Below, in pieces: positions 1 through 64,000 of a DNA stretch of 64,000 nt. The DNA comes from Bradyrhizobium prioriisuperbiae (GTDB taxonomy: Bacteria; Pseudomonadota; Alphaproteobacteria; Rhizobiales; Xanthobacteraceae): assembly GCF_032397745.1 (NCBI RefSeq), contig NZ_CP135921.1, positions 6,436,501 through 6,500,500 of the forward strand, given 5' to 3'. The position numbers and the translations under genes are program-made. Within the stretch, counting starts at the first letter, position 1, and every line of letters starts with the position of its first letter. The notes beneath the pieces were generated by a model. It worked only from the letters and a program-made list of their open reading frames with translations, made no database searches and had not been told where the DNA came from.

Positions 1-1
1 C

Positions 2-526
2 CAGTCCTTCGTGGCCGGCAGTGTCGCGATCCTTGTGGACTCCACGTCCTATGTGGCGGCTGCTGATCGCCAGATCGGCGGGCGCTTCAAGTTCCGGACG
101 ATGGCTTTTCCGCTGGCATCGGAAGCCGGTCGTCTGCCCGCGGGCGGCAACGTGGCCATGGTGTTTGCGACCGATGCCGCCCGGCGACAGGCGGCCTGGG
201 AGTATGTGAAGTTCGTGACCGGCCCGGTGGGACAGACCCAGATGGTCAACCTGACCGGGTACATGCCCGGTAACGAAATCGCGGTGAAACAGCCTGACAT
301 GCTTGGCGGCTTCTATGAGAAAAACCCCAATCACAAGACCAGCATCGCGCAGCTTCCGGTGCTGACCGAATGGGCTGCCTTTCCCGGCGACAATTCCCTG
401 AAGATCATCGAGGTGATCAAGTCCCACACAGAAGGTCTGGTGACGGGACGGCGCTCGGCAGAGGAGACCATGCCGGTCCTGGTCAAGGACGTGACGGCGC
501 TGCTGCCGGCCTGCGCTGGTCGGTAG
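2..526 (+). CDS. ABC transporter substrate-binding protein, C-terminal part
   Basis: Only the C-terminal ~174 residues are inside the window; the reading frame is open to the left edge, so the true start lies upstream. The visible part resembles the second lobe of family 1 extracellular solute-binding proteins (sugar or glycerol-3-phosphate type). It has the 'PLASEAGRLPAGGNVAMV' stretch, a segment on residues joining a window to the chain end ('AWEYVKFVTGPVGQTQMV') and a 'GYMPGN' loop, all typical of that fold. Such proteins bind substrate in the periplasm and deliver it to an inner-membrane ABC permease. The permease genes are not in the window, so the substrate cannot be named. The gene ends without a clear terminator but is followed by a palindromic repeat. 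Confidence 0.8.
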   Translation, partial: QSFVAGSVAILVDSTSYVAAADRQIGGRFKFRTMAFPLASEAGRLPAGGNVAMVFATDAARRQAAWEYVKFVTGPVGQTQMVNLTGYMPGNEIAVKQPDMLGGFYEKNPNHKTSIAQLPVLTEWAAFPGDNSLKIIEVIKSHTEGLVTGRRSAEETMPVLVKDVTALLPACAGR

Positions 527-597
527 GCTGCCTTGAATTTAAACCCGGCTGAATCATCAGTCGTGTTTCGTTTTGCTGATCGAACCGGTTCAGAGCC

Positions 598-682
598 GTA
601 GGATGGGTTGAGCCAAACGCGAAACCCATCATTGCTCTGCTGGCGGGGAATGATGGGTTTCGCTGCGCTCAACCCATCCTAC
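598..682. repeat. Palindromic intergenic repeat (REP/BIME-like)
   Basis: The left arm starts GTAGGATGGGTTGAGC and continues to AACCCATCATT. The right arm is its near-perfect reverse complement, ending GCTCAACCCATCCTAC, with a loop of about 15 bases. The arms are about 34-36 nt and differ only by a small indel near the middle. It lies between two unrelated convergent genes, as expected for a dispersed REP-like element. I recall similar elements from Bradyrhizobium-group genomes, but no second copy is seen in this window. Confidence 0.75.
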
Positions 683-723
683 ATGCTGGTGAAGCCGGGC
701 TTTTTGTGGAAGCGGAGAGGAGT

Positions 724-1464
724 TCAGTAGTTTTCCTTGAACGGGCGCAGGTCGATTTCCTGGGTCCAGGCCGAGCGTGGCTGCGAGTGAATCTGCCAAT
801 AGGTCTCCGCGATGGCGTTGACATCGAGCAGGCCATCTTCGCCGCGCTGTTCCGCAAGCGCCGGATTGCGCGACAGCAAGCGTTCGCCGGCGATGCCGCC
901 ATCGATCACGGCGTGTGCGACATGGATGCCGGCCTTGCCGTAGTCACGCGCCATGCTCTGGGCGATCATCCGCAGGCCGGCCTTGGCTGCCGCGAACTGC
1001 GCATAGCCCGGCTTGCCGCGCAGGCTGGCGGAGGCGCCGGTGAAGATCACGGTGCCACGTCCCAGCGGCACCAGCCGTCGTGCCGCTTCGCGTCCGACCA
1101 GGAAGCCGCCGAAGCAACAGATCCGCCAGAAATTCTCGAACTGCTCGGCGGTCAGTTCGCGGAAATCGATGTGCTGGTTGATGCCGGCGTTGAACACCAC
1201 CGCATCAGGGGCATCGAACTCGCTGCCCAGCGACGTCGCGCGGTCGAACAGCTTGATGACGTCGGCTTCCTTGGTGGCATCGGCGATCACGAATTCGGCG
1301 CTGCCGCGCGACTTGCCGATGGTATCGACCACCTGTTGCAGCTTGCTCGCGGTGCGGCCGGCGGCGATCACGTGATAACCTTCGGACGCAAAACGGCGGC
1401 AGACGGCGGCGCCGACGCCTAATTCGGCCCCCACGCCAACGATCACAGCGGTTGGTTTTGCCAT
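724..1464 (-). CDS. SDR family oxidoreductase with Phe in the active-site Tyr position
   Basis: A 246-residue short-chain dehydrogenase/reductase of classical length. The N-terminus carries the nucleotide-binding glycine motif (GVGAELGVG, residues ~10-18). An NAG motif follows at ~91-93 and the catalytic-serine segment at ~140-145 (FTGASAS). The position that normally holds YxxxK reads FAAAK, so the general-acid tyrosine is replaced by phenylalanine; a tyrosine lies three residues earlier. Related SDRs of this subgroup carry the same FAAAK, so it looks like a family trait. An AAGGAGT ribosome-binding site precedes the ATG. The substrate is unknown. Confidence 0.85.
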   Translation of the reverse strand: MAKPTAVIVGVGAELGVGAAVCRRFASEGYHVIAAGRTASKLQQVVDTIGKSRGSAEFVIADATKEADVIKLFDRATSLGSEFDAPDAVVFNAGINQHIDFRELTAEQFENFWRICCFGGFLVGREAARRLVPLGRGTVIFTGASASLRGKPGYAQFAAAKAGLRMIAQSMARDYGKAGIHVAHAVIDGGIAGERLLSRNPALAEQRGEDGLLDVNAIAETYWQIHSQPRSAWTQEIDLRPFKENY

Positions 1465-1666
1465 TCATCAACTCCTTGAGGTTGCGGACCAAATCCTGAT
1501 CGAGCCTAGCTCAGCCCGCAGGATTCCGGTCAGGTATTTGGCGTCAAATCTGCAGGGGCCACATGCAGCATTCCCATGGTGTCAGGCCATATTGAATGAT
1601 AGTCATAATACAAAGCCGACGCCACCGGCCGACCGTTTATTGAGTGATTTGGATCTGGATTTCGCC

Positions 1667-2890
1667 ATGACGCAGGAATTGCCCCACCAGGGCGCATTTG
1701 CAGTGGATTCGCCGCGTGTCGCGGCCGGAACCGGCAATATCCTTATTCTCGCGGGACTGGCGGCGCTGGGCACACTGGCGACCAGCATCCTGCTGCCGTC
1801 GCTGCCGAGTCTGGCCAAGACCTTCGGTGTTCCGACCGCATCGGTATCGAGCGCGATCAGTCTGTTTCTGGCGGCCTTCGCGGTCGGCCAGCTCATTGTC
1901 GGTCCATTGTCCGACCGGTTCGGCCGGCGCGGGCTGGTGCTGGCAGGGCTTGTGCTGTTTGTGATCGGGAGTGCGATCTGCGGGTTGGCCTCCGATCTGC
2001 CGACGCTGCTGATCGGTCGTGTGGTGCAGGCCCTGGGGGCGTGCGCGTCATCGGTGCTGGCCCGGGCGATCGCGCGGGACCTTCTGGATGGCGAGGCGCT
2101 GGCGCGCGCGCTGGCCTTCATCATGATTGCGACTGCCGCGGCCCCCGGATTTTCTCCCTTGCTCGGCGGCTTGCTGGAGCAGGCCTTTGGCTGGCGCTCC
2201 GCCTTTATCGTGGTCGCGATCATCGCCGCCGTCGTGGCCTTGCTTTACAACAGTGCGCTCGGGGAGACCCATGACGGCGTCAAGCTGCCGCTCGACCCCT
2301 GGCATATCGCGCTATCGTATGTCGGCTTGATCAAGGATATCCGGTTCATCGCGCCGGCGCTGACCGTAGGGCTGATCATGGGTGGGCTGTTTGCGATGTT
2401 CTCCGCGTCACCAGCGATCCTGATCGAGGGATTGAAGTATTCACCGCTGGCGCTCGGCGCATTCTTTGCCGGCACGGTGTTTGTGGTGTTCGCCGCAGGC
2501 ATGATCGCTCCCAAATTGGCGGCGCGCTGGGGCCTGCGGAATGCGATCCTGTTTGCACTCGCCGTGGCTTGTGCCGGCGGTCTCGCGCTGCTGGGCGCGC
2601 AGTTTGTCGAGCGGTCGCTCGCGACTTATCTCGGCCCGGTTCTGATCTTTCTGTTCGGCATGGGGATCGTCAATCCGCTGGGGACTGCGCTGGCGCTGTC
2701 GCCATTCGGCGATCGCGCCGGTCTCGCCTCGGCGCTGGTGGGTTTCCTGCAGATGGCGGGAGCTGCCATCGGGGTCAGTGCTGCGGCGTCCGTGGCATCA
2801 CCGGCGATCCTCGGGCTCGGCATTGTGCTGGTGGTCGCGACGCTGTCGGCGCTGATCGTGTTTTTCGTTGGTCGCGTGAAGCCGGCTTGA
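1667..2890 (+). CDS. MFS drug efflux transporter, Bcr/CflA type
   Basis: About 407 residues with the twelve hydrophobic segments of the major facilitator superfamily. The loop 2-3 signature (GPLSDRFGRRG, residues ~80-90) and the order of the helices fit the Bcr/CflA drug:H+ antiporters of the inner membrane. I chose the ATG at 1667 because the upstream in-frame extension is not transporter-like and the first helix follows about 25 residues later. The gene converges on the thiolase gene and shares the spacer containing that gene's terminator. The exported compound cannot be told from sequence. Confidence 0.85.
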   Translation: MTQELPHQGAFAVDSPRVAAGTGNILILAGLAALGTLATSILLPSLPSLAKTFGVPTASVSSAISLFLAAFAVGQLIVGPLSDRFGRRGLVLAGLVLFVIGSAICGLASDLPTLLIGRVVQALGACASSVLARAIARDLLDGEALARALAFIMIATAAAPGFSPLLGGLLEQAFGWRSAFIVVAIIAAVVALLYNSALGETHDGVKLPLDPWHIALSYVGLIKDIRFIAPALTVGLIMGGLFAMFSASPAILIEGLKYSPLALGAFFAGTVFVVFAAGMIAPKLAARWGLRNAILFALAVACAGGLALLGAQFVERSLATYLGPVLIFLFGMGIVNPLGTALALSPFGDRAGLASALVGFLQMAGAAIGVSAAASVASPAILGLGIVLVVATLSALIVFFVGRVKPA

Positions 2891-2903
2891 GAAACACGCA
2901 CAT

Positions 2904-2930
2904 AAAAAAAGCCCCCGCCGAAGCGGAGGC
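2904..2930 (-). terminator. Rho-independent terminator of the thiolase gene
   Basis: Read on the minus strand, this is an 8-bp stem with one mismatch (GCCTCCGC, loop TTCG, GCGGGGGC) followed by seven T residues. It starts about 22 bases beyond the thiolase stop codon. On the plus strand the tail is poor, so it mainly serves the thiolase. Confidence 0.85.
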
Positions 2931-2951
2931 TTTCGGAAGTGCCCTCGAAAA

Positions 2952-4154
2952 TCAGTGCACGCGCTCGATGGCAATCGCAGTGGCTTCGCCGCCGCCGATA
3001 CAGAGCGAGGCGACGCCGCGGCGCAGATTGTTGTTTTCCATGGCATGCAGCAGGGTGACGATCAGGCGTGCCCCCGTGGCGCCGATCGGATGGCCGAGTG
3101 CGCAGGCGCCGCCATTGATGTTGAGCTTGTCGCGGGGAATGCCGAGATCGCGGGCGGCCGCCATCGGAACCACGGCGAAAGCCTCGTTGATCTCGAACAG
3201 GTCGACATCGCCGACGGTCCAGCCGAGCTTCTCCAAGAGCTTGCGGATGGCCGGGATCGGCGCGGTGGTGAACCACTGCGGCTCCTGGCTGTGGGTGGAA
3301 TGGCCCTTGATTTCGGCGAGGATCGGCAGCCCCTCGCGCTGCGCCAGCGAGCGGCGTGTCAGCACCAGGGCCGCGGCGCCGTCGGCATTGGCCGAGGAGG
3401 CGGCCGGCGTAATGGTGCCGTTGGCGCGGAACGCCGGCTTCAGGCCGGGGATCTTGTTGGGATCGACTTTCAGCGGATGCTCATCATTGGCGACGACGCG
3501 TGGGCCGGCTTTCTCAGCCAGCGTGATCGGCACGATCTCGTTCCTGAACGCGCCGCTCTCCACCGCCTTGCGGGCGCGGGTCAGCGTTTCCATCGCATAT
3601 TCGTCCTGGTCCTTGCGGGTGAATTGATAGGCTTCCGCGGTGGCCTCGCCGAAATCGCCCATCGAGCGGCCGCTTTCATAGGCGTCCTCGAGGCCGTCCA
3701 TCAGCATGTGGTCGATGATGCGGTCATGGCCGACGCGATAGCCGGCGCGGGCCTTCTGCAGTAAATAAGGCGCGTTCGACATGCTCTCCATGCCGCCGGA
3801 GACGACGATCTCGGCGGAACCGGCATTGATGATGTCATGGGCGAGCATGGTGGCCTTCATGCCGGAGCCGCAGACCTTGTTGATGGTGGTGGCGCCGGTG
3901 GCATCCGGCAGTTTGGCGCCGCGGGCAGCCTGGCGGGCCGGCGCCTGGCCCTGGCCGGCGGGCAGCACGCAGCCCATGAACACCTCGTCGATCCGCTCCG
4001 GCGACAATTTGGCGCGCTCCACGGCGGCCCCGATCACGTGCGCGCCGAGCTTGTGGGCGCTGAGCAGCGACAATTCGCCCTGGAACCGCCCGAGCGGGGT
4101 GCGGGCTGCGGAGACGATGACGACGGGATCGGATGATGCTGACTTAGAGGACAT
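2952..4154 (-). CDS. Acetyl-CoA C-acetyltransferase (thiolase)
   Basis: A 400-residue thiolase II family enzyme that condenses two acetyl-CoA to acetoacetyl-CoA or cleaves 3-ketoacyl-CoA. Its acylated cysteine is C95 in NKVCGSGMK. The C-terminal half carries the histidine motif GHPIGATGAR and the short CIGGGEATA segment in place of the usual CxGGGxG, giving a complete active site. The family serves polyhydroxybutyrate synthesis, ketone-body or fatty-acid metabolism. No phaB or acyl-CoA dehydrogenase gene is adjacent, so I leave the symbol empty. A TATAAT box and a palindrome lie about 60-80 bases upstream of the start. Confidence 0.93.
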   Translation of the reverse strand: MSSKSASSDPVVIVSAARTPLGRFQGELSLLSAHKLGAHVIGAAVERAKLSPERIDEVFMGCVLPAGQGQAPARQAARGAKLPDATGATTINKVCGSGMKATMLAHDIINAGSAEIVVSGGMESMSNAPYLLQKARAGYRVGHDRIIDHMLMDGLEDAYESGRSMGDFGEATAEAYQFTRKDQDEYAMETLTRARKAVESGAFRNEIVPITLAEKAGPRVVANDEHPLKVDPNKIPGLKPAFRANGTITPAASSANADGAAALVLTRRSLAQREGLPILAEIKGHSTHSQEPQWFTTAPIPAIRKLLEKLGWTVGDVDLFEINEAFAVVPMAAARDLGIPRDKLNINGGACALGHPIGATGARLIVTLLHAMENNNLRRGVASLCIGGGEATAIAIERVH

Positions 4155-4211
4155 GGGGTTTGCTCTCCTGATGATTGTCTGGCGATTGCCTGGGTGTGAT
4201 CCGCAGCCGCA

Positions 4212-4233
4212 ATTATAGAATGATATCTATCAT
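4212..4233 (-). promoter_or_regulatory. Putative thiolase promoter with overlapping palindrome
   Basis: On the minus strand there is a perfect TATAAT at 4217-4212, 58 bases before the thiolase ATG. Directly upstream is a palindrome with arms ATGATA and TATCAT around two bases (4220-4233), lying between the -10 and the expected -35. No good -35 is visible. A repressor or activator site is plausible but unproven. Confidence 0.4.
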
Positions 4234-4417
4234 ATGATCCGCCTCATTCGATTGCAATCGACGCGGGGCAGGCGCCCGTATGTGGTGTGCCACGGCATGA
4301 CGGGAACGGGCGTGATCACAGTTGAGGTCCGAAGCACAGTTAAGACTGCCCTAAGCAGTTCACGGTACGGTTTTCCCGCAGATTTGATTGACTCGTTTTT
4401 CCCAGCCGGAGATTTCC

Positions 4418-6106
4418 ATGAAGCTGTTCGACAACCTTCCCATCCCCGCAAAGCTGGGAGGTCTGGTGGCCATTGCATTGCTCGGCTTGGGAGCCGCCGG
4501 CGTGTGGGCCGGGCGGCTGATGAACGAGGAAATCCTGAACGATCGAATCACACAGACACACGCCATCGTCGAGGTGGCGAAGAATGTCGCGCTTGGATTG
4601 CAGAAACAGGTCGAGGCCGGCGAACTGACCAAGGATGCTGCGATCAAGGAATTCGCGCGCCGCGCGCAGACCATGACCTACGACAAGGGCACCGGTTACA
4701 TCTTCGTCTACACCATGGATGGCGTGACGGTGGCCACCCCGGACACCAAGACCATCGGCACCAATCGTCTCGACATCAAAACCAACGGCCGGATGCTGAC
4801 GCGCGAACTGCGTGACGGGGTGGCGGCGAAAGGCGACGTGACGCTGAGCTACGAATTCGTGAAGCCGGGCGGGACCGAACTGAGCCGCAAGCTGGGATAT
4901 GCGGTGGCCATTCCGGGCTGGGATATGTTCGTCGGGACAGGCGCTTACCTCGACGATCTCGATGCCAAGCTGAAGCCGATCATGTGGTCGCTCGGGCTTG
5001 CGATGCTCGCGATCGCCGCCATCACTGGTTTGACTGCGTGGCTCACCGCCCGTGGCATCACCGGACCGCTCGGGCGGCTCGGCGCCAGCATGCAGAAGCT
5101 TGCCGCCGGCGATCTGGATACGGTCGTGGCGGGCGCCGGCCGGCGCGACGAGATCGGCTCGATGGCGGCCACCGTGCAGATCTTCAAGGACAATGCGATC
5201 CGGATTCGCGGACTTGAGCAGAAGGACGCGGAGACGCAGCGCCTTGCCGTCAGCGAGCGTCGCGCGACAATGACTGCGCTGGCGGACGGTTTCGAGCGCA
5301 GCGTCAACGGAGTTGTGCGCTCGGTCGCATCCTCGGCGGTTGCGATGCAGACGGCCGCGGAGTCCATGACGGCGACCGCCGGCGACACCAGCCAGCGCGC
5401 AGCGACCGTAGGTGTCGCGTCTGAAAAGGCGCTCAACAACGTGCAGACCGTTGCGGCGGCGGCTGAGGAGCTGTCGGCCTCGGTCTCCGAAATCTCCCGC
5501 CAGGTGGCGCAGTCCAACGACATCGCGCGCCGCGCCGTGGGCGAGGCGGAACAGACCAACTCGACCGTCCGGTTGTTGTCGGGTGGTGCGGAAAAAATCG
5601 GCGCGGTGGTTCAGCTCATTCAAACCATCGCCGAGCAGACCAACCTGCTGGCGCTCAACGCCACCATCGAAGCCGCGCGTGCGGGCGAAGCCGGCCGTGG
5701 CTTTGCAGTGGTCGCCTCGGAAGTGAAGGCGCTGGCGACCCAGACTGCCAAGGCGACCGAGGAAATCTCCGCCCAGGTCGCCAACATGCAGTCCACGACC
5801 GGCGATGCGGTGGCCGCGATCAACGGAATCGCCGGCACCATCGGCAAGATGAGTGAGATTGCCGTGACGATTTCGTCGGCGGTGGAAGAGCAGGGCGCGG
5901 CGACGCAGGAGATCGCGCGCAACATCCAGGCCGCGGCGGCGGGCTCGCGCGACATCACCGGCCATATCGGCGGCGTCAGCACGGCGGCTTCGGCCACGGG
6001 AACGGCGGCGTCGGACGTGCTGCGCGGCGCTCGCGAGCTCGACCAGCAGGCCGGCATGCTGCGCACGGCGGTCGACGAGTTCCTCGCCCAAGTTCGTGCG
6101 GCATAA
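4418..6106 (+). CDS. Methyl-accepting chemotaxis protein with Cache sensor
   Basis: A 562-residue chemoreceptor starting at MKLFDNLPIP. TM1 spans about residues 12-33. The periplasmic part is a single Cache domain (KGTGYIFVYTMDG, residues ~89-101, and GWDMFVGTG). TM2 is at about 188-210, followed by HAMP and the long signalling coiled coil. The hairpin tip that contacts CheA/CheW reads IAEQTNLLALNATIEAARAG. No C-terminal CheB/CheR pentapeptide is present. No che genes are nearby, so it is an orphan receptor feeding a remote pathway; the ligand is unknown. An in-frame ATG ten codons upstream is possible but lacks the normal transmembrane start context. Confidence 0.93.
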   Translation: MKLFDNLPIPAKLGGLVAIALLGLGAAGVWAGRLMNEEILNDRITQTHAIVEVAKNVALGLQKQVEAGELTKDAAIKEFARRAQTMTYDKGTGYIFVYTMDGVTVATPDTKTIGTNRLDIKTNGRMLTRELRDGVAAKGDVTLSYEFVKPGGTELSRKLGYAVAIPGWDMFVGTGAYLDDLDAKLKPIMWSLGLAMLAIAAITGLTAWLTARGITGPLGRLGASMQKLAAGDLDTVVAGAGRRDEIGSMAATVQIFKDNAIRIRGLEQKDAETQRLAVSERRATMTALADGFERSVNGVVRSVASSAVAMQTAAESMTATAGDTSQRAATVGVASEKALNNVQTVAAAAEELSASVSEISRQVAQSNDIARRAVGEAEQTNSTVRLLSGGAEKIGAVVQLIQTIAEQTNLLALNATIEAARAGEAGRGFAVVASEVKALATQTAKATEEISAQVANMQSTTGDAVAAINGIAGTIGKMSEIAVTISSAVEEQGAATQEIARNIQAAAAGSRDITGHIGGVSTAASATGTAASDVLRGARELDQQAGMLRTAVDEFLAQVRAA

Positions 6107-6261
6107 CGCTTTTTCGTGATCGTCCTGCGGCGCATTGGGCTCGCTTTTTTTGAGCCATTGCTGCTGATCCACAGCTTCGCTATGCCTCGTAGGGATGGCC
6201 CGGTCGGGATACCGGGCCAGATCGCGGCCTGGGCGGGCGGCGCCTTAAGCGACTGCGGGAC

Positions 6262-6603
6262 ATGAAAAACGGACTGTATTCAATTCGCATCGAGATGCTC
6301 GATGGCGTGCACGGCATCAACACTGGCGTGATGGTGCTGCGCGACGGGGTCATCCTCGGCGGAGACTCGTTCTTCTATTACGTCGGCAGCTACAGCTTCG
6401 CCGACGGCAGGTGGAAAGGCGAGATCCTCAACCGCGAGCACACCAAAACCTTCGACGAGCGACCGGTGTTCGGCGGCAAGGAGGTCTCGATTGGATTTTC
6501 GGGGGCCTACACCGACGATGGCGCAGAGGGCTCGGCCACGGCGCTCGCGGGCAAACGCAGCATCCGTTTCAAGGCCGATCTGCGCTTCCTGGCCGACGCA
6601 TAA
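6262..6603 (+). CDS. GrlR-like regulatory protein
   Basis: A 113-residue protein matching the GrlR fold: 'MKNGLYSIRIEMLDGVHG', then 'GVMVLRDGVILGGDSFFYYVGSY', then a strand-rich end. GrlR was described as a negative regulator of type III secretion in enteropathogenic E. coli, and related proteins are common in Bradyrhizobium-type genomes without that system. No GrlA partner or type III gene is in the window, so the role here is unknown. It stands alone between the chemoreceptor and a convergent nitronate monooxygenase gene. Confidence 0.7.
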   Translation: MKNGLYSIRIEMLDGVHGINTGVMVLRDGVILGGDSFFYYVGSYSFADGRWKGEILNREHTKTFDERPVFGGKEVSIGFSGAYTDDGAEGSATALAGKRSIRFKADLRFLADA

Positions 6604-6626
6604 TCTGGAGCAGCTTGCACAAAGAA

Positions 6627-6661
6627 CGGGGCCTGCGCGGTGGCGCAGACCCCGCTATTTT
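6627..6661 (+). terminator. Terminator-like hairpin after the GrlR-like gene
   Basis: The stem is CGGGG-c-CTGCGC, loop GGTG, GCGCAG-a-CCCCG, followed by CTATTTTA. It lies 23 bases after the stop codon and just before the end of the convergent gene. It may act on both strands. Confidence 0.65.
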
Positions 6662-6667
6662 ATGTGA

Positions 6668-7672
6668 TCACGCCACCTTCGCGGCCGCCTGTGCGGGACG
6701 ACCGAGGAAGCCGGCAAGGCGCCCCAGGATCAACTGCTCGGCTTCCGCCATGATGCGGTCGATCAGTTCCTTGACTGTCGGGATGTCGTGGATCAGGCCG
6801 ACCACCATGCCGCAGCTCCAGGCACCGGCATCCATCTCGCCGTCGATCATGACCTTGGGATAAACGCCCGCGACCTGGTCCATGATGTCTTCGATCTTCA
6901 GCGCAGCGCCCTTTTCGCGCTCGATCTGGATGAGTTTTTCGACGTTGGCGTTGTTCAGCACGCGCTCGGTGTTGCGCAGTGCGCGCATCACCAGCCGGGT
7001 GTCGAGCTCGGTGGCGGCGACCAGCGCTTTCTTGACGTTCTCATGCACCGGGGCTTCCTTGGTGGCGATGAAGCGGGTGCCCATGTTCATGCCTTCGGCG
7101 CCCATCGCCAGCGCCGCGACCAGGCTGCGCGCATCGGCCATGCCGCCCGAGGCCACGAACGGAATCTTCAGTTCCTCGGCGGCGCGCGGCAGCAGGATCA
7201 TGTTGGGCATGTCGTCTTCGCCCGGATGTCCGCCGCACTCGAAGCCGTCGACGCTGACTGCGTCGCAGCCGATGCTTTCAGCCTTCAGCGAGTGACGCAC
7301 CGACGTGCATTTATGAATGACCTTGATGCCGGCTTCCTTCAGCAGCGGCATATACTGTTCGGGGCTGCGGCCGGCGGTCTCCACGGCCTTGATGCCGCCT
7401 TCCTTGATGGCGGCGATATATTCCGGGTAAGGCGGCTTGGCGAAGGTGGGCAGGAAGGTCAGGTTCACGCCGAACGGCTTGTCGGTCATGTCGTGACAGC
7501 GCGCGATTTCCTTGGCGAGCAACTCGGGTGTCTTCTGGGTCAGCCCGGTGATGATGCCGAGACCGCCGGCATTGGAGACGGCCGCGGCCAGCTCCGCGAA
7601 ACCGACATAGTGCATGCCGCCCTGGATGATCGGATGCTCGATGCCGAAGAGGTCCGTGATACGCGTCTTCAT
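6668..7672 (-). CDS. Nitronate monooxygenase family flavoprotein
   Basis: A 334-residue TIM-barrel FMN enzyme of the 2-nitropropane dioxygenase/nitronate monooxygenase family. These enzymes oxidise alkyl nitronates; some relatives are enoyl reductase-like. Recognisable parts are the N-terminal FGIEHPIIQGGM motif, the central DGFECGGHPGEDD loop carrying the active-site histidine region (~150-160), and FVASGGMADARSL with GMNMGTRF for phosphate binding. A strong AGGAGA site precedes the ATG. It is divergent from a TetR gene, which probably controls it. Substrate specificity cannot be fixed. Confidence 0.88.
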   Translation of the reverse strand: MKTRITDLFGIEHPIIQGGMHYVGFAELAAAVSNAGGLGIITGLTQKTPELLAKEIARCHDMTDKPFGVNLTFLPTFAKPPYPEYIAAIKEGGIKAVETAGRSPEQYMPLLKEAGIKVIHKCTSVRHSLKAESIGCDAVSVDGFECGGHPGEDDMPNMILLPRAAEELKIPFVASGGMADARSLVAALAMGAEGMNMGTRFIATKEAPVHENVKKALVAATELDTRLVMRALRNTERVLNNANVEKLIQIEREKGAALKIEDIMDQVAGVYPKVMIDGEMDAGAWSCGMVVGLIHDIPTVKELIDRIMAEAEQLILGRLAGFLGRPAQAAAKVA

Positions 7673-8005
7673 CCCTGTCTCCTGCCTTTCGATTGTTGTC
7701 TATATTTACCGGTTTGCCGACGGCTTGATTCCAGCTTGGCCATGAAACCGCGCGACTTGCAAATGCCGAGAAATTTGCCTGCCAGCGCCTGGACGCAATC
7801 ATTTCGCAGGGCGAAATCGACAGCGTTTCCTCCATTAAGTTCTAAAAAGGAACTATAGTATTGCGCTGCACTGCCGCAATGGTCAAGCGGGATTCTGCGC
7901 AACGCCCGACAGAGCAGCATTGAATTACGGTTATAATTTTCTATGATGGGTGCCCTATATAGGTTCAACCCGTGCTTGATCGTCGGTGGAACCAAGAGGA
8001 GCCGA
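7673..8005. promoter_or_regulatory. Divergent control region with candidate TetR operator
   Basis: This 333-bp AT-richer spacer separates the nitronate monooxygenase and TetR genes. It contains a 17-bp inverted repeat, AGTTCTAAAAAGGAACT, at 7838-7854. Further right it holds an AT-rich stretch (about 7925-7965) that could be the tetR promoter. No convincing -35/-10 pair was identified and no small gene is supported. Confidence 0.45.
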
Positions 8006-8590
8006 ATGCGCTACGAGAAGGGTCACAAGGACACCACCCGCAAGCACATCATCGATGTGGCGGCGCGCCGGTTTCGCAACGATGGTGTTGCGGCCGCGGG
8101 CCTCGCGGGCATCATGACCGATGCCGGCCTGACCAACGGCGCGTTCTACACGCACTTCTCGTCCAAGGACGATCTGGTCTGCGAGACCCTGACCGCAGCG
8201 CTGGACAAGATGCGGCAACGGATTCTGGCTGCCGAGGGTGACGGCGCCATCCGCGATTATTTGAGCACCCGCCATCGCGATCACCCCGAGACCGGCTGTC
8301 CAACCTCGGCGCTGGTCGCCGAAATCGCCCGGCTGCCGCGAAAGACCCGTGCCATCTACACCGAGCGGGTGGCCAAATTGTTCGAGCTGATGGCAAGCCG
8401 CTTTGCGGAGGGGTCGGAACAGGAGCGGCGGCGGCGCGCCATGGCGCTCTACGGCCTGATGATCGGGACGCTGCAACTGGCCCGCGCCGTGTGTGACAAG
8501 AAACTCTCCGACGAAATCCTGGAGAATGGCCTGCAGACGGCGCTTGCCATTGCGGGGCGGCCGACCGACGGCGGGCCATCCAAGCCCTGA
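8006..8590 (+). CDS. TetR/AcrR family transcriptional regulator
   Basis: 194 residues from the ATG at 8006, chosen for the AAGAGGA site just upstream and the MRYEKGHKDTTRKHI start. The N-terminal helix-turn-helix is clear (VAARRFRNDGVAAAGLAGIMTDAGLTNG followed by AFYTHFSSKDDL, in overlapping pieces at residues ~17-58). The C-terminal ligand domain contains a PETGCPTSAL segment typical of the TetR_C subgroup often linked to oxidoreductases. It likely represses itself and the divergent nitronate monooxygenase gene, with the palindrome at 7838-7854 as a candidate site. The inducer is unknown. Confidence 0.85.
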   Translation: MRYEKGHKDTTRKHIIDVAARRFRNDGVAAAGLAGIMTDAGLTNGAFYTHFSSKDDLVCETLTAALDKMRQRILAAEGDGAIRDYLSTRHRDHPETGCPTSALVAEIARLPRKTRAIYTERVAKLFELMASRFAEGSEQERRRRAMALYGLMIGTLQLARAVCDKKLSDEILENGLQTALAIAGRPTDGGPSKP

Positions 8591-8820
8591 GACGTAGTCC
8601 AGCGCCGGGCTGCTATGCGCCGCGCCCGATCGGGCCGCAACATGCCGCGGCTGAACCCGTTTCTTCCGTAAAACCAAAGCGCTAGTCCGGCTTGCCGACT
8701 CCGCAGCACGGTTCGGCCCGCCGACCGCCAAGGCTTCAACGTATGATCATAATGCAATAGTATGGGTATAAGTTAATGTTGCGATCTCGCCGGTGACCGG
8801 CAGCCCTGAGGAGTTCTTCG

Positions 8821-10296
8821 ATGAACCAGATTGCAAGAGTCTCAGGCGACTTCGTACCGATGACCTCCGGCACTCCGGACCCCGCAGAGCGCGAAGCGGC
8901 CGACCGCAAGGCCGCGGCGCGTCAGGAAATCCTGACTGCACCGGTCTTTCGTACCCTGATGAAGCTCGCTTTGCCGACCACGGCTGTGCTCTTTGCACAA
9001 ACCGCGGCTTGCGTGGTCGAGGCCTTCTATGTCGGCTTCCTCGGCACCGATGCACTCGCCGGCGTGGCGCTGGTGTTTCCGGTGTTCATGCTGATGATGA
9101 CGATGTCGAACAGCGGGATCGGCAGCGGCGTCGCTTCGGCAGTGGCGCGGGCGATCGGCGCCGGTCGCCAGGAGGATGCCGACGCGCTGATGCTGCACGC
9201 CGTTGCGCTCGCCGTTATCTTTGGATTGATCTTCACGTTCGGGACGGCAGTGTTCGGCCGTGCACTTTATGCAGCGATGGGCGGGGCAGCAGGTGCGCTC
9301 GATGCTGCGTCTTCCTACTCGAGTTACCTGTTTGCAGGCTCGGTTCCGATCTGGATCGTCAATCTGCTTGCGGCTGCGCTGCGCGGATCAGGCAATGTTC
9401 GCGTGCCGGCGCTGGTGACGCTGGTCGGGGCGATGATTTTGATTCCGGCGTCGCCGGCATTCATCTTCGGCTTAGGTCCGATTCCACCGCTCGGGATCGC
9501 CGGCGCCGGCCTCGCGTTCGGACTTTACTATGGCGGAGCCTCGCTGGTGTTGCTGGCCTACATGGCCAGCGGCCGATCGGGACTGCGACTCAAGGGCGGC
9601 GCGCTGCAACGCCGCCTGATGGTGGATATCCTGCGCGTCGGCGTGCCAGTCGCGGTCACGACCGTGCAGACCAACCTGATTGTTGTCATCGTCACCGGCA
9701 TGTTCGGGCTGTTTGGCACCCATGCCCTCGCTGGATACGGTGCGGCGTCGCGGCTCGACTATGTGATAATTCCGCTGCTGTTCGGTTTTGCGTCGGCGGT
9801 CCTCACCATGGTCGGGATCACCATGGGGGCGGGCGACGTCGCCCGGGCCCGGCGGATCGCCTGGGTGGGCGCGGTGACCGGTGCTGCGATCACTGGCGCG
9901 ATCGGCCTGCTGGTGGCGTTGTTCCCCGAACAAGCATGGCTTTATCTGTTCAGCGAAGAGGCCGAGGTGCTGGCGCCGGCGTCGACCTATCTGCGGATCG
10001 TCGCACCGTTCTATGGCGTGTTCGGTCTTGCCTTCGTGATTGGTTTTGCGGCCCAGGGGGCGGGCAAGGCGGCGTGGCCGTTCCTTGCCGTCAGCGCACG
10101 CATGCTGGTGGCCGTCGGGATCGGCTGGCTCGCCGTGGTCGCATTCGGGGCGGGGCCGACCACGCTCTCGGCCATCGTCGCGGCGTCGCTCGTGGCCTAT
10201 GCGATCGTGGGCCTGGCGGCGATGTTCTCCCGGTCGGTCTGGGGCAATCAGCTCGCGACCAATGCAGGCAATTCGGAGAGCGCACCGACGCGGTGA
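8821..10296 (+). CDS. MATE family efflux transporter
   Basis: 491 residues with about twelve transmembrane helices in two homologous halves, matching the MatE/NorM family of Na+ or H+ antiporters. The first half begins after a ~40-residue cytoplasmic lead ('PVFRTLMKLALPTTAVLFAQ'). The second begins near residue 265 ('LMVDILRVGVPVAVTTVQTN'). A GAGGAG site lies seven bases before the ATG. Its last 49 bases overlap the end of the opposite-strand dehalogenase gene. The exported compound is not predictable. Confidence 0.9.
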   Translation: MNQIARVSGDFVPMTSGTPDPAEREAADRKAAARQEILTAPVFRTLMKLALPTTAVLFAQTAACVVEAFYVGFLGTDALAGVALVFPVFMLMMTMSNSGIGSGVASAVARAIGAGRQEDADALMLHAVALAVIFGLIFTFGTAVFGRALYAAMGGAAGALDAASSYSSYLFAGSVPIWIVNLLAAALRGSGNVRVPALVTLVGAMILIPASPAFIFGLGPIPPLGIAGAGLAFGLYYGGASLVLLAYMASGRSGLRLKGGALQRRLMVDILRVGVPVAVTTVQTNLIVVIVTGMFGLFGTHALAGYGAASRLDYVIIPLLFGFASAVLTMVGITMGAGDVARARRIAWVGAVTGAAITGAIGLLVALFPEQAWLYLFSEEAEVLAPASTYLRIVAPFYGVFGLAFVIGFAAQGAGKAAWPFLAVSARMLVAVGIGWLAVVAFGAGPTTLSAIVAASLVAYAIVGLAAMFSRSVWGNQLATNAGNSESAPTR

Positions 10297-11021
10297 TCGG
10301 GGGCGACGCCCAGCTCGTCCATCTGCGTGCGCAGCATCTTGAACAGGGTCAGCGGCGCGATCGCATCGAGATCGACCAGTGCGCTGGCGAGCGCCGCCGG
10401 CGTGACGCGCTCGATCCAGGCGACGTTGAACCCGAACGATTTCGCGCCGCAGACATCGAACGGATTGGACGAGACGAACAGTACCTCCGACGGACCGATA
10501 CCGAGCCTGCTTTCGACCAGGGAATAAGCCTCCGGGGCCGGCTTGAAGACCCGCTGCTGGTCGACGCTGATGGTGGCGTCCAGCACCTGGTCAAGCCCGG
10601 TGTTGCGGACCAGCGCGTTCAGCATGTCGGTGCTGCCGTTTGACAGGATCGCGAGCTTGCGGCCCTTCAGCGCGGTCAGCGCCGCCTTGGCGTCAGGGTA
10701 GAGATCGAGCTGGACATACTTGTCCATGATCCGCTCGAAGGCCTCGCGATCGTAACCGAGGCCGAGACCGCGCAGGGTGAAAGCCAGGGACTCCCGCGTG
10801 ATGACGGAAAAGTCCTCATAACGGCGCATCAGCGACCGCAGCCAGGTGTATTCGAGCTGCTTCAGCCGCCACACCTGGGTGATGATGTCGCCATACCCCG
10901 GAAAGGCCTGCTCGGTCACGGTCGCGACCGACTGGATGTCATAGAGCGTGCCATAGGCATCGAACACAACGGCTTTGATGGTCACAGGCGGCCTCGCGGG
11001 CTGGATGGGTGGCCGGAGCAT
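10248..11021 (-). CDS. Haloacid dehalogenase, type II (L-2-haloacid dehalogenase)
   Basis: A 257-residue HAD-superfamily hydrolase. The nucleophile aspartate lies in VVFDAYGTLYD (residues ~18-28), the second motif is LSNGS (~126-130), the lysine motif is FKPAPEAY and the acid motif SSNPFDVCGAKSFGF. The DAYGTL and SSNPFDV forms are characteristic of type II 2-haloacid dehalogenases, which hydrolyse L-2-haloalkanoates to D-2-hydroxyacids. A GTG twelve codons in (VTIKAVVFD) is an alternative start. The 3' end overlaps the MATE gene by 49 bases in convergent orientation. Confidence 0.88.
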   Translation of the reverse strand: MLRPPIQPARPPVTIKAVVFDAYGTLYDIQSVATVTEQAFPGYGDIITQVWRLKQLEYTWLRSLMRRYEDFSVITRESLAFTLRGLGLGYDREAFERIMDKYVQLDLYPDAKAALTALKGRKLAILSNGSTDMLNALVRNTGLDQVLDATISVDQQRVFKPAPEAYSLVESRLGIGPSEVLFVSSNPFDVCGAKSFGFNVAWIERVTPAALASALVDLDAIAPLTLFKMLRTQMDELGVAPDHRVGALSELPALVAS

Positions 11022-11127
11022 GAAAGTTTCATGTCAACCGGTCAAACAGGACTGCAAGTCTTGTCACGCGGACCAGCTATAGGATGCAATCAAACAGTTG
11101 TTGATCGGCACGAAATTCGGCCCACAC

Positions 11128-12726
11128 ATGCAAAAGACCGTTCCCTGGTGGACGTCCGGCGTCCTCTATCAGGTCTACCCGCGCTCGTTCCAGGATTCCG
11201 ACGGCGACGGGGTCGGCGATCTCAGCGGCATCATCCGCCGGCTGCCGTACTTGCGCGAGCTCGGCGTCGACGCGGTGTGGCTGTCGCCGATCTTTGCCTC
11301 GCCGATGGAGGATTTCGGCTACGACATCTCGGATTATATCGGGATTGATCCGCTGTTCGGCGCGCTCGGGGATTTCGATGCCCTGGTCGCGGCCGTGCAT
11401 GGCCATGGGCTGAAGCTCATTCTTGACCTCGTGCCCAATCACACCTCGGAGCAGCATCCGTGGTTTGTCGAGAGCCGTAGCTCCAGGGATAACCCGAAGC
11501 GCGACTGGTTCATCTGGCGCGATGGGGCCGGCGATGGCGGGCCGCCGACCAACTGGCTGTCCGAATTCGGCGGCAGCGCCTGGCACTTCGATGAACTGAG
11601 CGGGCAATACTATTATCATGCCTTCCTGCGCCAGCAGCCGGACCTGAACTGGCGCAATCCGGATGTGCGCCAAGCCATCGCCGAAGTGATGCGGTTCTGG
11701 CTCAAGCGCGGCGTCGACGGCTTTCGCGTCGACGTGATGTGGCACCTGATCAAGGACGATCAGTTCCGCGACAATCCACCCAATCCGGATTATGCAGCCG
11801 AGCGTCAGCCCTATGAGCGGCTATTGCCGCTTTACTCCACCGACAGGCCGGAGGTGCATGCGGTGGTGGCGGAGCTGCGTCAGGTGATGGACGCGTTCGA
11901 CGATCGCGTGCTGATCGGCGAGATCTATCTGCCGCCGGAGCGGCTGGTGGCGTATTATGGCGAGAATCTTGCGGGCGCCCATCTGCCGTTCAATTTTGCG
12001 CTGATCTCGACACCGTGGAGCGCAGCAGCGATCGCCAAGCTGATCGCGGCGTATGAAGCGGCGCTGCCGCCGGGGGCCTGGCCGAACTGGGTGCTGGGCA
12101 ACCACGACCGCATGCGGATCGCAAGCCGGGTCGGGGCCGACCAGGCACGCCTCGCAGCCATGCTGCTGCTGACACTGCGGGGAACGCCGACGCTCTATTA
12201 TGGCGATGAAATCGGCCTGCCGCAGATTCCGATCGCGCCGGAGCAGGTGAGGGATCCGTTCGAAAAGAATGTGCCGGGCTTCGGCATCGGCCGCGACGGC
12301 TGCCGGACGCCGATGCAGTGGGATGGGTCAAGCCATTCGGGTTTTAGCAGTGCAGAGCCTTGGCTGCCGCTTTCGGACAATTTCAGGAATGAGAATGTGG
12401 CCAGCCAAAGCGAGGACATGGCCTCAATCCTCAATCTCTATCGCACCCTGATCGCACTGCGCCGTGCGCGGCCTGAGCTTTCGATTGGCGATTACAATCC
12501 GATGGCGGTTGTCGGCAACGTGCTGGTGTTCCAGCGTGCCCATAATGGCAGTCGCCTGATCATTGCGCTGAATTTTGGTACGGTTGCCGTGGCACTCGCC
12601 GCCGAGACGGTCGGCTTGAACGGACAGATCGTACTGTCGACGGTAACGGACCGGTCGTCAGGGGGCGTCGCCGGCCAGTTGGAGCTGCGCGGTGGCGAGG
12701 GGATCATCCTCGAACCGGTTGCGTAA
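11128..12726 (+). CDS. GH13 alpha-glucosidase
   Basis: About 532 residues from the ATG at 11128. It has the (beta/alpha)8 domain of glycoside hydrolase family 13 from the start (WWTSGVLYQVYPRSFQDS). Conserved region I is DLVPNHTS, region II DGFRVDVMWH (nucleophile Asp), region III LIGEIYLP (acid/base Glu) and region IV LGNHDRMRI. This matches oligo-1,6-glucosidase/alpha-glucosidase enzymes that split maltose, isomaltose or sucrose-type linkages. No signal peptide is visible, so it is probably cytoplasmic. An upstream TTG in the same frame is less likely as the start. It ends 12 bases from the convergent methyltransferase gene. Confidence 0.92.
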   Translation: MQKTVPWWTSGVLYQVYPRSFQDSDGDGVGDLSGIIRRLPYLRELGVDAVWLSPIFASPMEDFGYDISDYIGIDPLFGALGDFDALVAAVHGHGLKLILDLVPNHTSEQHPWFVESRSSRDNPKRDWFIWRDGAGDGGPPTNWLSEFGGSAWHFDELSGQYYYHAFLRQQPDLNWRNPDVRQAIAEVMRFWLKRGVDGFRVDVMWHLIKDDQFRDNPPNPDYAAERQPYERLLPLYSTDRPEVHAVVAELRQVMDAFDDRVLIGEIYLPPERLVAYYGENLAGAHLPFNFALISTPWSAAAIAKLIAAYEAALPPGAWPNWVLGNHDRMRIASRVGADQARLAAMLLLTLRGTPTLYYGDEIGLPQIPIAPEQVRDPFEKNVPGFGIGRDGCRTPMQWDGSSHSGFSSAEPWLPLSDNFRNENVASQSEDMASILNLYRTLIALRRARPELSIGDYNPMAVVGNVLVFQRAHNGSRLIIALNFGTVAVALAAETVGLNGQIVLSTVTDRSSGGVAGQLELRGGEGIILEPVA

Positions 12727-12738
12727 GAGCGTCCAGCG

Positions 12739-14331
12739 TTAACTCACCAGCAGCCCCAGCTTGCTCACCGTCGCCAGCGACTGTTGCACGCGCTCGCTGA
12801 TCGACTGGGGTGACACGTCGCCGGAGTTGTTGCCGGCCGGCGGCAGGTCGCCGAATTTGTCCGTCATCTCTGCGGCGAGCTGCTCCATCGTCCGCGTGCC
12901 ATCCAGCAATTGCAGGAAGTAACGGGCTCGGTCGTCGGCAAGCCGCACGGCCTGATGCAGCACGTTGGTGAGCAGGGTGCCGCTCTCGGCCTGCTTGCGC
13001 GCCAAGAGGCTCGCCTGCGGCCGGTCGCTGACCTCCCTCACCACGAATGGCGGCCAGCGCAGGAACGTGACTTCGCCGCTGCAGGCCAGGATATACATCG
13101 CGCCAATCAATGTCTGTTCATCGTCATCAGCGCGGCCGGAGTTCGGTCCGGAGCCCAGCAGGTCACGGGCGCCTGCGAGCAGCTCGGCAAACGACAGCGC
13201 GCGGGGCCACGCCTTGCCGAGGCAACGATGAGCCGCCTTCAGGATCGGTTTGGAGACCGTCAGCGACGTGTCGTCATAGGTTTTGAACTCCATCGGCGAC
13301 ATGTCGGTCAGGCAAAAGTCGGCGGAAACGGGAGTAGCGTTGCTCAGCAAATGAAACCGGGTCACGAAATTCCGATCGATCCCGCGGTCGAGAGCGATGT
13401 TGTCATGGCACAGCAGCGTGCGGCGGAAGCCGTTGCCGTCGATGAAATCCTGATACTGGTCGCGTGCGACGAATTCGGTGTCCGGGAATTGCTGCAGCGT
13501 GGAGCAGACTTCGTCCGAATATCCCGCGACATGGCGGCGGGAGAAGTCGGTGTCGCTAAGGTATTGCAGGCCGTGATTGCCGGCCTCATCGACGACCTGA
13601 TGGAGCAGGAACGCGGTCGCGATTTCGTTCAGGTCGTCGTGGAACAGCACTTCTTCGGGCATCGTCGTGACGCGCTTGTACTGGTCCCGCATGACCTTGC
13701 CATGGAGCGTGTCGGCCGACGTGCCCTCGCTGAGAAACTTCATGATGGCGCGGGCCTGCGCGGTCTTCTGCTTCATGCCGCTGACGTGACGGGTGTGATA
13801 CAGCATCATGTCGCGGGTCATGTCGCGCAGATGCGAGTAGGGATGCGCATTGTAGCTGACATAACAGATGCCGTTGGGGGAGAGGCGCTGCTTGAAGATC
13901 GTCATCATCTTGCGGCGGACCTCGGGCGGCACCCACGAGTAGACGCCGTGCGCGATGATGTAGTCGAACTGGCCGAAGCTCGCGTCCACATCCATGATGT
14001 CGCAATGCATCAGCTTGATGTTGTTCAGGTCAAGCGCTGCGACATTGCGCATCCCGCGTTCGATGGTGACGCCGCTGAGATCGATGCCGATGAATTCGCT
14101 GTCGGGATATTGAAACGCCATCGGCAAGAGATTGCCGCCGACGCCGCAGCCGAGCTCCAGAACCCGGCAACGCTCGACGGACACCGGCTGTAGGCCGTAA
14201 ATCGTCGCCAGTGTCGCGAGATGGTTCGGGTGGGTGTGTTCGTAGACGTGGCCGGGGTAGTAGACATCGTCATAGAGCGTTGGTTCGGACGCGCCGGCTG
14301 GTGGCCGGGTCTGTGCCTGAATATTCATCAT
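12739..14331 (-). CDS. Class I SAM methyltransferase with regulatory domain, T6SS operon member
   Basis: About 530 residues. The N-terminal Rossmann domain has the SAM motif VLELGCGVGGNLL (residues ~57-69) and FIGIDLSG. It is followed by a methyltransferase regulatory domain of the PF10119 type ('FHDDLNEIATAFLLHQVVDEAGNHGLQ', quoted in part) and a C-terminal winged-helix-like tail. The start MMNIQ lies 10 bases after the clpV stop and has a GGGATC site; an earlier in-frame start would overlap clpV. It is the last gene of the leftward T6SS arm and very likely co-transcribed. The substrate is unknown; modification of a T6SS component or effector is only an idea. Confidence 0.85.
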   Translation of the reverse strand: MMNIQAQTRPPAGASEPTLYDDVYYPGHVYEHTHPNHLATLATIYGLQPVSVERCRVLELGCGVGGNLLPMAFQYPDSEFIGIDLSGVTIERGMRNVAALDLNNIKLMHCDIMDVDASFGQFDYIIAHGVYSWVPPEVRRKMMTIFKQRLSPNGICYVSYNAHPYSHLRDMTRDMMLYHTRHVSGMKQKTAQARAIMKFLSEGTSADTLHGKVMRDQYKRVTTMPEEVLFHDDLNEIATAFLLHQVVDEAGNHGLQYLSDTDFSRRHVAGYSDEVCSTLQQFPDTEFVARDQYQDFIDGNGFRRTLLCHDNIALDRGIDRNFVTRFHLLSNATPVSADFCLTDMSPMEFKTYDDTSLTVSKPILKAAHRCLGKAWPRALSFAELLAGARDLLGSGPNSGRADDDEQTLIGAMYILACSGEVTFLRWPPFVVREVSDRPQASLLARKQAESGTLLTNVLHQAVRLADDRARYFLQLLDGTRTMEQLAAEMTDKFGDLPPAGNNSGDVSPQSISERVQQSLATVSKLGLLVS

Positions 14332-14341
14332 GCTGATCCCA

Positions 14342-16984
14342 TCAGCTCCAGGAATAGGCGAATTTGTCATTCTCGATCGAGACCTTGGCCTGCGAGACCT
14401 CTTCCTTGGCCAGGGACTTGTTGAGGAATTCGCGCGACAGCTCGGGCAGCAGGGTGTTGGTGATGATGTTGTCGATCATGCGTCCGCCGGAGTCCGGATC
14501 GTTGCAGCGGGAGACGATGTGTTCGACCACGGCGTCGTCATAGACGAAGGCGGAGTCGTGATTGTCGTGGATACGCCGGCCGATCCGGTCCAGCTGCAGC
14601 CGCACGATGCCGCCGAGCATTTCGTCGGACAGCGGGAAATACGGGATCGAGACGATGCGCCCCAACAGGGCCGCCGGGAAGACTTTCAACAGTTCCGGCC
14701 GCAGCATCTTGGCGAGTTCTTCGGGATCGTTGCGATATTTCGGATCGCGCGACAGGCCCATGATGACGTCGGTGCCGACATTGGTGGTGAGAATGATCAG
14801 CGTGTTCTTGAAGTCGATGCGCCGTCCCGTGCCATCCTCCATGATGCCCTTGTCGAACACCTGGAAGAAGATCTCGTGCACGTCCGGGTGGGCCTTCTCG
14901 ACCTCGTCGAGCAGGATGACGCTGTAGGGCTTGCGCCGGACCGCCTCGGTCAAGCGTCCGCCTTCGCCATAACCGACATAGCCGGGAGGGGCGCCCTTCA
15001 AAGTGGAGACGGTGTGGGCTTCCTGGAACTCGGACATGTTGATGGTGATCATGTTCTGCTCGCCGCCATAGAGCGACTCCGCCAGCGCCAGCGCGGTCTC
15101 GGTCTTGCCGACGCCGGAGGGGCCGGCCAGCATGAACACGCCGATCGGTTTTGACGGATTGTCGAGCTTGGCCCGGCTGGTCTCGATCCGCTTGGCGATC
15201 ATCGACAGCCCGTGGGACTGGCCGACCACGCGGCGATTGAGGATCTCCGGCAGCTTCAAGACCGTCTCGATTTCGTCGCGCACCATCCGGCCGACCGGGA
15301 TGCCGGTCCAGTCCGACACCACCGACGCCACCGATTGCTCGTCGACATGGGCATAGATCATCCGCTTTTCGGGGTTGATCCCTTCCAGGGCATCGAACTT
15401 GCCGCGCAGTTCGACGCGTTTGGCCGCGGGGTCGTCGCCTTCCTTCGGTTCCGCCAGGATGTCGCGGATGCTCCTGATCTCGCCGACCAGAGTCTGTTCG
15501 GCGGCCCAATCGGTTTCCAGCGCCACGAGCTTGTCTTTCAGCGCCGTAATATCCGTGTCGATTTCGGCAATGCGTTCGGCGTCGTCGAGCCCGAGATCGC
15601 TGTCGCTGACGAGCGCCGACTTTTCCGCCTCGCGGGCAGAGATGGCGACGCGGGCGTCCTCGATCATGGCGGGCGTTGCGCTCTGGCTGATGGCGACGCG
15701 GGCGGCGGCGGTGTCGAGCAGGCTGACGGCCTTGTCCGGTAACTGCCGTGCCGGAATGTAGCGATGCGACAGATTGACGGCGGCATTGATCGCGGCGTCG
15801 GAAATGCGCACGCCGTGGTGCTTTTCCATTGGCGCCAGAATGCCGCGCAGCATGATGCAGCAGGTGGCGACATCAGGCTCATCGATATGGATCGGCTGGA
15901 AGCGCCGCGTCAGCGCCGGGTCTTTTTCGATGTACTGGCGATACTCGGCCCACGTCGTGGCGGCGATGGTGCGCAGTGTGCCGCGGGCGAGGGGAGGCTT
16001 GAGGAGATTGGCGGCGTCGCCGGTGCCAGCCGCGCCACCGGCGCCGATCAGGGTATGGGCTTCGTCGATGAACAGGATGATCGGGGTGGGCGAACTCTGC
16101 ACCTCGTCGATCACTGATCGCAATCGCTGCTCGAATTCGCCCTTCATGGAGGCGCCGGCCTGCATCAGGCCGATGTCGAGCGCACAGAGACGGACATTGC
16201 GCAGGGGCGGCGGGACGTCGCCGGAGGCGATGCGCTGGGCGAAACCTTCCACCACGGCGGTCTTGCCGACGCCGGCTTCACCGGTGAGGATCGGGTTGTT
16301 CTGCCGCCGGCGCATCAGCACGTCGATCAATTGGCGGATTTCATTGTCGCGGCCGAGGATCGGGTCCATCTCGCCGGACTTGGCCTTGGCGGTCAGGTCC
16401 TGGGAGAAACGATCCAGCGGCGTGCTGCCCTTCGGGCCAGCCGCCTGATCGGCGCCCGGCGTGCCGGCGCCGATGGCACCGGAGCCGTCCATCGGCCGCA
16501 GGTTCTCCTCGTCGGAGCCGGCCCAGATGGCGCGATGTTCCGCCGCCAGGGCGTCGACATTCACCTTGGTGAATTCCTGGGAGATGTTGGTCAGCGCGCG
16601 GCGGATGTCGGTGGATTTCAGGCCCGCCACCAGCAGATGGCCGGTGCGGATCTGGGTTTCGCCGAAAAACAGCGTGGCATAATGCCAGCCGCGATCGAGC
16701 ACATCGATCACCGGATTGGCGACACCCGGCATGTCGGTTTCGTTCTTGCGGAAGCCGTTGATGACCCCTGCGAGATCGGACAGCAGCCGCGCCCGGTCCA
16801 GCTTGTAATAATCGGCCGACAGGCTGAGGTCGGTGCGCTCCTGCTGCAGGATATGGAACAACCAATGAGCCAGCTCGATATTGCGGTTTCCCGCGCTCTT
16901 GGCATGGCGCAGCGCCTGGATGAAGGCGTCATAGCCGGCCCGGTTCAACTTTCCCGTTACGGACTCAAGGCTGATATCGGTCAC
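14342..16984 (-). CDS. clpV: T6SS ATPase TssH/ClpV
   Basis: An 880-residue AAA+ unfoldase that disassembles the contracted TssB/TssC sheath for recycling. It has an N-terminal Clp-N domain (~1-160) and a first AAA domain with Walker A GEAGVGKTAV and Walker B ILFIDEAH. The middle coiled coil is at ~400-530, and the second AAA domain has GPSGVGKTET and VILLDEVEKAH. The GTG start is supported by a GGAGGG site seven bases upstream. A 171-base gap separates it from tssG, while the methyltransferase follows after 10 bases. Length and domain order distinguish it from ClpB by context and by the T6SS-type N-domain. Confidence 0.96.
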   Translation of the reverse strand: MTDISLESVTGKLNRAGYDAFIQALRHAKSAGNRNIELAHWLFHILQQERTDLSLSADYYKLDRARLLSDLAGVINGFRKNETDMPGVANPVIDVLDRGWHYATLFFGETQIRTGHLLVAGLKSTDIRRALTNISQEFTKVNVDALAAEHRAIWAGSDEENLRPMDGSGAIGAGTPGADQAAGPKGSTPLDRFSQDLTAKAKSGEMDPILGRDNEIRQLIDVLMRRRQNNPILTGEAGVGKTAVVEGFAQRIASGDVPPPLRNVRLCALDIGLMQAGASMKGEFEQRLRSVIDEVQSSPTPIILFIDEAHTLIGAGGAAGTGDAANLLKPPLARGTLRTIAATTWAEYRQYIEKDPALTRRFQPIHIDEPDVATCCIMLRGILAPMEKHHGVRISDAAINAAVNLSHRYIPARQLPDKAVSLLDTAAARVAISQSATPAMIEDARVAISAREAEKSALVSDSDLGLDDAERIAEIDTDITALKDKLVALETDWAAEQTLVGEIRSIRDILAEPKEGDDPAAKRVELRGKFDALEGINPEKRMIYAHVDEQSVASVVSDWTGIPVGRMVRDEIETVLKLPEILNRRVVGQSHGLSMIAKRIETSRAKLDNPSKPIGVFMLAGPSGVGKTETALALAESLYGGEQNMITINMSEFQEAHTVSTLKGAPPGYVGYGEGGRLTEAVRRKPYSVILLDEVEKAHPDVHEIFFQVFDKGIMEDGTGRRIDFKNTLIILTTNVGTDVIMGLSRDPKYRNDPEELAKMLRPELLKVFPAALLGRIVSIPYFPLSDEMLGGIVRLQLDRIGRRIHDNHDSAFVYDDAVVEHIVSRCNDPDSGGRMIDNIITNTLLPELSREFLNKSLAKEEVSQAKVSIENDKFAYSWS

Positions 16985-17155
16985 GGCGGTCCCTCCATCT
17001 CAAATCGCCCCGCTCTCAACCCCGAGGTTGACAGCATCAGGCATGTCTCGCCCGCACAAATGGTGCACCGCAACCGGAGCGATGGATCCGCAAAGGCAAT
17101 GCGGTGGAATTTTCGAGTCCTCCTCATCTTGAGACGATCCATCGGCCCGGGTGGT

Positions 17156-18184
17156 TCAACCGGCGTGATCGGACGTGCCGCTGCGTTTCGCCCGAAATCG
17201 CTCACTCAAATGGAAGCGGGCATCGCATCGGTATTCGTCGGTCGAGGTCCAGTTCGGCGAGACCCAGGTGGTCCAGCCGAGACGCCCGCTTTGTCCGAGT
17301 TTGACGGGAGCAACGGCGCCGGACGGGATGGCGAGTTCGACTTCCCAATCCAGTTCATCGCCGATGTAGAAATAGACCGCGTCCGCCAGCGGCTCCGACA
17401 GATTGGGGGCGTCCGTCGGCAAAAAGCGTTCGTATTGCGCAAAATCCTTGACGTAGAACCTGACCCGGATCTTGTCTTCGACGCTGAAGACACTCGATCC
17501 CAGCAGCATATCCTTGCCCAAAGCAGCATGCTTGCGGCCCAGACTGCTGCAATCCGCCTTATCGAACTTCAGCCAGGAGCCGACGAACTCGTCGATTTCG
17601 ACCCTGACATCGAACAGGCCCTGCAGAAAGCCGGCCAGGCGCGAGGCGGATTTCGCTTTCGGCGCGACCAGGCCGGCGAATGCCATCTTGGCCATGTCCG
17701 GCACGGTATCGAGATCGGAAAACACCGATGTTCCGAGCCCGGTGAACGAGCCGATATAGGCAAAGAAGCGATCTTCCGAGGGGCGGTCATGCTGCGCGAT
17801 CGGGCGCGCATCGGCCCAGGTGCGAAAGAACAGCTGCAGGAAGCGGTTGTTGATGAGATCGAGGAAGCGCGGAAACGCGTCGTCGCGCATCAGCACCCAG
17901 CCGAGGCTCTCATCAGTGGTGGCCAGCGGCAGCGCGCCCTGCGGTCCCAGCAGGCCGAGGAATTTCACCAGGATCCGGAGCCGGCCGTTCTGCTCCTCGG
18001 CCGAACTGAGGTTCGACGCCGGAAATTCCAGATAAGGATCCTGTCCGAGGTCGAGATACTCCTCGCGCCGGGCGGCGCTGTCGCCGATCCGCGGACTGTT
18101 GAAATGCGCGCGCTCGAGCTGGCGAAGCACGTGATAGAAATCGAACCGCCAGGGCTCGGCCTTCATCTCCCCGATCAGGCTCAC
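17156..18184 (-). CDS. tssG: T6SS baseplate protein TssG
   Basis: 342 residues (ImpH/VasB family), a component of the TssEFGK baseplate wedge. Hallmarks are the N-terminal WRFDFYHVLRQLER segment, FLGLLGPQGALPLATT, and the C-terminal FPxD-like region followed by LGQSGRLGWTTWV. The start is the GTG at 18184. It overlaps the tssF stop as GTGA and is preceded at ideal spacing by GGAGG, better than the ATG further upstream or the internal ATG at MKAEPWRF. Confidence 0.95.
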   Translation of the reverse strand: MSLIGEMKAEPWRFDFYHVLRQLERAHFNSPRIGDSAARREEYLDLGQDPYLEFPASNLSSAEEQNGRLRILVKFLGLLGPQGALPLATTDESLGWVLMRDDAFPRFLDLINNRFLQLFFRTWADARPIAQHDRPSEDRFFAYIGSFTGLGTSVFSDLDTVPDMAKMAFAGLVAPKAKSASRLAGFLQGLFDVRVEIDEFVGSWLKFDKADCSSLGRKHAALGKDMLLGSSVFSVEDKIRVRFYVKDFAQYERFLPTDAPNLSEPLADAVYFYIGDELDWEVELAIPSGAVAPVKLGQSGRLGWTTWVSPNWTSTDEYRCDARFHLSERFRAKRSGTSDHAG

Positions 18185-20148
18185 AATGACCTCCGTGTGC
18201 CCATGCGGGCGGGCCATCGCATGATCTGACCGCGTTCCGGGGTGGAGATCACCGTCTGGGTAAAATGATTGAAGCCGGAATAGTCCGCGAAAAAACGCTC
18301 GAGGACGGCGCCGAGCAGGAAGACGCCGCTGCCTTCGAAAGCCTTTTCATCCAGGGTGATGGTAATTTCCTGTCCTCGCGCCGCACCGCTGCCGGCGCGC
18401 TCGCGCACCCGCCGGACGATCGGCCGGCTATCGACGCTGCGAACGCCGCGAATCTTGCGCTCGGTGGCGTCGTCGAACAGATCCGCAAACAGCGACAGCA
18501 TTTCCCGCAGCGCGGCTGCGTTCTTTCCCGCGCCCCGCTCGACCAGCCCGAGATAGTTCAGGCTGAGCATGTTGATCAGTCGCCAGGTGATGACGCCGAC
18601 GCTGGCGATCTCGCTCCGGGTCCGCATTTGCGAAATGACCGGTTCGCGCGGCCGGGTCGGGCCGGCGACGCAGCGCAGGTCGAGTGATGTATCGTCGAGC
18701 AGTCGGAAATCGGCGCCGCCCTGGCCGACCGGAAGGTGCTCGGTCAGGTGGCGATTTGAACACAGGGCCCGGACGCTCAGTTCGGCGGCGGACGTCCGGC
18801 CGCTCATTTCACCCGGTTCGACCAGCGACATGTACATGTCGGTCCCGGTGTAGTCGGACGCCGCGCCATAGGCCTTTTCTTCAACGGTCCGTCGCCGCGG
18901 CAGCCGGCGCACCGTGAAGTATAATCCTTCGACCGAGCCGCTGGTGCGATCGACGGCGGCCGAGTAGAGCGGACGAACCGGTTGTTTGTCCTTCTCCGAG
19001 GGGAAGTGCGCGTAGACGTCCAGCACCCGGTGGGGTTCGTATTCAAGATAGCGGCTGCGATCCGGAACGACATGATACTCGTGGGTGTTCGACTTGATCG
19101 GGATTCTGTCGCTGGTCTTCTCGAACAGATTGATGGCAGGCGCAGTGTACAGACTGAACGTATCGGCATTGACGCTGGCGGCAAGCCGTGAGTTGTGTTC
19201 GCTGAACGCGAGCACGATATCGACCGATTTGCTGCGCAGCCGGGACATGATGCCGCGCAGCCCGACGAGATTGAAGGCCAGGAATTTGCGCGGAAACACA
19301 AAATACTCCCGCAACAATTCGGAGCCGCGAAATATCCTGTTATCGCTCGGGAACAGCGCTTCGTTGTCGTCGAAGCCGATTTGCTGGATGCAGTCCTCCG
19401 GCGCGCGGATCACCACCGGATCGCCGAAATCGTCGAGGTAGCGGAAATAGACCCCGACGCAGTTCGAAATCACCTGCTCATACAGCGCGATGGCGTCGGA
19501 CTCCGCGCCGAGAAGATGGATCGGAAGCTCGTTCGTCCGGCAGCCGGCGAACCACATCTCCGGCTTGGCTTTCGCCTCGGCGTCGGCCGGCTCTTCCTCC
19601 AACCGTGCGGCCATGCGGTGGGTGAGGGACAGCCGAAGTCCGGCGATGACGTTGCCGCCGACCGGAACGCCAAGGGCCTGCAAGGCACCAGCGGTGGAGA
19701 AATATTCGGCGCCGGTCACATCGAACGGCCATAGCGTGATGTCGCGCGACAGCCGAAACCGGCACGCCAGGTTGCGCTCACGCTCGCGATAGGTGGCATC
19801 GAAATAAGCGCTGCGGGTGATCTTCTTGCCGTCGCGCAATGCGGGATCGGCGTAAGGCGGCAACGCCTTGACCAGCATGACTGACGGTGTGGGTGCCAGA
19901 TAATTCGGCACCAGCTGTTCCAGCAGATTGGCCGTGAATTCCGGAAACTCGTGCTTGAGTTTGAGCTGCACGCGCGCGGCCAGGAACGCCGCGCCTTCCA
20001 GCAGGCCGCTGATCATCGGATCGGAGCGATCGCGGATCAATCCGCCGAGTCGCTCGGCAATTCCGGGATACTGCTCGGCAAAGTCTCCCGCCTGCTCGTA
20101 CAGCAGAGACAGTTCGCGATTGTAGAAATCCAGAAATTCGCGGTTCAT
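18181..20148 (-). CDS. tssF: T6SS baseplate protein TssF
   Basis: 655 residues (ImpG/VasA family). The N-terminus MNREFLDFYNRELSLLYEQ and the following FAEQYPGIAERLGG are diagnostic, as are the central FPRKFLAFNLVGL and the FF-Y-SGFNHFTQ segments near the end. TssF forms the two-copy arm of each baseplate wedge with TssG. The start overlaps the tssE stop (ATGA) and the stop overlaps the tssG start (GTGA), so translation of E, F and G is probably coupled. Confidence 0.96.
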   Translation of the reverse strand: MNREFLDFYNRELSLLYEQAGDFAEQYPGIAERLGGLIRDRSDPMISGLLEGAAFLAARVQLKLKHEFPEFTANLLEQLVPNYLAPTPSVMLVKALPPYADPALRDGKKITRSAYFDATYRERERNLACRFRLSRDITLWPFDVTGAEYFSTAGALQALGVPVGGNVIAGLRLSLTHRMAARLEEEPADAEAKAKPEMWFAGCRTNELPIHLLGAESDAIALYEQVISNCVGVYFRYLDDFGDPVVIRAPEDCIQQIGFDDNEALFPSDNRIFRGSELLREYFVFPRKFLAFNLVGLRGIMSRLRSKSVDIVLAFSEHNSRLAASVNADTFSLYTAPAINLFEKTSDRIPIKSNTHEYHVVPDRSRYLEYEPHRVLDVYAHFPSEKDKQPVRPLYSAAVDRTSGSVEGLYFTVRRLPRRRTVEEKAYGAASDYTGTDMYMSLVEPGEMSGRTSAAELSVRALCSNRHLTEHLPVGQGGADFRLLDDTSLDLRCVAGPTRPREPVISQMRTRSEIASVGVITWRLINMLSLNYLGLVERGAGKNAAALREMLSLFADLFDDATERKIRGVRSVDSRPIVRRVRERAGSGAARGQEITITLDEKAFEGSGVFLLGAVLERFFADYSGFNHFTQTVISTPERGQIMRWPARMGTRRSL

Positions 20149-20693
20149 AGCCGGTTAACTTGAATGTCGCCGCTGTCGAGATCGACATCGGCGATGAACT
20201 CGACCGGAACGTTCAGGGGTTCGCATTGCAGATCGGCATAGACCAGAAAACGCAGCTTGAGCTGCTCCGCCGTCACGGACGTGTCCCGCCGCGCGCGGAT
20301 GGTCTTGCGATCGAGGCGGGGTTCATAGGTCATCAGCACAGCGGTGAGTTCCTGACTCAGATCCTCGGTCGATATTTCATCGATCGAGCGATGCGCGATG
20401 TCCGGAAAACCGTAGTTCAGGATTGATGTCCTGACACAGGCGTGGCCGGTCAGGTCCTCGGTCGATTCCAGCGCGATGGTGTTCAGCAGCGATTCGAGAT
20501 CGCGCGCCACCTCGCGGCGCAGCAGCGCTTCTGAAATGGGGAAGCGCCCGGAACTGCGGCGCCCCGCAATGATCCGCTCGCCAAATTCATCGCGCAGGTC
20601 GAGTTTCTTGCGGGAGTCACGCGCGACGTGCGCGCTGCGAAACGCCAGCATCAGCGGCGGGCTTAGCCGGTCTTTTTTTGACGTGACAGACAT
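20145..20693 (-). CDS. tssE: T6SS baseplate protein TssE (gp25-like)
   Basis: 182 residues of the GPW/gp25 lysozyme-like fold. It has the N-terminal LSPPLMLAFRS start, 'REVARDLESLLNTIALE', the conserved 'LTGHACVRTSILNYGFPD' region and the closing ExR-like motif YEPRLDRKTI. It initiates sheath assembly on the baseplate. A GTG one codon earlier (20696) is an alternative start; both follow a GGTGG stretch. About 200 bases, including a strong hairpin, separate it from hcp upstream. Confidence 0.93.
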   Translation of the reverse strand: MSVTSKKDRLSPPLMLAFRSAHVARDSRKKLDLRDEFGERIIAGRRSSGRFPISEALLRREVARDLESLLNTIALESTEDLTGHACVRTSILNYGFPDIAHRSIDEISTEDLSQELTAVLMTYEPRLDRKTIRARRDTSVTAEQLKLRFLVYADLQCEPLNVPVEFIADVDLDSGDIQVNRL

Positions 20694-20838
20694 CACCCAC
20701 CATCCGCAGACGTCACGGCGAATTCGGCACCCGTGGAAATCGACTTTTGCCCCGAACTCGCTCTAAACTGAGCGCGCTTTCTTCGCGCGCATCGGTATTC
20801 AATTCGCCTGGAAACGCGCCGGTTTCGATCGCGTGTCA

Positions 20839-20879
20839 TTCGGCGCCGCCCGCTGAGCAGACTTTGCGGCGGCGCCGAA
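20839..20879 (-). promoter_or_regulatory. 12-bp hairpin between hcp and tssE
   Basis: A perfect 12-bp inverted repeat, TTCGGCGCCGCC paired with GGCGGCGCCGAA, around a 17-base loop. It starts 16 bases downstream of the hcp stop codon in the direction of transcription. No T-run follows, so it is more likely an mRNA-stabilising or attenuating structure than a strong terminator. A second smaller GCGCGC hairpin lies at 20772-20790. Confidence 0.6.
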
Positions 20880-20894
20880 ATCATGTCGCGTCGA

Positions 20895-21377
20895 TCACCA
20901 TTCCTTGTTGGCCGGAACGTCCCAGCCGAAGGTCGGTGACGCCCCCGCGCCGCCCTTGTCAGTCTGGGTCTTGTAGATGATCTTGAACTTCGCGAAGTTC
21001 AGGCTGACGTTCTCGACAAGACGGTCGTCGCCGTGCGATCCGCCGGTCGAGACGCTGGTGACGAGAATGTCCTTCATCTGAAGCTTCAGGTACTCAAGCG
21101 GCTTTTCGCCGGCCTTGCGGACGATGAGAGTGCCTTCATCGATGTGCTTGCCGTTCGCGCAGACCTTGAACAGCTCGGCGGTGGCCTTGTCCACGAAGTG
21201 GGTGAAGTGAAGATCCTGGATGTTGACCTTTCCTGCGCCGCCGCCGGAGCCGCTGTGGAAAGTGCCGGACTGGCTCTCACCAAACGACCAGCTCAGGACA
21301 TCAATTTCGTCCTTGTGCCCGTCGCCCATGGATTCGCCTTTGATCGGATCCAGTTTCAAGAAGATATCGACAGCCAT
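20895..21377 (-). CDS. hcp: T6SS tube protein Hcp (TssD)
   Basis: 160 residues, the usual Hcp length. It starts MAVDIFLKLDPIKGES, followed by DEIDVLSWSFGESQSG, 'DLHFTHFVDKATAELFKVCANGKHI' (quoted in part) and the closing FGWDVPANKEW. Hcp hexamers stack into the inner tube and can carry effectors. AAGGAACAC lies just upstream of the ATG. It sits between tssC (46 bases upstream) and tssE, and the hairpin after it may let Hcp be made in excess over the baseplate genes. Confidence 0.97.
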   Translation of the reverse strand: MAVDIFLKLDPIKGESMGDGHKDEIDVLSWSFGESQSGTFHSGSGGGAGKVNIQDLHFTHFVDKATAELFKVCANGKHIDEGTLIVRKAGEKPLEYLKLQMKDILVTSVSTGGSHGDDRLVENVSLNFAKFKIIYKTQTDKGGAGASPTFGWDVPANKEW

Positions 21378-21423
21378 AGTGTGTTCCTTTCAAATTTTCG
21401 AAATTGTTGATGATGATGTGATC

Positions 21424-22926
21424 TCACGAGCTCGGGCCTGGCAGGCGCGAGACTAGACTGAGGCCCACATCCATCGCTTCCAACTGGAAATGTGGGCGGA
21501 GAAAAAATCGTGCGTTGTAATATCCCGGATTCTCCTCGTTCGCGATGACCTCAACTTTGGCGGCGGCCAGCGGCTTGCGCGCTTTCTGGGCCTCCGATGA
21601 CAGGGCTGGATTGGCATCAACGTATTCGTTGATCCATGTCTGCAGCCAGATCGTCAGTTCATCCTTCTCCTTCATGGACCCGATCTTGTCGCGCACCATG
21701 CATTTCAGGTAGTGCGCGAAACGTGAGACCGCGAACATGTAGGGAAGACGTGACGACAGGTTATCGGATGCGGTGGCGTCGACACCCTTGTCACCGAAAT
21801 ACTTCTTCGGCTTGTACAGCGACTGCGCACCGATGAAGGCCGCCTTGTCGGTGTTCTTGCGGTGGATCAGCGGGATCAAGCCTGATTTGGCAAGCTCATG
21901 CTCGCGTCGGTCGCTGATGGCGATTTCGGTCGGACATTTCAAGTCGACGCCGCCGTCATCGGTCGGGAAGGTGTGGGTCGGCAGGTTGATGACCTCGCCA
22001 CCTGACTGCACGCCGCGGATGCGGGTGCACCATCCGAATTCCTTGAAGGCCCGATTGACATTGACCGCCATCGCATAGGCTGCGTTCATCCAGCCGTATT
22101 TGTCGCCGGTATGGCCATCGGTTTCCTCTTCGAAGGCGAACTCCTCGACCGGTTCGGACTTCGCCCCATAAGGCAGCCGTCCAAGAACCCGCGGCATGCA
22201 CAGACCGAGATAACGGGAGTCGTCCTGGTCGCGCAGGCCCTTCCAGGCCGCATATTCGGGCGTGTCGAACAGCTTGCTAAGGTCGCGCGGATTGGACAGC
22301 TCCGTCCAGGAGTCCATTCCCATCAGCGTCGGTTCGGCGCCGGTGAAGAAGGGGGCGTGCGCCGCGCCGGCGATCTTGCTCATGTCGCGTAGCAACTGGA
22401 CGTCGGTGGGCAGATGGCTGAAGTAATAGTCACCGATCAGGCAGCCAAAGGGTTCGCCACCGAGCTGGCCAAATTCGTACTCGTAGACCTGCTTGAACAG
22501 CGGGCTCTGGTCCCATCGGGCGTCCGGATAAAGCCGCAGGTTGCGATAGAGCTCGTTCTTGGAGACGTTCATCACCCGGATCTTGAGGTTGGCGTCCGTT
22601 TCCGAATTGAAGACCAGGTAGCTCAGGCCACGCCAGGCGCTTTCGATGGCCTGGAATTCCGGCGCGTGAAGGATTTCGTTCATCTGCGCGGACAGTTTCT
22701 TGTCGATCCGCGCGATCATCTCTTCAATGGTGTCGAGGACGTCCGACTTGATGACGGTGGTGTCTTTCAGGGCCTCGCGGACGAGGGTGGAGACGGCGTT
22801 CTCGACTTCGGTCGCGGCCCGTTCGGTCCGCGGCTTGAAGCTCTGCTTGAGCAGATTGGAAAACTCGTCGGCCTCGACGGTTCCGACCTGAGTTGCAACT
22901 TCTTTACGACCAGTTTCTTTTGCCAT
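21424..22926 (-). CDS. tssC: T6SS sheath protein TssC
   Basis: 500 residues (ImpD/VipB family). Conserved parts are 'MIARIDKKLSAQMNEILHAPEFQAIESAWRGL' near residue 70 (quoted in part), FGCLIGDYYFSH and RVLGRLPYGAKS. The long C-terminal half includes FAVSRFAHYLKCMVRDKIGS. With TssB it forms the contractile sheath that is recycled by ClpV. Sixteen bases separate it from tssB, as expected for stoichiometric co-translation. Confidence 0.97.
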   Translation of the reverse strand: MAKETGRKEVATQVGTVEADEFSNLLKQSFKPRTERAATEVENAVSTLVREALKDTTVIKSDVLDTIEEMIARIDKKLSAQMNEILHAPEFQAIESAWRGLSYLVFNSETDANLKIRVMNVSKNELYRNLRLYPDARWDQSPLFKQVYEYEFGQLGGEPFGCLIGDYYFSHLPTDVQLLRDMSKIAGAAHAPFFTGAEPTLMGMDSWTELSNPRDLSKLFDTPEYAAWKGLRDQDDSRYLGLCMPRVLGRLPYGAKSEPVEEFAFEEETDGHTGDKYGWMNAAYAMAVNVNRAFKEFGWCTRIRGVQSGGEVINLPTHTFPTDDGGVDLKCPTEIAISDRREHELAKSGLIPLIHRKNTDKAAFIGAQSLYKPKKYFGDKGVDATASDNLSSRLPYMFAVSRFAHYLKCMVRDKIGSMKEKDELTIWLQTWINEYVDANPALSSEAQKARKPLAAAKVEVIANEENPGYYNARFFLRPHFQLEAMDVGLSLVSRLPGPSS

Positions 22927-22942
22927 GGTCCCCGTTCCTTAT

Positions 22943-23476
22943 TTATTGTTCGGGATCTTGGTCGGTCGGCTGAGTTGCCGCCCGTTCCTGCAGCGATGCC
23001 ATCAATTGCGGATCATTGAGAAGTTTTTTCAGCTGATCCTCTGCGGCAACCTTGCCGTCCATGTAGCGCAGCAGGTTTGCCAGCTGCTCGCGCGCTTCCA
23101 GGAGCTTCGCGGTCGCCGGAACCTGGCGGGCAATGGCGACCGGCGTGAGGTCGGCCATCTTCTCGAACCGCAGATTGACCGAGAGCTTTTCGCTTTCGCC
23201 TGATTCGTCGCCAAGCTTGTTGGCGACCCGCATCGTGACGCCAGGCTGGATCGCCGCCATGCGGTTGTCGAAATTGTCCATGTCGAAGTCGAGAAATTTT
23301 CGCTCCTCGACCTTGCCCTTCTCGACACCGGAATTGTTGCCCGACAGGTCGGAGAGGACGCCCATGACAAACGGCAGCTCAATCAGCCGCTCGGCGTCAT
23401 AGGGATCTTCATAGGTGATGTGAACGCGTGGTGCGCGATTGCGCCGGATGAATTTTTGTCCGCTGTCAGTGGCCAT
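22943..23476 (-). CDS. tssB: T6SS sheath protein TssB
   Basis: 177 residues (ImpC N-type/VipA family). It has the typical N-terminus with GQKFIRRNRAPRVHITYE, then IELPFVMGVLSDLSG, FLDFDMDNFDNRM and the C-terminal helix LRYMDGKVAAEDQLKKLL. It pairs with TssC in the sheath; in the family the N-terminal part of the partner carries the ClpV recognition helix. A GAGGGCGG site precedes the ATG. A 133-base gap separates it from tssA, which could house a second promoter. Confidence 0.97.
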   Translation of the reverse strand: MATDSGQKFIRRNRAPRVHITYEDPYDAERLIELPFVMGVLSDLSGNNSGVEKGKVEERKFLDFDMDNFDNRMAAIQPGVTMRVANKLGDESGESEKLSVNLRFEKMADLTPVAIARQVPATAKLLEAREQLANLLRYMDGKVAAEDQLKKLLNDPQLMASLQERAATQPTDQDPEQ

Positions 23477-23609
23477 GATCCGCCCTCGTCATGAAAAATG
23501 CATATCGAAGCAGAAGTTGCCGCAACACGAAAAGAAGGCATTCAGGCTTGCGGCGAAGCGACTTCCGTCTGTTCTCGTTAGTCAACGCGTCTTCAATTCC
23601 GGTTCAAAA

Positions 23610-24923
23610 CTACTTGTCGATTGTTTTGAGCGCGCCTTCGGGAAGCACGTCGTGCAGCAGGCTGAGGAAGTCCCGCTGTGCCATGTCGCGTGCGCGGTCG
23701 ATCAGGAAGGGGATCGGACTTGAGGGCTCCGACACTCTGAAAAAATTTGCGACCTGGCCCAGCAAAGCGAGCGTCTGTCCGCGGCTTTCGACAGAGAAAA
23801 CAATGCTTTGAGTCTCTGTGTCGTCCGCCGGCGCCCCGTTTGTGGTCAGCAATGTCGCCATTCGTTCGATCGGCAGATCGAAGAACTTGTCCCGCCCGAT
23901 ATTGATGGCGGCGGTTTCGACATACGCCGGAACCAGCATCCGCATCACCTCGATGAAGGACTTTCCAACCATCTCCTGCGCTTGTCGAATGAGAAGCAGG
24001 GAGGGATTTGAGGGTTCGGAACGGGCGAAGTAATCGCCGGCCGCGGCGAGGGCGGCGGCGGCCATCGCCGTCGACGTGACGGTCTGGTTCGCGGCGGCAA
24101 GCGTCGGCTCGCCGTCTCCGGTCTCCTCGGTTCCCGCGGCACTGACGATCGCGCTCGGATCGCGGTCCTTGACCAGACCGGCGAGCCAGGTTGCGATCCC
24201 GCCAGCCATGGTTGAGAGCCGCTCGAAACTCGGCGCCGATCCCGCGTCTGGCTTGTCCAGCCAGGCAGCCTTGATCGCCGCTATGGCGGCGGTCAGTTCC
24301 GCAAACCGCGCGCTGATGGCCTTGAGTGCCTCGAGGTCGGCCTCGCTGATAATCCGCTCGACTGTCGCCAGGTCCAGGTCGTCTGTCTCGTCGCCACTTG
24401 GCGGAATCTCGCCCTTGGCGATCTGGTAGGCGCGATAATTGACCGTGCCGAAACGGCGGTTTTCGATCAGCGGCAGAAACTGCAGTGGATTGATTACGGT
24501 GGGAAACACGTCGATCGATTCAACGGTGACCAGGCGAAAGGAAAAATCACCGTCTTCGCTGCGAGGGTGTACCGTTTCCCACTGTTCCCGAATAAGAAAA
24601 GCAATTGTTTTCAGGTATTTAGTGAAGCCCGCAAGATCCCGATTGAGGATTGAGAACTTCGCCAGCAGGATGGTCAGGCGCAGGTCGCGGGTGCGCGCGA
24701 GCAGCGGTTGGGCTGTGGCAAATTGCGCGTCGAAATCGACGGCTTTGGGATCAAACCGGCCGCGCACACCGTTCGCATTGACGACGTCGAAGTAGGACAT
24801 CGGCAGGAGCGGTTCGGCGGCGGCGAAGAAGTTGAGGTACTGGATGTCGCCAGCGGCATCGAGATCGGGACCGCTGGGGTCGTCGCCGGACACAGGCTGC
24901 GTCAGGGCTTCGAGATCGAGCAT
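23610..24923 (-). CDS. tssA: T6SS cap/priming protein TssA
   Basis: 437 residues with the N-terminal ImpA domain ('PVSGDDPSGPDLDAAGDIQYL', in part), followed by FLIREQWETVHP and IENRRFGTVNYRAY. TssA coordinates tube and sheath growth from the baseplate or the distal end. The C-terminal part contains FARSEPSNPSLLLIRQAQEM and an FRVSEPSSPIPFLIDRARDM repeat, typical of long TssA with two such motifs. It is the first gene of the leftward arm and faces vgrG across 356 bases. Confidence 0.93.
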   Translation of the reverse strand: MLDLEALTQPVSGDDPSGPDLDAAGDIQYLNFFAAAEPLLPMSYFDVVNANGVRGRFDPKAVDFDAQFATAQPLLARTRDLRLTILLAKFSILNRDLAGFTKYLKTIAFLIREQWETVHPRSEDGDFSFRLVTVESIDVFPTVINPLQFLPLIENRRFGTVNYRAYQIAKGEIPPSGDETDDLDLATVERIISEADLEALKAISARFAELTAAIAAIKAAWLDKPDAGSAPSFERLSTMAGGIATWLAGLVKDRDPSAIVSAAGTEETGDGEPTLAAANQTVTSTAMAAAALAAAGDYFARSEPSNPSLLLIRQAQEMVGKSFIEVMRMLVPAYVETAAINIGRDKFFDLPIERMATLLTTNGAPADDTETQSIVFSVESRGQTLALLGQVANFFRVSEPSSPIPFLIDRARDMAQRDFLSLLHDVLPEGALKTIDK

Positions 24924-25279
24924 GCTATGCCGTCCAGTCTCTGAAGCGCATCCGGTACCGGTGTGCCCCGCGGTTAAGTATCCGGCAGCACGGCAATGAA
25001 CAACCCGGCAAATGACGGGGGCCTGCGCGTTCGGCAGTCCAGGTCGTTGATAATTCAGCGATCATGATACTTCTTAGTGAACCGACAAGCCCTTAGGTTC
25101 GACCAAATCGATGACCCGGACAGGTTTTTGGTCGTGCGCACGTGCGAACGTACATCCAGAGCCGGCTGGGTTGGTATCCGCCGATCGGTGGTCGTGACAG
25201 GCTGGCGATTGCCCGAATATGCTGCGCTGCGACCCCACTTCACACCCGCTACGCCGTTACCCGCACATGACGGTCTGCA
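24924..25279. promoter_or_regulatory. Divergent intergenic region between the two T6SS arms
   Basis: The only place from which both arms can be driven. It contains a small inverted repeat, GAACC to GGTTC, at 25079-25100. I could not find a convincing sigma-70 or sigma-54 element on either strand, and no gene is supported here. By position it should hold the promoters for tssA and vgrG. Confidence 0.5.
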
Positions 25280-27181
25280 ATGGAGCACGACGCTCACATG
25301 GGCGAACTTAAGCAGGATACCCGGCTTTGCGAGCTGACCACCCCTCTCGGCAAGGATGTTCTCGTCTTTGCCCGGCTCGATGCATCGGAAGGATTGAGCG
25401 AGCTGTTCGAGTTCCGCATCGAATGCCTGAGCGAACAGGCCGACATCAATTTCGACGACGCGATCGGCAAACAATGCACCCTCAAGGTGAAGCTGCACGG
25501 CAAGGAACGTGAGTTCAGCGGCATCCTGGTGGAAGCCCAGTGGCTGGGACTGAAGGGCGGCTATTACGACTACCGGATCGTGCTCAAGCCATGGCTGTGG
25601 CTGCTGTCGCGCACCACCGACTGTCGCATCTGGCAGGACAAGAAGGCGCCCGACATCATCAAGGAAGTCTTCAAGGATCGCGGCTTCAACGACTTCGAGT
25701 CCAAACTGACGGAAGAGGGCTCCTGTCCCAAGCTTGAATACTGCGTTCAGTACCGGGAGACCGACCTGAATTTCGTGTGCCGCCTTATGGAGCAGCACGG
25801 CATCTATTATTTTTTCAAGCACGAGGGTGGCAAGCACACCCTGGTGTTGGCTGACTCCAAATCGTCACATCAGCCGATCAGCGGTCTTGCCAAGATTCCC
25901 TACCTGCCGCTGACCGGCAGCGATCGCCGCGGGGAACAGCATATCTATGACTGGATCGCGGAACGCCGCTTCCGGACCGGCAAGATCGAGCTCAATGACT
26001 ACAATTACCAGAAGCCGAATGCCAAAATGATCAGCGATGCGAAGGGCTCGGAGAGCTACACGCATTCGGAGATGGAGATCTACGATTATCCCGGCAAGTA
26101 CAAGGAAAAGTCCGACGGCGAGCGGTATGCCAAGATTCAGTTGCAGTCCGAGCAGGCGATGGACCATCGCCGGCACGGCAATGGCGATGCGATCAGCCTG
26201 TTTCCCGGCGGGCTGACCAAGCTCGAGAAGCACCTGAAGGATTCGCAAAACATCGAGTACCTGGTGGTGCGGTCGACCCATTCGTTTGTGAACGAGACCT
26301 ATCGTACCGGCGGCGCCGGTGATGGCGGCCAGCATGTCTATTTCGGCAGCTTTGAATTCCTGCCGAGTGACCGGCCATTCCGCGCTCCGCTCGTGACGCC
26401 CAAACCGCGGATCAACGGCGTCCAGACGGCGAAGGTCGTCACCAAGGACGACAACTCCAATGAGGAAATCGACGTCGAAGAGCTTGGCGAGATCTATGTC
26501 CGGTTTTTCTGGGATCGAAAGAAGAAGCGATCCTGCCGGCTGCGGGTGGCGCAGGTGTGGTCCGGCAAGCGCTGGGGCGGTCAGATCATACCGCGCGTCG
26601 GCCAGGAGGTGGTGGTCGAATTCCTGGAAGGCGATCCGGACCGGCCGCTGGTGATCGGCACCGTCTACAACGACGAATACAAGCTGCCCTACGACCTGCC
26701 GTCGAAGAAGACCATCGCAGGGTTGAAGTCCGACTCCACCAAGGGCGGCAGCGGTTACAACGAATGGAACTTCGAGGACAAGAAGGGCTCCGAGAAGATC
26801 ACCATCCACGCCGAGAAAGATCACGACGTCACGGTCCGCGACACAGAGACGCGGACCATCGGCGACAAGGCGATGGGCGGCGACACCCGCAAGACCACCC
26901 TCAAGAACGGTAACGACAAACTCGACATCAATCTGGGCGGCCAGCATATCACGATGACCATGGATCAGACGGTCGACGCTGGAATAAGCATTTCGCTCAC
27001 GGCCAATGTGATGATCAAGTTCCAGGTCGGTGCCAGCTCGATCACGCTGACGCCTGCGGCCATCCTGATCAATGCCCCGATCATCACCGCCACGGCAACG
27101 GGGCCGATGGCGCTGACGGGGGCGCCGGTCAATGTGGGCGTGCCGGTGATGGTGCATGTGCCGATTCCGTTGCCGGTTTAG
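25280..27181 (+). CDS. vgrG: T6SS spike protein VgrG (TssI)
   Basis: 633 residues. The gp27-like half starts LCELTTPLGKDVLVFARLDASEGL. The gp5-like OB region is near residues 400-500 (EIYVRFFWDRKKKRSCRLRV, then GGQIIPRVGQEVVVEFLEGDPDRPLV and YNDEYKLPYDLP). A beta-helix tail ends in a hydrophobic GVPVMVHVPIPLPV segment. VgrG trimers cap the Hcp tube and bear effectors or PAAR. No catalytic extension is seen. The ATG at 25298 (MGELKQDT) is an equally good start. It heads the rightward arm. Confidence 0.96.
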   Translation: MEHDAHMGELKQDTRLCELTTPLGKDVLVFARLDASEGLSELFEFRIECLSEQADINFDDAIGKQCTLKVKLHGKEREFSGILVEAQWLGLKGGYYDYRIVLKPWLWLLSRTTDCRIWQDKKAPDIIKEVFKDRGFNDFESKLTEEGSCPKLEYCVQYRETDLNFVCRLMEQHGIYYFFKHEGGKHTLVLADSKSSHQPISGLAKIPYLPLTGSDRRGEQHIYDWIAERRFRTGKIELNDYNYQKPNAKMISDAKGSESYTHSEMEIYDYPGKYKEKSDGERYAKIQLQSEQAMDHRRHGNGDAISLFPGGLTKLEKHLKDSQNIEYLVVRSTHSFVNETYRTGGAGDGGQHVYFGSFEFLPSDRPFRAPLVTPKPRINGVQTAKVVTKDDNSNEEIDVEELGEIYVRFFWDRKKKRSCRLRVAQVWSGKRWGGQIIPRVGQEVVVEFLEGDPDRPLVIGTVYNDEYKLPYDLPSKKTIAGLKSDSTKGGSGYNEWNFEDKKGSEKITIHAEKDHDVTVRDTETRTIGDKAMGGDTRKTTLKNGNDKLDINLGGQHITMTMDQTVDAGISISLTANVMIKFQVGASSITLTPAAILINAPIITATATGPMALTGAPVNVGVPVMVHVPIPLPV

Positions 27182-27193
27182 CTGGGACACGCA

Positions 27194-27757
27194 ATGATCC
27201 AGGTTCGCTTCAATACGGTGCAGGATCTGTTCGAGGCCTATCCGATGGCCAAACACGAAGTCGGCCCGGCGGAGTCCGGCTTGCCGTCGCTGGATTTTCT
27301 GCGGGCGGCGATCAGCAAACGCGACTGGTCCTCGGCGGTGTCATTTTGCGCCTATCTGCTTCCCAGACGGGTGGCGGTGGCGTGGGGATGCCGGGCGCTG
27401 CGACAGATGGTGGATCGCTTCGACCCCGGGGCGGACAGGGCGATCAGATTTGCGGAAGCCTGGGTCGAAGAGCCGGATGAGAGCCGTCGCAGCAAGGCGC
27501 TCGCGGCCGGCAATGCCGGCGACTACAACTCGCCCGCAACCTGGCTCGCTTTTGCCGCGGGCTTCTCCGGAGGAAGCATCCTTCCGCCCGAATATGATCC
27601 GGTCGAGGCCAAGCCCGAGCAAACGGCAAAGGCGGTTCGTGCCGCCATTCTCATTGCCCTGTGCGGGCTGGCCCGCGACTCCCGGGACCGAATAATGACG
27701 ACGTGCCTGGAGGATGGTATTCAGTTGGCTCGCGGAGAGCCGCGTTCGCCGCGATAG
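27194..27757 (+). CDS. DUF6931-like T6SS-associated protein
   Basis: A 187-residue soluble protein with no signal peptide. Its order of features resembles what I recall as DUF6931: 'FEAYP' near the start, a central FCAYLLPRRVAVAWGCRALR, 'EAWVEEPDESRRSKAL', a TWLAFAAGFSGGSILPPEY segment, and a final alanine-rich helix with IALCGLARD. It sits 12 bases after vgrG and 9 before the FHA gene, so it belongs to the operon. Function is unknown; the position next to vgrG would suit an adaptor or chaperone. The family name is from memory and should be checked. Confidence 0.65.
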   Translation: MIQVRFNTVQDLFEAYPMAKHEVGPAESGLPSLDFLRAAISKRDWSSAVSFCAYLLPRRVAVAWGCRALRQMVDRFDPGADRAIRFAEAWVEEPDESRRSKALAAGNAGDYNSPATWLAFAAGFSGGSILPPEYDPVEAKPEQTAKAVRAAILIALCGLARDSRDRIMTTCLEDGIQLARGEPRSPR

Positions 27758-27766
27758 TGAGATGAC

Positions 27767-29185
27767 GTGATGGCGCTCCGTCTCAACATCGAAAACGAGC
27801 CGAACCTGCCCGACGGGGGGCCCGTCGTCTTTACGGTCGCGGGCAAACGCTCGGTCGACATTGGCCGGGACCGGCATCTCGATTGGACGCTGCCGGATCC
27901 GGCGCGGATGATTTCGGGCAAGCACTGCGAGGTTCACTACCGCGACGGCGGCTACTGGCTGCACGACGTGTCGACCAACGGCACCTTCCTCAACGGCGCC
28001 GATCAGCGGATGCGAGGACCGCATCGGCTGCGCAGCGGCGACCGGGTCGTGATCGGTCACTATATCATCGGTGTGAGCCTCGATGCCGACGACGGCATAG
28101 TGGCCGATGCCGGTCCGGTACAGGTCCCAGCGCCGATGTCGCAGCAGCATGCGGATTATCGCGAATTGTGGACCAGCGACCGCGAGGCACCGCCGCCGAT
28201 CGATCCGCAGCACCTGAAGATCGCACGAGAGGCTGCGCGGCCGATCAATCCGGAATTCCTGGATTGGGCCGCCAGCGTTCCCGAGCCGGATGCGCAGCGT
28301 GTGCGCCGGCCCTCGCAGCATGCCGCGAACAACAGCCATGATCATGGCGACATGAGCTGGGCGAACGGTTCGATCGCAGTTCCGCAAGCCGCGGTTGAAG
28401 CGCCGCCGATCCCCACACCGCGCCGTCCGGTCTGGACCGACGACGATGCCGGCTGGCAAGACGAGCGCGTCTCAGCACCGTCGGCGCCGGCTCCGGTTGA
28501 GCCAGCGCGTCCGCCGGTCGACGCACCGCCGCCCGCCGCCGCGCCTTATCGGGCGCCCGCGGCCGTGAGCGCGCCGGCAGCAAGCGGGGCCGGGGACACC
28601 GGCGGATTTTCCCGGCAGGTCGCCAGGGCCGCGGGACTGCCGGAGACTTTTTTTGCGAACAAGACCGACGCCGAACTCGCCGAGCAGCTCGGCGGCATTC
28701 TGCGCATGACGGTCGAAAGCCTGATGGCGCTGCTGCAGGCCCGGCATCAGGCCAAACAGATGGCGCGCAGCACCAATCAGACTACGATCCAGGCGGTCGA
28801 AAACAATCCGCTGAAATTTTCGCCGACGCCGGAAGAGGCGATGCGCATCCTGTTCGGACCGGCGACCCGCAGTTACCTGGATGCGCACAGCGCTTTCGCG
28901 CAAGGTTTTGGCGACTTAAAGTCACATCAGCTCAAAACTTATATGGCGATGCAGCATGCCGTTGGCGAGCTGGTTGCCAGCATCGATCCGACACTGATGG
29001 CGCGTGAACTCGAACTGCAGCGCGGGGCGGGGTCCTGGCTCGGATCGAACAAGGGGAAACTCTGGGACGCATTGCTGTTGCGCTGGAAGGCATCTCTCGG
29101 TCGGGACAACAGCGCGCCGATTGATGCTTTCATGCTGCACTTTGCCGATTATTACGATCGCGCCGACAAGGGCGATAAAAAATAG
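27767..29185 (+). CDS. tagH: T6SS FHA-domain protein (TagH/Fha)
   Basis: 472 residues. The N-terminal FHA domain (~residues 20-105) has GRDRHLDWTLPD, ISGKHCEVHY and STNGTFLNG, the phosphothreonine-binding core. A long Pro/Ala-rich linker (~110-285) follows. The C-terminal TagH domain begins near VARAAGLPETFF and includes FGPATRSYLDAHSAFAQGF. In the threonine-phosphorylation pathway, PpkA phosphorylates the FHA protein to license assembly and PppA reverses it. Both enzymes are encoded at the end of the same arm. Confidence 0.92.
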   Translation: MMALRLNIENEPNLPDGGPVVFTVAGKRSVDIGRDRHLDWTLPDPARMISGKHCEVHYRDGGYWLHDVSTNGTFLNGADQRMRGPHRLRSGDRVVIGHYIIGVSLDADDGIVADAGPVQVPAPMSQQHADYRELWTSDREAPPPIDPQHLKIAREAARPINPEFLDWAASVPEPDAQRVRRPSQHAANNSHDHGDMSWANGSIAVPQAAVEAPPIPTPRRPVWTDDDAGWQDERVSAPSAPAPVEPARPPVDAPPPAAAPYRAPAAVSAPAASGAGDTGGFSRQVARAAGLPETFFANKTDAELAEQLGGILRMTVESLMALLQARHQAKQMARSTNQTTIQAVENNPLKFSPTPEEAMRILFGPATRSYLDAHSAFAQGFGDLKSHQLKTYMAMQHAVGELVASIDPTLMARELELQRGAGSWLGSNKGKLWDALLLRWKASLGRDNSAPIDAFMLHFADYYDRADKGDKK

Positions 29186-29241
29186 ACTTCTACGGTCGTC
29201 GGTTTCGGCGATCGCGACATGATTTCTGAGTGGATGGTGGA

Positions 29242-30579
29242 ATGTCCTGGTACAGCAAGGTTTTCTGGTCTGAAGGTCTGTTTCTGCGGCCGCATCATCT
29301 GCAGCAGAACGATCGGTATATCGAGCATCTGCTCGAGAAACGCGTGCGTTACATCACTCCGTATCCATGGGGATTCGCCGAACTCGAGATCGACACCGAT
29401 CTGACGCAGCAGAGCAAGTTCGCCGTGCGCCGTGCCGCCGGCGTGATGCCGGATGGCACGCCGTTCGATATTCCGTCCGACAGCCCGATCCCGGACGCGA
29501 TCGACATTCCGGAGTCGGCGGCGGGCCAGATCGTCTGGCTGATGATGCCGGTGGCGGCGCCGAACACCCGTGAGGTTGACGAGGCGAGTGCCGACAGCGC
29601 CAGCCGCTACGTGCGCGGCGCCGAGACGTTCATCGACTCGACCTCGTCGCTGCGCGTCGAGGAAGAAATCGACATCGTCTATCCGCGGCTGTCGTTCGAG
29701 CTGCGCAAGACCAGCAAGCCCGGATACATGGGCGTCGGGATCGCACGGATCCTCGAGGTCCGCGACAAGAACGTACTGTTCGACGACAAGTTCGTGCCAC
29801 CGTTGCTGGCCTGCGCGGCGCATCCATCGACCGACGGGTGGCTGAACCGGATCATCGGCTGGATCGAAACCAAGCTGGACGAACTGTCGCGTTATGCAGT
29901 CGATCCGTCCTCCGGCGGGGGACTTCAGAGCGTCGATTACTTCGTGCTGCAGCTTCTCAATCGCCAGATTCCGGTGCTGCTCCACTTCCAGCGCTCCGGT
30001 TATGTGCATCCGGAGCGGCTTTATCAGGAACTGCTGAGGCTGGCCGGGGAGCTTGCGACCTTTGCCACCGCCGAGCGCCGGGCTCGCGATTATCCGGCCT
30101 ATGACCATGACGATCTGGAGAATGTGTTCACGCCGCTGGTGCGCGATATCCAGGATTTCCTCAGTGCACGGCTGGGACGCCGCGCAATCCGTCTCGAAAT
30201 CATCGAGCGGGCGCAGAACGCTTTCGTGTCGCCGATCCGCGACCGGTCGCTGTTCCGCAATGCAACGCTGGTGCTCGAAGTTGCGGCGCGGCGGCCGCTG
30301 GTCGAAATCCAGAACGATTTCCCGCACCTGTTCAAGGTCGGGCCGAACACCAAGATGAACGAAATCGTTCATGCCAACCTGCCGGGCCTGACGCTGGTCC
30401 ACCTGCCGACGCCGCCGCCGCATATCCGCGCCATCACCGATCACGTGTATTTCTATCTGGATCGCAAGTCGCCGCTGTGGCCCGACTTCAGCAATGCCGC
30501 GTCGATCGGAATGCACTTTTCGGGAGACTGGCCGGAGCTTGAACTTCACCTCTGGGCTATTCTGGAAGATCGGCCATGA
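29242..30579 (+). CDS. tssK: T6SS baseplate-membrane connector TssK
   Basis: 445 residues from the ATG at MSWYSKVFWSEGLFLRPHHLQ, which matches the family N-terminus better than the ATG four codons upstream. Further family segments are IDIVYPRLSFELRKTSKPGY, FVPPLLACAAHP and 'FKVGPNTKMNEIVHANLPGL' (in part), ending in SGDWPELELHLWAI. TssK trimers link the TssEFG wedges to the TssL/TssM membrane complex. The stop overlaps the tssL start (ATGA). Confidence 0.96.
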   Translation: MSWYSKVFWSEGLFLRPHHLQQNDRYIEHLLEKRVRYITPYPWGFAELEIDTDLTQQSKFAVRRAAGVMPDGTPFDIPSDSPIPDAIDIPESAAGQIVWLMMPVAAPNTREVDEASADSASRYVRGAETFIDSTSSLRVEEEIDIVYPRLSFELRKTSKPGYMGVGIARILEVRDKNVLFDDKFVPPLLACAAHPSTDGWLNRIIGWIETKLDELSRYAVDPSSGGGLQSVDYFVLQLLNRQIPVLLHFQRSGYVHPERLYQELLRLAGELATFATAERRARDYPAYDHDDLENVFTPLVRDIQDFLSARLGRRAIRLEIIERAQNAFVSPIRDRSLFRNATLVLEVAARRPLVEIQNDFPHLFKVGPNTKMNEIVHANLPGLTLVHLPTPPPHIRAITDHVYFYLDRKSPLWPDFSNAASIGMHFSGDWPELELHLWAILEDRP

Positions 30580-32162
30580 ACGACAAGGACAAACCGGTAA
30601 ATCCTTTTGGCCGAGGCGAGCGGACCATCATCCGTCCGAATCCCGGCGGGAGGTTGCCGTCGAGTCCCGTCCCAAATCCGGTGCCCAATCCCGTCCCAAA
30701 TCCAATGCCGAATCCAACGCCGGCTGCGAACCCGTATCCGTCGCCCGGTGAGCCGTCCCAGCCGGCGCCCCGTCCGGCGTTTTCGCCGACACCGCTGCCG
30801 ACGCCGGGCGCACCACAGCCGGCCGCTTATTCTCCGGTGCCGCAGCCGCCGGGTTACGCCGCCGCGCCGACCAGCCAGGCGCCTGAGGAATGGATATCGA
30901 CACCGAAGCAGCAGCCGCTGCCGCAGTTTGCCCCGGCCGGGCCGCAACTGCGTGTCGACGAACTGGTGGCGCCCAACGCCAACCCGATCATGCGGGCGGC
31001 GGGGCCGCTGCTGCAACTGCTTGGGCGGCTGCGCGTGGCGTTGATGCGGGCGCCGTTCGCGACCCTGATGGAGCAGGTCGCCGACGCGGTGAAGTTCTTC
31101 GAAACCGATATTCGCTCGGCGGGTATTTCCGAGCATCAGGCCAACACCGCGAAATACATTCTGTGCGCGACCGCCGACGACATCGTGCAGCACATCCCGA
31201 CCGAGGACCGCCACGTCTGGACCCAGTACTCAATGCTGAGCCGGTTCTTTGGCGAGCGGGTCGGCGGCGTGCGTTTCTTCGAGATCCTCGATCACCTCAA
31301 AGCCGATCCGATGGTCAACTATCCGGTGCTCGAGCTGCAGCACGCCTGCCTGGCGCTCGGGTTCCAGGGCATGCACCGGGCCTCGGGCAGCGGCCTGGCG
31401 AACCTGCAGATGATCCAGCGCAATCTCTACGAGACGTTGCGCCGGGTTCGTCCCAAGGTCATGAGCGACCTGTCGCCGAACTGGCGCGGGCAGGCGCTGG
31501 CCAACCGCCGGCAGCGCATCCGGATGCCGGTGTGGATGGTCGCCGCGGTGGTCGCGGCGCTTTTGACCGGTGGCTATTTCACGCTGCGGTCCTTGCTCTC
31601 GGGCCGCTCGGAAAATGCCGCCGAAGTGGCGCTGGCGCTGCATCCCGGCGATCCGATCGAGCTGAAGCGCCGCATCATCGCGCCGCCGCCGCCACCGCCA
31701 CCGCCGCCACCTCCGGATCGCATCACCCAGTTGCAGCGCATCCGCAACGCGTTGGCGCTGGAGAAGACCGCGTGCGTTATGACCGCCGACCAGACCGCGA
31801 GTTTCATCGTGATCCGGGTCTGTGACTTCGCCTTGTTTGCGCCGGCGCAAGCGACGGTGCTGGAAGCCTTCAAGCCGGTAGCCTCCCGTGTGGCGGCCAC
31901 CCTCGACAGGGAGCCGGGCAAGATCAAGATCGTCGGCCATACCGACAGCTCACCGATCCGCAGCTCGCGCTTCGCCTCGAATTTCGAACTCTCCGTCGAG
32001 CGCGCCAAGGCTGTCGCCGGGGTGCTGAAGCCCGGGCTGACCGATTTCACCCGCGTCGAGATCGAAGGCAAGGGGCCGGATGCGCCGATTGCGGCCAATT
32101 CGACACCGGAGGGACGCGCCAAGAACCGGCGTGTCGAGATCTTCATCGAACGCAGTGAATAG
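30576..32162 (+). CDS. tssL: T6SS membrane protein TssL with OmpA-like domain
   Basis: 528 residues. The N-terminus (~1-125) is proline-rich and has a short tandem of Val-Pro-Asn-Pro units. The DotU/TssL cytoplasmic domain spans ~145-300 (VADAVKFFETDIRSAG, YILCATADDIVQ). One transmembrane helix lies at ~312-332, then a poly-proline run, then an OmpA-type peptidoglycan-binding domain (~400-528, GHTDSSPIRSSRFASNFELS, EGRAKNRRVEIFIE). This extended form anchors the complex to the cell wall without a separate TagL. That is notable because no TssJ is present. Confidence 0.95.
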   Translation: MNDKDKPVNPFGRGERTIIRPNPGGRLPSSPVPNPVPNPVPNPMPNPTPAANPYPSPGEPSQPAPRPAFSPTPLPTPGAPQPAAYSPVPQPPGYAAAPTSQAPEEWISTPKQQPLPQFAPAGPQLRVDELVAPNANPIMRAAGPLLQLLGRLRVALMRAPFATLMEQVADAVKFFETDIRSAGISEHQANTAKYILCATADDIVQHIPTEDRHVWTQYSMLSRFFGERVGGVRFFEILDHLKADPMVNYPVLELQHACLALGFQGMHRASGSGLANLQMIQRNLYETLRRVRPKVMSDLSPNWRGQALANRRQRIRMPVWMVAAVVAALLTGGYFTLRSLLSGRSENAAEVALALHPGDPIELKRRIIAPPPPPPPPPPPDRITQLQRIRNALALEKTACVMTADQTASFIVIRVCDFALFAPAQATVLEAFKPVASRVAATLDREPGKIKIVGHTDSSPIRSSRFASNFELSVERAKAVAGVLKPGLTDFTRVEIEGKGPDAPIAANSTPEGRAKNRRVEIFIERSE

Positions 32163-32226
32163 CACGACGACTGAGCGATCGATAAACAACGACTGATTTG
32201 GCAGACTGACAGCGGATACCGGCAAG

Positions 32227-35200
32227 ATGCTTCGGAAGGAAATTACCCGTACGATTCTTTACGGCATCGGGCTGGGATCGCTGGCGTCAGTGATCTATCT
32301 CGCCGGTCCATTCATTGCATTCGGCGACTGGCGGCCACTGGAAAACTACACCATCCGCGCCGTCGTTATTCTGCTGCTGGTTGCCGGTGCCGGCAGCTTC
32401 GGCGGATTCAACTTCTATCGACGGCGCAAGGGCGCGCAGCAGATCGCCGACGGCATCGCCGGCACGGGTGAGCCGACCAGCGACGAGCCGGTGCTCAAGG
32501 ACCGCATGAAGGATGCGCTCGCGACCCTGAAGACGTCGAGCGGCAACAAATCAGGCTATCTCTACGATCTGCCCTGGTATGTCATCATCGGACCGCCCGG
32601 CGCGGGCAAGACCACGGCGCTGGTGAATTCCGGGCTGAAGTTCCCGCTGGCGCGGGGCGCGACGCCGGCGGCGATCGCCGGGGTCGGCGGCACCCGCTAC
32701 TGCGACTGGTGGTTTACCGAAGAGGCGGTGCTGATCGACACCGCGGGGCGCTATACGACCCAGGATTCCGACAGCAAGGCCGACAAGGAGAGCTGGTTCT
32801 CCTTCCTCGACCTGCTGAAGAAAAACCGCTCGCGCCAGCCGATCAACGGCGTTCTGGTAGCGATCAGCATCGAAGACATTCTGACGCTGCCGAAGCCGGA
32901 ACTGGCCGCGCATGCGGAAGCAATCCGCATGCGGCTGCTCGAACTGCACCAGCGGCTGAAGGTGAGTTTCCCGGTCTATGCGCTGTTCACCAAGGCCGAC
33001 CTAGTTGCGGGCTTTACCGAGTACTTCAGTTATCTCAACGAGACCGGCCGACGCCAGGTTTGGGGCGCGACGTTCCAGACCGCGGACAAGAAACAGAACC
33101 TAGTCGGGCAGATTCCCGACCAGTTCGATCATCTGCTGGAACGTCTCAGCGAGGAGACGCTCGACCGCCTGCAGGACGAGCCGGCGCCGCAGCATCGGGT
33201 GCAGCTGTTCGGATTCCCGGCACAGATGGCGCGACTGAAGCCGCAGATCCATGATTTTCTGAACCAGATTTTTGAGCCGACCCGCTACCACGTCAATGCC
33301 AATCTGCGTGGTTTCTACTTCACATCCGGCACCCAGCAGGGCACGCCGATCGATCAGTTGATCGGATCGCTGGCGCGGACGTTCGGCGCGGAAGAGGTCA
33401 GCGCTGGCGGTTATTCCGGATCTGGCAAGAGCTTCTTCCTGACCGATCTGATTTCGAAGGTGATCATTGGCGAGGCCGACTGGGTTTCGACCGATCGGGG
33501 CGCGGTGCGCCGTGCGCTGATCATCAAGACCGCGGCGCTATCGCTGATCGGGCTGGTCTCAGTCGGATTGATCGTTGCCTGGCTGACCAGCTTCAAAAAG
33601 AATTCCGACCTGATCGAGCAGAGCCTGCAGGTCGACGGCGATTATGCGGCCGCCGGTGCGCCGCTGATCAAGCAGACCCTGATCGCGGATCGCGAGCTCG
33701 ACAAGGTTCTGCCCTTGCTGCATCGGCTGCGCAACGCGCCCGCTGGATATGCGTCGCGCGAAACCCCGGTGCCGCTGTCGGCGCGCTATGGGCTGAACCA
33801 GCAGCCGCGATTGCTGTCGGCCTCGAATGCCGCCTATCACACGGCGCTGGAGCGGCTGTTCCGTCCGCGGCTGCTGTATCGTCTCGAAGAACAGCTCAAT
33901 GCCAGGCTCACCGAGCCGGCCTTTGTCTATGAGGGCTTGAAGATCTACCTGATGCTCGGCGGACAGCATCCGCCGGAGCGTGAGCTGATCCGGTCCTGGA
34001 TGCAGCGCGACTGGGCCGACAATCTCTATCCCGGCGCCACCAACGCAGAGGGACGCCGCCTGCTGGAGGAGCACCTGGTCGCGATGTTCGACCTGGAGAC
34101 CGAGCAGCCGCCGCTGGTCGAACTCGACGGTCGCCTGGTCCAGGAAGCGCAGAAATCGCTGGCCCGGCTCAGCGTGTCGCAGCGCGCCTATGAGTTCCTG
34201 AAATCGGAAGCCCGCGCCGCGAGTTCCGGCGACTGGATCGTCAGCCGCAGGGGCGGGCCGGATGTCGCTGTTGTGTTCGAGACCACGAACGGACAGCCGC
34301 TGGATGCGGTGCGCATCCCCGCCTTCTTCACCTACAACGGTTTCCATCAGCAGTTCGTGGGGCGGTTGAGCGGGCTGGCGGATCGCATGAAGAACGAGCG
34401 CTGGGTGCTGGGCGACGCCGGTCAGCAGGCCGCGGTCGGGCAGCAGTACGACGATCTCGCCAACGATTTGCTGAACGTTTATTCGAACGAATTCGTGGTC
34501 GCCTGGCGCAATGCGCTTGGAAACCTGCGGCTGAAGAAGCTCCTGGCCGACAAGCCGAAGTACGAGGTGCTGCGCGCGCTGTCGGCGCCGACATCGCCGA
34601 TGCGGCAGATCCTGGAATCGATCCGCGACGAAACCCTGCTGACCAAGGAACGGCAGAAGCCGGCGAACGCCGCCGCCAGCCCCGCCGGGGTGCCGGCCAT
34701 CCCGTCGCCGACGCTGTTCACCAATGCGCAGGACGGACCGCCCGGCGCGAAAATCGAGTCCCAGTTCAAGCCGTATCATTCCGTGCTCGAGGGTGACAGC
34801 ACGCGGCGTCCGATCGATTCCACCATCGCCAACCTGAACGACATTGCGCAGAACCTGACGCTGATGATCGAGAATCCGCAGCTGACGGCGCAGGCGACGC
34901 AGTCCCTGCAGACCCAGGTCGCGGCGCTGCGCAACAATGCGTCGCGAATGCCGCCGCCGTTCTCCGACATGATGCGCGCCGCCGCCGGTGAATTCGAAGG
35001 CAACATCGCGGCCTCGACGGCAGGACAGTTGTTGCAGACCCTGCGCGATCAGGTCACGCCGGTGTGCCAACAAACCGTGACCAACCGCTACCCCTTCGTC
35101 CGCGGCAGTGCCCAGGAGGTGCCGCTTGCGGATTTCGCCAAATTGTTCAGCCCGAACGGCATCATGGACAAGTTCTTCACCCAGTCGCTGGCGCCTTATG

Positions 35201-35772
35201 CGGACACCTCGCGGCCGGAGTGGGTGTGGCGCAAGGAGAGCCCGGTCGCTCGCTCGCTGTCTCCGGACACGCTGAAACAGTTCCAGAACGCCGCCTATAT
35301 CCGCGATGCTTTCTTCCAGACCGGCGGCGGGGTCCCGATGGTGACCTTGTCGATCAAGCCGCCGGGTGCCGGTGCGCCCGGGGTCTCGATCAAGACCGAA
35401 ATCGGCGGCACGGTGATCGACAGCCCGACAACACCGGGGGCGGCAGCTCCTCCGATGTTCGGCGCACCGCCGCCGCCGCCGCCATCCCCCAAAAGCGATG
35501 CGCCGACCACAGTACAGTGGCCAGGACCATCGACGCGGACAGCGATTTCGGTGAGCAACGAAACCGGGCCGCCGTCGGTGCTGGAACGGACCGGGCCGTG
35601 GTCGTTGTTCCGGATGCTTGAGGCGGGCTCGCTGACGGCCAAAGCCGAGACCGCCAGCGCGACCTTCATCGTTGCCGGGCGCGAGCTCAATTACCGGATT
35701 TCGACCGGGTCGGTTCGCAACCCGCTCAACCTGGTGACGCTCCGGGAATTCCGCTGCCCGACCGGAATATGA
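32227..35772 (+). CDS. tssM: T6SS membrane protein TssM (IcmF)
   Basis: 1181 residues. Two N-terminal membrane helices (~10-32 and 44-62) precede a cytoplasmic NTPase-like domain with an intact Walker A (GPPGAGKTT, ~119-127). A third helix at ~433-455 leads to a large periplasmic domain. The IcmF C-terminal segment contains FFTYNGFHQQF and, later, a proline-rich insert near residues 1075-1095. TssM spans the periplasm and gates the channel with TssL. The stop overlaps tagF (ATGA). Confidence 0.96.
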   Translation: MLRKEITRTILYGIGLGSLASVIYLAGPFIAFGDWRPLENYTIRAVVILLLVAGAGSFGGFNFYRRRKGAQQIADGIAGTGEPTSDEPVLKDRMKDALATLKTSSGNKSGYLYDLPWYVIIGPPGAGKTTALVNSGLKFPLARGATPAAIAGVGGTRYCDWWFTEEAVLIDTAGRYTTQDSDSKADKESWFSFLDLLKKNRSRQPINGVLVAISIEDILTLPKPELAAHAEAIRMRLLELHQRLKVSFPVYALFTKADLVAGFTEYFSYLNETGRRQVWGATFQTADKKQNLVGQIPDQFDHLLERLSEETLDRLQDEPAPQHRVQLFGFPAQMARLKPQIHDFLNQIFEPTRYHVNANLRGFYFTSGTQQGTPIDQLIGSLARTFGAEEVSAGGYSGSGKSFFLTDLISKVIIGEADWVSTDRGAVRRALIIKTAALSLIGLVSVGLIVAWLTSFKKNSDLIEQSLQVDGDYAAAGAPLIKQTLIADRELDKVLPLLHRLRNAPAGYASRETPVPLSARYGLNQQPRLLSASNAAYHTALERLFRPRLLYRLEEQLNARLTEPAFVYEGLKIYLMLGGQHPPERELIRSWMQRDWADNLYPGATNAEGRRLLEEHLVAMFDLETEQPPLVELDGRLVQEAQKSLARLSVSQRAYEFLKSEARAASSGDWIVSRRGGPDVAVVFETTNGQPLDAVRIPAFFTYNGFHQQFVGRLSGLADRMKNERWVLGDAGQQAAVGQQYDDLANDLLNVYSNEFVVAWRNALGNLRLKKLLADKPKYEVLRALSAPTSPMRQILESIRDETLLTKERQKPANAAASPAGVPAIPSPTLFTNAQDGPPGAKIESQFKPYHSVLEGDSTRRPIDSTIANLNDIAQNLTLMIENPQLTAQATQSLQTQVAALRNNASRMPPPFSDMMRAAAGEFEGNIAASTAGQLLQTLRDQVTPVCQQTVTNRYPFVRGSAQEVPLADFAKLFSPNGIMDKFFTQSLAPYADTSRPEWVWRKESPVARSLSPDTLKQFQNAAYIRDAFFQTGGGVPMVTLSIKPPGAGAPGVSIKTEIGGTVIDSPTTPGAAAPPMFGAPPPPPPSPKSDAPTTVQWPGPSTRTAISVSNETGPPSVLERTGPWSLFRMLEAGSLTAKAETASATFIVAGRELNYRISTGSVRNPLNLVTLREFRCPTGI

Positions 35773-36467
35773 CCATGCGCTGTGGCCTGTTCGGAAAACT
35801 GAGTGCCAAGCGCGATTTCATCGCGCTGGCGACACCGCGGAGCCTCCTCGAGGTTTGGGAGCCGTGGGTGCAGGCATCCTTGTCGGCGAGCCGCCATCAA
35901 CTCGTTGACCGCTGGCAGCAGGCGTTTCTCACCGCGCCGGTGTGGCGGTTCTGGCTCGGCGCCGGGATCTGCGGAACCCCGATTGCGGGCGCGATCATGC
36001 CTTCGCTCGATGGTGTCGGCCGATACTATCCACTCACAGTGCATGCGGTAGCGGACGCCGGCGTGCCGATCGCGCCGCCCGATGTCGATATCCAGGACGA
36101 CTGGTTCGGTATTGCCGAGAACTTCCTGCTGTCGACGCTGGACCGCGACGCTACGTTCGAGGCGATCTCGCAAGCCCTGGAGGGCCTGGCGACGCCGCGG
36201 GTGCAGACGCAACAAGCCGGCGAGGGCGAGGCCGTGATTGTCGCACTCGGCGACGACATGGCGGGGATGATGTCGGTCGGCAACACCTTCGCCGCGTCGT
36301 TCGCGAGCCTGCGCGCGGCACGCCCGGACATCTATGCGGCGGCGAGTTTCTGGTGGACGACCGGTGGCGGCGATTTTCCGCCGCTCGCGCTGAGTTGTCG
36401 CGGGTTGCCGGACCCCTTCCAGTATTCCACATTGTTGACCGGACAGCTCGCGGGGAGCGGGACGTGA
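35769..36467 (+). CDS. tagF: T6SS-associated protein TagF
   Basis: 232 residues, starting MTMRCGLFGKLSAKRDFIAL, the classic TagF N-terminus (G-x-x-GKL-x-x-x-DF). It also has RFWLGAGICG, MPSLDGVGRYYPLTV and the FWWTTGGGDFPPLALSCRGLPDPFQYSTLL end (quoted in parts of under 20). TagF is a post-translational inhibitor of T6SS firing in Pseudomonas and Agrobacterium. Here it overlaps tssM by four bases and precedes pppA by 31, so it is co-expressed with the control enzymes. An in-frame ATG two codons later is also possible. Confidence 0.9.
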   Translation: MTMRCGLFGKLSAKRDFIALATPRSLLEVWEPWVQASLSASRHQLVDRWQQAFLTAPVWRFWLGAGICGTPIAGAIMPSLDGVGRYYPLTVHAVADAGVPIAPPDVDIQDDWFGIAENFLLSTLDRDATFEAISQALEGLATPRVQTQQAGEGEAVIVALGDDMAGMMSVGNTFAASFASLRAARPDIYAAASFWWTTGGGDFPPLALSCRGLPDPFQYSTLLTGQLAGSGT

Positions 36468-36498
36468 CACGTGCATTGAACAGCGATGCAAAATTCAA

Positions 36499-37287
36499 AT
36501 GCAAGAATTGACGTCCATGTTTGATGTCGGCAGCGTGACCCATGCCGGCCGAGTGCGGGAGCGCAACGAGGATTCGTGCCTGGTGCGCACCAATGTCGGC
36601 CTCTGGGCGGTGGCCGATGGCATGGGCGGCCATGAGGCCGGCGACGTGGCAAGCCGGATCGTGGTCCAGTCGCTGGATGCCATTGGCGAACCGGCCTCGG
36701 CCGCCGATCTGCTGGCCCAGTGCGAGAACCAGATCTTCAACGCCAATCAGCAGATCTTGGCGCTGAGCCGCACGCGCCGTGGTGCTGTGATCGGCACCAC
36801 GGCAGCGGTCCTGCTGATCCGCGACGAGCATTATGCCTGTGTCTGGGCGGGTGACAGCCGGGTGTACCTGATCAAGCAGGCGGCGATCAGCCAGATTTCC
36901 CGCGACCACACTGAAGTTGAGGATCTGGTGGCCGGCGGGACGCTGTCGCGCGACGAGGTGCGCAACTGGCCCAACAATGTCATCACCCGCGCTGTCGGCG
37001 TGGCGAAAGACCCGGAGCTGGAGGTTGTGATCGGCCCCGCCGAGCCCGGCGACATCTTCGTGGTCTGCAGCGATGGCCTGACCAAGCATCTGCAGGATGA
37101 GGAAATCCTGCAATGGGTGACGACACGCCACGCCCAGGCGTCCTGCGACGCGATGCTTGAACTGGCGCTGGAGCGGGGAGGTCTGGACAACGTCACGATC
37201 ATCGTCGTTCGGCTGCAGCCGCCGGTGCGGACCTCATCGGAGCCGACGCAATCGCCCTTTACCGGCCGGCCGGAGCTGAGGTCATGA
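36499..37287 (+). CDS. pppA: T6SS serine/threonine phosphatase PppA
   Basis: 262 residues of the PP2C fold. Metal-binding and catalytic motifs are all present: HAGRVRERNEDS (~15-26), ADGMGGHEAGD (~39-49), VWAGDSRVYL, CSDGLTKHL and the final DNVTIIVVRL. It removes the phosphate placed on the FHA protein by PpkA and so resets the secretion switch. The start is weakly supported; an ATG six codons later (MFDVGSV) is an alternative. The stop overlaps ppkA (ATGA). Confidence 0.94.
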   Translation: MQELTSMFDVGSVTHAGRVRERNEDSCLVRTNVGLWAVADGMGGHEAGDVASRIVVQSLDAIGEPASAADLLAQCENQIFNANQQILALSRTRRGAVIGTTAAVLLIRDEHYACVWAGDSRVYLIKQAAISQISRDHTEVEDLVAGGTLSRDEVRNWPNNVITRAVGVAKDPELEVVIGPAEPGDIFVVCSDGLTKHLQDEEILQWVTTRHAQASCDAMLELALERGGLDNVTIIVVRLQPPVRTSSEPTQSPFTGRPELRS

Positions 37288-39140
37288 GCCCGAACGAGCC
37301 ATTCCGGTCGAGCTATCGCGGCGTCCCAGCGGGGACGCGCCTCAACGGCATCTACGAGATCGACGAGATGATCGGTGCCGGCGGTATGGGCGAAGTCTAC
37401 AAGTGCCGCGAAATCCAGACCGGCGCGCCCATCGCGATCAAGATGCTGCTGCCGGACATGGCGGAGAACGAAGCCGCGCTGGCGTTGTTCCGGCGCGAAG
37501 CGGCTGCGCTGCATAACCTGCCGCACGAGGCCATTGTCCGTTACTTCCTGTTCACGGTCGAGCCGGTTCTGCAGCGTCCGTATCTGGCGATGGAGTTCGT
37601 CGATGGACGTTCCCTGTCAGATATCCTGGCGGAAGGCCCGCTGACGTTCGAGGCGATGGTCAAGCTGATGCGACGTGTCGCGTCGGGGCTGCAGGCCGCT
37701 CACGAGCGCGGGATCATTCATCGCGACGTGTCGCCTGACAACATCATCATTCCCCTGGGCGACGTGACGCGCGCCAAGATTATCGATTTCGGCATCGCGC
37801 GCTCGACCCAGGTGGGCGACAAGACGATCATCGGCAACGGATTCGCCGGCAAGGACAATTACGTTTCTCCCGAGCAGGTTGGCCTGTTCAACAACGATGT
37901 CACAGCGAAATCCGATATCTACAGTCTCGGCCTGGTGCTGTTCCACGTTCTGACCGGACAGAAGCTCGACATGGGCGGAAGCCAGTATCAGCTGGTGGAA
38001 AAGCGCCGGCGTGTGCCCGATCTCGGAGCGATCGACATGCGCATCCGGCCGTTGCTGGAGCAGATGCTGCAGCCCGATCCGGCGCAGCGGCCGGCGTCGA
38101 TGGCCGACATCGCCAACTGGACCATTGGCAGTCCGCGCAGCTTCAATCCAATGGCGGCTCCCGACGCCGCGGCGGCTCAGCCAGCTGCGCCATCCCAGCC
38201 GGTTCTTGCGCGCATTCTCGGCAATCGTGGCGTCCGGCTTGGCGCAGCAGTCGTCGGTGTCGCGGCCCTGCTGGGGCTAGGCGGCTACGGATTTTACGAG
38301 TTTGTCTGGTCGACACCGCCGGCTGCGATTCCGCCGCCATCGCCGGTGTTTGGCCAGACCACGCCGCCGGCCAAGACCGACACCAAATCCGACACGACCA
38401 AGACTGCAACCAAGTCCGATGGCAAATCTGACGCCAAGTCCGAAACCAAGCCGGAGACCAAGTCCAACCCGGCCGTGGTGAAGTCGCCACCACCGGTCAC
38501 GCCACCGAGCGGCGATCTGGCCGGTCGTCCCGATCGCATCCGCAAATATGTCGAGCAGTACGATGGCGGCGACTGCTTCTTCATCCTGCCGGTGGCAGTG
38601 ACGCAGAGCGCGGCGGTGATCGAAGGATTCGGTGCATCGACGGTGCCGTTCGATACGTTCGATCGGGCTTTCAAGCGCGATCAGGGGTTTGAGGCGACCG
38701 TCGGCGTTCGGCAGGTGACGCAGGCCCAGTGCCCGGCGGTCAAGTTTCTGAGTCAGCTCGGCAGCCAGGCCAGGGCCCCTCGGATCAATCTGACCTCGAC
38801 CGAACTCAAGAGCGGTGAAACGCTGAATGGCACCATCGAAAATTTCGCCAACCGCGTTGTCGAGCTGTTGCTGGTGTCGGATCGGGGCGAGGTGCAGAGC
38901 CTGTCGTATCTTTTGAAACAGGGGACGGATTCGCTGTCGTTTTCGATCGGCGGACAGCGCGGGGGCAGCGGCAGTGGTCCGCAGCTCCTGATGGCGGTGA
39001 CCACGCCGCGGGTACTGGATTCCCTGCGGCAGCCACGGCCGCTCGCGGCCGACATGTTTTTCCTGCAGGCCTTGAGCGAGGCCCAGCGCAACAACGTGAC
39101 CATGGCGACGTCGGCGCGGTATTTCCAGATCAAGAACTGA
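37284..39140 (+). CDS. ppkA: T6SS serine/threonine kinase PpkA
   Basis: 618 residues. The N-terminal Hanks-type kinase domain (~20-275) has a glycine loop GAGGMGEVYKC, catalytic loop HRDVSPDN (~146) and DFG in IIDFGIARS. A Lys/Ser/Thr/Asp-rich repeat linker surrounds the region after a single membrane helix (~315-340). The periplasmic C-terminal part (~415-618) includes VEQYDGGDCFFILPVAV. PpkA phosphorylates the FHA protein and probably senses an envelope signal. The catalytic loop has Ser where most eukaryotic-type kinases have Lys, a form seen in other PpkA-like proteins. Confidence 0.93.
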   Translation: MSPNEPFRSSYRGVPAGTRLNGIYEIDEMIGAGGMGEVYKCREIQTGAPIAIKMLLPDMAENEAALALFRREAAALHNLPHEAIVRYFLFTVEPVLQRPYLAMEFVDGRSLSDILAEGPLTFEAMVKLMRRVASGLQAAHERGIIHRDVSPDNIIIPLGDVTRAKIIDFGIARSTQVGDKTIIGNGFAGKDNYVSPEQVGLFNNDVTAKSDIYSLGLVLFHVLTGQKLDMGGSQYQLVEKRRRVPDLGAIDMRIRPLLEQMLQPDPAQRPASMADIANWTIGSPRSFNPMAAPDAAAAQPAAPSQPVLARILGNRGVRLGAAVVGVAALLGLGGYGFYEFVWSTPPAAIPPPSPVFGQTTPPAKTDTKSDTTKTATKSDGKSDAKSETKPETKSNPAVVKSPPPVTPPSGDLAGRPDRIRKYVEQYDGGDCFFILPVAVTQSAAVIEGFGASTVPFDTFDRAFKRDQGFEATVGVRQVTQAQCPAVKFLSQLGSQARAPRINLTSTELKSGETLNGTIENFANRVVELLLVSDRGEVQSLSYLLKQGTDSLSFSIGGQRGGSGSGPQLLMAVTTPRVLDSLRQPRPLAADMFFLQALSEAQRNNVTMATSARYFQIKN

Positions 39141-39198
39141 GAACGGTTCAGGATACGCCGAATATCCGGCAGGATCGCACGAGCCACGATGCCGATCG

Positions 39199-40212
39199 TC
39201 AGAATTTGCCGATGATCAGGATATTCAGGTCGCGATCGGGTTTGAAATCGGCGGCCGTGAATTCAGTGGCCGCCGGAGAGGCAGCTTTCAGCGGGCCGGC
39301 ACAGAAGCTGATCAGGCGATCGCCGCCGCCTGCATCGATGGTCAATTTGAAAGACTTGATCGGGCCGGCCCAGTTGGCGCCGGTCTTCAGCACGTAGCTG
39401 ATGCGCCGTTCCTGCAGCATCGCGACATTGCCTTCGCCGGTTCCGGCGCGCTTGTCGAGCTCGGCCAGGAAGGCATCGGAAATGCAGTAGTCCTTGCGAT
39501 AGCGTTTGATCTCCGAAGCCAAGCCTTGGCTGCCGCGGAGCGGGGCGCGCAGGATGGTGTCGGGCGCGGAGCCGACGCTTGGATGGTACTGGTGCTCGAC
39601 CACGGTCTTGCGATCCGCCGGAAAGGTTTGCTGGCGGACGGCGGACGTCTTGGTGGTCCAGGCGGCCGCGTATTGCTCGTGACCTTTTTGGTCGAGATTT
39701 CCGTTCGGCAACACCAGCTTCTCGGCCAGCAGTTGGCTGCGGGCGGCGGCCGGCAGGTTGTCGAGCGGAATTTCGAGGTCTCCGACGGGCAGCAGCGACA
39801 GCTTGAGCTGGTTGAGCAGAGTGGTGAAGTCCTTGTCGCCGACCATCGCCCGCTGATCCATGGTGAACTGGACCGGACTGCCGTCGACTTTGGTTTCAAA
39901 GCCGACAAAGTTGGTTCGATCGTTGCTCGGCAACACCAGGCTGTCCGCGTCGGTAAGATCGATGTCGGGCAGCGGGAAGGCCACCGTCAGCGTGACGGGC
40001 TTGCCGGAGGTATTGGCGAACAGGTAACGGACGCTCACACGATCGAGGGAGATGCGCAGATCCTCGCTCTCCATCGCAACGTCTTTGGTCTGAACGAACT
40101 GCAGGCCGCCGATCGAGAGTTCAGCGCTGGAATCGTTGGCGCAGGCCGGCGCCGTGGCTGCCAGCAAGGTTGCTGCCGTGACGATAAAATGGCGATATTT
40201 CAATGTCTTCAT
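39199..40212 (-). CDS. DUF4424 family exported protein
   Basis: 337 residues with a clear Sec signal peptide (cut near APACA-ND). The mature part matches the DUF4424 pattern: SAELSIGGLQFVQTKDVAME, then VSVRYLFANTSGKPVTLTVA and FPLPDID, with a beta-rich end. The family has no known function. It is convergent with ppkA (58-base gap) and probably co-transcribed with the small gene upstream. It is one of several exported proteins in this stretch. Confidence 0.75.
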   Translation of the reverse strand: MKTLKYRHFIVTAATLLAATAPACANDSSAELSIGGLQFVQTKDVAMESEDLRISLDRVSVRYLFANTSGKPVTLTVAFPLPDIDLTDADSLVLPSNDRTNFVGFETKVDGSPVQFTMDQRAMVGDKDFTTLLNQLKLSLLPVGDLEIPLDNLPAAARSQLLAEKLVLPNGNLDQKGHEQYAAAWTTKTSAVRQQTFPADRKTVVEHQYHPSVGSAPDTILRAPLRGSQGLASEIKRYRKDYCISDAFLAELDKRAGTGEGNVAMLQERRISYVLKTGANWAGPIKSFKLTIDAGGGDRLISFCAGPLKAASPAATEFTAADFKPDRDLNILIIGKF

Positions 40213-40266
40213 GGCGCTTCCTTCCGTGCCGCAGCGCGATGGTCCTAAGCGGACGCAGCGACCAGA

Positions 40267-40548
40267 TCAATCTACCGGATGATAGAGATCGCCCCAGTCC
40301 GGTTTCCACACGCCATCGGGATCGAACACTACGATGGCGGTCTTCATCTGATTGGCCAGACGAATGGCGCCGCGATAGGCGTCCTGGGCCGGAAGCGGGG
40401 AGGTGATCTGGTCCGTGCTCAGCCGGCCACCGCTGGCAGTGGCTGGGAACACCACCGACCCGGTTTCCCCGTCGCTCGCGCGCTTGAGGACCAGCGTGAT
40501 CGCGTCGGGCTGGACCTCGTTGACCTGTTCAAATCGATTTTTCGCCAT
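40267..40548 (-). CDS. Small hypothetical protein
   Basis: 93 residues, soluble, without signal peptide or recognised motif. The middle contains an acidic-to-polar strand pattern and the end reads AIVVFDPDGVWKPDWGDLYH. It lies 54 bases upstream of the DUF4424 gene on the same strand and is divergent from the NlpC/P60-like gene. Codon use looks like its neighbours, so I take it as a real gene. Function unknown. Confidence 0.55.
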   Translation of the reverse strand: MAKNRFEQVNEVQPDAITLVLKRASDGETGSVVFPATASGGRLSTDQITSPLPAQDAYRGAIRLANQMKTAIVVFDPDGVWKPDWGDLYHPVD

Positions 40549-40710
40549 GGTTTTTGCACCGCAAGGCTCTGGGGTTTAGAATATCGCCGGTCCCGGTGAT
40601 ACTATTGAACTTTAGCGAGATACCTCGCCACTAATCAGGTGCCGCGCCTTCGCGCTGCATGGATTAGTCGATCCGACACCAAAATTGGTTCGGATATCAT
40701 TGAGGCGAAC

Positions 40711-42441
40711 ATGCTTCGTCAAAATTGGTTGGCCTGGACGCTTCTGCTTGGATGTGCCGGCATTGTTACAAGCCCGGCACTCGCCGACGACGTCGTGGTC
40801 CGGACGTTCTCCAGCGGAACGACAGCGAACACGGTCGGCATTGTCGATGCCAGTGAAGACGTTGAACTCGCAGGCCCCCAGGCGTTGACCTCCGACGGCC
40901 AGGGCAGCCTGTTCCTGCTTGACCAGATCAACGGACGGATCCTGCAATTCGATCCCAAGCAGCCGACCAACGAGCCTGATGTCCTGAGCATGCCCGCCGA
41001 CGTCCAGCCGACCGACCTGATCGTCCGCAACGACAGCATCATGGTCTGGGACGGTTCGGTCCGGACGCTGAAGGCGGCCGGCGACACCTCGACCCGCAGC
41101 ATTGGCGGCAAGACTATTCAGCTCGAGGAAGTCACGACGCGCGACGTGGGAGATCCGTTCGCCACGTCGGCGTTCTCGCAAATGGGATCGCAGCCGCCGA
41201 GCAGCGCCGCCGAATTACTCGATCAGGGCACCCGCGCCGCCATCGTCAAGACCACCCGGCAGCCCGATCGCCAGTACGTGTCATCCCGTGGCAAGGGATC
41301 GGTGACCGCCGACGTTCTCCCCGACAAGGGCGACAACAGCGTCCGTGTCGAAGTGCGCACCATGACCACCGATGAGACGATCGCCCAGCTCGAGCTGAAA
41401 GTACGCAACCAGCTTGGGACGGTGGAGTTTCTCGAGATCGACAACAGCGACCGGTTCTACGTGCTGGGTGAGGATATTTCCAAGTCGACGAAAGGCGCCA
41501 TCACCTTCGTTGCGCGATATGCGGCCAACGGCAAGCTCGAGGGTGTCTACGAACTGCCGCTGGAGAACACGCCGCTGACGCGGCGCTTCGTCACCATCTC
41601 TGGTGACGGCGACGTTTATTTCCTGCGGACCAAGGACGACGGCGTCGACGTGGTGGGGGTCGGTTTCCGTCCGCTGCGCAGTGCCTCGATCATCGATATT
41701 CGCCCCAAGAAGATCGCAACGAAGACGCCGTCGGCCACGCCGAGCGGAAAATTCAGCGCGGTTGCGGCGGTGCGGCCCTCGAACCGCCAGCAGGCGATCG
41801 AGACCGCTTTCGCTTTCGAGGGTATCCAGTGGAAACTGACGCCTGCGAATTACGGCGCCGATCCGGACAGCGCCTGCAGCGGTTTCAGCCGGATTCGGCG
41901 TCCCTGGTATTTGCAGGGCAAGGTCAATCAGGAGGTGCGCGGCGTGCCTTATTGCTGGGGCTGTCACGGTTCGCTGGCCAACTTCCGGCAGCGGATCGAT
42001 GCCGGAACCATGGCCGGCAACGTCTGCACCCGCAACAATCCGCGAACCGATGTCGCCGGCGTCGACTGCTCGGCCTTCGTCAGCGCGACCTGGGGATTGT
42101 CGGTTCACTACACCACGGCGGCGATCCCGGCGATCGCCAAGCCGGTCGAGAATCCATGGGACCTGAAACCGGGAGACGCGCTGAACAAGCCGGGTTCCCA
42201 TGTCATGCTGTTCCTGCGCTTCACGCCGGACCGCAAGGCCGAGGTGATGGAAGCGTCGACCGGCGGATGCAATGGGCGCGTGTGCCGCAATGTCTATCCG
42301 CTCGCCGGATTGCTGGCGCGGGGCTACGCACCGGTCCGCTTCAAGGCATTTGCCGATGACCAGATGGTGGTTTCGACCAATGCCTATCAAGATACCGGGC
42401 CGACCGGGCGCGCCAAGAAGCAGGGCAGTCAAAAACGGTGA
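40711..42441 (+). CDS. Exported protein with propeller-like N-terminus and NlpC/P60-like C-terminus
   Basis: 576 residues from the ATG at MLRQNWLAWTLLLG, chosen for the signal peptide (cleavage near ALA-DD) and the GAGGCGAAC site. Residues ~30-350 contain repeats of the form 'LTSDGQGSLFLLDQINGRIL', as in NHL/SMP-30-like propellers. Residues ~390-560 hold several cysteines and a Cys-His peptidase pattern: VDCSAF with C453 and GSHVMLF with H497. This resembles NlpC/P60 or CHAP cell-wall amidases. It is probably periplasmic. It could act on peptidoglycan or a peptide; the assignment of the catalytic domain is moderate. Confidence 0.6.
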   Translation: MLRQNWLAWTLLLGCAGIVTSPALADDVVVRTFSSGTTANTVGIVDASEDVELAGPQALTSDGQGSLFLLDQINGRILQFDPKQPTNEPDVLSMPADVQPTDLIVRNDSIMVWDGSVRTLKAAGDTSTRSIGGKTIQLEEVTTRDVGDPFATSAFSQMGSQPPSSAAELLDQGTRAAIVKTTRQPDRQYVSSRGKGSVTADVLPDKGDNSVRVEVRTMTTDETIAQLELKVRNQLGTVEFLEIDNSDRFYVLGEDISKSTKGAITFVARYAANGKLEGVYELPLENTPLTRRFVTISGDGDVYFLRTKDDGVDVVGVGFRPLRSASIIDIRPKKIATKTPSATPSGKFSAVAAVRPSNRQQAIETAFAFEGIQWKLTPANYGADPDSACSGFSRIRRPWYLQGKVNQEVRGVPYCWGCHGSLANFRQRIDAGTMAGNVCTRNNPRTDVAGVDCSAFVSATWGLSVHYTTAAIPAIAKPVENPWDLKPGDALNKPGSHVMLFLRFTPDRKAEVMEASTGGCNGRVCRNVYPLAGLLARGYAPVRFKAFADDQMVVSTNAYQDTGPTGRAKKQGSQKR

Positions 42442-42529
42442 ACCTGCAAAGGCATGGGTGAGACTGATGGGTATCGAGCGACGATGGTTTGAATGCGTCG
42501 AGCAACGCAACTTGTTGAGGTGGTCGGCC

Positions 42530-44266
42530 ATGCCCACGCTGGGGAAGGTGTTTCGAATTGCCGCGCTGGTTGCGGTTTCGGGTCTTGCCGCTCTGGGTCC
42601 GCGTGGCGCGCTGGCCGCCAGCGAATTCACCATCAACAATCCCGCCGGCGGCGAGGTGCGGGCCTTCGTGGTCGGGGTCGACGACTATCAGTATGTTCGC
42701 AAGCTGAAGGGGGCGGTGGCGGATGCCCGCGACCTGACATCGACGCTGAAGGAACTGGGCGTTCGCGACGTGATCTCGCTGATCGATGCCAAGGCCGACC
42801 GCGCGACGGTGGTGCGGGAGATCAGCGCGCTGGTCGAGCGGACCAAGCCCAACGACCTGATCTTCCTGTCGATCGCCGGACACGGCACCCAGGAGCCGGA
42901 GCGCATCAAGGGATCGGAACCTGACGGCATGGAGAATGTGTTCCTGCTGCCCGGTTTCGAGCCGACTGCAACCGGATCGCAGCAGCGCGTTCTCGGTGGC
43001 GAATTCAACCATTTCATCAAGCAGTTCGAATTGCGCGGGGCAAAGGTGATCTTTGTCGCCGATACCTGCCACGGCGGCGGCATGGCGCGGGACATCGATC
43101 CGCGCGCCAGTGAGATGAGTTTCCGCCAGGTTCCGAAGTACACGCTGCTGGTCGATACGCTGAAGCCGGTCGGCGACAAAAGCGATCCCCGGTCGGAGCT
43201 GGACTTCGACCACACCGCCTTTCTGGCGGCGGTCGATCGCAGCACAAAGGCGCCGGAGGTTCGCATCCCCGGTGTCGAGGGCCTGCGCGGCGCGCTGAGC
43301 TACGCCGTTGCCCGTGCGATGGAGGGAAGCGCGGACGCCAACCGTGACGGCAAGGTGACGCTCAAGGAACTGTTCGCCAACGTTCGCCAGGTGGTCTACC
43401 AGCTCTCCGACCAGCGCCAGAATGTGGTGACGATGTCGTCGCCGAACCTGTCGCCGGAGACCGACGTGGCTTTCGGGCTGACACGCGGGGTGGTGTTGAT
43501 CCAGGGTGCCAATCCGTCGACCGACAGCGGCAAGAGCGTGGTGCCGGCGAACGTTCCGGCCACGGGAGCGCCGACCACCGCCACTGCGCCGGCGACGCCT
43601 TCGCCAGCCACCAGCAGCGCCACTGCATCGCCGCGGATCAGCACCCCGATCCGGCTGGCGGCGCTCGACGGAAAAACCAGTTATTTCCCCAATCTGAAAT
43701 CGCGCGACACCGCGATCGAAGCGGTGCAGCCCACCGACAATCCCGACCTGATCTGGGATCCGACATCGCGCGATGTCATCGCCTGGGGTGATGTGATCGC
43801 TTACGGAGTCGATGTCGCTGATTTGTCGACGGTGGTGGACCGGACCGCGGCAATTCGCGAACTCAAGCGCATGGCGACGCAATCGCCGCAGCTGATGCGA
43901 GTCTCTCCGGACGACCGGCAGCACCGCAACGACCAGACCGTCGAGATCGATCTGTCCGACGTGGCGTCGCGGGCCGTGGTGCTGTTCAATGTATCCGGCG
44001 ACGGCACCATCCAGATGCTGTATCCGATCGGCTCCGACGCGACACCGGCGCAGTCCGCCAACCTGAAGCTGCCGCTGCGTGTGCGCGAACCGTTTGGTGC
44101 GGAACAGATCGTCGCCGTGACGTCGCAGCAGCGAATGGTCGACCTGGAAAAGGTGTTGCTGCAGTTGAATCGCCGCCGTGCTCCCGGCCAGGTGATCAAG
44201 AGCCTGGAGCGCTATGCGCCGCCGGATGCCCGCATTGGATCGATCGGATTTTTCACCGTTCCCTAA
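42530..44266 (+). CDS. Exported caspase-like (C14) protease with DUF4384-like tail
   Basis: 578 residues from the ATG with GAGGTGG upstream; signal peptide cut near ALAAS. The caspase p20 domain (~residues 45-300) has VVGVDDYQYVRKLKGAVADA, the catalytic His in SIAGHGTQ (H118) and the catalytic Cys in VADTCHGGG (C180), so the dyad is complete. The C-terminal ~200 residues show the DUF4384 pattern, with a strand series around VLFNVSGDGTIQMLYPIGSD. It is 88 bases after the NlpC-like gene and 20 before the DUF4384 gene, forming one likely operon. Confidence 0.82.
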   Translation: MPTLGKVFRIAALVAVSGLAALGPRGALAASEFTINNPAGGEVRAFVVGVDDYQYVRKLKGAVADARDLTSTLKELGVRDVISLIDAKADRATVVREISALVERTKPNDLIFLSIAGHGTQEPERIKGSEPDGMENVFLLPGFEPTATGSQQRVLGGEFNHFIKQFELRGAKVIFVADTCHGGGMARDIDPRASEMSFRQVPKYTLLVDTLKPVGDKSDPRSELDFDHTAFLAAVDRSTKAPEVRIPGVEGLRGALSYAVARAMEGSADANRDGKVTLKELFANVRQVVYQLSDQRQNVVTMSSPNLSPETDVAFGLTRGVVLIQGANPSTDSGKSVVPANVPATGAPTTATAPATPSPATSSATASPRISTPIRLAALDGKTSYFPNLKSRDTAIEAVQPTDNPDLIWDPTSRDVIAWGDVIAYGVDVADLSTVVDRTAAIRELKRMATQSPQLMRVSPDDRQHRNDQTVEIDLSDVASRAVVLFNVSGDGTIQMLYPIGSDATPAQSANLKLPLRVREPFGAEQIVAVTSQQRMVDLEKVLLQLNRRRAPGQVIKSLERYAPPDARIGSIGFFTVP

Positions 44267-44286
44267 GCTTTGTCGATGAGGCTGTG

Positions 44287-44847
44287 ATGCGCTTGTTCCG
44301 GCCGGTTGGCGTTGTTTCATTCTGCCTGGCTGTGACGGCAAGTGCAGTCGCTTGGGCCCAGAATGCAAATCCGGCGAGCGTGACGCTGCGGATGATGCCG
44401 GAAAAGTCCGTTGATATCGGGACCAAGGTGTCGTTCCGCGTATCGACGAAAAAAGCCGGCTATCTCTTGTTGTTGGACGTCGATGCCGACGGCAAGATGT
44501 CGCAAATTTTCCCGAGCCCTGAATTGCTGGCGCGGTCCGCCGGCAAGGATATCAATTTCGTCAAGGCCGGGGATGAACTGCAGGTACCCACTGCCGCAGC
44601 CAAACAGCAGGGGTTCGAGTATGTCATCACGCCACCAACCGGCACCGCCACCGTTGTTGCCATCCTGAGCGAGCGGCGGGTGCAGATTCTGGACTTGCCC
44701 GACTTGCCGAAAAAGCTGCAGACACAGGCGGACGCCGTCACCTATTTGGCGACCTGGACCAGCGAGCTGCGGATTCCGGATTCGGACAGCGGAAAGCTGC
44801 TGCAGAACAGCTGGTCGTTCGACGTCAAGCAGTATTCGATCCAGTAA
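44287..44847 (+). CDS. Exported DUF4384 protein
   Basis: 186 residues with a signal peptide (cut near VAWAQ-NA). It is almost entirely a DUF4384-like domain: VSFRVSTKKAGYLLLLDVD, GKMSQIFPSPE and a VVAILSERRVQILDLP segment. It shares this domain with the C-terminus of the protease just upstream. That suggests they bind the same partner or form a complex in the periplasm. A GTG one codon earlier is an alternative start. It is convergent with the second caspase-like gene. Confidence 0.75.
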   Translation: MRLFRPVGVVSFCLAVTASAVAWAQNANPASVTLRMMPEKSVDIGTKVSFRVSTKKAGYLLLLDVDADGKMSQIFPSPELLARSAGKDINFVKAGDELQVPTAAAKQQGFEYVITPPTGTATVVAILSERRVQILDLPDLPKKLQTQADAVTYLATWTSELRIPDSDSGKLLQNSWSFDVKQYSIQ

Positions 44848-44906
44848 GTGAGGACATTCGGTGCGCGGTAGATCCCCAGCCGCTGCTCGAGCCGATTCGT
44901 GCCGCT

Positions 44907-46841
44907 CTACCGCGAGTTGGCAAGGCTCTCGCGCAGCCGCAAAACCTGGGGCCGCAAGTGTTCGCAGGCGAGTTCGCGCTCGAAGCGGACGACGTCGTCG
45001 CGCGATGAGCTGCTGCGCAGGCGCGCCAGTGTCGCCCGATCGCGTTCGCACGATTGCTCCGGCGACAGGGCAGGTGAGGCCGGTTGTTTGATGTCGACCT
45101 GGCGGGACGAACTGTCGCCGGTGGCGGTGGCCTGATCCGCCGGCCCAAGGCTTTCGCGCAGCCGTGCGATTTGCCGACGCAACCGATCACAGCGCAGCTC
45201 ACGTTCGAAGGTGATGACATCGGCCAGCGACGGATTGGCGCGGAGCTTGGCAAGGCGGGCCTCGTCCTGCTTGCAGGCCGGCCCCTGGTCGACCGCTATC
45301 GCGGGTGGAACGGGCTGCGCAGCAGGCAGGCTGTTGAGGTTGGCCTGTTGCTCCGGCGGCTTTGGCGGCTCGGGGCGGGGCTGAACAGCGGCGGGTGGTG
45401 GCGGGGGCCGGATTGGTTCGGCGCTGGCTGATGCAGCCGAAGGCAGGGCGGCGGGTCCGAGGCTTTCCCGCAACCTGACAACCTGAGGACGCAGCCGCTC
45501 GCATCCGAGTTCACGCTCGAACTGGGTGATCTCATTCAGTGTTGGATTGCTGCGCAGACGGGTCAGCCGGGCATTGTCCTGCTCGCACGACTGCGTCGAC
45601 GAGACCGGAGGCGGCAAAGGCGGTGTGACGACCGGGTCGATCCTGGCTTCCGGTCTTGTTTCCGGAGCTTTCAGGTCCTGTCGTTCGACCGCGGCAACCT
45701 GCTGTCGGGCATTTGGCCGAGGCGGATCCGGGGCGAGGGCCGGGGGATCGAGCCGGGCGGTTTGATTGCGCCGCTGCTCGTCCTGCAGGCGTTGCGCGGC
45801 CTCGCGTTCGGCGCGCGCACGTTCGGATTCGGCGGCTTTCGCGCGCGCCTCGTCCTGTCTGCGCTGCTCCTCCAGGATGCGTGCGGCGTCCTGTTGTCGG
45901 GCCTGCTGCAGCTGCCGCTCCTGCGCCTGCAGCTCGATGCGCTGGATCCGGTAGCGCGCATCGGTGACGAAGCTCGACGATGGAAATTTGGTGATGAAGT
46001 CGCGCAGTGCCGCCGGGTCCGCGGCCTCCTTGACGTCATCAAAGGCGATCCGGTCGGTCTGATTCAGATAGTAGTCGCTCAGCAGCGACACATAGGTTTC
46101 GGGCCGCTGCCGTCCACCGGTCTCGGAGTTGACGTCGGCGGCGACGCGCCGAAACAGTTGTTCGATCTCCAGCCCCGGTTCCTTGATGCGCTTCAGGAAC
46201 GCGCGGGTGAACGGGCTGTTGCGGCCGCGTCCGTCGGCAGCGACTTCGTCCGCTGCGGTGGAATAGGCGATCACCATGCCCTGGGTCTTGTCGATCCGGG
46301 CCAGCCCGCGACTGCCGCCGCCGAAATTGCGGGTTTCGCCGCTGGCGCGGCGGCGGATCGATTCGACAATGGGATTGTTCCGGCAGGCATCCAGGATCAT
46401 GACCTTGACGCCGGTGGCGCGGTCGAGCGCCGCGCGGACGTCGTCGATCGGCATCAGCTGATAACGCAGGCTGATCTCGTCCTCGACCTCGGCGTCAGTC
46501 GGAATCAGATAGTTGCGTCCCTGGTACTGCAACGCGTGACCTGCGTAGAAAAACAGCGCGGCATCGGAATCCGTCGCCTGGCGGGCGAACTTCGCCATCG
46601 CCAGATCCATGTCGCGTTTGTTGGCGTCGGTCGCCTGCAACACTTCGAAGCCGACACCGCGCAGCGCGGCGGCGACGTCCTCGGCATCGTTCTTGGGATT
46701 GGACAGTGCAAGGCTCGGATTGCCGTAGTGGGCATTGCCGATCACGAGCGCGATCCGCCGCTCAGCGCGCACATCACCAATGGCGCCGAGCGTCAGCACG
46801 GCACACAGCACGGCAATCCAGGCCGACGAACGCTTGCTCAT
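44907..46841 (-). CDS. Exported caspase-like (C14) protease with three Cys-paired repeats
   Basis: 644 residues. Signal peptide 1-26 (GDVRA-ER). The caspase p20 domain starts RRIALVIGNAHYG, with catalytic His in FYAGHALQ (H102) and Cys in LDACRNNP (C153). A charged Gln/Arg/Glu coiled coil covers ~300-360. The C-terminal part has three ~45-residue repeats at ~417-463, 521-567 and 596-642 joined by proline-rich linkers. Each has two cysteines exactly 28 residues apart (419/447, 523/551, 598/626), likely disulfides. A GGAG site precedes the ATG. Orthocaspases cleave after Arg/Lys; the target is unknown. Confidence 0.85.
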   Translation of the reverse strand: MSKRSSAWIAVLCAVLTLGAIGDVRAERRIALVIGNAHYGNPSLALSNPKNDAEDVAAALRGVGFEVLQATDANKRDMDLAMAKFARQATDSDAALFFYAGHALQYQGRNYLIPTDAEVEDEISLRYQLMPIDDVRAALDRATGVKVMILDACRNNPIVESIRRRASGETRNFGGGSRGLARIDKTQGMVIAYSTAADEVAADGRGRNSPFTRAFLKRIKEPGLEIEQLFRRVAADVNSETGGRQRPETYVSLLSDYYLNQTDRIAFDDVKEAADPAALRDFITKFPSSSFVTDARYRIQRIELQAQERQLQQARQQDAARILEEQRRQDEARAKAAESERARAEREAAQRLQDEQRRNQTARLDPPALAPDPPRPNARQQVAAVERQDLKAPETRPEARIDPVVTPPLPPPVSSTQSCEQDNARLTRLRSNPTLNEITQFERELGCERLRPQVVRLRESLGPAALPSAASASAEPIRPPPPPAAVQPRPEPPKPPEQQANLNSLPAAQPVPPAIAVDQGPACKQDEARLAKLRANPSLADVITFERELRCDRLRRQIARLRESLGPADQATATGDSSSRQVDIKQPASPALSPEQSCERDRATLARLRSSSSRDDVVRFERELACEHLRPQVLRLRESLANSR

Positions 46842-46874
46842 GCTAGTCTCCGGATGCTCCGGATTGCATGCGGC

Positions 46875-47804
46875 TCAATCGTAACGGTACTTCCAGCGAA
46901 ATCTCCTCTTCTTCTTGGCTGGCTTTGGTTTCTTGCCGCTTGCCGTCACCGTCACTTCGATCGGTGCCGAATAGATCGGCGGTTCGTGGGCGATGTGGTT
47001 CTCGTCCGCGAGCAGCAACTGCAATTTGTGCCGGCCCGGTGTCAGCGTCACCTTGGCTTCGGTCTGGCCAGCCCCAAAATGCAGATGGTTGAAGTCGTTC
47101 GGGATCGGTTGATCGAAGGGCGGCAACTCCGCGTCGACCAGCAGGTGGTGATGGCCGGTGTTGACCTTCTCGAAGCCAGCCGGTGCGACGCCCATTCCGA
47201 TCAGGCCGAAGCGGATGACTGGATTTGGCGTCACATAAGCGCCGTCAGTGGGATACACGAAATAGACTTTCGCACCCGGCGGCGATGTATGGCGACCGCC
47301 CCGCGCCCCAGCGGGGGCCTGCGCAGCCGCCGGCGCTGTTGCACCGTCGACGACACGAACGCGGATGCGCTCGGAGATCACCGGGGGCGAATTCGGAATG
47401 TGCCCCTTGTCGCCCAGCAGGAGTTGCAGTGTGTGATCGCCGGGCGGAAGCGTCACTTCAGCCTCGGTCTGGCCGGCGCCATAGTGCAGATGATTGAAGT
47501 CGTTGGGGATGGGTTGGTCCATCGGCGGCGGATCGGTGTCGATCAGCAGATGATGATGCCCGGAATTTTCCTTATCGGAGCCCGCCGGCGCGACGCCCAT
47601 GCCCCTGAGACCGAAATGCACCGTGAACTTGGTCGGAACGGTCTGGCCGTCCTTGAGATCGATGAAATAGACTGTGGCTCCCGCGGGCGACGGCGAGGGG
47701 CCTCCTTGGGCATTTTGTGCATTGGCGCTCCCGAGCGATCCGACAAGAATCAGGAGCGAGACCGAACTCGCGGCCACTGCGTTTGAGAACAAGAGCTCCT
47801 CCAT
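46875..47804 (-). CDS. Exported protein with tandem DUF4399 domains
   Basis: 309 residues: a signal peptide (to about SANAQ), then two copies of a ~105-residue DUF4399 unit (~40-148 and ~170-285) and a basic Lys/Arg tail. Each unit has V-YF-DG, FGL-GMGVAPAG, a GHHHLL histidine cluster, IPNDFNHLH-GAGQTEA and a LQLLL-D--H-- segment. The histidine-rich motif suggests metal binding, which is an inference. It lies 33 bases upstream of the caspase-like gene on the same strand, so they are probably one transcript. Confidence 0.78.
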   Translation of the reverse strand: MEELLFSNAVAASSVSLLILVGSLGSANAQNAQGGPSPSPAGATVYFIDLKDGQTVPTKFTVHFGLRGMGVAPAGSDKENSGHHHLLIDTDPPPMDQPIPNDFNHLHYGAGQTEAEVTLPPGDHTLQLLLGDKGHIPNSPPVISERIRVRVVDGATAPAAAQAPAGARGGRHTSPPGAKVYFVYPTDGAYVTPNPVIRFGLIGMGVAPAGFEKVNTGHHHLLVDAELPPFDQPIPNDFNHLHFGAGQTEAKVTLTPGRHKLQLLLADENHIAHEPPIYSAPIEVTVTASGKKPKPAKKKRRFRWKYRYD

Positions 47805-48154
47805 AAGAATAGTGGCGCGCGGCTAAAGCCAATCGCCCAAATACTTTAAGGACCTGGTCCCTCGCAGGTATGAAAATGATACACTGGATTTATGCGAATG
47901 AATACGTTGTCGACTGGGGACGTCACCGATGATTGATAGTCCCGGTCAATCGACGGATATCGGCGTCATGGCGCAGGCTCTAATCATACAAACGGTTGAT
48001 TGTTGAGGGTATTAAATTACCTCAAAGGAATTTGAACCTATTTGCGGATTCCTCATCTCCCTTCAATGCATGCGACTTTTTGATTTCCACCCACGATCGC
48101 TGGCGGCATACATAGTGCCTCGATCGGGATGAGAGTCACGTCGATAGGAATGAA
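47805..48154. other. AT-richer intergenic region, no gene seen
   Basis: A 350-base spacer between the divergent DUF4399 and FGE-fold genes. It is visibly lower in GC than its surroundings, especially at 47990-48060, so it probably holds both promoters. No clear -35/-10 pair, operator or RNA structure was identified. Confidence 0.5.
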
Positions 48155-49054
48155 ATGATCAGGGCTTTGGTTCTTGTTGCAGTGTTGTTCGCGACCAGCG
48201 GAGTGGCTGCTCCGCTGCTCGGTCCGAGGCTTGATGTCCGAGCGCCTGTTCCGGACAGCATCGATTTGACTGCCGGTGCACCAGCGCAACGCAATGGCGT
48301 GATCCTGATCCAGGCCCAGTCGGCTACAGCGCCTGAGCCGGGCGAGACGTTCAACGATTGCCCGGACTGTCCGGAAATGGTGGTGGTCCCATCGGGCGAT
48401 TTTGAAATGGGCAGCCGCGACTCTCCGTTTGAAGCCCCGCCGCACAAGGTCACCATCGGCAACCCGTTCGCCATTGCCCGACGTGAAACCACGTTCGCCG
48501 AATGGGATGCCTGCGTCGCTGGAGGCGGCTGCAAGTATCGGCCCGACGATCACGGCTGGGGCCGCGGCAACCAGCCAGTGATCGACGTGAGTTGGGAAGA
48601 CGCCAAGGCCTTCGCAGCGTGGCTGAGCCGGAAGACCGGGCGGAAGTATCGCCTGCCGAGCGAGGCGGAATGGGAATACGCCGCCCGGGCCGGGACCACC
48701 TCGAAATTCTGGTGGGGCAAGGATGTCGGAAAGTCCAACGCGAATTGTGATGGGTGCGGCGACCTGCCGATCCGCAAGACGACGCCGGTCGGATCGTTCC
48801 GGCCGAACGGGTTTGGCCTCTACGACACGTCTGGGAATGCCTACGAGTGGGTGGAAGATTGCTGGAACGACAATTTCGGCAAGGCGCCCAAGGACGGTGC
48901 CGCCTGGACCACCGGGCAATGCGGCCAGCGCGTCCTGCGCGGCGGCTCGTTCGTCAACAAGTTCACGGCGGCGACGTCGTCGGCGCGCTTCCGTTACGAT
49001 ATCGACGTTCGCTATTATGCCAACGGATTTCGCGTGCTGCGCGATCTGCAGTGA
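48155..49054 (+). CDS. Exported FGE/SUMF1-fold protein lacking the catalytic cysteines
   Basis: 299 residues with a signal peptide (cut near GVAA-PL). The mature part has the sulfatase-modifying-factor fold: VVVPSGDFEMGS, then PVIDVSWEDAKAFAAWLSRK, YRLPSEAEWEYAARAG, GLYDTSGNAYEWVEDCW and RVLRGGSF. In true formylglycine-generating enzymes two cysteines follow the GGSF region; here it reads VNKFTAATSSAR, with none. It is therefore likely a binding or structural member of the family. Such domains are often found with caspase-like proteases, two of which are nearby. Confidence 0.85.
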   Translation: MIRALVLVAVLFATSGVAAPLLGPRLDVRAPVPDSIDLTAGAPAQRNGVILIQAQSATAPEPGETFNDCPDCPEMVVVPSGDFEMGSRDSPFEAPPHKVTIGNPFAIARRETTFAEWDACVAGGGCKYRPDDHGWGRGNQPVIDVSWEDAKAFAAWLSRKTGRKYRLPSEAEWEYAARAGTTSKFWWGKDVGKSNANCDGCGDLPIRKTTPVGSFRPNGFGLYDTSGNAYEWVEDCWNDNFGKAPKDGAAWTTGQCGQRVLRGGSFVNKFTAATSSARFRYDIDVRYYANGFRVLRDLQ

Positions 49055-49081
49055 GAAGACGCCGCGCCGGCTTGTGAGCGG

Positions 49082-49867
49082 ATGGAGCCGCGCCCGGTGA
49101 AGATCGCCACTTTCAACATCAACAATGTGGTTCGCAGACTGCCGAACCTGCTGGCGTGGCTGCAGGCGGCGAAACCCGACGTGGTCAGCCTGCAGGAACT
49201 GAAATGCGACCACGACGCTTTTCCGGCCGATGCACTGGCGCGCGCCGGCTACGGTGCGGTGTGGCGGGGACAGCGGACCTGGAACGGCGTCGCAATCCTG
49301 GCGCGCAAGGCCGAACCGATCCTGATCCGCGACAGGCTGCCCGGCGACCTCGCCGACGATCAGAGCCGCTACATCGAGGCCGCGGTCAAAGGCATCGTGG
49401 TGACATCGCTCTATGCGCCCAATGGCAATCCGCAGCCGGGGCCGAAGTTCGATTACAAACTGAAATGGCTGGCGCGACTGCAGCGTCATGCTCGCGGACT
49501 GCTGCGCGAGCGGGTGCCGGTGGTGCTCGCGGGCGACTACAATGTGGCGCCGACGCCGCTGGATATTTATCCCACCAAGTCCTGGGACAAGGACGCCCTG
49601 ATCCAGCCCAAAAGCCGCGCCGCCTTCGCCAAGCTGATCGCGCAGGGCTGGACCGACGCGCTGCGCACCCTGCATCCGGATCGGCCGATGTTCACCTTCT
49701 GGGACTACAAACGCAACCGCTGGGCCCGCGATGCGGGGCTGCGACTGGATCATTTGCTGCTGTCGCCGGACCTTGTCGACAGGCTCAGGCGTGCCGGCGT
49801 CGACCGGGAACTGCGAGGGGAGGAGAATGCGAGCGACCATGCGCCGGCCTGGATTCGGCTGAAGTGA
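49082..49867 (+). CDS. xth: Exodeoxyribonuclease III
   Basis: 261 residues of the AP endonuclease/ExoIII family, which repairs abasic sites and trims 3' ends. Motifs are KIATFNINNV, LQELKCDHDAFP (catalytic Glu), LYAPNGNP, VPVVLAGDYNVAPTPLDIY, 'RLDHLLLSP' and the final SDHAPAWIRLK, so all metal and catalytic residues are present. The ATG at 49082 or the GTG five codons later could start it. It follows the FGE-fold gene by 27 bases but looks functionally unrelated. Confidence 0.93.
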   Translation: MEPRPVKIATFNINNVVRRLPNLLAWLQAAKPDVVSLQELKCDHDAFPADALARAGYGAVWRGQRTWNGVAILARKAEPILIRDRLPGDLADDQSRYIEAAVKGIVVTSLYAPNGNPQPGPKFDYKLKWLARLQRHARGLLRERVPVVLAGDYNVAPTPLDIYPTKSWDKDALIQPKSRAAFAKLIAQGWTDALRTLHPDRPMFTFWDYKRNRWARDAGLRLDHLLLSPDLVDRLRRAGVDRELRGEENASDHAPAWIRLK

Positions 49868-50071
49868 CCTTAATTTGAACAGGGCCATTCACCGTGCAGG
49901 GAGCACACTGTCGATAGCGACTTAACGCAAGACAGTTGGGTGAGGCGACGTCTCAACTGACGTCAAAAAACTGCGTGAAAACAAGGCGAGCGAAGTCTTC
50001 GGCCTGCCGCTCTTCAGTCTGACGCAGAGGCGGCACAAGAGCGCCGGGAGATCGCTGGGAGGAGAGGACGC

Positions 50072-51622
50072 ATGCCGGTTCGGTATTACGACTGGATCGC
50101 TCACTATGCTCGTCGTACACCGGCGAAGATCGCCGTCATCGATCTCGCCAGCGAACGGCGCTGGTCTTACGCCACCTTCGACGATCGCATCGCGCGGCTC
50201 GCCCGGTTTCTGCGCGACCGGCTCGCCGTCGCACGTGGCGACCGGGTCGCCATTCTCGCCCTCAACACCACCGATACCCTCGAGCTGCAGTTCGCCTGCG
50301 GGCGGCTGGGCGCGATCTTCGTGCCGCTGAACACCCGTCTCACGGTGCCCGAGTTGCAGTTCATTGTCGGCGACGCGGCGCCACGCGTTCTGATCCACGA
50401 CGGCGATCTCGCCGAGACGGCGCTTGCGGTGGCGAAGCTGTGCAACACGCCATCGACGCTGCTGCTCGGCCCGGGGCAATCCTATGAGGCGGCGATCGCC
50501 GGCACGGAGCGGCTGGCGACACCCGAGGTCGCGACCCTCGATGACATGTCGACGATCATGTACACCTCCGGCACCACCGGCCAGCCGAAGGGCGCCATCA
50601 TCACCCACGGCATGACGCTGTGGAATTGCATCAATCTCGGCGGTCCGGCCTACATTACGCCGTCGTCGGTGCTGTTGACGGTGCTGCCGCTGTTCCACAC
50701 CGGCGGGCTCAATTGCTACACCAATCCGGTGCTGCATGCGGGCGGCACCGTGCTGATCATGCGCGCGTTCGATCCCGGACAGGCGCTGAAGCTGATCAGC
50801 GATCCGGCGTGGGGGATCAACGTCTTTTTCGGCGTGCCGGCGATCTACCAGTTCATGGCGCAGCATCCGGCGTTCGCGGAGGCCGATTTCAGCCGGCTGG
50901 TCATCGGCGGCGTCGGTGGCGCCGCGATGCCGGTGCCGCTGCTGAAGATCTGGGAAGGACGCGGCGTCGCGCTGCAGCAGGGCTACGGCATGACCGAAAC
51001 CAGCCCCGCGGTGCTGGCGCTCGATCGCGAGGATGCCGCGCGCAAGGCCGGCTCCGCCGGCAAGCCGGTGCTGCACACCGAAGTTCGGATTGTACGCCCC
51101 GACGGCACTGATGCCGAGATCGGTGAGCTCGGCGAGCTGTGGGTGAGGGGACCGAACATCACCCCCGGTTACTGGAACCGGCCCGACGCCAACGCGGCTT
51201 CGTTCACCGACGGCTGGCTGCACACCGGCGACGCCACCCGCGTCGACGACGAAGGCTTCTATTATATCGTCGATCGCTGGAAGGACATGTACATTTCCGG
51301 CGGCGAAAACGTCTATCCGGCCGAGGTCGAGAACGTGCTCTATCAGATGCCCGCGATCGGCGAGGCGGCAGTGATCGGCATCGCCGACGAACGCTGGGGC
51401 GAGGTCGGCGTTGCGATCGTGGCTGTGAAGGCCGGCCAGGCGATCAGCGTATCCGACATTCATGCGCACTGCCGCACCAACCTGGCGCGCTTCAAATGTC
51501 CCCACCTGATCCATTTTGTCGAGGCCTTGCCGCGCAATGCGACCGGCAAGGTGCACAAGCCGACGCTGCGGGACAAATTCGGCACGCCGGGGGCGGTCGA
51601 CCGGGCAAAGGCGGCCTCCTGA
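50072..51622 (+). CDS. Acyl-CoA synthetase (AMP-forming, class I adenylate-forming)
   Basis: 516 residues of the acyl-CoA ligase family. The P-loop-like motif is MYTSGTTGQPKGAI (~167-180). Later motifs are QQGYGMTETSP, 'WLHTGDATRVDDEGFYYIVDR' (in part), MYISGGENVYPAEVE and the closing NATGKVHKPTLR with the catalytic lysine. It activates a carboxylic acid to its CoA ester; chain or aromatic specificity is not readable. A GGGAGGAG site precedes the ATG. A LivK-type binding protein follows 64 bases later, suggesting uptake and activation of the same compound. Confidence 0.92.
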   Translation: MPVRYYDWIAHYARRTPAKIAVIDLASERRWSYATFDDRIARLARFLRDRLAVARGDRVAILALNTTDTLELQFACGRLGAIFVPLNTRLTVPELQFIVGDAAPRVLIHDGDLAETALAVAKLCNTPSTLLLGPGQSYEAAIAGTERLATPEVATLDDMSTIMYTSGTTGQPKGAIITHGMTLWNCINLGGPAYITPSSVLLTVLPLFHTGGLNCYTNPVLHAGGTVLIMRAFDPGQALKLISDPAWGINVFFGVPAIYQFMAQHPAFAEADFSRLVIGGVGGAAMPVPLLKIWEGRGVALQQGYGMTETSPAVLALDREDAARKAGSAGKPVLHTEVRIVRPDGTDAEIGELGELWVRGPNITPGYWNRPDANAASFTDGWLHTGDATRVDDEGFYYIVDRWKDMYISGGENVYPAEVENVLYQMPAIGEAAVIGIADERWGEVGVAIVAVKAGQAISVSDIHAHCRTNLARFKCPHLIHFVEALPRNATGKVHKPTLRDKFGTPGAVDRAKAAS

Positions 51623-51686
51623 TGCTGAGGGCCCCGCGAAGCCATCCATGACGATTGTCGAAATTCATTCTCAAAGGGGACTGCCG

Positions 51687-52913
51687 ATGACGATTGGACG
51701 ATTGATTGCTGCATCCACCATTCTGGCACTGGGCACGCTGGTCACGGCGCAGGGTGCGCTGGCGCAGAAAAGATACGATCCCGGCGCCACCGACACCGAG
51801 ATCAAGATCGGCAACATCGAGGCCTACAGCGGTCCGGCCTCCGCCTACGGCATCATCGGCAAAACCGAGGATGCCTACTTCAAGATGGTCAACGACCAGG
51901 GCGGCATCAACGGCCGCAAGATCAACTTCATCTCCTACGACGACGCTTACAGCCCGCCGAAGACTGTCGAGCAGGCGCGCAAGCTGATCGAGAGCGACGA
52001 GGTGCTGCTGATCTTCAACGCATTGGGGACGCCGCCGAACAACGCGATCCAGAAATATCACCAGGCCAAGAAGGTCCCGCAGCTGTTCGTCGCCACCGGC
52101 GCCAGCAAATGGGACGACGCCAAGCAGTTTCCCTGGACCATGGGATTCCAGCCGAGCTATCGCTCCGAAGCGCGGATTTTCGCCAAATACATTCTGAAGG
52201 CGAAGCCGGATGCCAGGATCGCGGTGTTCTATCAGAACGACGACTTCGGCAAGGACTATCTGGCCGGTATCAAGGATATCTTCGGTGACAGCGCGGCGAA
52301 GCTGATCGTCGCTGAAGAGAGTTATGAGATCTCCGAGCCGACCATCGATAGCCACATCGTCAAGCTGAAGGCGACCGGCGCCGATGTCCTGATCGATATC
52401 GCGACGCCGAAGTTCGCGGCCCAAGCCATCAAGAAGGTCGCCGAACTCGACTGGAAGCCGGTGCATCTGCTCACCGACGTCAGCGTGTCCATCGGCGCGG
52501 TGATGAAGCCGGCCGGGCTGGAGAATTCCGAGGGCGTGCTGTCCGCCACCTATCTCAAGGATCCCTCCGACCCGCAGTGGGCGAACGATGCTGGCATGAA
52601 AAAGCTCGAGGCGTTCCTCGACAAGTACATGCCGGGCGCCAATCGCTCCGACCTCAACATCGCATATGGCTATGCCGCGGCCCAGACCATGGCCCATGTG
52701 CTGCGGCAATCCGGCGACGACCTGACGCGGGCGAACGTCATGAAACAGGCCGCCAGCCTGAAGGACTTCGTCGCCGACACGCTGATCCCCGGCGTCCGGA
52801 TCAACACCAGCGCCACCGACTTCGCACCGATCGAGCAGTTGCAGATGATGCGTTTCAGGAACGGCAGGTGGGAGATGTTCGGCGACGTCATCAGCGCCGA
52901 AACCGGTGGCTGA
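51687..52913 (+). CDS. LivK-type ABC transporter substrate-binding protein
   Basis: 408 residues with a Sec signal peptide (cut near GALAQ). It belongs to the type 1 periplasmic binding fold of branched-chain amino-acid systems: GATDTEIKIGNIEAYSGPAS (in part), FKMVNDQGGINGRKI, 'SPPKTVEQARKLIE' and FYQNDDFGKDYL. Relatives next to acyl-CoA ligases often bind aromatic or fatty acids instead of amino acids. The ATG at 51687 has AAAGGGGA in front; an upstream ATG at 51648 is less likely. A strong terminator follows, and no permease genes are adjacent. Confidence 0.92.
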   Translation: MTIGRLIAASTILALGTLVTAQGALAQKRYDPGATDTEIKIGNIEAYSGPASAYGIIGKTEDAYFKMVNDQGGINGRKINFISYDDAYSPPKTVEQARKLIESDEVLLIFNALGTPPNNAIQKYHQAKKVPQLFVATGASKWDDAKQFPWTMGFQPSYRSEARIFAKYILKAKPDARIAVFYQNDDFGKDYLAGIKDIFGDSAAKLIVAEESYEISEPTIDSHIVKLKATGADVLIDIATPKFAAQAIKKVAELDWKPVHLLTDVSVSIGAVMKPAGLENSEGVLSATYLKDPSDPQWANDAGMKKLEAFLDKYMPGANRSDLNIAYGYAAAQTMAHVLRQSGDDLTRANVMKQAASLKDFVADTLIPGVRINTSATDFAPIEQLQMMRFRNGRWEMFGDVISAETGG

Positions 52914-52937
52914 TTTCCGCACGCTTTCATACAGTTG

Positions 52938-52971
52938 AGGCCGGCGATCCCGTACGATCGCCGGCCTTTTT
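52938..52971 (+). terminator. Rho-independent terminator
   Basis: A perfect 12-bp stem, AGGCCGGCGATC and GATCGCCGGCCT, with a six-base loop and five T residues, 25 bases after the binding-protein stop. It ends the acyl-CoA ligase/LivK unit. Confidence 0.95.
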
Positions 52972-53005
52972 CATGGGGGCTAGTCTAGCTCTTATTGCGG
53001 GCCAC

Positions 53006-53021
53006 TGTGATGCACATCACG
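53006..53021 (+). promoter_or_regulatory. CRP/FNR-like palindromic site
   Basis: The sequence TGTGATGCACATCACG matches the CRP-type consensus TGTGA-N6-TCACA in nine of ten positions and contains inverted arms GTGATG/CATCAC. It lies 106 bases before the PLAT-like gene, a fit distance for an activator site. Confidence 0.5.
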
Positions 53022-53126
53022 TTCGAATTCGCTCCCCGAAATTATGATGGTGGGGTCGGCAATCCAGGCCATTGAGAGAACCGTCGCACATTTTAATTTT
53101 ATTGATGCGATTTTTGGAGAAGCAAA

Positions 53127-53639
53127 ATGTGGATTGGAGCCATCAGATTTGTCGTACAGACCAAGGACACGTCGAATGCCGGTACCGATAGCCTGGTCAC
53201 CGCGCACATTCTGCGTGACGGCGGGCAGCTTCCGGGTTTCAAGCTCGACTATCCGACCGAGGACGACCTCGAGCGTGGGGCGATCCGCGCCTATGATTAT
53301 ATCGGAGCGACCAAGCTGCCGCGTCGCAATGACCAGACCCCATCGTTGCCGCCCGGAATCGGCCAGAGTCCGATGCCGTATCCCGGCTGGGGTTATGAGT
53401 TTTCCAATGGCATGAACGGGCATCTCAAGATCCAGCTGCGCATTCACGGCGACGACATGTGGGTCAAGGACAATGTCGATTTCTACGTCCGCCGCATCCG
53501 CAATGTCGCGACCAGTTTCGACACGCTCGCCTGGCAGATGGATTCCGACTGGAGTTATGTCGCGTCCTGGACTCAGGATGTCGCCATGAGCACCGATGGA
53601 TCGGAAGGCAAGACCGTCTGGAATTTGAACCTGAACTGA
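53127..53639 (+). CDS. PLAT/LH2-like domain protein
   Basis: 170 residues, no signal peptide. The first ~60 residues follow the PLAT/LH2 beta-sandwich pattern: IRFVVQTKDTSNAGTDSLV, then FKLDYPTEDDLERGAIRAYD. The second half has LKIQLRIHGDDMWVKDNVDF, matching the W-x-x-D-V strand of the fold. PLAT domains bind lipids or membrane proteins. The assignment is by pattern only. A GGAG site lies seven bases before the ATG. It is monocistronic, with its own terminator and a CRP-like site upstream. Confidence 0.55.
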   Translation: MWIGAIRFVVQTKDTSNAGTDSLVTAHILRDGGQLPGFKLDYPTEDDLERGAIRAYDYIGATKLPRRNDQTPSLPPGIGQSPMPYPGWGYEFSNGMNGHLKIQLRIHGDDMWVKDNVDFYVRRIRNVATSFDTLAWQMDSDWSYVASWTQDVAMSTDGSEGKTVWNLNLN

Positions 53640-53680
53640 TCAGGAGATGCTGCGTCGGCAGCATTGGATCGCCGCGCTGC

Positions 53681-53707
53681 AAAAGGCCGCCCTTTGGGCG
53701 GCCTTTT
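53681..53707 (+). terminator. Rho-independent terminator of the PLAT-like gene
   Basis: A 12-bp perfect stem, AAAAGGCCGCCC and GGGCGGCCTTTT, with a three-base loop, 41 bases after the stop. The A/T ends make it work in both directions. Confidence 0.92.
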
Positions 53708-53750
53708 GACTTTGGGCGAACGCCAGAGCCCGTCGTCGATTGACAGACAA

Positions 53751-53773
53751 CTGACATATTACTAACGTATCAG
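53751..53773 (+). promoter_or_regulatory. Operator-like site upstream of the MFS gene
   Basis: A 23-bp imperfect palindrome beginning CTGACATATTACT and ending GTATCAG. It shares its first eleven bases and overall layout with the site at 57993-58015 in front of the divergent membrane operon. It lies 80 bases before the MFS start, where a GntR operator could cover the promoter. Confidence 0.6.
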
Positions 53774-53853
53774 TTGATGAAGTCCTGATCGCATGATGAC
53801 AAGCAGGAGCGCCGGCTCGAACCGGCGCCGGTTGCAAAGGGAGGACTCCGGAC

Positions 53854-55266
53854 ATGACCACCATTGATGCGGCCCGTGGATTGGCCGCCGATACGTCATT
53901 GGCGCAGCGCCGCGCGCAGACCGCCCAGGTCGCCGAGATCGCGGCACGGCTCGAACGGTTGCCGCTGACGTCCTATCAGCGCGGCATTTTCGGGATCATC
54001 GCCACCGCATGGTTGTTCGACAGCATGGATCTGGCAGCGCTCACTTTCGTGCTCGGTTCGATCCGGCAGACCTTCCAGTTGTCGACGGCGGAAGCGGGAT
54101 TGCTGTCGAGCATGAGTTTCCTCGGCATGTTTCTCGGCGCAGCGTCTGCCGGCGTGCTGGCGGACCGGTTCGGCAGGTCCCGCGTGTTTCAGGTCAGCAT
54201 GATCTTCTGGGGTCTCGGCAGTCTGTTCTGTGGTTTGTCGACGACTGTCACCATGCTCGGCGCGTCGCGACTCCTGCTGGGATTCGGAATGGGCATGGAG
54301 TTTCCGGTTGCCCAATCGATGGTGTCGGAAATCATGCCGGCAGCCAATCGCGGCCGCTACATCGCGCTGCTGGAAGGCTTCTGGCCGCTGGGGTTCATTG
54401 TGTCCGGCCTGCTGAGTTACGTCGTGCTTTCGGTCGCGGACTGGCATTGGGTGTTCATCCTGCAGGCCATTCCGGCGCTGTTTGTGCTGGTGATCAGGCG
54501 CTATGTGCCGGAATCGCCGCGCTGGCTCGCCTCCCGTGGCCATTCCGACCGCGCTGAAGCGACCATCCGCGAGATCGAGCGCAAGGTTTCAGAGCGTCTC
54601 GACGGCAAGCCGCTGCCGCCACCACAACCACAGCAGGCCTTCGGTACGGCGTCGGAAGGCGGCGGAATTGCGTCGCTTTTCTCCGGGATCTATGCCCGGC
54701 GCACCGCGATGCTGTGGTCGCTGTGGTTCTTTGCGCTGCTCGGCTTTTACGGGTTGACCACGTGGCTGGGCGCGCTGCTGCAGGCCAAGGGATTTCCGGT
54801 GACCAAGTCGGTGTTCTACACCATCCTGATTTCGCTGGCAGGCATCCCGGGGTTCCTGTGCTCGGCCTGGCTGGTGGAAGCCTGGGGGCGCAAGGGAACG
54901 CTGGCCCTCAACCTGCTTGCGGGGGCTGTAGCCTGCTATGCCTACGGCTCGGCCACCGGCCAGACCCAGTTGATCGTCGCCAGCCTGTGCATGCAGTTCT
55001 TCCTGTTCGGGATGTGGTCGGCGCTCTACGCTTACACGCCGGAGCTTTATCCGACACGGATACGCGCCACCGGGACCGGATTCGCCTCCGCGATCGGGCG
55101 CGTCGGCTCGCTGATCGGTCCTTATGTCATCGGCATCATCCTGCCGACGGCGGGGCAGGCCGGCGTGTTCGCGCTGGGTGCGGGAGCGTTCGTCCTGGCC
55201 GCACTTGCCGTCCTCATCCTTGGCGAGGAAACGCAGGGACGGACGCTGGAAAGCATTTCGCACTAG
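53854..55266 (+). CDS. MFS transporter (metabolite:H+ symporter type)
   Basis: 470 residues, twelve predicted helices after a ~40-residue cytoplasmic lead. The loop 2-3 motif is AGVLADRFGRSRVF and the cytoplasmic repeat is YTPELYPTRIRATGTG, typical of the AAHS/MHS-like and sugar-porter-like carriers that import aromatic acids, shikimate or other organic acids. A GGGAGGA site precedes the ATG. The GntR gene follows on the same strand beyond a terminator, so the MFS is the probable target of that regulator. Confidence 0.9.
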   Translation: MTTIDAARGLAADTSLAQRRAQTAQVAEIAARLERLPLTSYQRGIFGIIATAWLFDSMDLAALTFVLGSIRQTFQLSTAEAGLLSSMSFLGMFLGAASAGVLADRFGRSRVFQVSMIFWGLGSLFCGLSTTVTMLGASRLLLGFGMGMEFPVAQSMVSEIMPAANRGRYIALLEGFWPLGFIVSGLLSYVVLSVADWHWVFILQAIPALFVLVIRRYVPESPRWLASRGHSDRAEATIREIERKVSERLDGKPLPPPQPQQAFGTASEGGGIASLFSGIYARRTAMLWSLWFFALLGFYGLTTWLGALLQAKGFPVTKSVFYTILISLAGIPGFLCSAWLVEAWGRKGTLALNLLAGAVACYAYGSATGQTQLIVASLCMQFFLFGMWSALYAYTPELYPTRIRATGTGFASAIGRVGSLIGPYVIGIILPTAGQAGVFALGAGAFVLAALAVLILGEETQGRTLESISH

Positions 55267-55288
55267 CCTTCACCATCCGGCTGTGACG

Positions 55289-55313
55289 AAGGGACGGCTT
55301 TTCGCCGTCCCTT
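55289..55313 (+). terminator. Rho-independent terminator of the MFS gene
   Basis: The 10-bp stem AAGGGACGGC/GCCGTCCCTT has a five-base loop and lies 23 bases after the stop codon. Its downstream tail (ATCGTTTG) is only moderately T-rich. Confidence 0.8.
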
Positions 55314-55417
55314 ATCGTTTGTGTAACAATGCCGTGCAACGATCGCTGTTGCCCGCACTGGAACGGGTGTGAGATATCTGTTGCCGACAACTGATTGGCG
55401 ATCGAATCGAAGGTTTC

Positions 55418-56176
55418 ATGGTCGACAGACGAAAGCGTGCGGCGGCACCGCGAGCGCCGGGCAAGGCCGCAACTCCCAAGCGTGCGTCAGCGGCGGTGCA
55501 GGCCGCGATGAGCCGCAAGGCCACCCGGCCGGTAACCGCGCCAGGGGACGCCACAATGACCGACAAGGCCTATGCCTTGCTGGAAGAGCTGATCGTCACC
55601 CTGCAATTGCCGCCCGGCGCTGTGCTGTCGGAGATCGTGCTGGCCAAGCGGCTTGCGACCGGGCGCACGCCGATCCGCGAGGCGTTGCAGCGGTTGTCGC
55701 GCGATGGCCTGGTGAACATCCTGCCGCGCCGCGGCGTGCTGGTCTCCGACATCGATCTCAGTGCGCAGCTGCGGCTGCTCGAGGTTCGCCGCGAGCTGGA
55801 GCGGTTGATGGCGCGGGGTGCGGCCAAACGAGCCACACCGGACGAGCGCCAGGAGTTTGCCGAAATCGCGCGCGGCATGCGCCTTGCGGCGGACAAGGAA
55901 GACGATCTGGCGTTCATGCGGCTCGACCAGCAGTTCAACCTGCTGATCGCCACTTCCTCGCGCAACGAGTTCGCCATGCGCGCGATGGGGGTGATGCATG
56001 GCCTGTCGCGCCGCTTCTGGTATCAGCACTACAAGCAGGCCGCCGACCTGCCGCTGGCCGCACGGCTGCACGCCGAAGTCGCCGAAGCGGTTGCCGTCCA
56101 GGATATCAAGCAGGCGGGGGCCGCATCCGACGCGCTGATGAGCTACATCGAGAGCTTCGCCCGCTCCACATTGTGA
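55418..56176 (+). CDS. GntR family regulator with FCD domain
   Basis: 252 residues. A basic, Ala/Lys/Arg-rich tail of about 45 residues comes first. The winged helix-turn-helix follows (~50-115; PPGAVLSEIVLAKRLATGRTP, quoted in part, then IREALQRLSRDGLVNILPRRG). The all-helical FCD ligand domain is at ~120-245, with metal-binding-type Asp/His positions (FMRLDQQFN, MHGLSRRFWYQHY). FadR/VanR-type regulators respond to small organic acids. The repeated sites at 53751 and 57993 are its best candidate operators. Confidence 0.92.
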   Translation: MVDRRKRAAAPRAPGKAATPKRASAAVQAAMSRKATRPVTAPGDATMTDKAYALLEELIVTLQLPPGAVLSEIVLAKRLATGRTPIREALQRLSRDGLVNILPRRGVLVSDIDLSAQLRLLEVRRELERLMARGAAKRATPDERQEFAEIARGMRLAADKEDDLAFMRLDQQFNLLIATSSRNEFAMRAMGVMHGLSRRFWYQHYKQAADLPLAARLHAEVAEAVAVQDIKQAGAASDALMSYIESFARSTL

Positions 56177-56180
56177 CCGA

Positions 56181-56492
56181 TCAGGCCGGCTGGGTCTTGC
56201 CGCGGAGAACTTCGACGGCAGCGGCGAGATCGGCCGAGGTCAGCTCCCACTCATTGTCGAAATTGGCAACGACGCGCTCCATGAATGTCTTGTGCAGGCT
56301 CCTGGCGGCTTCGGCGTCGGCCAGATGGTCGTACAACAGGGCGAATGCCAGTTGCGCCGGCTCCGGGCCCTCATAGCTCCACTCGAATCCAAAGTCGGTC
56401 AGCCGCAATTGATCGCAGGCAGCGGACAGCGGCTGGCCGTCGACCGTGACGACAATCCCGTCGATCGTCCGGTCACCCGCATAGTGTTTCAT
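56181..56492 (-). CDS. DUF6166-like protein
   Basis: 103 residues. It opens MKHYAGDRTIDGIVVTVDG and has the GFEWSYEGPEPAQLAFALL core, which I recognise as the DUF6166 pattern; no function is known. The GGAGG site before the ATG is strong. It is the last gene of a tightly spaced minus-strand operon (25 bases after the small membrane protein) led by the sterol-desaturase-family gene. Confidence 0.7.
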   Translation of the reverse strand: MKHYAGDRTIDGIVVTVDGQPLSAACDQLRLTDFGFEWSYEGPEPAQLAFALLYDHLADAEAARSLHKTFMERVVANFDNEWELTSADLAAAVEVLRGKTQPA

Positions 56493-56517
56493 GAAATTCC
56501 TCCAGCGCTGTCACGGA

Positions 56518-56715
56518 CTACTTCGGCGGCGCGGTCGGCTTGACGTCTTTTTTGACGACTTCGGGAAACACCCACATCGCGGCGGTGGCGAACACGCCGA
56601 GAAAGGCGACGGCGTAGCTGGGGCCGCTCTGACCGAGATGGATCATGAAGGCATAGCCGGCCGCGGCCGTGGCGAGGCAGGCCACCGACAGCAGCGCTTT
56701 GATGTGAGGGGGCAT
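56518..56715 (-). CDS. Small two-helix membrane protein
   Basis: 65 residues with two hydrophobic helices (~7-26 and ~33-50) and a Lys/Pro-rich cytoplasmic-type tail. No family recognised. A GGAGAG site precedes the ATG. The spacing of 21 bases to the gene upstream and 25 to the one downstream shows operon membership. It may be a subunit or stabiliser of the membrane proteins encoded with it. Confidence 0.6.
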   Translation of the reverse strand: MPPHIKALLSVACLATAAAGYAFMIHLGQSGPSYAVAFLGVFATAAMWVFPEVVKKDVKPTAPPK

Positions 56716-56736
56716 GGCAGTCTCTCCTGGTCCGGA

Positions 56737-57129
56737 TCAGATCAGCGGTGCAATCCCGCCAACGACATTGCTCGCAAGCAGCAGCAGCGCAAGGGCAAAC
56801 GTACAGGCGGAGAGGGCCAGTCCTTGCCGTCCGTCGCGGAGGCGTCGCGGCAGCGCCTGGAACAGCTCGGGCATGAACAGGAACAGCAGGCCGGCCATGA
56901 TGATAATGGTGGTCCAGCGCAGCGCGCCGGCGGCAAAATGCAGCGTCGCGGTTGATAGCGCAAGCCAGAGCACGGTGTTCGTCAGCACCAGGAGTGTCGA
57001 AATCGGCCCCCGGTCGGTCCGGCGAGCAAGCGGATACATTCCGGCCAGTTGAAAGAAACCGAGGCAGCAGATGCCCCAGAGCAGGGAAAACCAGCCCAGC
57101 GCCTGGATGTTCGGTTCGATCTGGCTCAT
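56737..57129 (-). CDS. Four-helix membrane protein, unknown function
   Basis: 130 residues with four hydrophobic helices, beginning MSQIEPNIQALGWFSLLWG. This ATG has GGGAG at the right distance; the ATG two codons earlier would overlap the site. No family is recognised. It lies 33 bases after the sterol-desaturase-family gene and may work with it in the membrane. Confidence 0.65.
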   Translation of the reverse strand: MSQIEPNIQALGWFSLLWGICCLGFFQLAGMYPLARRTDRGPISTLLVLTNTVLWLALSTATLHFAAGALRWTTIIIMAGLLFLFMPELFQALPRRLRDGRQGLALSACTFALALLLLASNVVGGIAPLI

Positions 57130-57162
57130 GGGCATCTCCCGGACAGCGCAGGGGGCGGCGGC

Positions 57163-57954
57163 TTATTCCGCCGGGGCTGAGACTGATGTCGCCGACAGGC
57201 GCGGAGTCCTGGCGGTCCGGCGCATGTCGGTTTTGACATGGCGTGTGCTGGTGCCATTGAAGACATGACCGAGCAGGCCCCGATTGAGGTCCGAGGTAGC
57301 GAACAGATAGTCCATCACCGGGAAAGTGAGGTTCATGTTGCGCTCCATCATGATCGACTGGTGGTGGTGCGCGGTGTGGTGCCGGCGGATGGTGTTGACG
57401 AACGGCATGGTGCGGACGAACCAGTTCTCCTCGACATGGCAGCAAAAGTGCATGAACTCGTAGATCAGGTACATCGAGGTGGTGGTCGAGATCAGCAGCC
57501 AGCCCACGTTGGGCGAAATCAGCAGGCCGGCGACGATGGCGGCGGGGATCGACATGAAGGTGAAAACGACAAGCGCATAGGGCGGGAAGAACGTCACGCG
57601 CCAGTCATGGTGATCGGCGAAGCGCATCTCCTGCTCGGTGAAGAACTGGTGATGCATCAGGGTATGGCGGCTGTAGATCGCGCGCAGCAGCGCGATGTTG
57701 GACGGGCGATGCATGACGTAACGGTGCACGGCCCATTCGAAGAAGTTGGCGATCAGAAAGATGGCCGGCACCGTCAGCCACTCCCACCAGCGAACGGCGC
57801 GAATGTTGGCGATGTAGACGTACAACGCGGTGAAGCCGATGGTGTAGATCAGCACCACATGAAGCCAGCCATTGTACCAGCCGGCCACGCGCTGGCGATA
57901 ATTCGCCCGGTAGCTGCGTTGCCGGTCGGTCATGGGGGTAGCTGCGAGTTCCAT
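57163..57954 (-). CDS. Sterol desaturase/fatty acid hydroxylase family protein
   Basis: 263 residues, an integral membrane di-iron enzyme. The histidine boxes are all visible: HRYVMHRP (~88-95), HTLMHHQFF (~107-115), HFCCH (~170) and HHTAHHHQ (~195-202). The family hydroxylates or desaturates sterols, fatty acids and carotenoids with O2; the substrate here is unknown. A GGAGG site lies five bases before the ATG. It heads a four-gene operon whose promoter region has the operator-like palindrome. Confidence 0.9.
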   Translation of the reverse strand: MELAATPMTDRQRSYRANYRQRVAGWYNGWLHVVLIYTIGFTALYVYIANIRAVRWWEWLTVPAIFLIANFFEWAVHRYVMHRPSNIALLRAIYSRHTLMHHQFFTEQEMRFADHHDWRVTFFPPYALVVFTFMSIPAAIVAGLLISPNVGWLLISTTTSMYLIYEFMHFCCHVEENWFVRTMPFVNTIRRHHTAHHHQSIMMERNMNLTFPVMDYLFATSDLNRGLLGHVFNGTSTRHVKTDMRRTARTPRLSATSVSAPAE

Positions 57955-57992
57955 GGAGGCCTCCGTGCGATCCTAAATTAGTGCAATTCCAT

Positions 57993-58015
57993 CTGACATA
58001 TTAGTCGCATGTCAG
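57993..58015 (-). promoter_or_regulatory. Operator-like palindrome of the desaturase operon
   Basis: Arms CTGACAT and ATGTCAG are perfectly inverted around nine bases, 39 bases upstream of the desaturase start. The left part, CTGACATATTA, is identical to the site at 53751 upstream of the MFS gene, which argues for one shared regulator. Confidence 0.65.
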
Positions 58016-58280
58016 ATAAAAGCAAGTCCGGCCGCGAAGGGGCGTCTCGTCGCGGAATCGGTCGCCAGCAGTCGCGAAATGGTGTGGTCGAAACGACCGC
58101 TCCGGCCGGTCGCATTCCCCGTATTTTCCTAAACTGTGAGGTCCGTCACATTTCCCGGCGCATCAAGCGATTATGGTTGAGTCGCGCATTTCAGGGCTCG
58201 CAAGTCTGGGCCACCAGTTTTTGATGACGGATTTTTTTCACTTGGGACAGCCTTCAATTCAGGGCTGGGGGAGCATCATC

Positions 58281-60260
58281 ATGAGCGCCGTCGCAATTTC
58301 CAACAACGACATGGTTTATCTGCACTGGAACGTGGCCGAGAAAATCCCGGATTGTCTCGGCTTCAGTGTGATCCGGCATGATGCGAAGACCGGCTCGAGG
58401 CAGCCGGTGCCGGCCATGGTCGGCTTTTCGTCGACCCCGGCCAAGGCGGCCGGCGTCAACAAGGCGGCGGGAAAAACGTTCGAAACCACCGACATCTGGC
58501 CGGTGCAGAAATATTCCTGGAAGGATCTGTTTGCGAAGCGGGGCGGGACCTACTGGTACGAAATCGTGCCGATGCTGGGCAAACCCGGTAGCTTGAAGCC
58601 GGATGCCGGCCGTACCATGCGGACCAACAGTGTCACGGTCGACAGCCATCACGGCGATTGTTCGGTGTATTTCAATCGCGGCATCATCTCGACACAGGCG
58701 ATCGCGCACAGCCTGCCCAAAGGCAAGGGCGGCAAGCCCAGCACGGAGTTTCTCAAGACCGAGATCGCGAAGCCTGACAGCCCGCTGCGGAAACGACTGG
58801 TCGGCGACCTCGAAACCGGCGTCCTGTCCCTGCTCGAGCGCGCCAAGAGCGAGCCGGGGGGCACGTGCTATTGCGCCCTGTATGAATTGTCCGACCAGGA
58901 TCTGGTCGATCACCTGGCCTCGCTGAAAAAGAAAGTCCACATCGTGCTGTCGAATGCGGGTGATGACACCGAGGACGGCAGCAAGGATGGCGACAGCACC
59001 AATGTGGAGGCCCGCAAGAAGCTCCACAAGCTCAAGCTGGACATCAAGGATCGCATGCTCATCAAAGGGCATATCGGCCACAACAAGTTCGTGGTCTATG
59101 CCAACAAAAAGGGGCCGCAGGCGGTGCTGTCGGGCAGCACCAACTGGACGCCGACCGGGCTGTGCGCGCAGAGCAACAACGCCATCGTGATCGAATCGCC
59201 GGAGCTCGCGAAACAGTATCTTGCCTATTGGAAGATCCTGCAGGCCGACACCGTCAAAGCGAAGAAGGATCGCTCAAAGCTGCAGGACAAGGGGTTTCGC
59301 GCGGCGAACAAGAAAGAAAAGCCGGATCAGGATCTCGAGGACAGCGCCGACAAGCCAGGCGGAACCGTCCGGGTCTGGTTCTCGCCGAACACGGTGCAGA
59401 AGAGCGTGCCAAGGAGCAAGAAGCCGGGCGTCAAGCCGCCCACACCTGCCGACCTGACCGAGGTGTTCGGTCTGATCGAGAACGCCAAGCAGGGGGCGCT
59501 GTTCCTGGCCTTCATTCCCGGCAATCCGAGCATCGTGTCGAAACTGAAAGAGGTCTACGACGCCAAAACCAAGGGCGGCAAGCTGTTCTACCTGCGCGGC
59601 GCCGCGACGTCGCCGGATCCGGCGAGCGTGTTCCGGGTCGATCTCTATCACCGCTCGGCAACGTCGGACGCGACCGTGCGCGCCGTCGACAATCCGCCGC
59701 AGCTTCGCTCAAAAGCCTCGGTCGCGTCGGTGGCCGGAATTTTCGCGTCGTTCGCGAAATGGGAGGCAGAGATCTACAAGGTGGGTCATGCCGTCATCCA
59801 CGACAAGATCCTGGTGATCGATCCGTTTACCGACAACAGCGTGGTGGTGACCGGCAGTCATAACCTCGGCTTCCGCGCGTCCTACAATAATGACGAAAAC
59901 CTGCTGATCATCCGGGGCAACCGCGAGGTGGCGGAAGCGTATGCGGCCCACGTTCTCGACGTCTACGAGCACTACCGCTGGCGCTGGAAGCTGCAGGAGC
60001 CGCTTCGCGACGCGCTCGAGAAACTGAAAAAGCAAAAGCCGGATGCCAAGTCGGCGGAGCTCTGGAAAGAAGTGATGCAGAAGGTCGCTCCGACCGTCAT
60101 CGACAAGGCCTGGAAGAACTTGAATCCGAGCGACAAGTGGCAGGACTTCTACGTCAAGAACAAGGACTTCCTCGCGGCCGAGACCAACTTCTGGTCGTCG
60201 TTCGGCGGCGAAGGGGTGGCGCGCGGCACCCGCCGGGATCCGGCGCGAGACAATCGGTAG
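58281..60260 (+). CDS. Phospholipase D-like protein
   Basis: 659 residues from the ATG at MSAVAISNND, selected for the GGGGGAG site 9 bases upstream; an in-frame start 36 codons earlier lacks one. Two PLD half-sites are visible. The first is HNKFVVYANKK (H267, K269) followed by SGSTNWT; it lacks the usual Asp seven residues after the His. The second is HDKILVIDP (H507, K509, D514) followed by TGSHNLG. No signal peptide. The enzyme could be a phospholipase or nuclease; a secreted effector role is speculative. A terminator follows. Confidence 0.82.
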   Translation: MSAVAISNNDMVYLHWNVAEKIPDCLGFSVIRHDAKTGSRQPVPAMVGFSSTPAKAAGVNKAAGKTFETTDIWPVQKYSWKDLFAKRGGTYWYEIVPMLGKPGSLKPDAGRTMRTNSVTVDSHHGDCSVYFNRGIISTQAIAHSLPKGKGGKPSTEFLKTEIAKPDSPLRKRLVGDLETGVLSLLERAKSEPGGTCYCALYELSDQDLVDHLASLKKKVHIVLSNAGDDTEDGSKDGDSTNVEARKKLHKLKLDIKDRMLIKGHIGHNKFVVYANKKGPQAVLSGSTNWTPTGLCAQSNNAIVIESPELAKQYLAYWKILQADTVKAKKDRSKLQDKGFRAANKKEKPDQDLEDSADKPGGTVRVWFSPNTVQKSVPRSKKPGVKPPTPADLTEVFGLIENAKQGALFLAFIPGNPSIVSKLKEVYDAKTKGGKLFYLRGAATSPDPASVFRVDLYHRSATSDATVRAVDNPPQLRSKASVASVAGIFASFAKWEAEIYKVGHAVIHDKILVIDPFTDNSVVVTGSHNLGFRASYNNDENLLIIRGNREVAEAYAAHVLDVYEHYRWRWKLQEPLRDALEKLKKQKPDAKSAELWKEVMQKVAPTVIDKAWKNLNPSDKWQDFYVKNKDFLAAETNFWSSFGGEGVARGTRRDPARDNR

Positions 60261-60289
60261 CCGACTGTTGAATTATCGGACATCGAAAA

Positions 60290-60320
60290 GCCGCGCCAAC
60301 AGCGCGGCGTTTGCTTTCTA
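60290..60320 (+). terminator. Rho-independent terminator of the PLD-like gene
   Basis: A 7-bp GC stem, GCCGCGC/GCGCGGC, flanked by AAAA and GTTTGCTTTCT, 30 bases after the stop. Confidence 0.8.
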
Positions 60321-60432
60321 AGGCCAATTCAGGGGCCGGAATCGCGGCTCCAACTCCTGCTCGCGGTGGCCTTCTTTCATGCTTATATACCGGGCTGGGA
60401 TGGCTTCTGGCCGTCCGAACCGCCTGGATGGG

Positions 60433-61236
60433 ATGATGAGAGAGAAAAAGGATATCGTTGAGAACTGGCTGCCGCGCTACACCGGGACGCCGCTGGCCGA
60501 CTTCGGAGACCACGTTCTCCTGACCAATTTCGACAACTACGTCGAATGGTTCGCGGACCACCATGGCGTGCCCGTCAAGGGGGCGGACCGTCCGATGCCC
60601 AATGTCACCGCTGACGGTATCACCCTGATCAATTTCGGTATGGGCAGCCCGAATGCCGCCACCGTGATGGACCTGCTCAGCGCCATCGCACCGAAAGCTG
60701 CGCTGTTTCTCGGCAAGTGCGGCGGCCTCAAGCGCAAGAACCATATCGGCGACCTGATCCTGCCGATCGCAGCCATCCGCGGCGAGGGGACCTCGAACGA
60801 ATACCTGCCGCCGGAGGTGCCGGCGCTGCCGGCCTTCCAGTTGCAGCGCGCGGTCTCATCCTCGATCCGCGACGCCGGGCGGGATTACTGGACCGGCACC
60901 GTCTACACCACCAACCGCCGGGTCTGGGAGCATGACGAGGCGTTCAAGGAGCGGCTGCGCGGCACCCGCAGCATGGCGATCGACATGGAGACCGCGACCA
61001 TCTTTGCCGCGGGGTTCGCCAACCATATTCCGACCGGAGCGCTGCTGCTGGTCTCCGACCAGCCGATGGTCCCCGAAGGCGTGAAGACCGAGGCGTCGGA
61101 CCGGTTGGTGACGGCCAACTTCGTGGAGATGCATATCCGGATCGGGATCGAGGCGCTGAAGCATGTGCGCAGCCGTGGCCAGAGCGTGAAGCATCTGCGC
61201 TTTGAGGACGAGTCCGACGGCGGGCATGTGCCATAA
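60433..61236 (+). CDS. amn: Short-form AMP nucleosidase
   Basis: About 267 residues, shorter than E. coli Amn (which has an extra N-terminal domain) but with the full phosphorylase-like catalytic part: INFGMGSPNAATVMDLL, LFLGKCGGLKRKNHIGDLI, TGTVYTTNRRVWEHDEAF and the ribose-binding SMAIDMETATIF. It splits AMP into adenine and ribose 5-phosphate, a purine-salvage or AMP-level control step in the cytoplasm. Start choice between 60433 and 60436 is open. It is a single-gene unit with terminators on both sides. Confidence 0.88.
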   Translation: MMREKKDIVENWLPRYTGTPLADFGDHVLLTNFDNYVEWFADHHGVPVKGADRPMPNVTADGITLINFGMGSPNAATVMDLLSAIAPKAALFLGKCGGLKRKNHIGDLILPIAAIRGEGTSNEYLPPEVPALPAFQLQRAVSSSIRDAGRDYWTGTVYTTNRRVWEHDEAFKERLRGTRSMAIDMETATIFAAGFANHIPTGALLLVSDQPMVPEGVKTEASDRLVTANFVEMHIRIGIEALKHVRSRGQSVKHLRFEDESDGGHVP

Positions 61237-61571
61237 CGGATCGTGGCGGCTCGTCCTGGCCGAGTATCCGGATCGCGAAGAGAAGGCTGCTCATTGGAGC
61301 GGCCTTTGTATTTTCGTCCAAGATTAAAATCGAATTTAGATTCCCGACAACGTGGTCATCGACGGTCGGCGGATGAAGGCGTTTGTCCGCAGCCTCCCAA
61401 TTCTAAACTCCTATTTAATGTGCCCGCAGCGTCGCCGTGCGTAACACGCATCATGGTCGACGCGTATCACCATCGAAGCCTAACGCTTCCGTGCGGTCTC
61501 GCAGGACTAAACGCACTCGGCCGCCCGGTTCGAGTGAGATTAAATCCAACATCGGAGATGGAGATAGAGTG
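61237..61571. other. Intergenic region before the exported hydrolase
   Basis: This holds the amn terminator at its left end, then two AT-richer stretches (about 61320-61345 and 61398-61422) that may contain the hydrolase promoter. I see no conserved motif or further gene. Confidence 0.45.
61283..61315 (+). terminator. Rho-independent terminator of amn
   Basis: The stem AAGGCTGCTC/GAGCGGCCTT, with one G-U pair, has a four-base loop followed by TGTATTTTC, 46 bases after the stop codon. Confidence 0.85.
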
Positions 61572-62348
61572 ATGACCAAATTACATATGGCTCTTGCAAT
61601 GACGGCCGGACTGCTGAGCCTGCCGCTCGGCGGACTGGCTGCGAATGCCGAAACCGGGGCGCCGGTGAAAGCGCACAATGTGGTGCTGGTGCATGGCGCC
61701 TGGGCCGATGGATCGAGCTGGTCCAAGGTGATCGCGCGCCTGCAGGCGGCCGGGCTCAAGGTGACCGCCGTGCAAAATCCGCTGACGTCGATCGCCGACT
61801 CCGACGCGGCGACGCGCCGGGTGCTGGCGCAGCAGGATGGACCCACCGTGCTGGTCGCGCATTCCTGGGGCGGCACCGTCATCAGCGATGTCGGCAACGA
61901 TCCCAAGGTCTCCGCGCTGGTCTATGTGGCCGCGCGCGCGCCCGATGCCGGTGAAGATTTCGTCGCGCTGTCCGGCAAATTTCCGGTCGGGCCGGTGCGC
62001 GCCGGTGTCAAGGAGCACGACGGGTTCACCACCATTGCCGAAGACCATTTCCTGAAATATTTCGCCAATGGCGTGCCGAAGGCGGAAGCCGAGGTGCTTT
62101 ACGCCGAGCAGCAGCCCGCTGCGGCATCCCTGTTCGGGCAGCGAACCACTGAGGCCGCCTGGCACAGCAAGCCGTCATGGTATGCCGTGTCCAAGCAGGA
62201 CGAGACCATCAATCCGGATTTCGAACGCTTCCTGGCCAAGCGGATGAACGCCACGACCGTCGAGCTGGAGGCGGGGCATCTCTCTCTGGTTTCACATTCG
62301 AAAGAGGTTGCCGACCTGATCCTGGCGGCCGCCGGACAGACAAAGTAA
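61572..62348 (+). CDS. Exported alpha/beta hydrolase
   Basis: 258 residues with a Sec signal peptide (cut near LAANA-ET). The alpha/beta fold starts VVLVHGAWADGSSW; the nucleophile Ser is in VAHSWGG, the acid probably in KQDETI and the His in EAGHLSLVSH. This matches the small esterase group (salicylate esterase/EstC-like) often found in proteobacteria. The periplasmic location suggests action on an incoming ester. Start supported by GGAGATAGAGTG. A GC-rich hairpin lies 33 bases after the stop. Confidence 0.87.
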   Translation: MTKLHMALAMTAGLLSLPLGGLAANAETGAPVKAHNVVLVHGAWADGSSWSKVIARLQAAGLKVTAVQNPLTSIADSDAATRRVLAQQDGPTVLVAHSWGGTVISDVGNDPKVSALVYVAARAPDAGEDFVALSGKFPVGPVRAGVKEHDGFTTIAEDHFLKYFANGVPKAEAEVLYAEQQPAAASLFGQRTTEAAWHSKPSWYAVSKQDETINPDFERFLAKRMNATTVELEAGHLSLVSHSKEVADLILAAAGQTK

Positions 62349-62380
62349 CTGCCAGGCCGTGCAGGCTTCTTAGGACAAAT

Positions 62381-62402
62381 CCGGCGGCCATTGAGCCGCC
62401 GG
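62381..62402 (+). terminator. GC-rich hairpin after the hydrolase gene
   Basis: A perfect 8-bp stem, CCGGCGGC/GCCGCCGG, with a six-base loop, 33 bases beyond the stop. It lacks a T-run, so it may be a weak or Rho-assisted terminator. Confidence 0.45.
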
Positions 62403-62470
62403 CCCCACTTCGTTCGATCGTATGACGGCTCCCTTGCCGAAAATCGGTCGGGGGGCCATATCTGCGTCCC

Positions 62471-63280
62471 ATGACCGAATTCAATTCACTCCAGGACTTC
62501 GTCGATCGGCATCAGCGCCTGTTCGTGTTGACCGGCGCCGGCTGCAGCACGAACTCAGGTATTCCCGATTATCGGGACACGCATGGACAATGGAAACGCC
62601 AGCCGCCGGTCACCTATCAGGCGTTCATGGGAGAGGCGGCAACGCGCCAGCGTTATTGGGCGCGCAGCCTGATCGGATGGCGGCCGTTCGGCCGGGCCCA
62701 GCCCAATGCCGCGCATCGGGCTTTGGCACGGCTTGAAGCAAGGGGCAGCTCCGAACTCATTCTCACCCAGAACGTCGATCGGCTGCATCAGGCGGCCGGC
62801 AGCGACAAGGTGATCGATTTGCACGGCCGGCTCGATCTGGTCCGTTGCATGGGATGCGAACACAAGATCACGCGAAACGAGTTTCAGGACGAACTCAGCC
62901 GATTGAACGCGGGCTGGATTGATCTGGAGGCGACCGATGCGCCCGACGGCGACGCCGATCTCGACATCCAGGATTTTTCCACCTTCGCAGTGCCGGCCTG
63001 CCGGCACTGCGGCGGCATCGTCAAACCGGACGTCGTGTTTTTCGGCGAGAACGTACCCCGCAGTTCCGTCGAGACCGCCACAGAGCACCTGCAACAGTCC
63101 GACGGCATGCTGATCGTCGGAAGCTCGCTGATGGTCTATTCGGGTTTTCGTTTTGTGCAGATGGCGGCCCGCGCAGGCATTCCGATCGCGGCGGTGAATC
63201 TGGGACGCACGCGGGCCGATGACATGCTGGCCTTCAAGCTGGAAGAGGCTTGTGAGACGGCGCTGGAGTTTTTGCTCTGA
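62471..63280 (+). CDS. Sir2-family NAD-dependent deacetylase
   Basis: 269 residues, a full sirtuin. The NAD motif is GAGCSTNSGIPDYRD (~24-38), with the catalytic TQNVDRLHQAAGS and DLHGRL (His). There are two zinc-binding Cys pairs (CMGC ~121-124 and CRHC ~181-184) and VFFGENVP. The GCST-form of the first motif and PDYRDTHGQWK are typical of class II proteobacterial sirtuins. It removes acyl groups from lysines and is cytoplasmic. Its last 47 bases overlap the convergent L,D-transpeptidase gene. Confidence 0.93.
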   Translation: MTEFNSLQDFVDRHQRLFVLTGAGCSTNSGIPDYRDTHGQWKRQPPVTYQAFMGEAATRQRYWARSLIGWRPFGRAQPNAAHRALARLEARGSSELILTQNVDRLHQAAGSDKVIDLHGRLDLVRCMGCEHKITRNEFQDELSRLNAGWIDLEATDAPDGDADLDIQDFSTFAVPACRHCGGIVKPDVVFFGENVPRSSVETATEHLQQSDGMLIVGSSLMVYSGFRFVQMAARAGIPIAAVNLGRTRADDMLAFKLEEACETALEFLL

Positions 63281-64000
63281 TCTGCGCTATTGCCTGGAGA
63301 CCTGCTGGGGCTTTCCAAAAAAATTCGCGCGCTTCCGCGGCGGCATCCAGCAACTGGTCGTCCTGTTCATAGATGTCGTCACGGAAATTGACGGTGCCGT
63401 CGCGCGTCATCCAGCCGGTCAGGTAGATCCAGGCCACGGGCACCTTCTTCGGCAGCGCCACGTTCTGCCGCTCGCCGGTGGCGATCGCGGCGTCGATCCT
63501 GGTGCGGTCCCAGTCCGCCGCGCCTTGCAGCAGCCAGGCCGCGAGATCGCGGATCTGGTCGACGCGCGCGCAACCATGGGAGTCGAAGCGGTAGTCCTTG
63601 CTCAGCAGGCTCTTCTGGTTGGTGTCGTGCATGTAGACGGCGTAGGCGTTCGGCATGTTGATCTTGAGCTGTCCCAGCGCGTTCCATGGCCCGGGCAACT
63701 GGCGAACGATGACGTTCGGCGTCTTGCCCTCGCTCCAATCAACAGTCGAGGGATCGATGACGCCGTCATGCTCATCATTCAGCTGCATATGCATGCGGTC
63801 GAGATAGCCCGGGTCCGTCCGCATGTGGGCCGCGATCTCATTCTTGGTGATGGAGGCGGGGACAGTCCATCGCGGGTTCAGGCTGATGTCGGTGATCTCG
63901 GCGGACACCGTCGGCGACGGCTTTTCGGTCTTGCCGACCACCACACGGTAGCGGTGCACGACCCTGTCGCCTTCGACCGCCTCGACATAGGCGGCGGGGA
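63234..64000 (-). CDS. L,D-transpeptidase (YcbB-like), C-terminal part
   Basis: The C-terminal ~255 residues of a longer protein; the frame is open to the right window edge. The visible part is the YkuD catalytic domain: YRVVVGKTEKPSPTVSAEI, then WTVPASI, 'MPNAYAVYMHDTNQKSLLS' and the catalytic-cysteine motif SHGCARVD. This arrangement, with LNPRWTVPASITKNE before it, is typical of the large YcbB-type enzymes that form 3-3 peptidoglycan cross-links in the periplasm. The stop lies inside the convergent sirtuin gene. Confidence 0.9.
   Translation of the reverse strand, partial: PAAYVEAVEGDRVVHRYRVVVGKTEKPSPTVSAEITDISLNPRWTVPASITKNEIAAHMRTDPGYLDRMHMQLNDEHDGVIDPSTVDWSEGKTPNVIVRQLPGPWNALGQLKINMPNAYAVYMHDTNQKSLLSKDYRFDSHGCARVDQIRDLAAWLLQGAADWDRTRIDAAIATGERQNVALPKKVPVAWIYLTGWMTRDGTVNFRDDIYEQDDQLLDAAAEAREFFWKAPAGLQAIAQIRAKTPAPSHKPLPA

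Follow-up and report, generated by a model that had tools for sequence, protein, structure and literature searches.

Gene content of the locus

The window, a 64,000-nucleotide stretch of the Bradyrhizobium prioriisuperbiae genome (9.08 Mb, one contig), holds a type VI secretion system (T6SS) region at approximately 14342-39140, which ends in tagF, pppA, and ppkA. Its cluster comprises tssH, tssG, tssF, tssE, hcp, tssC, tssB, tssA, vgrG, fha, tssK, tssL-ompA, tssM, tagF, and pppA. The match of the pppA phosphatase scores under its NCBIfam cut-off, and the Pfam/NCBIfam scan left out three genes that we take to be tssB, tssE, and tssK from gene order and their place in the cluster. Downstream of ppkA are a DUF4424 gene, a small gene, and then six genes, here A to F, at 40711-49054. 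An earlier note on this DNA had placed a six-gene cluster beside the T6SS switch genes, and this was confirmed: the genes adjoin tagF-pppA-ppkA, and B and D encode intact caspases. The features are:

14342..37287, no strand assigned, T6SS cluster (Pfam/NCBIfam matches)
37284..39140, + strand, PpkA-type kinase (Pfam kinase)
39199..40212, - strand, exported DUF4424 protein (Pfam E 5.3e-103)
40711..42441, + strand, A, exported; N-terminus propeller-like and C-terminus NlpC/P60-like, each a weak assignment
42530..44266, + strand, B, exported caspase; EF-hand-like loop, DUF4384-like domain at the C-terminus
44287..44847, + strand, C, exported DUF4384 protein (Pfam 1.3e-19)
44907..46841, - strand, D, exported caspase of another subfamily (Pfam C14 3.5e-42)
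46875..47804, - strand, E, double DUF4399 protein with a weak signal peptide (Pfam DUF4399 x2 2.6e-73)
48155..49054, + strand, F, exported FGE-fold protein (Pfam FGE-sulfatase 1.9e-53, PDB sequence matches)

An arrangement of A to F as one operon was ruled out by their mixed strands (+ + + - - +).

Export and domain assignments

Signal peptides were scored by a purpose-made heuristic, not SignalP, with 17 other proteins of the window as controls, of which 16 gave no call and one, ExoIII, gave a weak false call. By this measure A, B, C, D, and F have clear signal peptides, and that of E is weak, with a hydrophobic stretch and an A-x-A motif present and a negative net charge of the start; the claim that all six proteins carry Sec signal peptides thus holds clearly for five. 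Two exported orthocaspases had also been considered unusual as such, a view that the host genome contradicts. Its 12 C14 caspase genes rule out rarity, and signal-peptide-like starts (best start chosen) were found in six of the seven further C14 proteins evaluated, three of the ten other C14 genes being outside this evaluation; exported caspases are therefore not rare in this genome.

Protein A of the window has no Pfam match. Profile matches of A in the PDB were to NHL-type propellers, mostly designed repeat proteins, and to PknD, and Pfam NHL was matched weakly in 8 of 22 A members (best E 0.0083). Pfam NlpC/P60 (PF00877) was matched in two of the 22, weakly and below cut-off (best E 0.23), and not in window A, while D452, C453, and H497, an NlpC-like Asp-Cys plus His, are invariant in 22 of 22 aligned sequences. 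A search of a large protein set with A returned at least 1106 proteins at E ≤1e-10 (8000 candidates), and nearly all of those with names among the 120 matches listed are "hypothetical".

Both B and D resemble orthocaspases and metacaspases (C14) in their p20-type domain, His-Cys dyad, and Asp two residues before the Cys, and are unlike the usual C14 orthocaspases in being exported, in the DUF4384-like domain of B, and in their T6SS locus. B belongs to this class by Pfam C14 (1.7e-13, 51.2 bits versus a cut-off of 21.4), matches metacaspase profiles, and has a His118/Cys180 dyad (numbered from the ATG at 42530) that is invariant in 18 of 18 aligned sequences. Its C-terminus gave no Pfam DUF4384 match over the PF14326 cut-off and is related to C in profile comparison (prob 55, E 1.2e-4 for this single pair), so that of its description as a caspase-DUF4384 protease the caspase part stands and the second part holds at the level of profiles. 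The PpkA ectodomain likewise has no Pfam DUF4384 match, and because both domains are tied to DUF4384 by profile comparison only, we call them DUF4384-like. Against the PDB, the C-terminal profile of B returned a single entry (E 0.74), attributed to chance.

Protein C exceeds the Pfam DUF4384 (PF14326) cut-off (70.5 bits versus 27), as D does that of C14 (145.1 bits versus 21.4). The D dyad, in motifs AGHA and DACRN, is intact in all ten proteins compared (the window, L044, L075, L077, L081, L084, and L130-L133, in our numbering of loci), and T6SS genes lie in the same stretch for nine of them, the L133 contig being without. E is kept in L044, L075, and L077. F, exported and of FGE fold, is encoded in a T6SS locus that also contains ppkA, which is the context of TagR; TagR reportedly has an FGE-like fold, and F would resemble it in this fold.

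Conservation and association with T6SS

Genome contigs searched with B yielded 30 loci, in which B is present by construction as the query; the named loci nearest by B are from Bradyrhizobium. A, B, and C occur together in all 30, with an A-B gap of 1.3 to 3.9 kb and at least one further gene in L068-L071. Twenty-five loci (L044-L066, L069, L073) have PpkA within 10 kb and five (L067, a 6.6 kb contig, L068, L070, L071, and L072) lack it in the flank, and TssC was found in 26 of the 27 searchable genomes of these loci, the sole miss being a metagenome draft. D at ≥58% identity is present in two loci (L044, L067), with weaker D-like caspases (31-41%) in 24 of the remaining 28. E and F had been proposed as core partners, which their presence in one B-selected locus of 30 (L044) does not support. 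A first impression from these loci that D-E-F are chance neighbours was overturned by further T6SS loci with D-E-F.

The expectation that the genes would be kept together in relatives was borne out by A-B-C in the 30 loci, by the six-gene set, which occurs near T6SS genes in the window, L044, and genomes G255 and G296, and by a T6SS association above base rate. Among 100 relatives, TssC is present in 14 and long strong B matches (E <1e-80) in three, all three with a T6SS; weaker B relatives occur in six genomes (G064, G068, G069, G094, G095, G096), none with TssC. Across 248 genomes of the family, B is present in 7, TssC in 23, and both in 6 (hypergeometric p = 2e-6; by genus 0.005), the exception with B and without TssC being G230, which is 89% complete. 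Across 397 genomes of the order, A is present in 12, TssC in 69, and both in 10 (p = 7e-7; by genus 4e-5), with G425 and G541 as exceptions; since the genomes are related, these p values overstate independence. Found in 12 of 397 genomes, A is the most specific marker of the module. It lies beside T6SS genes in 7 of those 12 (G000, G278, G408, G497, G531, G573, and G598, with G278 and L046 treated as one genome because their TssC coordinates agree); of the others, G546 is too fragmented, G082 and G642 have A and the T6SS on separate contigs, and G425 and G541 are without TssC.

Judged by sequence, the cluster is found repeatedly alongside a single T6SS subtype of Hyphomicrobiales. TssC proteins 77-100% identical to that of the window are found in 12 loci (the window, G255, G296, G023, G180, G128, G083, and five genomes of family f28), and 11 of these have a module gene; the twelfth, G083, is an 11.7 kb contig. 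No module gene was found in four other T6SS stretches (L079, L082 with only 4.5 kb, L087, and L088), whose TssC is 39-59% identical. The TssC tree did not separate the 12 loci from G082 (59% identical), and the TssF tree, with eight of the 12, set them apart from it (100/99). A tree of 22 A proteins, built without G082 because of its overlong frame, sets the three sequences from loci of the T6SS-free type described below (G425, G541, and G642) on one side of a 100/100 branch. The A protein of G180 (family f1) groups among those of f28, which suggests that the locus was transferred.

Gene order outside Bradyrhizobium

The order of the window, PpkA-DUF4424-A-B-C-D-E-F, recurs in G255, with B split over two reading frames; G296 has A-B-C, then tssA, then D-E-F, then vgrG. 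D adjoins PpkA at a contig end in G023, with A-B-C on another contig, and in G180, where neither B nor C was seen, the order is DUF4424-A-D-type caspase-PppA-PpkA. The DUF4424 gene adjoins A in many T6SS-linked loci. In family f28, DUF4424-A lies beside T6SS genes in G598, G573, and G497 and on a contig without them in G546, and A adjoins vgrG in G408 and is close to tssK in G531. A long form of C, trypsin-(pseudo)caspase-DUF4384, accompanies a D-type caspase near PpkA in G598, G408, and G573, and in G546 the two share a contig that lacks PpkA. G531 and G497 have the long form by itself, close to PpkA in G531, where the stretch ends, and flanked by tssB and tssA in G497. In f28, B was found only in versions that lack the caspase domain (G497, G573). 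A trypsin long form is also near PpkA in G128, with no A in the stretch examined.

A T6SS-free type of order, OmpA-DUF4384, B, trypsin-caspase-DUF4384, serpin, and kinase, was found in G082, G642, and G541; in G425 the kinase directly follows the long form, without a serpin. G082 and G642 have a T6SS elsewhere, apart from the module. In G541 and G425 the kinase adjoins an FHA, two T2SSF-type, and one T2SSE-type gene, a Tad-like set assigned by Pfam in G541 and by BLAST in G425. Among the distant B relatives, where Pfam was run on G094 and on the second caspase of G064, an OmpA-type gene precedes B and a second caspase follows it in G064, G094, and G095, with an OmpA fragment before B in G068 and a second caspase in G069.

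The long form of C and a protease swap

C and its long form occupy the same place, after B, and one or the other is present in all 12 genomes of the order with A. The full-length long form occurs in 10 of the 397 genomes, all with A. Window C, which lacks both caspase and trypsin domains, shares 43% identity with the DUF4384 end of the long form in G082 and is probably a remnant of a caspase-DUF4384 or trypsin-caspase-DUF4384 protein. By Pfam, the G497 long form reaches 21.8 bits for DUF4384 (cut-off 27), and the G531 long form has no DUF4384 match.

In an alignment of 15 second caspases, the dyad positions hold His and Cys in G094, G064, G069, G095, and G541, Gln and Cys in G082, G425, and G642, and Gln with Thr, Ser, or Val in G497, G531, G128, G598, G408, G573, and G546, all seven of which have TssC. 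All 11 long forms retain the trypsin His and Ser motifs, and in 10 of them the fused caspase is missing at least one of its two dyad residues. The seven long forms of f28 and G128, which come from T6SS loci or from genomes with a T6SS, all combine a dead caspase with an intact trypsin, and we read this as a protease swap, with caspase B as the protease in most of f1 and trypsin in f28 and G128. Trypsin cuts after Arg or Lys. Orthocaspases are described with the same specificity (PMC6426788, from part of its text), and intact trypsin beside dead caspase suggests that Arg/Lys cutting, rather than the caspase fold, is what is kept. An intact presumed Arg/Lys protease is present on a DUF4384-type protein in each T6SS-linked version except G180.

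Proteins with trypsin, QC pseudo-orthocaspase, and DUF4384 parts are known from Alphaproteobacteria, and DUF4384 often co-occurs with N-terminal kinase domains, according to excerpts of PMC6426788. The long form of C has this architecture, with Gln for His; those excerpts deal with single proteins, whereas in our T6SS-linked long forms the Cys is gone as well, with trypsin and caspase both lost from window C. The phrase "type VI secretion" has no occurrences in that paper. A link of orthocaspases to T6SS or PpkA was not found in titles, abstract starts, and term counts of the best-ranked openly licensed literature, which does not prove that there is none.

Relation of the PpkA periplasmic domain to the module

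PpkA has a transmembrane segment at approximately residues 319-337. With hhalign, its periplasmic domain (last 230 residues, 14 sequences) was related to the C-terminal domain of B (last 200 residues, 14 sequences) at prob 89 and E 2.3e-6, and weakly to the C family (prob 11, E 0.0027), versus prob 0.2 and E 0.3 for the control, A; as elsewhere among PpkA, B, C, and F, these E-values are for single pair comparisons. The C-terminus of the kinase of the T6SS-free-type loci (three sequences) was related to F (four sequences) at prob 95 and E 1.8e-8 over 82 columns, again a single pair; Pfam FGE in this kinase was below cut-off (E 0.0058) or not reported. The PpkA linker was also considered as a protease substrate and rejected: it is Lys-rich in the window only, and as this is not conserved, no cutting site is supported.

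A putative periplasmic protease module and its function

We conclude that the locus very probably represents a conserved, T6SS-linked periplasmic protease module. The earlier suggestion of an envelope proteolytic system fits the exported proteases B and D, the conserved gene set, and the T6SS link, and damage sensing and self-protection may be among its roles; nothing was seen in support of effector processing.

The best single reading, which has about an even chance of being correct, is that the module acts at the input side of PpkA. The cluster would be the form of a periplasmic protease module that accompanies the T6SS. A and F would detect the envelope or bind to it, and the DUF4384-like domains would serve for docking, so that the protease is brought to C and PpkA. 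The trigger would be an envelope disturbance, perhaps Ca2+ entry because B has an EF-hand-like loop; metacaspases are Ca2+ dependent. B and D would then cut after Arg or Lys in the periplasm, and this would alter the input to PpkA and, with it, Fha phosphorylation and T6SS assembly. On the side of this reading we counted the linkage of A-B-C to each other and to PpkA, the T6SS association, the profile relations of PpkA to B and of the kinase to F, the OmpA-DUF4384 and trypsin-caspase-DUF4384 fusions, the kept dyads of B and D, and the kept trypsin motifs. Against it we counted the module without TssC (G425, G541) or apart from the T6SS (G082, G642), the distant B relatives in TssC-free genomes, the weak relation of PpkA to the C family, the PpkA linker with no conserved cutting site, the Pfam results for DUF4384 in two long forms and for FGE in the kinase, G180 with A and a D-type caspase alone, and the presence of E and F in few loci.

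Inputs of PpkA have been described as TagQRST and TssW (PMC10482370, PMC12607579), and RtkS binds the PpkA periplasmic domain, with a TagR model given (PMC6082577). In the portions of these papers available to us, the inputs vary by species and are envelope proteins on the periplasmic side of PpkA, as those of the module would be; unlike the module, no protease is named among them, all being binding proteins. In Agrobacterium, breakdown of periplasmic ExoR frees a sensor kinase and raises T6SS expression via ChvG/ChvI (also from part of PMC10482370); that is a two-component system acting on expression, whereas here a caspase module would act on PpkA.

The module could instead serve wall remodelling, with A as a hydrolase that lets the T6SS membrane complex through, B and D maturing or removing A or other envelope proteins, and PpkA a mere neighbour. 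The invariant NlpC-like Asp-Cys and His of A would fit this, as would the OmpA-domain partner in relatives and the precedent of TagX, an Acinetobacter wall hydrolase required for T6SS biogenesis (PMC5061870, in part), to which A, a possible wall hydrolase in a T6SS locus, would add a propeller-like part. We nevertheless think it unlikely, as the relations of the PpkA periplasmic domain to B and of F to the kinase would go unexplained, A occurs in two genomes without TssC, and the NlpC assignment of A is weak by Pfam. Rather improbable, in our view, is that an independent envelope module travels as a passenger, sharing a genomic island with the T6SS and having no functional tie to it. The genomes with the module and without TssC (G425, G541), those with the two apart (G082, G642), and the six TssC-free genomes with distant B relatives would be as expected for a passenger, and A would not be expected beside T6SS genes in 7 of the 12 genomes of the order that have it, and in G296 and G180 outside that sample. 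Nor would A be expected to stay there when gene order is re-shuffled (G408, G497), or the A proteins of T6SS-type loci to form one side of a 100/100 branch. Self-protection or quality control, in which the exported proteases break down damaged envelope proteins or periplasmic effectors, whether incoming or stray, would match two intact caspases, and trypsin with serpin in relatives, as a controlled degradative set, and appears least probable given genes closer to the kinase than to vgrG in most loci read (not G296, nor A of G408).

Returning to the input side of PpkA, we tentatively suggest a more general and undescribed class of envelope relay, doubtful at present, in which an Arg/Lys protease, tethered through domains of DUF4384 type to a transmembrane Ser/Thr kinase, would gate a secretion machine. 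Its protease would be a caspase in one lineage and a trypsin in another, with a serpin as a brake in a third, and the machine would be the T6SS in most lineages seen and perhaps a Tad-like machine in f11. The envelope inputs of PpkA-type kinases have been worked out for few species. A proteolytic input, if true, would follow another logic, in which caspase and trypsin can stand in for each other, and it would assign a testable role to the exported rhizobial caspases and to DUF4384.

Features of the caspase B and DUF4384 proteins

The exported caspase B, with its C-terminal DUF4384-like domain, contains an EF-hand-like loop (DxNxDGxVxxxE, window 43334-43369); both the opening Asp and the closing Glu of this loop are unchanged in all 18 aligned sequences. 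B of the relative G255 occupies two frames (L075 3330-5028) that separate the caspase part from the DUF4384-like part, and this may represent either a natural split or a sequencing error. Near distant B-type caspase genes (L041, L042, L035), we noted an apparent nucleotide cyclase and cyclic-nucleotide-binding protein, names that derive from sequence starts rather than Pfam. The sole further DUF4384 match in the window's own genome (C1:8402624-8402851, locus L142) lies in a frame of 775 residues whose start resembles a signal peptide and which contains CxxCH motifs.

Other genes in and around module loci

Several loci carry additional genes, as listed below.

Further genes, by locus
L104 13307-14737: TPR-methyltransferase fusion
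L102 11206-12729: TPR-methyltransferase fusion
L086 8720-10153: TPR-methyltransferase fusion
L044 12445-14661: frame between C and D
L070 12466-13254: gene after C
L112 13751-17998: Tad-like set, G541
L127 13309-18965: Tad-like set, G425

The fusion gene recurs in three of these loci, all T6SS loci, immediately preceding the exported-protein gene DUF4424 and A (propeller/NlpC-like) in L104 and L102, and lying downstream of tssH in L086. In Bradyrhizobium sp. U87765 (L044), a 738-residue frame separates the exported DUF4384 protein C from D, the second caspase. In the four Bradyrhizobium loci where an OmpA gene also precedes B (L068-L071), C is followed by a gene whose product has a single hydrophobic stretch and for which Pfam gave no match.

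TssC is absent from genomes G541 and G425, and in both a Tad-like set (FHA, two T2SSF-type genes and one T2SSE-type gene) adjoins the protease module's kinase gene. In G541 (L129 17043-20000), a D-type caspase gene adjoins two FGE-type genes with 30-36% BLAST identity to the exported FGE-fold protein F, approximately 20 kb from this kinase.
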